The notes beneath the pieces are model-generated. The model was not told where the DNA came from and made no database searches. It saw only the letters and a list, made by a program, of their open reading frames with translations. Positions 1 through 25,964 of a stretch of DNA of 25,964 nucleotides are shown one piece after another. This stretch comes from a virus, in IMG/VR virus record IMGVR_UViG_3300020190_000316, positions 1 through 25,964 of that record. One strand, written 5' to 3'. A program made the position numbers and the translations under genes. Positions within the stretch are counted from its first letter, which is position 1. Every line of letters begins with the position of its first letter.

Positions 1-2
1 TG

Positions 3-98
3 ATGATAAATGAAAGTCAAATAAATGACTTGATGGATAGCCTAGTGGCTAATGGTTTTACAGTAGAGGCTATGTCAGTAGCCCCTGCTACAATATAA
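3..98 (+). CDS. Very small hypothetical protein (31 aa)
   Basis: The reading frame runs from ATG at 3 to TAA at 96-98 and encodes MINESQINDLMDS followed by a short hydrophobic tail. The ATG shares its A with a TGA at 1-3, which would be the stop of a gene lying outside the window. Such stop/start overlap is used throughout this genome, which supports a real gene. No domain is recognisable. It appears to be a downstream member of a plus-strand operon of tiny genes that ends at the terminator at 575-608. It could be the C-terminal part of a longer gene if the frame extends upstream. Confidence 0.45.
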   Translation: MINESQINDLMDSLVANGFTVEAMSVAPATI

Positions 99-118
99 GA
101 AAGAAAGGAAATAAATAA

Positions 119-235
119 ATGATAAACTCAGTTCAAATTATAGACTGCTCATCTTGTTATGGTCAGGGCGTTATTTTCTACGGAGATGAAAATAATTTTG
201 ATGTAGAACCTTGCGAGTGTGTAGCAAATGGATAG
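119..235 (+). CDS. Small Cys-rich protein (38 aa), possible metal-binding knuckle
   Basis: ATG at 119 is preceded by a purine-rich stretch (aagaaagga) that could serve as a ribosome binding site about 10 bases upstream. The protein has CSSC at residues 10-13 and CEC at residues 32-34, four cysteines that could bind one zinc ion. The motif pair resembles the CxxC/CxC halves of minimal zinc ribbons seen in many small phage proteins. The 3' end overlaps the next gene by 8 bases. Function unknown; gene reality is supported by the operon context and the Cys pattern only. Confidence 0.55.
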   Translation: MINSVQIIDCSSCYGQGVIFYGDENNFDVEPCECVANG

Positions 236-377
236 CGTTCAATATTACTATTACTCAAAAGAACAACTACGCAGGAAAGCCCACCTAGAAAATGGTGGCA
301 CTCTTGCTAACTATGACCGCTCACATTACGAATTAGAAAAGGAGAATGATGATACCAGTCAGACTAACAACAACTAA
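228..377 (+). CDS. Small hypothetical protein (49 aa)
   Basis: ATG at 228 lies within the end of the preceding gene and the frame runs to TAA at 375-377. The product begins MDSVQYYYYSKEQLRRKAH, is polar, and ends in an Asp/Asn/Thr-rich tail. It has no recognised domain. It overlaps the next gene by about 30 bases, so one of the two boundaries may be wrong, but the preceding overlap and codon content are consistent with a real gene. Function unknown. Confidence 0.45.
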   Translation: MDSVQYYYYSKEQLRRKAHLENGGTLANYDRSHYELEKENDDTSQTNNN

Positions 378-546
378 CGGAGAAACTAAAACAATAAATC
401 TCCCAAATAAAGAAACCGTAGAAACTTTTATTTCTACTTTCTCAAGCGAGTTGCCTATTGGTTATGCCGTATGTATTGACGCACCACTAATCGGAATACA
501 TAGCGGGTGGCTATTTGGAAAAATGCAAGCGCCAGTATCAAAATAA
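349..546 (+). CDS. Small hypothetical protein (65 aa)
   Basis: Two adjacent ATGs occur at 346 and 349. The ribosome binding site aaaaggag (337-344) is one base from the first and four from the second, so 349 is preferred. The product begins MIPVRLTTTNGETKTINLPN, suggesting a short beta-hairpin start, and has a Trp-Leu-Phe-Gly segment near the C-terminus. No family is recognised. It is the last gene before the terminator at 575-608. Confidence 0.65.
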   Translation: MIPVRLTTTNGETKTINLPNKETVETFISTFSSELPIGYAVCIDAPLIGIHSGWLFGKMQAPVSK

Positions 547-574
547 AATAGCCCACCAGTATGGGGAAAAATTT

Positions 575-608
575 TAGTGACACATAAATGTGCTCACTAT
601 TTTTTTTT
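575..608 (+). terminator. Intrinsic terminator closing the first small-gene operon
   Basis: TAGTGACACAT pairs with ATGTGCTCACTA (one bulged C), giving an 11-bp stem with a small AT loop. It is followed at once by nine T residues (600-608). It lies 28 bases after the stop of the preceding plus-strand gene and ahead of the next promoter, as expected of a rho-independent terminator. Confidence 0.9.
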
Positions 609-662
609 ATTTTATTTTTTTTATTTATGTATCATACACTTTAGAAAAAAATTCAGATTTTT

Positions 663-670
663 GATATAAT
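663..670 (+). promoter_or_regulatory. Extended -10 promoter, leaderless, for the IscA-like gene
   Basis: TGATATAAT spans 662-670. The start codon at 677 is only six bases downstream of the -10 box and no ribosome binding site can fit, so the transcript probably starts at or next to the ATG. A weak -35-like TTAGAA lies at 641-646. Confidence 0.7.
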
Positions 671-676
671 AGGTTT

Positions 677-1006
677 ATGCACCTGACAGAAAAAGCGGTA
701 GATAAAGTAGCCTCCCTTATAAAGGATAGCCGTATAGCCACACCAGAATACGATCTATTCTTGAGGATTGCAGTTCAGCCTGGAGGGTGTTCTGGTTTGA
801 GATATCAGACCTATTTTGACTTTGAGGAAAAAGACGGGGATGAAATAATCTCCCATAAAGACTTTGACGTACACATAGACAGAATGTCATGGCCTTATCT
901 AAACGAATCAACCCTAGACTATGTAGAGACTATGGAGAAAATTGGTTTTACAATAGACAACCCTATGGCTCAAGGATCCTGTGCCTGTGGAGATAGTTTT
1001 AATTAA
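677..1006 (+). CDS. A-type Fe-S cluster carrier (IscA/ErpA/HesB-like)
   Basis: The 109-residue product has the three cysteines of the HesB/IscA family: C38 in PGGCSGLRY, and C102 and C104 in the C-terminal GSCACGDSF. It also has the family-typical 'YLNESTLDYVE' region before the last motif. Length and spacing match active A-type carriers, which accept Fe-S clusters from an IscU or SufU scaffold and pass them to apoproteins in the cytoplasm. The gene has its own leaderless promoter. No scaffold or desulfurase is nearby, so it would have to work with host machinery. Phage-borne copies are reported as auxiliary metabolic genes in aquatic viromes. The family call is firm; the specific client is unknown. 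Confidence 0.9.
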   Translation: MHLTEKAVDKVASLIKDSRIATPEYDLFLRIAVQPGGCSGLRYQTYFDFEEKDGDEIISHKDFDVHIDRMSWPYLNESTLDYVETMEKIGFTIDNPMAQGSCACGDSFN

Positions 1007-1032
1007 AGTGATAAAATTGTAGGAGGGTCAAA

Positions 1033-1188
1033 ATGAGCGAATCAGAAAAAATTTCAGAAACAGACAATATGGGTAGAGAAAAATTTTGGGAAGATATCGG
1101 AAGACCAGAAAACGATGGTTTGGCATTAAAAATATTTAAAGAACAATGTTGTGACAATTGCGGTCAGGTTACTGGCAAGGACCTTTAA
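1033..1188 (+). CDS. Small acidic protein with a CCxxC motif (51 aa)
   Basis: ATG at 1033 follows a near-perfect ribosome binding site aggaggg (1021-1027, five-base spacer). The product starts MSESEKISETDNMGREKFW, is rich in Glu and Asp, and ends with EQCCDNCGQVTGKDL, a Cys-Cys-x-x-Cys cluster that could bind metal. It lies 26 bases behind the Fe-S carrier gene and is probably cotranscribed with it. The last 20 bases overlap the 3' end of the convergent minus-strand gene. A role with the Fe-S carrier is only suggested by position and the cysteines. Confidence 0.65.
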   Translation: MSESEKISETDNMGREKFWEDIGRPENDGLALKIFKEQCCDNCGQVTGKDL

Positions 1189-1855
1189 GGCGAGTTGCCT
1201 TCAATAGTGTTTCGGGTAGAAGTTGAGCATATTTCTCAGCAACCTCAGTAGCATGATCGTCTCCATCTAAATAATGTTCTTCAGACAAAGGGTTTTCGTC
1301 TTCTCCATGATGTGTTTGGCATAACAAGATATCATAATAATCTTCATCACCAAAAAATTTATCTGGTCTCCAATGTGCTTGGTTTGTGCCAGAAAACCAA
1401 ACTGCTTGATTCTTTTCCATTTCAAACTTTTCATCTTCAACATAAAAATCCCAATCAAGAGTTTTATCTAATTCAATAGTAAACATATATGCAGTATGTG
1501 TTTCTGACCTATCTTGGTGCGGGTACAAAGATGGAATTTCACCACTTAGTGGAGTATACCTAGCCCACAAGATACCAATATGATCTACAGGTCCACCTGT
1601 TTTCTCTTCAAACTTTTGTCTAATCTTATCTTCAACTTGTTTGGGCAGTCCTGGAAGCGGACCATTGCGACGTTCACTAAAAAATATAACTAAAAATCCA
1701 TTGTTAGTGTTTTTACGAAAATGTAGCCATGGATCGTTTGCTTCGGCAATACCAATATCGATTGTCTTCTTAATTGTGTCATAAATCATACCGTATTCTT
1801 CATCTGTAAAAAAATATTTTTCGGTATGCGGTTTTAAGGGATCAATATTTGCCAT
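1169..1855 (-). CDS. 2OG-Fe(II) oxygenase-like double-stranded beta-helix protein
   Basis: The start at 1855 (MANIDPLKPH) is chosen because a TGTTATAAT box ends six bases upstream. A six-codon longer frame from 1873 would overlap the promoter. The 228-aa product has an HxD pair (H113, D115 in SLYPHQDRS), a beta-strand run 'YMFTIELDKTLDWDFYV', and a distal histidine H161 in NQAHWRPD. This is the iron-binding arrangement of the cupin-like oxygenase fold. It is a clear paralogue of the gene at 2170-2760, sharing YPHxD, 'ID/QLD.TL.W', 'FSG..Q.HWRPD' and 'DDYYDI'. The family differs from the classical prolyl hydroxylases nearby, since there is no obvious SGxRY anchor. The substrate is unknown. Confidence 0.72.
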   Translation of the reverse strand: MANIDPLKPHTEKYFFTDEEYGMIYDTIKKTIDIGIAEANDPWLHFRKNTNNGFLVIFFSERRNGPLPGLPKQVEDKIRQKFEEKTGGPVDHIGILWARYTPLSGEIPSLYPHQDRSETHTAYMFTIELDKTLDWDFYVEDEKFEMEKNQAVWFSGTNQAHWRPDKFFGDEDYYDILLCQTHHGEDENPLSEEHYLDGDDHATEVAEKYAQLLPETLLKATRLKGPCQ

Positions 1856-1861
1856 GTAAAG

Positions 1862-1867
1862 ATTATA
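1862..1867 (-). promoter_or_regulatory. Extended -10 promoter, leaderless, for the oxygenase-like gene at 1169-1855
   Basis: On the minus strand TGTTATAAT ends at 1862, six bases before the ATG at 1855. It sits in a 55-base divergent promoter region shared with the plus-strand gene at 1911. Confidence 0.7.
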
Positions 1868-1878
1868 ACACATGATTA

Positions 1879-1887
1879 TGGTATACT
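1879..1887 (+). promoter_or_regulatory. Extended -10 promoter for the gene at 1911
   Basis: TGGTATACT spans 1879-1887. The expected transcript start is near 1894, leaving a short leader that carries the ribosome binding site aggagg (1900-1905) before ATG 1911. Confidence 0.65.
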
Positions 1888-1910
1888 TTTAAAGACGATA
1901 GGAGGCCTAT

Positions 1911-2183
1911 ATGGCACTAGAAAAAATGAGTTCTGTAGAAACTGATTGGTATACAACTCAAGAAGGAACTGCTCAAGCAAAAGACTTTATTTTTAAAGAT
2001 TTTTGTGACTATATTATTGTAATAAAAACATTTGCAGATCCATCTGACAACACACAATTAAAGAAAACTGAAATTGTGCATATCAACTCTAATGATGGGC
2101 GGGTAGTTAATAAATCTTACAATGAATTAGATCCACCATTAAAAGATGCACTGACAAGGGCTAATTTCCCTATTGCAAAGTAA
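1911..2183 (+). CDS. Small hypothetical protein (90 aa)
   Basis: ATG at 1911 follows aggagg with a five-base spacer and has its own TGGTATACT promoter. The product begins MALEKMSSVETDWYTTQEG. The pattern 'DYIIVIKTFADPSDNTQLKK' then 'IVHINSNDGRVV' suggests a small beta-rich fold. I recognise no family. It overlaps the 3' end of the convergent oxygenase-like gene by 14 bases. It is a single-gene transcript lying between two paralogous oxygenase-like genes on the other strand. Confidence 0.75.
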   Translation: MALEKMSSVETDWYTTQEGTAQAKDFIFKDFCDYIIVIKTFADPSDNTQLKKTEIVHINSNDGRVVNKSYNELDPPLKDALTRANFPIAK

Positions 2184-2760
2184 AGTACTTAGCGACATAA
2201 GAACCCACTTGGTTTGACATATTTTCTCTATGAGCACTGTCTAACATAAGTGGGTCTTCTGTATCTTCAACAACTTGAGCAACTATAATATCGTAATAAT
2301 CATCTGGCCCAAACTCTATATCTGGTCTCCAATGTATCTGATGTGATCCAGAAAACAGTACTGCTGTGTTTCTTTTAATATCGTATCCTTGATCTCCTAT
2401 GTAAACAGTCCACGGTAAAGTATGATCAAGTTGAATACTTAATGTAAGAGATGCTTGATGCAATCCTACGTCATAATGAGGGTAAAGCCTAGGCCTACTA
2501 TTAGATTTTAATGTATACCTAGGCATATGATTGCCCCATTCCTTAACTTTGATTGGCACATTGTCTTGAACAATTTGCACAATCTTTTTTCTTATGTTTC
2601 CGCTAAATGGTTTGGTGTTGGTTATATAACCACAACTTTCATCAGTTAAAAGATTTTCACTTTTTGAGCGGGAATCATAAATTTCATTAATTTCTTCTTC
2701 GCTGAACACATTGTAAATAACAATAGGCTCAAAATTAAAAAAGAAAGAACTATTAGTCAC
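2170..2760 (-). CDS. 2OG-Fe(II) oxygenase-like double-stranded beta-helix protein
   Basis: The gene probably starts with GTG at 2760 (MTNSSFFFNFEPIVIY), overlapping the stop of the upstream gene by 8 bases. The 196-aa product has H95 and D97 (RLYPHYDVG), 'SLTLSIQLDHTLPWTVYIG', and H143 in SHQIHWRPD followed by 'DDYYDIIVAQ'. The iron-ligand layout is the same as in the paralogue at 1169-1855. It is the last gene of the minus-strand operon that begins at 4828. As with its paralogue, iron ligands are visible but the 2OG-anchoring basic residue is not certain, so another cupin-type dioxygenase activity is possible. Confidence 0.7.
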   Translation of the reverse strand: MTNSSFFFNFEPIVIYNVFSEEEINEIYDSRSKSENLLTDESCGYITNTKPFSGNIRKKIVQIVQDNVPIKVKEWGNHMPRYTLKSNSRPRLYPHYDVGLHQASLTLSIQLDHTLPWTVYIGDQGYDIKRNTAVLFSGSHQIHWRPDIEFGPDDYYDIIVAQVVEDTEDPLMLDSAHRENMSNQVGSYVAKYFTLQ

Positions 2761-2941
2761 GAATGTAGCCGTTTTCTTTTAAAGTGTCAAACAGCATCCC
2801 ATTAACAGCGTTTAACTGATCTTGTTGTTGTGCTATGACAGACTCTACTTGATCCATTTGAACACCTGCAGTTGCAGCCATTCTTCGATTGTATTCATTT
2901 ACAGTCTTTGTCATTAAAGCAACGCCTTCGTCTCTATACAT
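2753..2941 (-). CDS. Small helical protein (62 aa)
   Basis: ATG at 2941 is three bases beyond the stop of the upstream zinc-ribbon gene. An alternative start lies at residue 10 (MTKTVNEYN, position 2914). The C-terminal half (QVESVIAQQQDQLNAVNGML) has heptad-like spacing and is probably a coiled coil. Operon position between the zinc-ribbon and oxygenase-like genes, with overlaps on one side, supports a real gene. Function unknown. Confidence 0.7.
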   Translation of the reverse strand: MYRDEGVALMTKTVNEYNRRMAATAGVQMDQVESVIAQQQDQLNAVNGMLFDTLKENGYIRD

Positions 2942-2944
2942 ATC

Positions 2945-3169
2945 TCACCACTTTCCTATTGGACATTTTGCGCCTTGCAGTGTTGTTTTTAATTTCATAA
3001 AACAACCACACTTATTACATTTTACCATACGCTTGTTGAGATGTTCACAAGACATACAGATATCTAATCGCCTCTTGGCTTCGTCTTGATCACTTCTTGG
3101 TTTGGTAGGATTAATTAAATCCCAAACCTTGACATCTTTTTTATCTCCAAACCCTGGTATTATTTCCAT
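2945..3169 (-). CDS. Phage zinc-ribbon protein (DUF6171-like, 74 aa)
   Basis: Start ATG 3169 has a strong ribosome binding site (ggagg, seven-base spacer) and overlaps the upstream gene by 10 bases. Cysteines C38, C41, C51, C54, C56 and C69 form the pattern CxxC...CxxCGCFM...CP, ending GKW. This is characteristic of a small zinc-ribbon family common in phages of many hosts (DUF6171-type). The family presumably binds zinc; its role is not established. The N-terminus 'IPGFGDKKDVKVWDLINPTKPRS' resembles that of phage members. Part of the minus-strand operon 4828-2170. Confidence 0.8.
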   Translation of the reverse strand: MEIIPGFGDKKDVKVWDLINPTKPRSDQDEAKRRLDICMSCEHLNKRMVKCNKCGCFMKLKTTLQGAKCPIGKW

Positions 3170-3933
3170 TCAGTTTCCTCCATATATGTTACCGAATATC
3201 TTCCCCTCTTCTTTTCTACATATGAGAAAATATCATCCATATATCTCTTAACAGTATTATACCCGACTTCATCCTTAATATATTTAATACCTGTAATTAT
3301 TGTTTCATGTGAAACATTTTCTTTGACAAGGGCTTCATTGACTGTTTTTATATACCGCTTTTTCCAAAAATAAGGAGAAGTAAATGATTGATCTTCTCCG
3401 TATTCTGATCTCATATCGTCATCGATAGATTTAGAATATTCTGTGTTATCAATCACATACTTAACAGAAGGGTGTGGCATCTTATTAGACCAGTTTTGCA
3501 TGTTGTCGCTGTATTTAATCATATTCTTTAGACTTGAATCAGCGTATGCCATGCGTATTATGTCTTGTGCTGATGTTTCTATCTCTAGCGCAAAAGCCAA
3601 AAGATATGCGGTGGCAAATGGATATTTGTCTGTATAGTTCGTAACCCCGTAATGAACATTAGGATTGAACGATCTTTTAGACATATTGTCATTTATTAAT
3701 CGCATATGATTTCCGAGAGAAACAATATTTGTCCTATTGATATCGCAATCAAGAAACAAACACTCTTCTATTTTTACCCCGTCGGAAAGACATAATTTAT
3801 TTTTGTCATATGTTCCAACTACTTTTGCGCCGTTAAATTTATTTAAAAAATTCGCCGAGACAAAACCATCCATATCAGGAGAAATGATTATTTTATCAAA
3901 CCCCTCTAAAGTTTCAAGAATTTCTTTTTTCAT
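3160..3933 (-). CDS. DHH-phosphoesterase-like protein with degraded DHH motif
   Basis: The start at 3933 (MKKEILETLEGFDK) follows an aaggaa ribosome binding site. The 257-aa product has SPDMDGFVSA (D20, D22), resembling motif I (DxDG..SA) of the DHH superfamily, and 'FLDCDI' (D62, D64), resembling motif II. About ten residues later it has GNHM (residues 74-77), where DHH would be expected. The superfamily uses these aspartates and histidines to bind two metal ions and cleave phosphodiesters or oligonucleotides. Here the first two positions of the DHH triad appear to be replaced, so activity is doubtful or altered. The rest is unlike anything I recognise. It overlaps both neighbours in the minus-strand operon. 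Confidence 0.5.
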   Translation of the reverse strand: MKKEILETLEGFDKIIISPDMDGFVSANFLNKFNGAKVVGTYDKNKLCLSDGVKIEECLFLDCDINRTNIVSLGNHMRLINDNMSKRSFNPNVHYGVTNYTDKYPFATAYLLAFALEIETSAQDIIRMAYADSSLKNMIKYSDNMQNWSNKMPHPSVKYVIDNTEYSKSIDDDMRSEYGEDQSFTSPYFWKKRYIKTVNEALVKENVSHETIITGIKYIKDEVGYNTVKRYMDDIFSYVEKKRGRYSVTYMEETEWK

Positions 3934-4828
3934 TATATTCCTTCCATACGTCAAAAAATGATTCGGTTATAGATATGTGTCCCAATATTCCAAAATGCTG
4001 ATTGTCTCTGGCCATATCAAAATAATGATGATCTTTATATTTGTCAACTAAATCTAAATCTATTGACTTGTCAAACTTTACAAAATTTTTAAAAATTGTT
4101 TTCTTTTCAGATGATATGTAGTTATTATAAGCATTCCACCAAGTACTCCAAAAAAATGGTACTTCTATAGACTCTAAATAATCTTCAAGAATTTGTATAG
4201 AATTTATTACATTAAAAGCAAAAGCGTCTATATCTAATCTGTGTGAGCCATTTTCTTTGTGAGCCGATACAGATATTTTTAGATTTTCATTAAAATGAAT
4301 TATACTTAAATTATTATCAATAAAACTTTCTGTCCTACTAAAATTTGGATATAGGGCAAATATTGCCTTTGGCTTTCCAAATTGCTTAATATATTTATGT
4401 ATGTTATATGTTATAACATTGGTTGATATTCCGTTTATTCCTAAATTAAAAATTTTTTCTCCGTTTAATTTTTTATTTAAAAAATATGGCCATATTAAAT
4501 TTTCTGGAAGTCCTATTCCAAAAGTTACAGAGCATCCAGCATATAGAAAGTTATTTGAAGCATCTTCCTTAGAAAAATTTTCACATCTATAACCTAAATT
4601 ATTTGTGTTATATATCACATCATTTATTTCATATAACTTGAAGTCTTTGTTATCTGTCCCTCCGTGACACGTGCAGTCGTAACATATTTGACTCAAAGAA
4701 GAGTTTGAAATAAGGGGATTTTTGATTGCATACAACCCATCATCTTTAGTAACTATCTTTGATGCATCAATTACATTATTAGTAAAATAGTTAGAGATTC
4801 CAGAAAATTTTTCTTGTACAGTTTTCAT
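3914..4828 (-). CDS. SGNH/GDSL-family hydrolase-like protein
   Basis: The 304-aa product has the family blocks in order. The nucleophile block is 'FLYAGCSVTFGIGLPE' (S100; GCS in place of GDS). Block II is 'FNLGINGIST' (residues 127-136). A weaker block III is 'FALYPNFSR'. A C-terminal D-x-x-H is seen at D275/H278 in 'ARDNQHFGILGH'. SGNH enzymes hydrolyse esters such as O-acetyl groups on sugars. A phage copy near tail-fibre genes could modify surface glycans, but there is no signal peptide. Residues C49, C52, C54 and H55 near the N-terminus form a possible metal site. It is the first gene of the operon, overlaps the next by 20 bases, and has a GGAG site 10 bases before ATG. Confidence 0.72.
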   Translation of the reverse strand: MKTVQEKFSGISNYFTNNVIDASKIVTKDDGLYAIKNPLISNSSLSQICYDCTCHGGTDNKDFKLYEINDVIYNTNNLGYRCENFSKEDASNNFLYAGCSVTFGIGLPENLIWPYFLNKKLNGEKIFNLGINGISTNVITYNIHKYIKQFGKPKAIFALYPNFSRTESFIDNNLSIIHFNENLKISVSAHKENGSHRLDIDAFAFNVINSIQILEDYLESIEVPFFWSTWWNAYNNYISSEKKTIFKNFVKFDKSIDLDLVDKYKDHHYFDMARDNQHFGILGHISITESFFDVWKEYNEKRNS

Positions 4829-4843
4829 TTTATAAAAACTCCA

Positions 4844-4852
4844 TGTTATAAT
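4844..4852 (+). promoter_or_regulatory. Divergent -10 region; leaderless for the gene at 4862
   Basis: TGTTATAAT (4844-4852) lies nine bases before ATG 4862 with no ribosome binding site between. The same TTATAA core read on the minus strand gives TATAAC upstream of the operon starting at 4828, so both directions may use overlapping boxes. Confidence 0.6.
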
Positions 4853-4861
4853 TGCCTAGTT

Positions 4862-5074
4862 ATGACAGCCTCTTCCGAACTTGCAGCCCTTATTTTGACC
4901 ACACTATCCATTGTAGCATTAGTTGCTGGTGGAGTCAAGTGGTTAACAAAACATTACTTTGATGAAATACGTGCAGAGTTGAGACCTAACGGCGGATCAA
5001 GTTTAAAAGATCAAGTGGCGAGGCTTGAGCAAAAAGTTGACATTATCTATGATATTGTAATCAACAAAGACTAG
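4862..5074 (+). CDS. Small single-pass membrane protein (holin-like or tail-associated)
   Basis: The start is placed at ATG 4862 (MTASSELAAL), nine bases after a TGTTATAAT box. An upstream in-frame ATG at 4814 would put the promoter inside the gene. Residues 7-30 form one transmembrane segment (ALILTTLSIVALVAGGVKWL). The cytoplasmic or periplasmic tail has the motif 'ELRPNGGSSLKDQVARLEQ', common in small membrane proteins of actinobacterial phages. It ends in a short coiled coil. Such proteins are often annotated as holins or unknown membrane proteins. A lysis role is possible, but the lysozyme-like gene is 5.6 kb away. Confidence 0.72.
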   Translation: MTASSELAALILTTLSIVALVAGGVKWLTKHYFDEIRAELRPNGGSSLKDQVARLEQKVDIIYDIVINKD

Positions 5075-5697
5075 GCTTTCCAATTTTCATTAGCAAAAAA
5101 CCATTGAGTAGAATATCTGTGCCCAGACCTTACTTCTAAAATTTCATGTATATATTTTGACTCAAATGCAACAAAATCTCCAGCAACTGGTTTATAAATA
5201 TATGGTGATTTTATATCGCTTTCTTCTGGTCTTTCTATCGCAACGTCGTCATCGTGAAATTTTAATTCTCCACCCTCAAAATTATCATTCCAATAAAAAA
5301 TTCCTGATATTGTAATTGGGCTATCGCCACCTACAGTTAATCCTGGATGTGGTTGATATGTGCCTGTAGGGATATCTGGATGAGGTCCAAGACTCATTCC
5401 TGGATCTCTTCTGTCAATTGTTAAAAAAGAAGTATTCATGAGATCTGCGTATTCTGGATTAATTATTTTAACATTTCTTTGACTTAAATTAAAATCTTTT
5501 TCTATTGATGGAATAACTTGTTTATGAACAGAATACATTTTTTTATAAACAGACATAGGCAGCCAATCTCTTAATTGTTTAACAGCCTCATCTGTACAAA
5601 TACTAGGACTCCATAAAGGATCTTCAAAATACCCCATAACATTTAAAACAGATAATCTGTCTTCTTCAGACATTAAATTTTTATAAATTTTGATCAT
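5071..5697 (-). CDS. 2OG-Fe(II) oxygenase, prolyl-4-hydroxylase-like
   Basis: The 208-aa product has every landmark of the P4H-type fold. These are H106 and D108 in LGPHPDIPTG, the strand 'SGIFYWNDNFEGGELKF' (residues 131-147), 'PVAGDFVAFES', the distal H184 in KYIHEI, and R194 ten residues later in SGHRYSTQWF, which would bind the 2OG C5 carboxylate. It couples oxidation of 2-oxoglutarate to hydroxylation of an unknown substrate. It is transcribed alone from a leaderless promoter, pointing away from the tail-fibre region. Its stop overlaps that of the membrane-protein gene by four bases. Family call firm; substrate unknown. Confidence 0.88.
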   Translation of the reverse strand: MIKIYKNLMSEEDRLSVLNVMGYFEDPLWSPSICTDEAVKQLRDWLPMSVYKKMYSVHKQVIPSIEKDFNLSQRNVKIINPEYADLMNTSFLTIDRRDPGMSLGPHPDIPTGTYQPHPGLTVGGDSPITISGIFYWNDNFEGGELKFHDDDVAIERPEESDIKSPYIYKPVAGDFVAFESKYIHEILEVRSGHRYSTQWFFANENWKA

Positions 5698-5703
5698 ATA
5701 TTG

Positions 5704-5709
5704 ATTATA
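5704..5709 (-). promoter_or_regulatory. Extended -10 promoter, leaderless, for the oxygenase at 5071-5697
   Basis: Minus-strand TGTTATAAT ends at 5704, six bases before the ATG at 5697. No ribosome binding site is present. Confidence 0.7.
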
Positions 5710-5735
5710 ACATTCTTTTAATTATGTATAATTAG

Positions 5736-5823
5736 TATCTTTAGGGAAAGTCCCCCCCTCCCCCCGTAGATTTTGGTTTTATCTGACGGTGGAAGAGAGA
5801 TTTATCTTTAGTGCAAAGTCCCC
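5736..5823. repeat. Imperfect direct repeat with C-rich tract in the non-coding gap
   Basis: TATCTTTAG(GG)AAAGTCCCC at 5736-5755 recurs as TATCTTTAG(TGC)AAAGTCCCC at 5803-5823, 67 bases apart. Directly after the first copy lies a C7-T-C6 tract (5752-5765), very unusual in this AT-rich genome. This is the core of the 283-base gap (5698-5980) between divergent transcription units. No open frame or tRNA is seen there. It may hold regulator binding sites. Confidence 0.6.
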
Positions 5824-5891
5824 TCAAACCCTATAACCACTATACCACAAACAATTTTGTATGCAATTCAAAATGTCCGTTTTATCCGTTA

Positions 5892-5900
5892 TGATATAAT
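5892..5900 (+). promoter_or_regulatory. Extended -10 promoter with no adjacent start codon
   Basis: TGATATAAT (5892-5900) matches the consensus of the other promoters here, but the next 80 bases contain no plausible start. The expected transcript start (near 5907) coincides with the stem-loop at 5908-5952. Confidence 0.6.
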
Positions 5901-5907
5901 TTTAATG

Positions 5908-5952
5908 CTTGTCCTGTGATCAGTCTCTCATACCCACCGATCATAGGGCAAG
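5908..5952 (+). ncRNA. Stable stem-loop, candidate small RNA or leader attenuator
   Basis: CTTGTCCTGTGATC (5908-5921) pairs with GATCATAGGGCAAG (5939-5952) over 14 positions, 12 Watson-Crick and two G-U, around a 17-base loop. It begins about where a transcript from the TGATATAAT box at 5892 would start, and lies just ahead of the second promoter and the first fibre-region gene. It has no T-run directly after it, so it is not a normal terminator. It could be a short structured RNA, a 5' stabiliser or a protein-binding site. Confidence 0.45.
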
Positions 5953-5963
5953 TATATATTTTA

Positions 5964-5972
5964 TGGTATAAT
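5964..5972 (+). promoter_or_regulatory. Extended -10 promoter, leaderless, for the first fibre-region gene
   Basis: TGGTATAAT (5964-5972) ends eight bases before ATG 5981 and no ribosome binding site fits between. Confidence 0.7.
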
Positions 5973-5980
5973 CTTGTATT

Positions 5981-6373
5981 ATGGCAAATTCCTGTTCTCC
6001 TGAAATTTTTGGTGCTGATCCAGTTAACATACAGTGGAGAATAGTTCGTGGAGACGAAGCAACAATTAAAGTGGAATTTTTTGAAAATGACGAAATCACA
6101 TATTATGATACAGACAATTGGACATATAAGGCTACAGCCTACGATCCTTCTGGAGATATTTTAGATTCATTAGATTGTGTTGCATCTGAAGGCTATGTTA
6201 CTGTAACCGCAACTTCAGAAATAACTTCAAATTGGGGATCTGGATTTTCAGCAACTGTTGCCGAATTACCATTTGATGTTCAAGTGACAATTTCAAGCAC
6301 AGAAAAAACAATTTGGACACCAATTATTGGCACAATTTATGTCTTAGGAAATGTTAGTCCAGGAAGTTTGTAA
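5981..6373 (+). CDS. Ig-like tail/baseplate protein, 'RGD' family (BppU N-domain-like), copy 1
   Basis: The 130-aa all-beta product contains 'IQWRIVRGDEATIKVEF', then 'WTYKATAYDPSGDI' and 'FDVQVTISSTEKTIWTPIIGTIYV'. This matches the pattern 'RGDt..f.v......Y.vqv........l..G.i.v' of small Ig-like modules such as the N-domain of phage baseplate proteins (BppU-like). Two relatives lie at 7208 and 11900. Its TAA overlaps the ATG of the next small gene (TAATG). It opens the long plus-strand tail-fibre region from a leaderless promoter. The structural role is inferred from fold pattern and neighbours. Confidence 0.65.
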   Translation: MANSCSPEIFGADPVNIQWRIVRGDEATIKVEFFENDEITYYDTDNWTYKATAYDPSGDILDSLDCVASEGYVTVTATSEITSNWGSGFSATVAELPFDVQVTISSTEKTIWTPIIGTIYVLGNVSPGSL

Positions 6374-6456
6374 TGTCAATTGTTGTTAAAGTTACAGATA
6401 AAAAAGAATTGCCATCGGTAATAAAGATTAACGGTAAAACATACAAAGTCAAATAA
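6373..6456 (+). CDS. Tiny basic protein (27 aa) coupled to Ig-like copy 1
   Basis: ATG shares its A with the TAA of the preceding gene (TAATG), as in many other pairs here. The product MSIVVKVTDKKELPSVIKI followed by NGKTYKVK is Lys-rich and beta-prone. In the second Ig-like cassette (11900) the equivalent position holds a 73-aa gene, also TAATG-coupled, so this may be a shortened relative or an accessory fibre peptide. Evidence is limited to coupling and the parallel arrangement. Confidence 0.5.
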   Translation: MSIVVKVTDKKELPSVIKINGKTYKVK

Positions 6457-6474
6457 TTAGGGGATAATACACCT

Positions 6475-7191
6475 ATGGCCATCTCTAAGTCTATGGATTT
6501 TCCAGGTAAAAAATCTTCTTATGCTGCACAAGTTGTAGAAACTCAAGCAACTAATGCTGATGTATTAATTAATTATGTTCCTGTTCCTGGCCCTATGGGT
6601 CCCGTCGGACCTGCAGGAGTACCTGGACCTCAAGGACCTACTGGAAAGGACGGCATTCAAGGTCCTAAAGGCGAAAGAGGTGCATCTGGTAAAGATGGTC
6701 TAAGTTCTGTATCTGCATCTGAACAACAAGCAGGTTGGGCGTCATATTTTAATCTAAATAGAAAACCTACAAACCTTGGTGTCAACTATGGAGATGATGG
6801 ATGGGTAAGTGTTTGGGTAGATTCTAAAGGTAGCAATACAAACGAAAAATACTTACCACACGAATGTACCAGTCTTTGGAATGCAGAGCAGAGGATGCTT
6901 AATTTTCATGGTTTAAAAATAGGATCTCAGGTATTCGTAACATATAACTTTGAACTTACTACTGAATCTAATAATACAGAGGTTTGGATAAGAACACTTT
7001 TTCCTAAATCTACCACCGAAATTTCTCAATTTGTGGCATCATTAAAATATCAGTATGTCTACAATATGTATGTTACACAGCACTTTTTTATAGAAAATAA
7101 TGCTATGTGGAATTCTGGGGCGATACCTCAAATCAGAACAGATTATGACTCGTCCGTAATAATGAATTCTATATACGTCAGCGTGGTATAA
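6475..7191 (+). CDS. Collagen-like tail fibre protein
   Basis: The 238-aa product has a short N-terminal segment. Twelve Gly-X-Y triplets follow from G39 to G75 (PGPMGPVGPAGVPGPQG, then GKDG, GPKGERG), then a globular C-terminal domain of about 160 residues rich in aromatic residues and strands. Phage collagen-like stretches usually form trimeric stalks in tail fibres. Two Val-Pro-Gly sites place proline where vertebrate prolyl-4-hydroxylase acts, relevant to the oxygenases nearby. The ribosome binding site is agggga (6459-6464). A GATAAT at 6463-6468, six bases before ATG, could instead be another leaderless promoter. The last codons overlap the next promoter. Confidence 0.8.
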   Translation: MAISKSMDFPGKKSSYAAQVVETQATNADVLINYVPVPGPMGPVGPAGVPGPQGPTGKDGIQGPKGERGASGKDGLSSVSASEQQAGWASYFNLNRKPTNLGVNYGDDGWVSVWVDSKGSNTNEKYLPHECTSLWNAEQRMLNFHGLKIGSQVFVTYNFELTTESNNTEVWIRTLFPKSTTEISQFVASLKYQYVYNMYVTQHFFIENNAMWNSGAIPQIRTDYDSSVIMNSIYVSVV

Positions 7192-7192
7192 T
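7184..7192 (+). promoter_or_regulatory. Extended -10 promoter embedded in the end of the collagen-like gene
   Basis: TGGTATAAT (7184-7192) is formed by the last Val-Val codons and the TAA stop of the upstream gene. It is followed by the ribosome binding site gggagg (7199-7203 region) and ATG 7208. Confidence 0.65.
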
Positions 7193-7207
7193 TTACGGGG
7201 AGGAACT

Positions 7208-7606
7208 ATGGCATTTCCAGGAACTTACAATATTAATTATTACAGAGGTGACACTTATCAGTTTCGTGTGTACCCTAAAAAACCAGACGGCTTACCATTT
7301 CCGTTAACATCTTATAACTTAGAAGATGATCCATTAACTACTGGCGAAGTAGAGGGGGTTATTTTTGCATTTGCTCAAACAAGAGGTGGAAGTTCTGCCC
7401 CAGGATGGCATAAATGTTTAGCAGAAATTTCTGATGAAGGCGATTATGTTTTATGCACAATTAGACCAGAAGATGGTTTAACTATGGATGCATCAAAAGA
7501 TTATGTTTATGATGTTCAGGTAAGAAAGCCAGGAGTAGACTATCCTCAAGTATTAACTTTATTAACTGGAACAATTAACATTACAGAACAGGTAGCAGAT
7601 AAATAA
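7208..7606 (+). CDS. Ig-like tail/baseplate protein, 'RGD' family, copy 2
   Basis: The 132-aa product begins MAFPGTYNINYYRGDTYQF and has 'RVYPKKPDGLPFPL', 'CLAEISDEGDYVLCTI' and the closing 'YVYDVQVRKPGVDYPQVL...GTINIT'. This is the same RGD-start, YDVQV, G-x-I-x-I plan as copies 1 and 3. Such modules are typical of BppU-type baseplate or fibre anchoring domains. The ATG has a good ribosome binding site (ggggagg). The TAA overlaps the next ATG. It probably forms part of the fibre attachment for the gene that follows. Confidence 0.7.
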   Translation: MAFPGTYNINYYRGDTYQFRVYPKKPDGLPFPLTSYNLEDDPLTTGEVEGVIFAFAQTRGGSSAPGWHKCLAEISDEGDYVLCTIRPEDGLTMDASKDYVYDVQVRKPGVDYPQVLTLLTGTINITEQVADK

Positions 7607-8172
7607 TGACAGACGATGTATTAGTTCTAGGTGGACCAGACACAGTTAATGTAGAGGTAGATTTTGGAGACAAGGGTGATCGTGGTAGTTTAATTTTTGT
7701 AGGTAATGGAGATCCAGATTCTGTTGATATTGGACAAGTTCCTAGGGTATTTGATTTGTATATAAATTTGAAAAAGAATAGTCCAGAAAATAAATATTTA
7801 ATGCTTTATCAATATACTTACGGATTAGGAAGCAGCACACCACAGTGGCAAACTCTTAATAGGCTTATTCCAAATACATATAGTACATTACAAGAAATAT
7901 CTTTTCCAACACAAAATTATTGTTTCATACCGTTAAACTTTATTAAAGATCCATCTTATGTGGGAAATGTTACAAGTGAAAATCTTAGTGTTCAAGCAAC
8001 AATTGCAACCTCATCAGGTAGAGCAATAGCCAATGCAATAAAAACAGAAATTGTAAGTAACGACGGTTCAGAGGATTTAAAAATTACTTTTTATGCAAAG
8101 GAGTTTGATGGAAGTTCTTGGGTAGACATTACAGAATCAAGAACGGCCCACCTGCACATTTCGGTGGTATAA
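7606..8172 (+). CDS. Tail fibre protein with minimal collagen-like motif
   Basis: The ATG is coupled to the preceding stop (TAATG). The 188-aa product opens with 'LVLGGPDTVNVEVDFGDKGDRG', a short Gly-x-x remnant similar to those introducing many phage fibre domains. A beta-rich body follows, ending in TAHLHISVV. The collagen-like gene at 6475 ends in YVSVV, and in both genes the closing Val-Val-stop codons form the next promoter. The fibre role is inferred from composition and position; the receptor is unknown. Confidence 0.7.
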   Translation: MTDDVLVLGGPDTVNVEVDFGDKGDRGSLIFVGNGDPDSVDIGQVPRVFDLYINLKKNSPENKYLMLYQYTYGLGSSTPQWQTLNRLIPNTYSTLQEISFPTQNYCFIPLNFIKDPSYVGNVTSENLSVQATIATSSGRAIANAIKTEIVSNDGSEDLKITFYAKEFDGSSWVDITESRTAHLHISVV

Positions 8173-8173
8173 T
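8165..8173 (+). promoter_or_regulatory. Extended -10 promoter embedded in the end of the gene at 7606-8172
   Basis: TGGTATAAT (8165-8173) again overlaps the Val-Val-stop codons of the upstream gene. The next start is GTG 8190 with gggggtga (8176-8183) as ribosome binding site. Confidence 0.6.
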
Positions 8174-8189
8174 CAAGGGGGTGATTTAA

Positions 8190-9239
8190 GTGGCAACAGA
8201 AGATATTGGTGGCATATGGAACGTAAAACAACCAGGCTACGAAGACAAGGCTGACATACAGGCAACACTTAAACTATTCCTGTACGGAGATTATAACTTT
8301 GATACAACAGATACTGCAGCAAATCAAAAAACAAATTTAGAAAATAATGATGGAATAGCAAGACATTTACAAGATTTAAGAGACGACGTAGATAGAGTAG
8401 ACAATCGTGGCATTGGTTCTGACTATATAACTTTAGCAAACATGCAAGCAATACCAGCACCAACGGATGGATATATAGTTATGGCGTCAGATTCTGCTGG
8501 AGCATCAGTTCAGTCAACTTATGGAATTGCTCTTTATCAAAACGAAGAGCCAACGACTAACTTAACAAATGGAATTGTTTGGGTAGATAAAGATTCAGAA
8601 AATAAAGATATTTATGTTTATGAGTCTTCTGATTTTGTTAAGGTTGGAACATATACGGAGGCCAAAGGAGATTTAATTGTTGGCTCTGATCAAGGAGTTA
8701 CGCAAATCTTGCCAGTAGGAGACACTGGAAAAGTTTTAACAGCAGATTCAAGTTCCGAACTAGGTGTTTCTTGGACAGATTTAGATTACGAAACAAACAA
8801 AAATATATCTTCAATGTATTTTGGAAATTATTCACAAACAAGTGTGAGTGGTGTAGCGTTAAATGGTGTCAATGAAAATGGAGTATTAAAAACAATTGAT
8901 TCTAATGATATAGAATTAGCAATAACAAAAAGTGCATCATCTACAAAAATAAAAATTACATTTACTGGTATTTGTAGACCAACAACAAACACAAATGATA
9001 CGATATGTTTAGGATTACAAAGAAAAATTAATGCTGGCGCATATTCAACTATAAATGTTGGTTTAGTATCTAAAGAATTAGTTAGTTCACATTTTGAATG
9101 GTTGGATACTCATGGAGCAACAACTGGAGATGTAATTACTTATAGATTAATTAATAGTCCCAAAGCGGGTTATGACCCTAATGTATTAACACAAAGATTT
9201 GGCGAAACATCAGATACTTTTATTGTGGAGGAAATATAA
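8190..9239 (+). CDS. Tail fibre protein (349 aa)
   Basis: The start is GTG at 8190, following a gggggtga ribosome binding site. The N-terminus 'GIWNVKQPGYEDKADIQATLKLFLYGD' resembles fibre anchor segments of large phages. The middle has 'GIVWVDKDSENKDIYVYESSDFVKVG' and 'GDLIVGSDQGVTQILPVGDTGKVLTADSSS', a repeat type common in phage fibres. The C-terminal 150 residues are a beta-rich domain. It ends two bases before the next ATG. A structural virion protein is likely; exact position in the particle is unknown. Confidence 0.75.
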   Translation: MATEDIGGIWNVKQPGYEDKADIQATLKLFLYGDYNFDTTDTAANQKTNLENNDGIARHLQDLRDDVDRVDNRGIGSDYITLANMQAIPAPTDGYIVMASDSAGASVQSTYGIALYQNEEPTTNLTNGIVWVDKDSENKDIYVYESSDFVKVGTYTEAKGDLIVGSDQGVTQILPVGDTGKVLTADSSSELGVSWTDLDYETNKNISSMYFGNYSQTSVSGVALNGVNENGVLKTIDSNDIELAITKSASSTKIKITFTGICRPTTNTNDTICLGLQRKINAGAYSTINVGLVSKELVSSHFEWLDTHGATTGDVITYRLINSPKAGYDPNVLTQRFGETSDTFIVEEI

Positions 9240-9240
9240 T

Positions 9241-9873
9241 ATGGCACAATTATCAACACAAAGTAAAGTAGCATACATGTATGATCAAGGTAGCGATACA
9301 TGGTATGCAATTGCTGGTGTAGCAAATACCAATGTTCCATACACATGGACACAGGCACACACTTTTGGATCCACAGTAACGGTTAACGATGTTATTAAAG
9401 CAAAAGGTGGAGTTAATATATTTCAAAATACAACTGCTAGAGATGCTGCAATAAATTATCCAACAGAAGGAACAGTGTGCTTTGTAGAACAAACAAATGG
9501 TGGAACAGATATAAGTCAAATTCAATATTATAATGGGACTAAGTGGGTTGGATTACTTGATACTGTTGTATTTAATGAAAAACTTAGTAGTTATACACTT
9601 GTTTTAGGTGATGCTGGTAAAACAGTAGCAATTAATTCTGGATCAGACACTACCATTACAGTTCCGTTAAATTCTTCTGTACCATTTGACATCGGACAAA
9701 GAATAGATGTAATTAGAGTTGGTTCTGGTGCCGTTTCTTTTAGTGGTGCAACAGTAGCAGTTGTAATTAATAGTAAAAATTCAAATAAAAAAATTGCTGC
9801 AAGGTATTCTGGAGCAACTCTTATAAAATATGCTACAGACACTTGGGTTTTAATTGGCGATTTGACGGCGTAG
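9241..9873 (+). CDS. Tail fibre protein with shared C-terminal tip domain
   Basis: ATG 9241 (MAQLSTQSKVAYMYD) has ggagg at 9227-9231 upstream. An earlier ATG at 9199 lies inside the preceding gene. The 210-aa product has 'VAYMYDQGSDTWYAIAG' at the N-terminus and a C-terminal domain (about residues 110-210). That domain matches the last 100 residues of the 633-aa fibre at 15105: 'I...TLT/TITVPLNSSVPFDIGQ', 'GSGAVSFSGATVAV', 'YSGAT...W VLIGDLTA' against 'IPTNASVAFPVG', 'GSGQVTIAGASGVTV', 'YSSAT...WVVYGDLTA'. The domain is probably a fibre tip or trimerisation module reused in two genes. Confidence 0.8.
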   Translation: MAQLSTQSKVAYMYDQGSDTWYAIAGVANTNVPYTWTQAHTFGSTVTVNDVIKAKGGVNIFQNTTARDAAINYPTEGTVCFVEQTNGGTDISQIQYYNGTKWVGLLDTVVFNEKLSSYTLVLGDAGKTVAINSGSDTTITVPLNSSVPFDIGQRIDVIRVGSGAVSFSGATVAVVINSKNSNKKIAARYSGATLIKYATDTWVLIGDLTA

Positions 9874-9880
9874 GTGTCCA

Positions 9881-10657
9881 ATGTTAAATTCATTATGGAC
9901 ATTTTTATTAAAAGGTATGGGATCAGTCCCTAACCTACTTGGATTAACAAAAAATCAAGCAAGGAATGCTTTACAAAATGCAGGATTGAATTACGGTACT
10001 GAAATAGAAGAAATTCAAAGCGATGAATCTTTAACTGGATTGGTTAAATCACAAGATGTTCCAGCACATACGTTATTAGATTATGAGACTGCTGTTGACT
10101 ACAAACTTCATTCATTTGCTTTTTCACCATTTGGAGTTTTTGGATTCTCTCCTTTTGGAGTTTTTGGATTTTCTCCTTTTGGAGTTTTTGGATTTTCTCC
10201 GTTTTCAGTTTTTAGTTTTTCACCAGAACCAATAGTATGTCCGCAACCTGGCGCTTGGAGTGAATGGTCTTCTTGGACTATAGGTCCTTGGGGTCCATTT
10301 ATACCCGCAGCACCTGCGTGTGGGGACGATGGTTACAGAAGACAATATAGAACTTATACTAGGACTAGAACAAGAACAATATATAACTTAGTTAATGGAG
10401 TTTGCCAAAGTGGAACTGAAACTGAAACAGATACATTGCAAGATCAAAATGTTGAAGTTTGCGGTATTATAGCATTTAACTTTATGCCAACGTTTGGCGT
10501 ATTTTCATTTACGCCAGCGTTCTCAGTATTTAGTTTCACACCAGCGTTCTCAGTATTTAGTTTCACGCCAGCGTTCTCAGTATTTAGTTTCACGCCAGCG
10601 TTCTCAGTATTTAGTTTCACACCAGAGAGTACATTTAACTTCGCTCCTTGGGGTTAA
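9881..10657 (+). CDS. PASTA + TSP1-like adhesin with Phe-rich repeats
   Basis: The 258-aa product has four parts. Residues 12-77 form a PASTA-like domain (SVPNLLGLTKNQARNALQNA...). Residues 79-115 carry an eight-residue repeat SPFGVFGF. Residues 122-195 resemble a thrombospondin type 1 domain: GAWSEWSSW, a basic ladder YRRQYRTYTRTRTRT, and cysteines at 120, 147, 175 and 194. Residues 205-250 repeat the nine-residue VFSFTPAFS. PASTA domains bind peptidoglycan stem or muropeptides; TSP1 domains bind glycans or proteins in animals. A cell-wall-binding adhesin of the virion is plausible. The start at 9881 has a weak aggtg site; MGSVPNLLG at 9917 is an alternative. Its stop overlaps the convergent lysozyme stop. 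Confidence 0.75.
   Translation: MLNSLWTFLLKGMGSVPNLLGLTKNQARNALQNAGLNYGTEIEEIQSDESLTGLVKSQDVPAHTLLDYETAVDYKLHSFAFSPFGVFGFSPFGVFGFSPFGVFGFSPFSVFSFSPEPIVCPQPGAWSEWSSWTIGPWGPFIPAAPACGDDGYRRQYRTYTRTRTRTIYNLVNGVCQSGTETETDTLQDQNVEVCGIIAFNFMPTFGVFSFTPAFSVFSFTPAFSVFSFTPAFSVFSFTPAFSVFSFTPESTFNFAPWG
10122..10215 (+). repeat. 24-base in-frame tandem repeat (SPFGVFGF)
   Basis: About three near-identical copies of a unit close to tctccttttggagtttttgg plus four bases encode the first Phe-rich repeat of the adhesin. A fourth copy is diverged (SPFSVFSF). Confidence 0.85.
10514..10621 (+). repeat. 27-base in-frame tandem repeat (four copies)
   Basis: Four copies start at 10514, 10541, 10568 and 10595, differing at one position (cac followed by a or g). 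They encode PAFSVFSFT. The near-identity at DNA level suggests recent expansion or gene conversion. Confidence 0.9.
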
Positions 10658-11217
10658 TTAGGGAATTTGCCTAACCATTCTTTTGCTCTTGGAGTTAAAC
10701 CCTTCCAAGAACTCCAATCTTCTCCGCCATTTGTCATTTTATAAACAATTTGTGCGTTTACAACTGGATTAAATAAGTCAGCATTGTGATCTAAATCATA
10801 CTTTTCACGACGATCTGGACCAAGCATTCCAAGCATATTTATTTGAAAAATACCATATGAACTGTCTCCAGTTTTAATATTTCCATTAAATGCAAATGGT
10901 CGACCATTACTTTCTCTCTTAGCAATAGCCCAAGCCTTCTTAAGACTGTTACCTTCAAAACCTACTAATTGCAGTAGATTTTTTAGATCTTTGTCAGATA
11001 GAGATGTAGCATTAGAATATTTTTCTAACTGATCTTCTTTAGCCTTAGAAACAATTTTAGCCACTTCCGTGGCCTCTATGGTCTCTTCAAGCACAATAGT
11101 TTTACTATCGTTTAATCGGTTTTCAGAAGCATTAGCCACGTTTGACCAAACGGCAAACATAGCCAATATGCTGAGTGTACAAATGATATTTTTATTATTA
11201 TTCATAAAATTAATCAT
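10654..11217 (-). CDS. Secreted lysozyme-like / transglycosylase-like peptidoglycan hydrolase
   Basis: The 187-aa product has a Sec-type signal peptide (residues 1-30, lysines then 'IICTLSILAMFAVWSNVANA' with cleavage likely after ANA). A helical linker follows, then a lysozyme/SLT-fold catalytic domain: the Glu in AKRESNGRPFAFN (E102), 'SSYGIFQINM' (residues 119-128), 'NPVVNAQIVYKM' and 'WSSWKG'. These are the hallmarks of the lytic transglycosylase/lysozyme superfamily, which cuts the glycan strand of peptidoglycan. The gene is reversed within the fibre region and has its own strong promoter and an aaggagg site. It could be the endolysin exported by Sec, or an entry or virion hydrolase. The signal peptide favours export. 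Confidence 0.85.
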   Translation of the reverse strand: MINFMNNNKNIICTLSILAMFAVWSNVANASENRLNDSKTIVLEETIEATEVAKIVSKAKEDQLEKYSNATSLSDKDLKNLLQLVGFEGNSLKKAWAIAKRESNGRPFAFNGNIKTGDSSYGIFQINMLGMLGPDRREKYDLDHNADLFNPVVNAQIVYKMTNGGEDWSSWKGLTPRAKEWLGKFPN

Positions 11218-11239
11218 AGTTTCCTCCTTAGAAACGGAA

Positions 11240-11262
11240 TGACACCTTGTTAAAGGGTGTCA
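11240..11262 (-). promoter_or_regulatory. 5' leader hairpin of the lysozyme-like mRNA
   Basis: On the minus strand TGACACC (11262-11256) pairs with GGTGTCA (11246-11240) around a nine-base loop. With transcription starting near 11267 this hairpin sits at the mRNA 5' end, 16 bases before the ribosome binding site. It may protect the message. Confidence 0.5.
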
Positions 11263-11273
11263 CTTTATTTCCA

Positions 11274-11303
11274 AGTATAACACAATTTAGGTGAGTTAGT
11301 CAA
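11274..11303 (-). promoter_or_regulatory. Full -35/-10 promoter for the lysozyme-like gene
   Basis: Minus strand: TTGACT (11303-11298), 18-base spacer, TATACT (11279-11274) with an upstream TG. This is the clearest two-box promoter in the window. Confidence 0.75.
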
Positions 11304-11307
11304 ATAA

Positions 11308-11316
11308 TGATATAAT
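11308..11316 (+). promoter_or_regulatory. Extended -10 promoter, leaderless, for the gene at 11325
   Basis: TGATATAAT (11308-11316) ends eight bases before ATG 11325 with no ribosome binding site. It is divergent from the lysozyme promoter. Confidence 0.7.
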
Positions 11317-11324
11317 TAACTTCT

Positions 11325-11882
11325 ATGGCAGATATAACAGATAATTATAGTTTAAAATTTCCAGAAGCAACAGATTCTGTAAATGTTCATAATGATATTA
11401 AAAAATTAGCAGATTCTGTAGACACTGCTTTACAGTCTTTAGATGCATCCAATGTTAGAATAAAAGTTATTAATAGAACATCAAGTAATATTTTGGCTGG
11501 TAAACCAGTTTATGCTGCAACATGGCTTAATCCTGATTTAAATACAGAAGAAGGTCAAAGCAATGGAAGAACAGTTGTAAAACCTTTTACTTCAGAGTTG
11601 TCAGATAATTATCCATTTTTAGGATTAACCAAAGAAACAATAACTGCAAACGGAGGTGTTGGAGAAGTTGTTGTTTCTGGAGTTCTTTCTGGACCAAATA
11701 TAAATACGTCATCTTTTCAAGCAGGAAATCTTTTGTATCCAACTTCTGGTGGTGGATTATCTACTACTGTAAATGGTGGAGCACTTGGTGTAGTTGCATT
11801 ATCTTCAACTAATGATGGAGTTATAGTTGTTCAAGCAAAAGGCAATGGAACGTGGGGGGCATTGAAGGCTGGATTAGCCTAA
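11325..11882 (+). CDS. Phage structural/fibre protein (185 aa)
   Basis: The product opens MADITDNYSLKFPEATDSVN with 'VHNDIKKLADSVDTALQSL', a fibre-type N-terminal helix. A beta-rich body then resembles small capsid-decoration or fibre modules: 'LAGKPVYAATW', 'PFLGLTKETITANGGVGEVVVSGVLSG', 'AGNLLYPTSGGGLSTT', 'GVVALSSTNDGVIVVQ'. The 'G.v...GVL.G...G..ly' plan is found in DUF2190-type phage proteins, but I am not certain of that assignment. It is leaderless, opening the second half of the fibre region. Confidence 0.65.
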   Translation: MADITDNYSLKFPEATDSVNVHNDIKKLADSVDTALQSLDASNVRIKVINRTSSNILAGKPVYAATWLNPDLNTEEGQSNGRTVVKPFTSELSDNYPFLGLTKETITANGGVGEVVVSGVLSGPNINTSSFQAGNLLYPTSGGGLSTTVNGGALGVVALSSTNDGVIVVQAKGNGTWGALKAGLA

Positions 11883-11884
11883 TA

Positions 11885-11893
11885 TGATATAAT
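11885..11893 (+). promoter_or_regulatory. Extended -10 promoter, leaderless, for the gene at 11900
   Basis: TGATATAAT (11885-11893) starts three bases after the upstream stop and ends six bases before ATG 11900. Confidence 0.7.
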
Positions 11894-11899
11894 CACAAC

Positions 11900-12304
11900 A
11901 TGGCAAATTTTCGTGGATCCGCTTCTTCTTATGATATTGGTGAAAAGCCACCTACAGTTCTTTGGACAGTAGTTAGAGGAGACACATCTGGTTTTAAAGT
12001 TTATGTAGTAGACGATGCTGGACAACCATTAAATATTCCAGATTGGGCTATTAACATGAAAATTAAAAGACCAACAAATAGTGCTGATGCAGGAGTTATT
12101 ACAGATAATGCAACACTTGTTCTTCATTTAAACCCAGAGCACGATGCTGATGATTTAGATGGAGAGTTTACTGTTTACTTAACTTCAGCACAATCTCAAA
12201 TTTTACAAACAGGAGATATCTTTGATATTCAGTTATCAGACCCAACAAGAGTATGGACGGTTGCTCAAGGTAGCCTTAAAATACTCGAAGATGTAACCGA
12301 TTAA
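11900..12304 (+). CDS. Ig-like tail/baseplate protein, 'RGD' family, copy 3
   Basis: The 134-aa product has 'VLWTVVRGDTSGFKVYVVD', 'WAINMKIKRPTN', a strand pair around 'GEFTVYLTSAQSQIL' and the closing 'FDIQLSDPTRVWTVAQGSLKIL'. It is closest in plan to copy 1 at 5981, which has 'IQWRIVRGDEATIKVEF' and a similar WT-x-x-x-G-x-x-x-x closing strand. Both are leaderless and both are followed by a TAATG-coupled small gene. A baseplate or fibre-attachment Ig-like module is the best guess. Confidence 0.68.
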   Translation: MANFRGSASSYDIGEKPPTVLWTVVRGDTSGFKVYVVDDAGQPLNIPDWAINMKIKRPTNSADAGVITDNATLVLHLNPEHDADDLDGEFTVYLTSAQSQILQTGDIFDIQLSDPTRVWTVAQGSLKILEDVTD

Positions 12305-12525
12305 TGGCAACAGCAACAATATCAGACCTTAAACATAAAACAAAATATATTAAATCTATAGATCATTCAATAAAATATATAGACACAATAAAGCCTACAG
12401 TAAAAATTAATTATTCGTTGCCGTTTCGTGTTAGATTTACCAGTATCAATATTGAGGGATACAGTTCTTCTAACCCGCCCCCAATTCCATTGCAGGTCAT
12501 CGGATTTAGCAACTGGATTCTTTAA
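12304..12525 (+). CDS. Small fibre-cassette protein (73 aa)
   Basis: The ATG is coupled to the preceding stop (TAATG). The product starts MATATISDLKHKTKYIKSID, contains several Lys/Ile/Tyr strands, and ends with 'EGYSSSNPPPIPLQVIGFSN' plus WIL. The C-terminal Pro-Pro-Pro-Ile-Pro hydrophobic ending is distinctive and may be a docking peptide. It occupies the same place as the 27-aa gene at 6373. Function is unknown; involvement in the fibre is inferred from position. Confidence 0.65.
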   Translation: MATATISDLKHKTKYIKSIDHSIKYIDTIKPTVKINYSLPFRVRFTSINIEGYSSSNPPPIPLQVIGFSNWIL

Positions 12526-12546
12526 AAAAATAGCATAAAAAGGAGT

Positions 12547-12552
12547 TATAAT
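12547..12552 (+). promoter_or_regulatory. -10 promoter, leaderless, for the gene at 12559
   Basis: TATAAT (12547-12552) ends six bases before ATG 12559. It is the only box of the set without the upstream TGn. An aggag lies just upstream (12541-12545), 13 bases from ATG, which is too far for normal use. Confidence 0.55.
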
Positions 12553-12558
12553 ACCATC

Positions 12559-13005
12559 ATGGCCAAGATATCAATATCTAATTTAAAGACAAAGTTTGAG
12601 ACTGGGGATCGCCCCACTCAGCAAGACTATGAGGACTTGATTGATTCAACCTCAGCCCGTTCAACAGACTTGGCGTCATCGGGCAATAATGAAAACACAA
12701 TTTCAGGCATTGAAAATCCAACAGTAATAGATAATTTTGATGCTACAGAATTTCGTATGATTAAGTATATTGTTTCTATCGCAAAGACAACTGCGGGAGA
12801 TAACAAGTTCTATGCAACAGAGTTGACCATCTTGGTAGACGGCACAAATGTGAATGTCTCTGAGTATGGCACAATAGACAATGATGGGAATATTGGCACC
12901 GTTAGCGTCTCCAGGGCTGGAAATACAGTATCCTTAACGGTTACTCCAGATCCTGCGATTAAGCCAGTCACAGTTCGTTTTGCACGAATTGGACTTAAGG
13001 CGTAA
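12559..13005 (+). CDS. Short tail fibre protein sharing a C-terminal domain with the next gene
   Basis: The 148-aa product has 'LKTKFETGDRPTQQDYEDLID' at the N-terminus, a frequent phage fibre start. Its C-terminal domain (about residues 68-148) parallels the end of the 512-aa fibre at 13021. Here it reads 'YIVSIAKTTAGDNKFYATELTILVDGTNVNVSEYGTI...GNIGTVSVSRAGNTVSLTVTP'. In the other it reads 'FLVKIANGTHTEVSKVILTLDTSDNVAITEYAMV...GSLGSVSADVSGNDVRLRVTT'. This domain is frequent in large-phage structural proteins. It probably encodes a short version of the same fibre ending. Confidence 0.78.
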   Translation: MAKISISNLKTKFETGDRPTQQDYEDLIDSTSARSTDLASSGNNENTISGIENPTVIDNFDATEFRMIKYIVSIAKTTAGDNKFYATELTILVDGTNVNVSEYGTIDNDGNIGTVSVSRAGNTVSLTVTPDPAIKPVTVRFARIGLKA

Positions 13006-13020
13006 ACAAGGAGATAATAA

Positions 13021-14559
13021 ATGGCAACAGTCACAAAAGACTTTAAGGTAAAAAATGGTCTGATTGTTGAAGGCACAACAGGTACCATCAACAACCATGA
13101 CATTCTTACTAAGAAGACTGACGATCAAACTTATATCGTCAACCTGATTGGCGGAACAGCCACATCAGCAAATGAAGCAAACAAGGTTGTAAAGCGTGAT
13201 GGCTCAGGCAACTTTGCTGCAGGTACAATTACAGCAGACCTCGTTGGTAATGTAACTGGTAATGCTTCAACAGCAACAACACTTGAGACTTCTCGCACAA
13301 TTACATTGGGCGGAGATCTTGCAGGTTCCGTTTCATTTAATGGTTCTGCAAACGTAACATTAAACGCAACAGTTGCAAGTTCTTTTGCAACAGACGCAGA
13401 AGTTGCAGCAGCAAAAGCCGAAGCAATCTCAACTGCAGCAGATGACGCAACTACAAAGGCTAATAATGCAAGGTCAGAAGCAATCTCTACAGCAGCATTA
13501 GATGCAACTACAAAGGCTAATTTTGCCCAATCAGAGGCAATTGGATTTGCAGCATTAGATGCAACAGACAAGGCTAATAATGCCCTTACATCAGCAAATA
13601 CTTACACAGATGGAAAAGTTGCAGACTTGGTTAGTGGTGCACCAGAACTACTTAACACCCTTAATGAGTTGGCAGAAGCAATTGGCGATGATGCTAACTT
13701 TGCTACAACTCTTACTACATCAGTAGGAACCAAGGTTTCAAAGGCTGGAGATACAATGACTGGACTTCTTGTCCTTTCAGCAGATCCATCAGCAGCCCTT
13801 GGTGCAGCAACAAAACAATATGTTGATGCAGCAGAAGCAGATGCAGTTTCAACTGCCTCAGCAGACGCTACCTCAAAGGCTAACGCAGCACAGTCTGCAG
13901 CAGCAGCAGATGCTACAAGCAAGGCTAACGCTGCACAAGCAGCAGCAATTGCTCATGCAGATGCACTCACAACAGCAGATGTAGAAGAAAATACAAACTT
14001 GTATTACACTGCTGCTCGTGCAAAAGGAGAAGCAGCAACGCTTCTTGCAAATGCAATAAAAACAAACATTGTAATTACTAAAGATGGTTCAGACAATCTT
14101 ACAATTACCGCAGAAAACGGTGTTGCAGATTCTGATACTGACGATCTTGTTGAAGGTACTTCAAACCTATACTTCACAGATGCTCGTGCAGTATCTGCTC
14201 TTGAGGCAGTCACACCAGACTTCCCTGCAGTAGAAATTGCATCTGTAGCAAAGCAGGTAGCAGCAGAAGCATCTGTTGCAACTGCAAGCACAAACACAGC
14301 AGTGTCATGGGCTAAGGCTTCATATCGCTCTGCTGAATTTTTGGTTAAGATTGCCAATGGAACTCACACAGAAGTTTCAAAGGTTATTTTGACACTTGAC
14401 ACATCAGACAATGTTGCTATCACAGAATACGCAATGGTTGGAACAAATGGTTCTCTTGGATCGGTTTCAGCAGATGTTTCTGGCAACGATGTTCGTCTTC
14501 GTGTCACTACCGCTAACAACAACTCAACAGTTGCTGCTATCGGAACGCTTTTAAAGTAA
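13021..14559 (+). CDS. Alanine-rich tail fibre protein (512 aa)
   Basis: The ATG follows aaggaga. The N-terminus is 'MATVTKDFKVKNGLIVEG'. Then come fibre repeats: 'VVKRDGSGNFAAGTITADL', 'GNVTGNASTATTLETSRTITLGGDLAGSVSFNGS'. Next is a long Ala/Lys/Asp-rich helical region (about residues 120-310, repeats such as SEAISTAALDATTKAN) likely to form a trimeric coiled coil. It is interrupted by the fibre motifs 'APELLNTLNELAEAIGDDANF' and 'GLLVLSADPSAALGAATKQYVD'. The C-terminal domain is shared with 12559. It is richer in G and C than the genes before 12500 because of the Ala codons. Confidence 0.85.
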   Translation: MATVTKDFKVKNGLIVEGTTGTINNHDILTKKTDDQTYIVNLIGGTATSANEANKVVKRDGSGNFAAGTITADLVGNVTGNASTATTLETSRTITLGGDLAGSVSFNGSANVTLNATVASSFATDAEVAAAKAEAISTAADDATTKANNARSEAISTAALDATTKANFAQSEAIGFAALDATDKANNALTSANTYTDGKVADLVSGAPELLNTLNELAEAIGDDANFATTLTTSVGTKVSKAGDTMTGLLVLSADPSAALGAATKQYVDAAEADAVSTASADATSKANAAQSAAAADATSKANAAQAAAIAHADALTTADVEENTNLYYTAARAKGEAATLLANAIKTNIVITKDGSDNLTITAENGVADSDTDDLVEGTSNLYFTDARAVSALEAVTPDFPAVEIASVAKQVAAEASVATASTNTAVSWAKASYRSAEFLVKIANGTHTEVSKVILTLDTSDNVAITEYAMVGTNGSLGSVSADVSGNDVRLRVTTANNNSTVAAIGTLLK

Positions 14560-14589
14560 TAAAATAAATAAAAAGAGGGAGTGGTAATC

Positions 14590-15045
14590 TTGGCAACAGT
14601 CAACAAGGACTTCAAGGTTAAAAATGGACTTATCGTCGCAAGTGGCGGTGAGTTTGGCGGGACGGTAGTTGTAGCAGATCCTACACTATCAACCCATGCT
14701 GCTACTAAAGCATATGTAGATTCAGTAGTAGGCAGTATGACAACTGGGGCTACCGCTCCCTCTACACCAGATAATGGTGATTTATGGTTTGACACATTAA
14801 CATCAAGAGTTAATGTTTATTATTCTGGATCATGGATTACTCTTGCAGCAATTGATGATACATTAAATCTTCCACAGCATATTCACGATACTGCTATCGA
14901 TGGAACTGGTTTTATAGTGTCTCAGTTTGTAAGCGGAGGTAGTTTTAATGACCCACAGGGTTCTCCAGTAGATGGGGGATCCTACAATACCAACTCGTGG
15001 ACAGTAGTCTATGACGGCGGTAGCGCAGTAGATAACTTCAATTAA
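14590..15045 (+). CDS. Tail fibre protein (151 aa), probable TTG start
   Basis: The frame opens with GTG at 14581, but TTG at 14590 gives MATVNKDFKVKNGLIV, aligned with the N-terminus of the neighbour at 13021. The ribosome binding site gaggg (14575-14579) is ten bases from the TTG and only one from the GTG, so TTG is preferred. The product contains 'LSTHAATKAYVDSVVGSM' and 'APSTPDNGDLWFDTLTSRVNVYYSGSW', classic fibre motifs for cassette joining and a short display domain. It ends with a Gly/Ser-rich beta segment. It is probably an assembly or minor fibre subunit. Confidence 0.72.
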   Translation: MATVNKDFKVKNGLIVASGGEFGGTVVVADPTLSTHAATKAYVDSVVGSMTTGATAPSTPDNGDLWFDTLTSRVNVYYSGSWITLAAIDDTLNLPQHIHDTAIDGTGFIVSQFVSGGSFNDPQGSPVDGGSYNTNSWTVVYDGGSAVDNFN

Positions 15046-15052
15046 AAACTGA

Positions 15053-15061
15053 TGTTATAAT
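15053..15061 (+). promoter_or_regulatory. Extended -10 promoter with structured leader for the large fibre gene
   Basis: TGTTATAAT (15053-15061 region) is followed by a leader of about 37 bases with a TGGTA-GAAA-TACCA hairpin (15078-15091), then caaggag and ATG 15105. Confidence 0.55.
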
Positions 15062-15104
15062 AAGCACAGAAATAAAATGGTAGAAATACCACAAGGAGAG
15101 ATAA

Positions 15105-17006
15105 ATGGCAACAAGAATGCAACAGCGCAGAGGAACCGCAGCACAGTGGTCTGGCGCAAACCCAATTTTGGCAGCAGGTGAAATCGGTTTTGAAACCGAC
15201 ACAAGTAAATTTAAAATAGGTAACGGATCATCTACATGGTCTGCCCTAAACTATTATGTGGACGCAAATGCGATCCTTGACGGTGCACCAGGTGTACTAG
15301 ATACTCTAAACGAACTTGCAGCAGCCTTGGGTGACGATCCAGAATTTATCACTACTGTTGCAACAAATCTCTCAACTCACGCAGCAGATACCTCAGATGT
15401 GCACGGTATCGCAAATACAGCAAACTTAGCAACACTTAATGATCTATCCGAGGCAATATCTAACGCAGAAGTTGATCAATCAACTCTTGCTGGCGTTGGA
15501 CTTGATTGGAATGCAGGTACAGAACAGTTTGATATTGATGATACTGTTGTTACTCTTACAGGTACACAGTCATTAACCAATAAAACATTAAATGCAGCAG
15601 ATCTTGGTTCAAGTTCAATAGCAACTACTCAAGATGGTGCTGATTCATCAACAAAAATTGCCACGACTGCATTCGTACAACAAAGAGTTTCTGCAGTTGT
15701 TGCAGGAGCACCAGAATTATTAAATACATTAAACGAACTTTCTATTGCAATTGCCAACGATCAAAATTTTTCAGCAACTATAACTGAATTAGTTGGACAA
15801 AAACTTGTTAAGGCTGGCGACACAATGACAGGATTTTTAACCTTGTCAGGTGCTCCAGTAAGTGACTTACACGCTGCCACAAAGTTGTATGTAGATACTA
15901 AGTCTAGTACAGAAGCAACTGGTGCCGTCAGCGCTCACACAATATCATCTACTAACGTACATGGTATCGCTGATGTGGGAGAACTTGCAACAAAGTCTTA
16001 TGCAGACAACGCTGCTACTACAGCAGCAACTGGTGCCATAAGCGATCACACAGTATTATCTACTAACGTACATGGTATCGCTAATGTGGAAGAACTTGCA
16101 ACAAAGGCTTATGCAGATAGTTCATCGACTGCAGCAGCAACATCAGCAACAGAAACCCATAGATTAGATACAACAAACGTACATGGAATTGTTGATACAG
16201 CAAACGTTGTTCTTACAGACGATGCTCGTTTGTCAGATACAAGAACACCAACCGATAATACAGTGTCAACAGACAAGATTGTTAATTCTTCAGTAACTGC
16301 AGTAAAACTTGCTGGAGATTCTGTGACAACTGCAAAGATTGAAGATGGTGCAGTGACCTCTGCTAAGATTGCAGATGGAGCAATTGTAAATGCTGATATT
16401 AATGATTCAGCAGCAATTGCATGGACTAAACTTGCTTCTTCTTCAACTATTTCTGAAACAGAACTTGGATATCTTGATGGGGTATCATCTAACATTCAGA
16501 CTCAGTTTACTGGAGTAACTGCTGCAATTGCAACAGCAAAGGCTGAGGCTATCGCAGATGCGACATCACAAGTAAATGCAATTCTTGCAAGTGCTCCAGC
16601 AGCACTCGACACACTTGATGAACTTGCTGCAGCCCTTGGAGATGATGCAAACTTTGCATCTTCTGTAACAACAAGCCTTGAACTAAAGGTTGATTCAATA
16701 ACCCCAATTGTTCAAAAGACAGCATCATACACAATGTCATCACTAACTGAAAGAGATGATTTAATTGAAATGAACTCTTCCTCAGCACTTACGCTGACAA
16801 TTCCAACAAATGCATCAGTTGCCTTCCCAGTTGGAACATCTTTTGATGTTCTTCAAACTGGCTCAGGACAAGTAACAATTGCTGGAGCATCAGGAGTTAC
16901 TGTTAACGCAACACCAGGTCTAAAGTTAAGAACTCAATATTCTTCTGCAACTTGTTTCAAGAGAGCAGAAAATCTATGGGTTGTTTACGGCGACTTGACA
17001 GCGTAG
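15105..17006 (+). CDS. Large tail fibre protein (633 aa)
   Basis: The N-terminus MATRMQQRRGTAAQWSGANP with 'LAAGEIGFETDTSKFKIGNGSSTW' is the well-known anchor module of phage fibres and Mtd/hyaluronidase-type proteins. The body has repeated units: 'LNTLNELAxAxxDDxxF' occurs three times. 'STNVHGIAxVxELATKxYAD' occurs twice in near-identical form (about residues 284-345). There is also 'TVSTDKIVNSSVTAVKLAGDSVTTAKIEDG'. The last 100 residues are the tip domain also found at 9241, ending WVVYGDLTA. This is probably the main receptor-binding fibre or a long tail fibre half. Confidence 0.88.
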   Translation: MATRMQQRRGTAAQWSGANPILAAGEIGFETDTSKFKIGNGSSTWSALNYYVDANAILDGAPGVLDTLNELAAALGDDPEFITTVATNLSTHAADTSDVHGIANTANLATLNDLSEAISNAEVDQSTLAGVGLDWNAGTEQFDIDDTVVTLTGTQSLTNKTLNAADLGSSSIATTQDGADSSTKIATTAFVQQRVSAVVAGAPELLNTLNELSIAIANDQNFSATITELVGQKLVKAGDTMTGFLTLSGAPVSDLHAATKLYVDTKSSTEATGAVSAHTISSTNVHGIADVGELATKSYADNAATTAATGAISDHTVLSTNVHGIANVEELATKAYADSSSTAAATSATETHRLDTTNVHGIVDTANVVLTDDARLSDTRTPTDNTVSTDKIVNSSVTAVKLAGDSVTTAKIEDGAVTSAKIADGAIVNADINDSAAIAWTKLASSSTISETELGYLDGVSSNIQTQFTGVTAAIATAKAEAIADATSQVNAILASAPAALDTLDELAAALGDDANFASSVTTSLELKVDSITPIVQKTASYTMSSLTERDDLIEMNSSSALTLTIPTNASVAFPVGTSFDVLQTGSGQVTIAGASGVTVNATPGLKLRTQYSSATCFKRAENLWVVYGDLTA

Positions 17007-17035
17007 TAAAAATTTAATAGAAACTAGGAGATAGA

Positions 17036-17980
17036 ATGGCAAAGAAACGAGTAGGTAGAAAGTCTCAGGCATCAAATGACTTTTTGGAGCCATTAACGCC
17101 GACGATTACTAGCGCTACAAACGTAGGATCAGGTCGTGCATTTAATGATGGAGCAGTAACTGTTGCATTTTCTTTACCTGCGTTATCTCCAAATGCAACA
17201 TCTTTTACAGTAACAGCAAGCACTGGTCAGACAGCATCTGGAGCATCATCTCCAATTACTGTAACTGGAATTGCTTCAGCAGCAACGCCCACATTTACAG
17301 TAACAGCAACTAACGCAGCAGGAACCTCTGCTGCTTCTGCTGCATCTTCTGCAGTGACAGTATCAACTGTTCCTGGTGTTCCAACAAGCGTTTCTGCATC
17401 TGCATTATCAGCAAACACAAATAGAATATCCTGGACACCAGGCTCTAATGGTGGTTCCGCACTAAGTTCATATACAATTACTGGTTCTGATGGATCTAAT
17501 TACACAGGTATTTCTGGTTCTGCTTCAAGTTATGATGCCGATGACCCAGGACAAAATCCAGGATCACAGACATATACAATTGTTGCTATAAATGCTAATG
17601 GTTCTTCTACTAGCGCTACAACTAACAACGTTAATACCACTCCGCCATTTTTCCCATTCTTTCCACCGTTCTTTCCATTCTTTCCGTTTTTCCCATTCTT
17701 CCCCCCATTTTTCCCATTCTTCCCATTCTTCCCATTCTTTCCACCATTCTTCCCGTTCTTCCCATTCTTCCCGTTCTTCCCACCATTCTTCCCATTCTTC
17801 CCATTCTTCCCGTTCTTCCCACCATTCTTCCCATTCTTCCCATTCTTCCCGTTCTTCCCACCTTCTTTCGGTCCGTCCTTCCCATTCTTCCCACCTAGTT
17901 TCCCACCAGCAGGAGGATGCTACTGTGGATATTGCTGGAGATGTGGTACATGTTGTCCAGGAAGATCATGTCACTGTTAA
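17036..17980 (+). CDS. Fn3-type protein with Phe/Pro repeat and Cys-rich tail
   Basis: The 314-aa product has four parts. There is a basic N-terminus (MAKKRVGRKS). Two fibronectin type III-like domains follow (about residues 22-112 and 113-204; the second shows 'VPTSVSASALSANTNRISWTPGSNGGSALSSYTITG', a textbook Fn3 pattern). A Phe/Pro-only tract covers residues 203-290, built on a 13-residue unit PPFFPFFPFFPFF. The end is GGCYCGYCWRCGTCC...SCHC with eight cysteines in the last 20 residues. Fn3 domains on virions are thought to bind cell-surface carbohydrate. The Phe/Pro and Cys-rich parts match nothing I recognise; they could form a hydrophobic or disulfide-linked fibre core or a metal site. 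An aggaga site precedes ATG 17036. Confidence 0.75.
   Translation: MAKKRVGRKSQASNDFLEPLTPTITSATNVGSGRAFNDGAVTVAFSLPALSPNATSFTVTASTGQTASGASSPITVTGIASAATPTFTVTATNAAGTSAASAASSAVTVSTVPGVPTSVSASALSANTNRISWTPGSNGGSALSSYTITGSDGSNYTGISGSASSYDADDPGQNPGSQTYTIVAINANGSSTSATTNNVNTTPPFFPFFPPFFPFFPFFPFFPPFFPFFPFFPFFPPFFPFFPFFPFFPPFFPFFPFFPFFPPFFPFFPFFPFFPPSFGPSFPFFPPSFPPAGGCYCGYCWRCGTCCPGRSCHC
17645..17900 (+). repeat. 39-base in-frame repeat encoding PPFFPFFPFFPFF
   Basis: Pro-Pro pairs recur exactly every 13 residues (210, 223, 236, 249, 262 and 275). At DNA level this is a 39-base unit of ccattcttc-type nonamers with few differences, all preserving the frame. Confidence 0.88.
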
Positions 17981-17984
17981 AATT

Positions 17985-18014
17985 AGTGAGGGTGTATGAA
18001 AATATGCCCTCATT
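17985..18014 (+). terminator. Hairpin after the Fn3/Phe-Pro gene, terminator-like
   Basis: AGTGAGGGTGTAT and ATATGCCCTCATT form a 13-bp stem including G-U pairs, closed by a GAAA tetraloop, five bases after the TAA. The T-run is missing on the plus strand, so termination would be weak. It could also stabilise the 3' end of the long fibre messages. The next promoter follows 13 bases later. Confidence 0.4.
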
Positions 18015-18024
18015 AAACAACATA

Positions 18025-18033
18025 TGCTATAAT
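18025..18033 (+). promoter_or_regulatory. Extended -10 promoter for the gene at 18060
   Basis: TGCTATAAT (18025-18033) is followed by a short leader with aaaggag (18047-18053) and ATG 18060. Confidence 0.65.
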
Positions 18034-18059
18034 AATAAAAGTACTAAAGGAGATTATTT

Positions 18060-18497
18060 ATGTATGCAGTAGTAGTTGGAGGTAATGGAATATATGATGT
18101 TATTTCATTATTCAATCACATAAGAGAAGACGTCGTAAATAATTTAGATACGGCATACGCAACTGGTTTGCCTATTACATCAATAGATGCAAGTGCACAC
18201 AAGCAATCAGCATTATATGGAGCAACCTTTGATGGTTCTGCATTTTCTGGTGGAGTCAGTGGTCCAAACTTACTAAAGGCAACACAAGAAGAATTAGATT
18301 CTTTTAATTTATATGCATTTTTATCTGATAGTGTTGTTGTTGCAAGAATTGCGGTGCCTGTAGATAGTCCAAAAGCAGAAATGTTCAGTGCAGCAAATGC
18401 TACAGGAATGTCTTTAATTAAAGTTCCTGAAGATCAGGCTGTTTATGTAGGACAATCATACAACTGGGATGGTACTTCTTTTAGTTCAGTAGAATAA
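18060..18497 (+). CDS. Hypothetical protein (145 aa), structural-type
   Basis: The ATG has the ribosome binding site aaaggag. The product begins MYAVVVGGNGIYDVISLFNH and contains 'GATFDGSAFSGGVSGPNLLKATQEELDSF', 'YAFLSDSVVVARIAVPVDSPKAEMFSAAN' and a final 'YVGQSYNWDGTSF'. The 'vG..WDG..F' ending is common in phage tail-fibre accessory proteins, where it resembles 'vGw.ydGt.F'. It heads the operon carrying the oxygenases (18522-24719). No enzymatic motif is seen. It could be a target or scaffold of the following oxygenases, but this is only positional. Confidence 0.6.
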   Translation: MYAVVVGGNGIYDVISLFNHIREDVVNNLDTAYATGLPITSIDASAHKQSALYGATFDGSAFSGGVSGPNLLKATQEELDSFNLYAFLSDSVVVARIAVPVDSPKAEMFSAANATGMSLIKVPEDQAVYVGQSYNWDGTSFSSVE

Positions 18498-18521
18498 TTT
18501 TAACTTTGAAAGGTTAGTCAT

Positions 18522-19265
18522 ATGGAAGTTTATGATGAAAACCAGAATCCCTGGTTTACAAAAGATCGCTCAGAAACTGCATCAAACAGATATCCTACAA
18601 AAACTTTACCAAACGGTATTGTTGTAGAAAATCCAGGACTTGGACTAAATATTTATAGAAACGTGTTTAATAAGGACGATGCCGACAGATATATTCAAAT
18701 ACTTGAATCAAATTTAAATGGAAATTTATTTAAGCAGGATGGCACCCAAAGATATAGATGGTCTGAGGCACAAGTAACAAACTCAACAACTCCAATCAAA
18801 AGAGCAAGAGATGCTGTAGATTTTAAATATAAACAAGAAAATCTTGGACCACGAGATGCATCTAATGCTGAACTTATTGATTTGCATGAAGAGATTTATC
18901 AAAAATTAAAATTTTGCATAGATGATTATGCACGTTATTGGGGAATTAATGTTGTCTATTATGAAGCCTTTAATTTTGTAAAATATGAAGGTGAAGGCAA
19001 ACACTTTAATATACACGCAGATCACGGTCCTGCTTACAATGCAACTGTATCTGCTGTTATATACATCAATGATGATTATGAGGGCGGAGAAATACAATTT
19101 CCAAGACTAGACGGCTACACTCTTATTCCAAAAGTTGGAGATATTGCCGTTTTCCCATCTAACTACATTTATGAGCATGCATCTCTTCCAATGAAGAGCG
19201 GTACAAAGTATTGTGTCGTAATCATGACTGATATTAATGAGTTAGGTCATAAAGATGGGCGATGA
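18522..19265 (+). CDS. 2OG-Fe(II) oxygenase, prolyl-hydroxylase-like (lysine-anchor type) 1
   Basis: The 247-aa product has H165 and D167 (FNIHADHGP), the strand 'VSAVIYINDDYEGGEIQF' (residues 176-193), 'PKVGDIAVFPSNYIYEHASLP' with distal H219, and K229 ten residues on in SGTKYCVV. Lysine stands where most relatives have arginine to bind 2OG, as in some known prolyl and lysyl hydroxylases. It is a close paralogue of the gene at 20043. The N-terminal 160 residues are unique to this pair and may determine substrate. Its end overlaps the next gene by 11 bases. Confidence 0.88.
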   Translation: MEVYDENQNPWFTKDRSETASNRYPTKTLPNGIVVENPGLGLNIYRNVFNKDDADRYIQILESNLNGNLFKQDGTQRYRWSEAQVTNSTTPIKRARDAVDFKYKQENLGPRDASNAELIDLHEEIYQKLKFCIDDYARYWGINVVYYEAFNFVKYEGEGKHFNIHADHGPAYNATVSAVIYINDDYEGGEIQFPRLDGYTLIPKVGDIAVFPSNYIYEHASLPMKSGTKYCVVIMTDINELGHKDGR

Positions 19266-20031
19266 GTACAATAAATTATTTTTTAAAACATATCGACCAT
19301 GGTTAACAAAAGATAGTAAATCCGCTCCAACTCCTACGCAAAAAGAAATACCAGATTGGTATAAAGATGCAGATAGATTTGCAAAAATGTCAAATGGAGA
19401 ATATTACAGAGCACCAAAAGAGGTTTGTCCATTTCCAAAACCTGGAACCACCGATGATTACGGAATGATTCCAACATGGAAAGCATGTCCAGCAATTTTA
19501 GATGCTTTTATAACAGGCTATGTTTTTAAAACTCCATGTGATCTTGTGTTTACTAAAAACAGTCACAATTCGTTAGATCTTAAAATAGATAACGTAATGT
19601 ATAAAGATTTTTGTGTATCTAGGCCACCAATGCCTCAGTTTAAACATCCTCAAGGATATTATAAAGATCATTTTGCCTGGATGCCAGACTGGGGAGTGAG
19701 ACTGCCCGAAGGATATAGTGCATTATTTATGACACCAATGAATAGGTTCGATCTACCCTTTATGAATACTACTGGCGTGGTTGACTCAGACAAGGTTGAA
19801 TTGCTTGGCAGTTTTCCATTTTTTATTATTGATGGGTGGGAAGGAACTATCCCAGCGGGAACGCCATATTTACAAATTCTTCCATTTAAAAGAGAAAATT
19901 GGGAGCATGAACTTGATATTTTAGATTCATCAACAGTATATGCTAAAATAGTAGATAACGCAAATATTTATCGTCAGCCAGATGGCGGGGTATATAAAGA
20001 TAAAGTTTGGACAAGAAGAGAATATAAGTAA
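19255..20031 (+). CDS. DUF6065-like protein embedded in the oxygenase operon, copy 1
   Basis: The 258-aa product has no HxD...H site and is not an oxygenase. The order resembles the family DUF6065 pattern seen more clearly in the neighbour at 20726. First is 'ILDAFITGYVFKTPCDLVFTKN' (a GW/GY-I-..-P-x-D-ahx-F segment). Then 'YSALFMTPMNRFDLPFMNTTGVVDSDK', 'SFPFFIIDGWEGTIPAGTPYLQILPFKRENW'. It lies 11 bases inside the preceding oxygenase gene. The biochemical role of DUF6065 proteins is not known to me; they occur near oxygenases and glycan genes. It may be the substrate-binding or partner protein. Confidence 0.6.
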   Translation: MGDEYNKLFFKTYRPWLTKDSKSAPTPTQKEIPDWYKDADRFAKMSNGEYYRAPKEVCPFPKPGTTDDYGMIPTWKACPAILDAFITGYVFKTPCDLVFTKNSHNSLDLKIDNVMYKDFCVSRPPMPQFKHPQGYYKDHFAWMPDWGVRLPEGYSALFMTPMNRFDLPFMNTTGVVDSDKVELLGSFPFFIIDGWEGTIPAGTPYLQILPFKRENWEHELDILDSSTVYAKIVDNANIYRQPDGGVYKDKVWTRREYK

Positions 20032-20042
20032 AAGGAGATACT

Positions 20043-20726
20043 ATGTCAACTTGGACAGAAAAAGAAAACCTTGGAAATGGAATAACTTGTTATAGAGGTG
20101 TCATTAAAAAAGAATTTGATGTAATTAACAGACTAGAGAGTACTCTTGGTTCTGTTGCTGGATATGGAGAGTTATCTTCAGAGGGTAAAAGGTACCACTG
20201 GATGCCAGCATATGTTGGATATCAGCAGTTGATGCCAGACTATAGGGACTGTGTTGATTTTAAATTTAAAAAGACCGACATTGAGCCAGACAAAAGCGAG
20301 GACTCCCTAAAACTACAGGCACTGTGGCAAGACGTTTATGATGCTCAGGCAGTTGCTGTTGAAGATTATAGAAGAGATTATAACATTATGCCTTTGAAAT
20401 ATTGGGAGGCATTTAATTTTATAAAGTATGGTTCAGGTCAGCACTTTAAAGAACACCATGATCATGGATACTCCTATAATTGCACAGTTTCATTGGTTGC
20501 CTATGTTAATGATGATTATGATGGCGGAGAGTTATTTTTTAGATTGCAAAATTTAAATATTAAGCCAAAGGCTGGCGATCTATATGTTTTCCCATCAAAC
20601 TATATGTATCCACATCAAGCAATGCCAGTGCATTCTGGAACTAAGTATTCTATTGTTACAATGCTTGATTATAGCAAAAAGTATCATACCCCAGACATGT
20701 ATGATCCAAAATGGGAAAAGGAATAA
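20043..20726 (+). CDS. 2OG-Fe(II) oxygenase, prolyl-hydroxylase-like (lysine-anchor type) 2
   Basis: The ATG follows aaaggaga. The 227-aa product has H138 and D140 (KEHHDHGYS), 'TVSLVAYVNDDYDGGELFF' (residues 148-166), 'PKAGDLYVFPSNYMYPHQAMP' with distal H191, and K201 in SGTKYSIVT. The sequence is close to the gene at 18522 along its whole length, including 'YEAFNF' and 'CVDFKFK', so the two arose by duplication with a DUF6065-like gene between them. The TAA overlaps the next ATG. Confidence 0.88.
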   Translation: MSTWTEKENLGNGITCYRGVIKKEFDVINRLESTLGSVAGYGELSSEGKRYHWMPAYVGYQQLMPDYRDCVDFKFKKTDIEPDKSEDSLKLQALWQDVYDAQAVAVEDYRRDYNIMPLKYWEAFNFIKYGSGQHFKEHHDHGYSYNCTVSLVAYVNDDYDGGELFFRLQNLNIKPKAGDLYVFPSNYMYPHQAMPVHSGTKYSIVTMLDYSKKYHTPDMYDPKWEKE

Positions 20727-21433
20727 TGTTTAATATATCTGTAGAAAAAATGCAGGGCGGTATTTTTAAAATTGAGCCAATGTCTATTAAAAGAGATTGG
20801 ATGGATTTAACATCAGAGAAACATGCATATAGATGTTTTCCAGTAACTCAAGCCAACGTAGTTGGTTGGAATATTTCTTGTATTGAAGATATAGTTTTTA
20901 CCTGGGATGGAGTTAATGATCAAACAGATCAACATGTTAAGATTACTGGTCCAGAAGGCTCGTATTCTGGCAGAGGTCAGTCATCTATAAGTTTAAACAC
21001 TGGATTAGTTTTTAGAACAGATCCAGATATAAGCATTTTAACTATTAATCCAGTTAATTATTTTAATGATGATTTTGAAACAATGTCTAATTTAATAAGC
21101 ACATCTTTTTATGATAATCCATTACCTTTAGCACTTAAGGCAAAAAAAGCAAATCAAGAAACTATTATAAAGGCTAAAACACCAATTGCAACAATTATTC
21201 CTATTTCTTTAACTAGCCTTAATAATACAACTATTGAGATTGTAGCCTACAGTGACCCAGATCGAAAGAGAGAACGAGCCAACATAAACTATGGTAATGC
21301 AGCACAAGTTATAAATTCATCTGGTGAGTGGACAGATTGGTATCGTGAGGGAATAGATGAAAAAGGTAACTTGATAGGATCTCATGAAGTTAAAACATTA
21401 AAGTTAGATGTAGTAGATAGGTCAAATTTATAA
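20726..21433 (+). CDS. DUF6065-like protein embedded in the oxygenase operon, copy 2
   Basis: The start at 20726 is chosen because its ATG overlaps the previous stop (TAATG) and aaaagga lies upstream; an ATG at 20711 is inside the preceding gene. The 235-aa product shows the DUF6065 order: 'RCFPVTQANVVGWNISCIEDIVFTWDG', then 'SISLNTGLVFRTDPDISILTINPVNYFNDDFETM', 'PLALKAKKANQETIIKAKTPIATIIPISL'. It ends with an acidic/basic region. The TAA overlaps the next ATG. Function of the family unknown to me. The repeat of oxygenase + DUF6065-like suggests a functional pair. Confidence 0.65.
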   Translation: MFNISVEKMQGGIFKIEPMSIKRDWMDLTSEKHAYRCFPVTQANVVGWNISCIEDIVFTWDGVNDQTDQHVKITGPEGSYSGRGQSSISLNTGLVFRTDPDISILTINPVNYFNDDFETMSNLISTSFYDNPLPLALKAKKANQETIIKAKTPIATIIPISLTSLNNTTIEIVAYSDPDRKRERANINYGNAAQVINSSGEWTDWYREGIDEKGNLIGSHEVKTLKLDVVDRSNL

Positions 21434-21897
21434 TGAGCGATCATTTAAAATCAAACCATACAGACATAGTAAATGAATATATTGCTAATGCAAAAGCACA
21501 AAAGGTAAATCATTATATTGTTACTGTATCTAGAGACGGAGAATTTCCTGTGCGATCTATTATTTCTTATGATAATGTTGTTGATGCAGTATCAGGATAT
21601 GAAATGTATCAGGATGCTGGATTTGCAAAATCTTATCTTACCGTATCTTTGTATGAGCCATCAGGAAAGGTAAATACAAAAGTATTAAAAAGAAATCAGG
21701 CTGGTGATCCATCTTTTGTAAGGCAAAATTATATAGATGTTACCAATGCATTGTTACAAATTAAAAACAAATTATCTGAAAAAGATTTTGAGACTTTGTG
21801 CACCAACATAGGTACATCTTTTGGCAAGGATAATTGGAGATTTAATATTGAACGGTTTTTTGATAATTTAGGGATAGGATCAACCATACAGGGATAA
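21433..21897 (+). CDS. Hypothetical protein (154 aa)
   Basis: ATG overlaps the preceding stop (TAATGAG). The product begins MSDHLKSNHTDIVNEYIANA and has 'HYIVTVSRDGEFPVRSIISYDNVVDAVSGYEMYQDAGFAKSYLTVSLYEPSGKV', an alternating beta/alpha plan also seen in proteins that follow oxygenase genes in other large phages, though I cannot name the family. The C-terminal half is helical. It ends 24 bases before the next start. Role unknown; cotranscription with the oxygenases is clear. Confidence 0.7.
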   Translation: MSDHLKSNHTDIVNEYIANAKAQKVNHYIVTVSRDGEFPVRSIISYDNVVDAVSGYEMYQDAGFAKSYLTVSLYEPSGKVNTKVLKRNQAGDPSFVRQNYIDVTNALLQIKNKLSEKDFETLCTNIGTSFGKDNWRFNIERFFDNLGIGSTIQG

Positions 21898-21906
21898 TGT
21901 ATCCTA

Positions 21907-21915
21907 TGGTATAAT
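21907..21915 (+). promoter_or_regulatory. Extended -10 promoter, leaderless, for the oxygenase at 21922
   Basis: TGGTATAAT (21907-21915) ends six bases before ATG 21922 with no ribosome binding site. It gives the last four oxygenases a separate transcription start. Confidence 0.7.
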
Positions 21916-21921
21916 TTAAAT

Positions 21922-22677
21922 ATGAATCCACAAGAAGCCATAACCGTAGTAAGAAAACCGTCACTTACCCCTTCAGGATTTTTTGGAAGTGGCTCAGAAA
22001 ATATAGTTGAATTAGAAAATTTTATGACATTAGAAGAAGTTGATTTTTTAGATAAGGCAGCAAGAAATATAACTATATGGGATGTTACCGAAAGCCATAA
22101 AAATGAAAACGGTACTGTAATTTATGATGCAGAATATTGGAAGGATAGGGTTGCAAGCGCACCGTCTCTTAACCAAAATGATCCATATATTGTTCCAGTT
22201 ATAGTTCGTTTATTTAATAGACTGCAGCCAGTAATTGAAAAATTTTTTAGTGTAAAAGTTAAATCAACAGGACAGAGTATAGTAAAGTGGAACCCAGGAC
22301 AATTCCAAATGCCTCATGCAGACAAAGAATTACACTCAGGTCCAGATGCTGGAACGTCTAATGATTTTCCAAATTATGATATATCAAGTTTATTTTATAT
22401 CAATGATGATTATGAAGGTGGAGAGTTATACTTTCCAAATCAAGGTATACAGTTTAAACCAAAGCGTGGCTCTGCATATTTTTTCCCAGGAGACATGAAC
22501 TATGTTCACGGAGTTACTAAAATTAAAAGTGGACTACGATATACTTGTCCATTTTTTTGGGAAATTTTAGAACATACTGGAGAAGTTAAACCAGACTTTA
22601 GTACAAAATATCATAGAATTTTTCCTGACGATAAGTCAATAAGTGCTTGGGATCCAGACAATGGGATTAGGAGTTAG
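21922..22677 (+). CDS. 2OG-Fe(II) oxygenase, prolyl-hydroxylase-like 3
   Basis: The 251-aa product has H132 and D134 (QMPHADKEL), 'SSLFYINDDYEGGELYF' (residues 155-171), 'PKRGSAYFFPGDMNYVHGV' with distal H196, and R206 ten residues later in SGLRYTCPFFW. All catalytic positions are intact. A 45-residue C-terminal extension rich in Asp and Lys follows the core and is not shared with the other copies. It has its own leaderless promoter and stands three bases before the next gene. Confidence 0.9.
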   Translation: MNPQEAITVVRKPSLTPSGFFGSGSENIVELENFMTLEEVDFLDKAARNITIWDVTESHKNENGTVIYDAEYWKDRVASAPSLNQNDPYIVPVIVRLFNRLQPVIEKFFSVKVKSTGQSIVKWNPGQFQMPHADKELHSGPDAGTSNDFPNYDISSLFYINDDYEGGELYFPNQGIQFKPKRGSAYFFPGDMNYVHGVTKIKSGLRYTCPFFWEILEHTGEVKPDFSTKYHRIFPDDKSISAWDPDNGIRS

Positions 22678-22680
22678 CAA

Positions 22681-23424
22681 ATGAACCTAGAAAATAAAAA
22701 TAGATTAACAAAAGATATAGTTGTTTATGAAAATTTTATTAATGCTGATACTGCTGCAAAACTTGTAAAAGTTTTAGATAAACACGCAGAACTTGGGTTG
22801 ATTACCTGGATGCCTATATCTTTCTATGAGTCTTATTCTTCAGTCCTGCCACAAGACAATGATGAGCATGTAGAAAATGAAGGATTGCCAAGCGATATAT
22901 TTTCACAAATAAAGCAAGGAATCATTAATGCTGTTGCAAGCGTTCATGACCTTGATCCTAAGATAATTTCTCAAATTGGGTATCATACTCAGAAATGGGA
23001 GCCAGGTGCCTATGCAAGGATTCACTCAGACAACACAGACGAGCATGGAAATTCTGGCGCATTTACTAGAAGCAGATATGCTGCTTTCTTATATTTAAAT
23101 GATAATTTTGAAGGAGGACTATTACAATTTCCAGAACAAGAATTAAGTATTAAACCAAAGGTCGGTATGCTTGCTGCATTTGATGGGGGATTTAATAATA
23201 TGCACGAAGTAACACTAATAGAAAGTGGAGTTAGATATACCATTGGTTCGTTCTGGGATGATAGAGAAGAAGATGCATACTCACAAGAGTTAAGAGACGC
23301 ATGGGCATTAGAAATGAAAGAAACAAGAGCAAAGCAAGAAGTAGAAAGAGCACAATGGCAAGAGTTATTGAAAAAGGGATATAAAATAGATCAAGAAGGT
23401 AAACAATATAGGGTGGAACAATAA
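22681..23424 (+). CDS. 2OG-Fe(II) oxygenase, prolyl-hydroxylase-like 4
   Basis: The 247-aa product has H115 and D117 (ARIHSDNTDEHG), 'YAAFLYLNDNFEGGLLQF' (residues 133-150), distal H175 in NNMHEVT and R185 in SGVRYTIGSFW. After the core comes a charged helical tail of about 50 residues (EMKETRAKQEVERAQWQELL) likely to be a coiled coil, possibly for docking to a partner or to the virion. The ATG has aggag upstream. It ends one base before the next start. Confidence 0.9.
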   Translation: MNLENKNRLTKDIVVYENFINADTAAKLVKVLDKHAELGLITWMPISFYESYSSVLPQDNDEHVENEGLPSDIFSQIKQGIINAVASVHDLDPKIISQIGYHTQKWEPGAYARIHSDNTDEHGNSGAFTRSRYAAFLYLNDNFEGGLLQFPEQELSIKPKVGMLAAFDGGFNNMHEVTLIESGVRYTIGSFWDDREEDAYSQELRDAWALEMKETRAKQEVERAQWQELLKKGYKIDQEGKQYRVEQ

Positions 23425-23425
23425 T

Positions 23426-24082
23426 ATGCTATTTCTAGAACAAGAGTTTAAAGATAATGGATTTGAAGCAGAATCAACTTTTGAAGAAGTTCTTCTTGTT
23501 CGTAATTTTGCATCTAAAGATGAATTAAGTATGATACTTGATATTATTGAAAAAACACCCAACGATATTTGGTTTGAAGCATACAGAGCAAGTCTTGCTA
23601 GATTTTGTTTAGAAAAATTTGGTAGAGATGATGTAGAAAATTTAGTTGCAGAAGGCAAATATGAAATTACTAAAGATTGGGATGATAAAAATCTTGATAT
23701 TAGTCATAGCCCAGCATCTCGTCAATTGCAAGATAAAATGCATAAATTAATTGCAATAAATCATCCAGACTTAGAGTTAACTGGTTTTGCAACATTGCAA
23801 AGAATGCAAGAAGGCGTACAGTTAAAATCTCATACAGATCAACATACTGATCCGTCTATTAGATATGCTGCTATACTATACCTCAATGATGACTATACAG
23901 ACGGCACTCTATTTTTTAAAAATAAAGATATAGATTTACGTCCAAAGCCAGGAGAACTTCTTGTATTTCCAGGAAACGAAGAATACGAGCATGGAGTAAG
24001 GCATGTTGGTCCAGGACCAATAAGATACGTTCTTGTCGGTTTCATAAAAGTTAAAGGCTTTTATGAAAATAATAAATACTAA
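23426..24082 (+). CDS. 2OG-Fe(II) oxygenase, prolyl-hydroxylase-like 5
   Basis: The 218-aa product has H136 and D138 (LKSHTDQHTDPS), 'YAAILYLNDDYTDGTLFF' (residues 147-164), 'PKPGELLVFPGNEEYEHGV' with distal H189, and R200 in GPIRYVLVGF. The H-to-R spacing is 11 rather than 10, because GPGP replaces the usual SG turn. The N-terminal half is acidic and helical. It starts two bases after the preceding stop, with ggtggaaca as a weak ribosome binding site, so translational coupling is likely. Confidence 0.88.
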   Translation: MLFLEQEFKDNGFEAESTFEEVLLVRNFASKDELSMILDIIEKTPNDIWFEAYRASLARFCLEKFGRDDVENLVAEGKYEITKDWDDKNLDISHSPASRQLQDKMHKLIAINHPDLELTGFATLQRMQEGVQLKSHTDQHTDPSIRYAAILYLNDDYTDGTLFFKNKDIDLRPKPGELLVFPGNEEYEHGVRHVGPGPIRYVLVGFIKVKGFYENNKY

Positions 24083-24092
24083 AGGAGTAATT

Positions 24093-24719
24093 ATGAAGAA
24101 AGAAATATTAGAAGAAAAAGTTTACTATTACACAGATGTAATTGCAGATCCATATAAACTGGTTGATGCAATAGAAAAAGATAACCAGGATCCTTGGGGT
24201 GAATGGATGGCATGTAGTGGAAAGCATTATGTTTATGGTACAGATAAAAATATCTCCAACTCCGAAGGTGTTGATGAAAAAAATGATTACATATATAAGA
24301 CATTGCAAAAAGCATTTGATGATGTAGCAAGAGATTATGCAAAATCACAGGGTATAACAGAAGAGCCAAAGTTATTCCCAGTGTATCCAATTAAAAAGTA
24401 TAGTGCGGGTACATTTATGGGAGCACATTTTGATCAACAGGAGGGCGATGGAAGACTTAAAGTTTCTTTTGTTATGTATCTTAATGATGACTACGAAGGC
24501 GGAGAAATATCATTTACCCTAAGAGATCCAAATGGTCCAATTCAAGGTGGGGCTCCAGAATCTGATTTCTCAAAGGCTTTGCCTTCAACATTTAATTTTT
24601 ATGTAAAGCCAAAAGCAGGAAGCATAATTGTGTTTCCTCCATCACCACCGTATCATCATACAGCGCACTTAGTTAAAAGTGGCTATAAGTATATGATTCC
24701 ACAACATTGGATTCACTAA
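24093..24719 (+). CDS. 2OG-Fe(II) oxygenase, prolyl-hydroxylase-like (lysine-anchor type) 6
   Basis: The start is at 24093 (MKKEILEEKVYYYTD) because aaaggag (24081-24087) is five bases upstream; an ATG at 24063 lies inside the preceding gene. The 208-aa product has H112 and D114 (MGAHFDQQEG), 'VSFVMYLNDDYEGGEISF' (residues 124-141), 'PKAGSIIVFPPSPPYHHTAH' with H189 as distal ligand, and K199 in SGYKYMIP. A 25-residue insertion rich in Gly and Pro (about residues 143-168) separates the two core halves. It is the last oxygenase of the cluster. Confidence 0.88.
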   Translation: MKKEILEEKVYYYTDVIADPYKLVDAIEKDNQDPWGEWMACSGKHYVYGTDKNISNSEGVDEKNDYIYKTLQKAFDDVARDYAKSQGITEEPKLFPVYPIKKYSAGTFMGAHFDQQEGDGRLKVSFVMYLNDDYEGGEISFTLRDPNGPIQGGAPESDFSKALPSTFNFYVKPKAGSIIVFPPSPPYHHTAHLVKSGYKYMIPQHWIH

Positions 24720-24743
24720 ACATTCAACCTCAATAATAACATT

Positions 24744-24776
24744 AGAGTTTTATAAAAATAAAAACTCTGGTATACT
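24744..24776 (+). promoter_or_regulatory. Promoter with inverted repeat (possible operator) for the reductase gene
   Basis: AGAGTTTT (24744-24751) and AAAACTCT (24761-24768) form an 8-bp inverted repeat around nine AT bases, exactly where the -35 region of the TGGTATACT box (24768-24776) would be. With no T-run after it this is better read as an operator than as a terminator, but a weak terminator for the oxygenase operon is possible. Confidence 0.5.
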
Positions 24777-24809
24777 TTGACAGTAACGGTTTTCAATTAG
24801 GAGAAATAC

Positions 24810-25964
24810 ATGTCTGATTTTTTTAGTTTTCGTTTGTCTGAAGAGTTCATAAATGAGTATAAAACAAAAGAACCCCCATTCGGATTTACAGATGCAGGTG
24901 GTAATTCATTAGGAGAGATTACATTTATTCGTACCTACTCCCGTATGAAGGAAGACGGAACTAAAGAAAGATGGCATGAGGTTTGTCGTAGAGTAATCGA
25001 GGGTATGTATTCGGCTCAAAAGAATCATGCTAAAGAAAACAGGCTACCTTGGAATGATTATAAAGCACAGGCTTCTGCAAAAGAGGCATATCAGCGTTTA
25101 TTTGAGTTAAAGTGGACACCACCAGGACGAGGCCTATGGTCCTTTGGCACGGCACTTACAATGGAAAAGAAAAATTCAGCAGCATTACAAAATTGCGCTA
25201 TGGTATCTACAAAAGACATAGATAGAAACGATCCAGGCACATTATTTGGTTGGATTATGGATGCCCTTATGATGGGGGTAGGCGTAGGGTTTGATACTGT
25301 CGGGGCAGAAAAACATTTGCCCATTTATGACCCTACAGAACCACCACAGACGTATGAAATCCCAGATACTCGTGAAGGCTGGGTAGAGTCTGTTAGATTG
25401 CTCATTAATTCATTTTTAAAGCCTAACATGTATATCCAGGAGTTTAACTATGACCTTATTAGGCCTTTAGGTGCCCCTATTAAAGGTTTTGGAGGCACTG
25501 CAAGCGGTCCTGCACCACTCATACAACTTCACAAGCAGATAAAGGCTGTAATCGGCGGTAGAGCAGGAGAAGTCTTTGACTCTCGTGCAATAGTAGATGT
25601 AGTTAATCTTATTGGTACCTGTGTGGTATCAGGAAATGTTAGACGATCCGCAACCCTGGCTTTAGGCAGTGCTCAGGATGAAGATTTTATGAATCTTAAA
25701 AACGCTGAGATTTTTCCAGAAAGAAATTCGTTTGATTCCGAAAAACCAGGTTGGGCCTGGATGTCTAATAACTCTGTTTCTGCGACGGTAGGTACAAAGT
25801 ACGAAGACTATATAGATCTAATCGCCAATAACGGAGAACCTGGTTTTATATGGTTAGATGTGGCAAGGGATTACGGGCGTTTGAAAGAACCTGCTGACGG
25901 TAAAGATTATCGTGTCATGGGGTTTAACCCTTGTGCCGAACAGCCCTTGGAGTCATACGAACTA
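24810..25964 (+). CDS. Class II ribonucleoside-triphosphate reductase (B12-dependent), 3'-truncated by the window
   Basis: The frame is open from ATG 24810 (ribosome binding site aggag) to the window end: 385 codons with no stop. Motifs of the monomeric adenosylcobalamin-dependent reductase are in order. They are 'WTPPGRGLWSFGT' (residues 102-114), the first redox cysteine in NCAMVST (C129), 'RPLGAPIKGFGGTASGPAPL', 'CVVSGNVRRSATLALG', and 'NPCAEQPLESYEL' (C375, thiyl radical site, with E377). The enzyme converts NTPs to dNTPs for phage DNA synthesis and needs host or environmental cobalamin. The second redox cysteine would lie a few residues past the end. The inverted repeat upstream may regulate it. 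Confidence 0.93.
   Translation, partial: MSDFFSFRLSEEFINEYKTKEPPFGFTDAGGNSLGEITFIRTYSRMKEDGTKERWHEVCRRVIEGMYSAQKNHAKENRLPWNDYKAQASAKEAYQRLFELKWTPPGRGLWSFGTALTMEKKNSAALQNCAMVSTKDIDRNDPGTLFGWIMDALMMGVGVGFDTVGAEKHLPIYDPTEPPQTYEIPDTREGWVESVRLLINSFLKPNMYIQEFNYDLIRPLGAPIKGFGGTASGPAPLIQLHKQIKAVIGGRAGEVFDSRAIVDVVNLIGTCVVSGNVRRSATLALGSAQDEDFMNLKNAEIFPERNSFDSEKPGWAWMSNNSVSATVGTKYEDYIDLIANNGEPGFIWLDVARDYGRLKEPADGKDYRVMGFNPCAEQPLESYEL

Follow-up and report, generated by a model that had tools for sequence, protein, structure and literature searches.

Giant viruses provide the closest described systems: they encode 2OG hydroxylases such as L230 and the vCPH of PBCV-1, and the mimivirus lysyl hydroxylase L230 modifies the mimivirus collagen L71 (PMC9546862). 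Many 2OG-Fe(II) oxygenases are also present in aquatic phages, where their role has been debated since the first cyanophage genomes, with nitrogen metabolism, DNA repair and secondary metabolites as the options considered. T4-like Kyanoviridae cyanophages hold many PF13640-type genes per phage (24 copies in S-SCSM1), some of them flanking tail-fibre genes, and the published proposals for their oxygenases involve host metabolism or DNA repair. Consumption of 2-oxoglutarate was put forward for cyanophages (Sullivan, 2010; PMC3037559) and again for S-SCSM1, DNA repair has been proposed as well (PMC3037559), and the production or decoration of a small molecule or host surface polysaccharide has been proposed for a cyanophage cluster of halogenase, carbamoyltransferase and 2OG oxygenase genes (Iyer et al., 2021; PMC7824862).

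Here we describe a freshwater phage family in which a row of prolyl-hydroxylase-like genes stands beside the gene of a putative Phe-Phe-Pro fibre, while relatives with another repeat have another enzyme family in that position; this suggests that phages modify their own repeat proteins. The locus resembles those of giant viruses in coding for 2OG hydroxylases, and both L230 and vCPH are among the structure or profile matches of one of its enzymes, O2. However, its proposed target is an aromatic-Pro repeat and not collagen, there are six or more enzymes per target, and substrate and enzymes would share one operon, as a swappable cassette in a tailed bacteriophage. The Kyanoviridae likewise have many such genes, but they are a different lineage, their best matches to the array are only ~25-42% identical, and the FFP repeat was not found in the fibre genes that were read. 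A literature search did not find a published description of the repeat-oxygenase pairing.

The DNA analyzed, hereafter the window, comprises the 25,964 nt at positions 1 to 25,964 of the IMG/VR record IMGVR_UViG_3300020190_000316. Genes are named by their start position, with the suffix "-" for the minus strand, and O1 to O6 are the six oxygenases of the plus-strand array. A search of INPHARED for near DNA matches to the window gave none; portal and DnaE have their relatives in the Stanwilliamsviridae, with which the window phage shares a distant kinship. The hosts may be freshwater Actinobacteria. As a sign of a T4-like, cyanophage-type affiliation, the gp23 capsid family (Pfam PF07068) was sought in 12 related records and not found, in a search that had no positive control. 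The array occupies positions 18522-24719 of the plus strand, just 3' of 17036, and its six oxygenases lie in one operon whose genes are spaced by -20 to +90 bp. In a promoter scan, matches were no more frequent than in shuffled sequences, and a terminator scan yielded 11 matches versus 7.3 expected. The features of the window are as follows, with the source of each assignment in brackets.

1169..1873, minus strand: possible iron enzyme with invariant HxD...H and an Arg at H+2, matching none of the curated oxygenase families (family alignment)
2170..2760, minus strand: same putative family as 1169- (family alignment)
5071..5697, minus strand: lone PF13640 oxygenase on a long branch, outside the operon (Pfam; tree)
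9881..10657, plus strand: PASTA-domain protein with FSPFGVFG/FSVFSFTPA repeats, a second aromatic-Pro repeat protein, with no adjacent oxygenase (Pfam; sequence)
15105..17006, plus strand: tail-fibre gene with an Mtd_N domain, just 5' of the cassette (Pfam)
17036..17980, plus strand: scaffold/fibre-type protein of 314 aa with an fn3-like N-terminal part, an (FF/YF)P(P) repeat and a Cys-rich C-terminus; proposed substrate (Pfam fn3; neighbourhood)
17648..17893, plus strand: FFP repeat region, with 23 FFP units and 31 prolines (sequence)
18060..18497, plus strand: small protein; many cassettes have one, others do not (cassette comparison)
18522..19265, plus strand: O1, PF13640 oxygenase with Lys as 2OG anchor (Pfam; own tree clade)
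19255..20031, plus strand: DUF6065-like protein, phrog_7084 (profile match)
20043..20726, plus strand: O2, PF13640 oxygenase whose predicted structure resembles prolyl hydroxylases (Pfam, alignment, model)
20711..21433, plus strand: DUF6065 protein, PF19541 (Pfam)
21433..21897, plus strand: protein found in about half of the cassettes (cassette comparison)
21922..22677, plus strand: O3, PF13640 oxygenase; top solved relative prolyl 3-hydroxylase 1 (Pfam, alignment, profile)
22681..23424, plus strand: O4, PF13640 oxygenase; top solved relative prolyl 3-hydroxylase 1, 2.8e-11 (Pfam, alignment, profile)
23426..24082, plus strand: O5, PF13640 oxygenase; top solved relative prolyl 3-hydroxylase 1, 9e-4 (Pfam, alignment, profile)
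24063..24719, plus strand: O6, PF13640 oxygenase, start at 24063 or at the in-frame ATG 24093; no solved relative in the sequence search (Pfam, alignment)
24810..25964, plus strand: ribonucleotide reductase, cut by the window's end; a marker of the fixed site in the genome (neighbourhood)

Two neighbours of the array were considered and set aside. The ribonucleotide reductase gene, which in Stanwilliamsviridae is also near the portal gene, was rejected as a functional partner and is taken as an ancestral neighbour, because Bmoc has it beside structural genes with no array. DUF6065, for which a profile search of the PDB gave no matches, was discarded as a marker of the FFP system, being present also in haloviruses without oxygenases and in FSPFGVFG cassettes.

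Seven ORFs (5071-, 18522, 20043, 21922, 22681, 23426 and 24063) scored above the curated cut-off for PF13640 (2OG-FeII_Oxy_3), and in each of them HxD, the distal H and R/K are present, confirming the full HxD...H plus Arg/Lys set that the initial annotation had read in seven genes. The triad and R/K are invariant or nearly so in the orthologue alignments of O2-O6, while the motif residues of O1 and 5071- were read in the window sequence; the array enzymes are thus present with intact active-site residues. The same annotation had credited 1169- and 2170- with the iron ligands, and this was borne out: neither had a Pfam family match and 1169- only a weak one to phrog_2954, and H, D and the distal H are invariant in 41 members of the family. 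Their conserved Arg is at H+2 and not at ~H+10, so a description as iron ligands only fits. The earlier view that the oxygenases are diverse, and not simply a recent amplification, agrees with a tree of 172 proteins in which the array genes form old, separate orthologue clades, each common to many phages. A single close relative of O2 was found in cellular genomes, on a short MAG contig that is possibly phage.

Of the array members, O2 was modelled. Its AlphaFold2 model (pLDDT 95.1) has a double-stranded beta-helix fold according to Foldseek matches and resembles PPHD, PHD2, algal P4H and the vCPH of PBCV-1, so that O2 is, by prediction, of prolyl-hydroxylase fold. Prolyl hydroxylases account for 48 of the 50 best structure matches, a count that is biased because most of the solved structures related to PF13640 are those of protein hydroxylases. 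P4H or P3H1 was also the best profile match for O2, O3, O4 and O5, and for an extra array member that is absent from the window; the profile of O6 found no solved relative by sequence. The array therefore shares with P4H, HIF-PHD, Pseudomonas PPHD and P3H1 the fold (predicted for O2), HxD...H plus K/R and profile similarity, although identity in the structural alignments is <=~20%. In the structure search O2 came closest to the Pseudomonas prolyl hydroxylase in complex with EF-Tu, which raises the alternative that the array hydroxylates host proteins, e.g. EF-Tu as the Pseudomonas enzyme does, in favour of infection. We regard this as improbable, since for a host target there would be no need to keep six or more enzymes behind a single repeat gene, or to exchange the enzyme family when the repeat type changes.

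Activity on nucleic acids, whether in repair or in base modification of the AlkB or TET kind, would be in line with the DNA repair proposal for cyanophage oxygenases and with Tet_JBP matches of O3 and O5 that were weak and below threshold (O5 matched a Tet-like structure at E 0.044). It appears very improbable: significant AlkB or TET matches were found for none of the array members, the structure and profile matches are protein hydroxylases, the genes linked to the array encode repeat proteins, and no DNA-modification genes were seen inside the cassettes that were read.

Across 160 distinct FFP regions, F directly preceded Pro in 3038 cases and Y in none, one position earlier there was F or Y, and the repeat was kept at the protein level with varying codons. 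Gene 17036 probably encodes a fibre or adhesin of the virion, with a C-terminal rod of (F/Y)F-P and (F/Y)F-PP units. FFP loci were gathered from IMG/VR by a DNA pattern scan blind to oxygenases, and the array proved to be strictly linked to the FFP gene: of 79 FFP loci, 72 had an oxygenase <=2.5 kb away on the downstream side, versus 2 of 53 collagen-repeat loci (Fisher p ~3e-26, uncorrected for shared ancestry). In the reverse test, with arrays taken from O2 and O3 scans with >=3 kb upstream, an FFP gene was upstream in 64/64 (62 intact, 2 frameshifted). L154 and L155 were rejected as arrays lacking an FFP gene, since the repeat is present with a frameshift (read in L154). The strict DNA pattern missed variants in the portal-anchored G083 and G085, which were recovered by reading, and for some FFP proteins in partial records PF13640 is absent from the record.

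Overall, we consider it likely that O1-O6 hydroxylate the FFP-repeat protein 17036, most likely on proline. The region 17036-24719 would be one cassette made of a substrate plus its dedicated modifying enzymes, which would hydroxylate the rod during infection, most likely at more than one kind of site (a lone P, the first or the second P of PP, C3 or C4). We infer that 17036 is the substrate, proline the residue and the virion the location of 17036; hydroxylation may help such a strongly hydrophobic rod through its solubility, stiffness or adhesion, or may provide a handle for further modification. If true, a phage fibre would be hydroxylated by several enzymes dedicated to it, and the Phe-Pro rod would be a new repetitive polymer for which maturation enzymes exist. 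The locus thus combines a specific substrate candidate with an operon compact enough to be expressed and with a natural control in which the same scaffold carries another repeat and is accompanied by another enzyme family.

At the same site and with the same fn3 scaffold, a change of repeat type goes along with a change of enzyme family. The FFP repeat was accompanied by the PF13640 array in 47/48 loci, and an FSPFGVFG-type repeat by a different 2OG-oxygenase family, HDH, in 35/37; there were no crossed pairings among these 48 and 37 loci. On a ribonucleotide-reductase tree the switches with support number at least 5, and the best tree has 14; the enzyme type changes every time. In the HDH family a near-invariant H-D-H replaces the plain HxD. 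No significant Pfam match was found for it, though some members match phrog_81 (2OG-Fe(II) oxygenase) and the structures nearest to an HDH model are 3bvc and 2rg4, uncharacterised and of 2OG type. The proline-free repeat FSHYAGFSHY is still paired with an HDH enzyme, so that in some systems the target may be a residue other than proline. These observations would fit, with roughly even chances in our estimation, a modular fibre-maturation code in which a scaffold at a fixed site carries one of several aromatic-Pro rods, each accompanied by 2OG hydroxylases matched to it (the P3H/P4H-like array for FFP/FFPP, HDH for FSPFGVFG), exchanged between phages as a unit. Such a code, if true, would be for bacteriophages what collagen maturation is for animals, but with a non-collagen polymer. 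That the enzymes mainly consume 2-oxoglutarate and so shift host nitrogen signalling or metabolism, as Sullivan (2010) and later the S-SCSM1 work proposed, seems to us the least probable reading of all, given that it predicts neither a tie to repeat type nor conserved, separate orthologue groups.

The association did not extend to fibre genes in general. In eight other fibre-type families of these phages an adjacent oxygenase was found in 0/36, 0/31, 0/32, 0/21, 0/85, 0/97, 2/149 and 2/49 cases, i.e. 4 in 500 genes when pooled. Collagen was rejected as the target, since none of the 36 homologues of the collagen-like gene 6475 adjoins an oxygenase and 2/53 collagen-pattern loci have one <=2.5 kb downstream. 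Of the initial proposal, then, the part by which the phage would modify repetitive proteins of its own gains support from linkage and repeat-type switching, while collagen as a target and one enzyme per fibre are not supported, the latter because these eight families have no regular adjacent oxygenase and six enzymes, from different orthologue groups, share one FFP protein.

Co-switching can also reflect linkage, because one recombination event can swap cassette neighbours. Neighbours at a hot spot might then be co-exchanged only by proximity, and the enzymes might serve to produce or modify a small molecule or the host surface polysaccharide, as proposed in the cyanophage precedent (PMC7824862). 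P450, radical SAM, SDR or methyltransferase genes occur in some cassettes, and the relative G019 has a Trp halogenase, a carbamoyltransferase and an epimerase, but ~10 to 55 kb from its array. We consider this explanation unlikely, if less so than the other alternatives: the core cassettes show no glycosyltransferase or other pathway genes, and it leaves unexplained why enzyme family tracks repeat type. It also does not account for a second site, that of the 9199-type fibres: an oxygenase was present just downstream in 4/5 Pro-repeat versions versus 1/17 repeat-free ones, and when this site was pooled with a third the figures were 6/10 versus 1/41.

In the 25,964-base virus record from IMG/VR, seven ORFs matched PF13640 above the curated cut-off in a profile search, which confirms the oxygenase cluster proposed in the initial annotation. 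Six of them (O1-O6) belong to a single compact operon, its intergenic distances ranging from -20 to +90 bp. Gene 17036 is the first gene of this operon, which also holds two DUF6065-type proteins and two small unknown proteins. The genes are:

17036..17980, + strand, FFP-repeat protein
O1, start 18522, + strand, PF13640 oxygenase
O2, start 20043, + strand, PF13640 oxygenase
O3, start 21922, + strand, PF13640 oxygenase
O4, start 22681, + strand, PF13640 oxygenase
O5, start 23426, + strand, PF13640 oxygenase
O6, start 24063, + strand, PF13640 oxygenase

Alignments of O2-O6 with their orthologues showed that the iron triad and a distal Lys/Arg are kept. Nine oxygenase-fold genes had been claimed; besides the seven with PF13640 these include the minus-strand genes 1169- and 2170-, one family in which HxD...H is invariant in 41/41 sequences, with Arg at H+2, and for which the Pfam search matched no family; they may be iron oxygenases. 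The PHROG labels matching window oxygenases (ferrochelatase, DNA endonuclease, DNA endonuclease V) look like annotation transfer errors. The window also encodes an iron-sulphur cluster biosynthesis protein (677-1006, PF01521) and a small DUF6171-like CxxC protein (2945-3169), which in relatives turns up again immediately 5' of O1 or in the interval separating Pro-repeat genes from oxygenases.

The product of gene 17036 (314 aa) consists of an fn3-like N-terminal part, a repeat region or rod with 23 FFP units and 31 prolines, and a Cys-rich tail. Since it comes after tail-fibre gene 15105, which carries an Mtd_N domain, we infer that it is a virion fibre. Across 160 distinct repeat regions of related contigs, F, Y and P account for all but 403 of the 11,774 residues; the position before proline is occupied by F 3038 times and by Y never, Y being confined to the first aromatic position. 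The proline codons vary (CCA, CCG, CCT), and the repeat is therefore maintained at the protein rather than the DNA level. Three FFP-repeat proteins (L197:2140-3861, L224:3566-6481 and L174:3-785, in related loci) end, by sequence, in a Hint-like (intein-type) domain, suggesting that some may self-cleave; L197 and L224 each have one divergent oxygenase downstream, within 133 bp and 6 bp, respectively.

IMG/VR was scanned with O2 and O3, yielding hundreds of relatives with the recurring order fibre, FFP gene, O1, DUF6065, O2, DUF6065, O3, O4, O5, O6 and ribonucleotide reductase; many cassettes carry additional oxygenases. Where 3 kb or more of sequence was available upstream of an array from these scans, it contained an FFP gene in 64/64 cases, 62 of them intact and two frameshifted (L154 and L155, closely similar loci; the frameshift was read in L154). 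In the reverse direction, a DNA pattern for FFPFFPPFFP, blind to oxygenases, located loci with an oxygenase within 2.5 kb downstream in 72/79 cases with enough downstream sequence, versus 2/53 for a collagen-repeat control pattern (at record level, PF13640 matches occur in 8/50 collagen records, with five in one record). FFP records were re-checked when their loci showed at most one adjacent oxygenase; nine of these 18 had at least six PF13640 genes elsewhere. The proposed co-occurrence of oxygenases with a putative fibre gene was borne out for the array and the FFP gene.

A comparison of 21 records anchored on the portal protein, chosen as a neutral gene, showed that FFP pattern and PF13640 arrays are both variable. 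Reading the sites next to the reductase directly, one fn3 scaffold bears different rods: FFP rods have a PF13640 array behind them; behind FSPFGVFG rods there is no array, its place being taken by two or three 213-225 aa proteins of another family, HDH. This family shows a near-invariant H-D-H...H...R with 2OG-oxygenase spacing, some members match phrog_81 (2OG-Fe(II) oxygenase), and its AlphaFold2 model (pLDDT 92.0, pTM 0.89) matches 3bvc and 2rg4 (both uncharacterised) ahead of prolyl hydroxylases and further 2OG oxygenases; residue spacing, phrog_81 matches and predicted fold all identify HDH as a probable oxygenase. Further scans widened the set to 85 distinct scaffold-reductase sites, where FFP rods had a PF13640 array in 47/48 and FSPFGVFG-type rods had HDH in 35/37, with no crossed pairings. 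On the reductase tree, supported branches carry at least five switches of rod type (the best tree has 14), each accompanied by a switch of enzyme family; a sign test on the five supported pairs gave p = 0.06, the floor for five pairs. The counts are non-independent observations, and neighbouring genes may travel together in one event. The swap shows an unbroken rod/enzyme pairing, from which enzyme action on the rod does not follow. At the same site, G078 has an FGAFGA rod with neither array nor HDH; in G075 the scaffold is of PASTA type and carries a FSHYAGFSHY rod, accompanied by one HDH and two DUF6065 genes.

G019, a 120-kb relative, has a PF04860-type portal (~47% identity) and a DnaE polymerase (~55%) whose nearest isolates are Streptomyces phages (Stanwilliamsviridae). 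In one Streptomyces phage, Bmoc, the reductase also lies near the portal and the array is absent from the stretch read; the reductase is therefore an old neighbour that marks a fixed site. G019 also carries Trp halogenase, carbamoyltransferase and KatG-like peroxidase genes (L409:10027-11577, L409:6639-8060 and L409:1058-3142). From sequence alone, it probably also encodes a glutathione peroxidase, along with sulfotransferase-like proteins.

The predicted O2 model (pLDDT 95.1, pTM 0.91) matches the EF-Tu-bound Pseudomonas prolyl hydroxylase, HIF prolyl hydroxylases, an algal P4H with (Ser-Pro)5 and Chlorella-virus vCPH. Prolyl 3-hydroxylase 1 was the best profile match of O3, O4 and O5 (O4: 2.8e-11), and P4H was that of O2 and an extra array member; the search for solved relatives of O6 gave no match. 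Array members form old, separate clades, so it is plausible that they act on different positions or carry out different reactions on the rod. The initial reading of fibre hydroxylation is partly supported and can be sharpened to a matched cassette, in which one aromatic-Pro repeat protein would come with its own hydroxylase set. We regard action of the array on the FFP-repeat protein as reasonably probable, and are less confident that proline is the modified residue in every system. Cyanophages have many published 2OG oxygenases, with proposed roles in nitrogen signalling, DNA repair, host metabolism and secondary metabolism (PMC3037559, PMC9602691, PMC7824862); Phold likened phage members to EGLN3 (PMC12774648), one study considered the purpose of a prolyl 4-hydroxylase carried by a virus cryptic and pointed to collagen fibres (PMC9301287), and mimivirus modifies its own collagen (PMC9546862). 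Our literature search found no description of the FFP rod or of repeat-enzyme pairing.

Homologues of 9199 represent a second fibre site, where an oxygenase lies within 1.8 kb downstream in 4/5 cases with proline-dense repeats and 1/17 without; pooled with a third (PASTA) site the figures are 6/10 versus 1/41, the classes at both sites having been set during exploration. Genes from eight further fibre-type families in these phages had an oxygenase within 700 bp in 4/500 cases, and homologues of the collagen-like gene 6475 in 0/36. Two PASTA-type proteins whose repeats are (VTPP)n or (VTPA)n (L582:3233, 490 aa; L672:12312, 415 aa) have an oxygenase within ~600 bp behind them, possibly another repeat-enzyme pair.

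Some cassettes hold, by motif, a cytochrome P450 (L154:4763-5893), a radical SAM protein (L085:3005-4006), a short-chain dehydrogenase (L085:10013-10681) or an FkbM-like methyltransferase (L085:11237-11818), which could provide further modification steps. Nearly every FFP cassette has two DUF6065 genes (19255-20031 and 20711-21433 in the window); in the phage records that were searched, their relatives are almost solely in haloviruses, and in the two cases read DUF6065 adjoins ribonucleotide reductase or thymidylate synthase.
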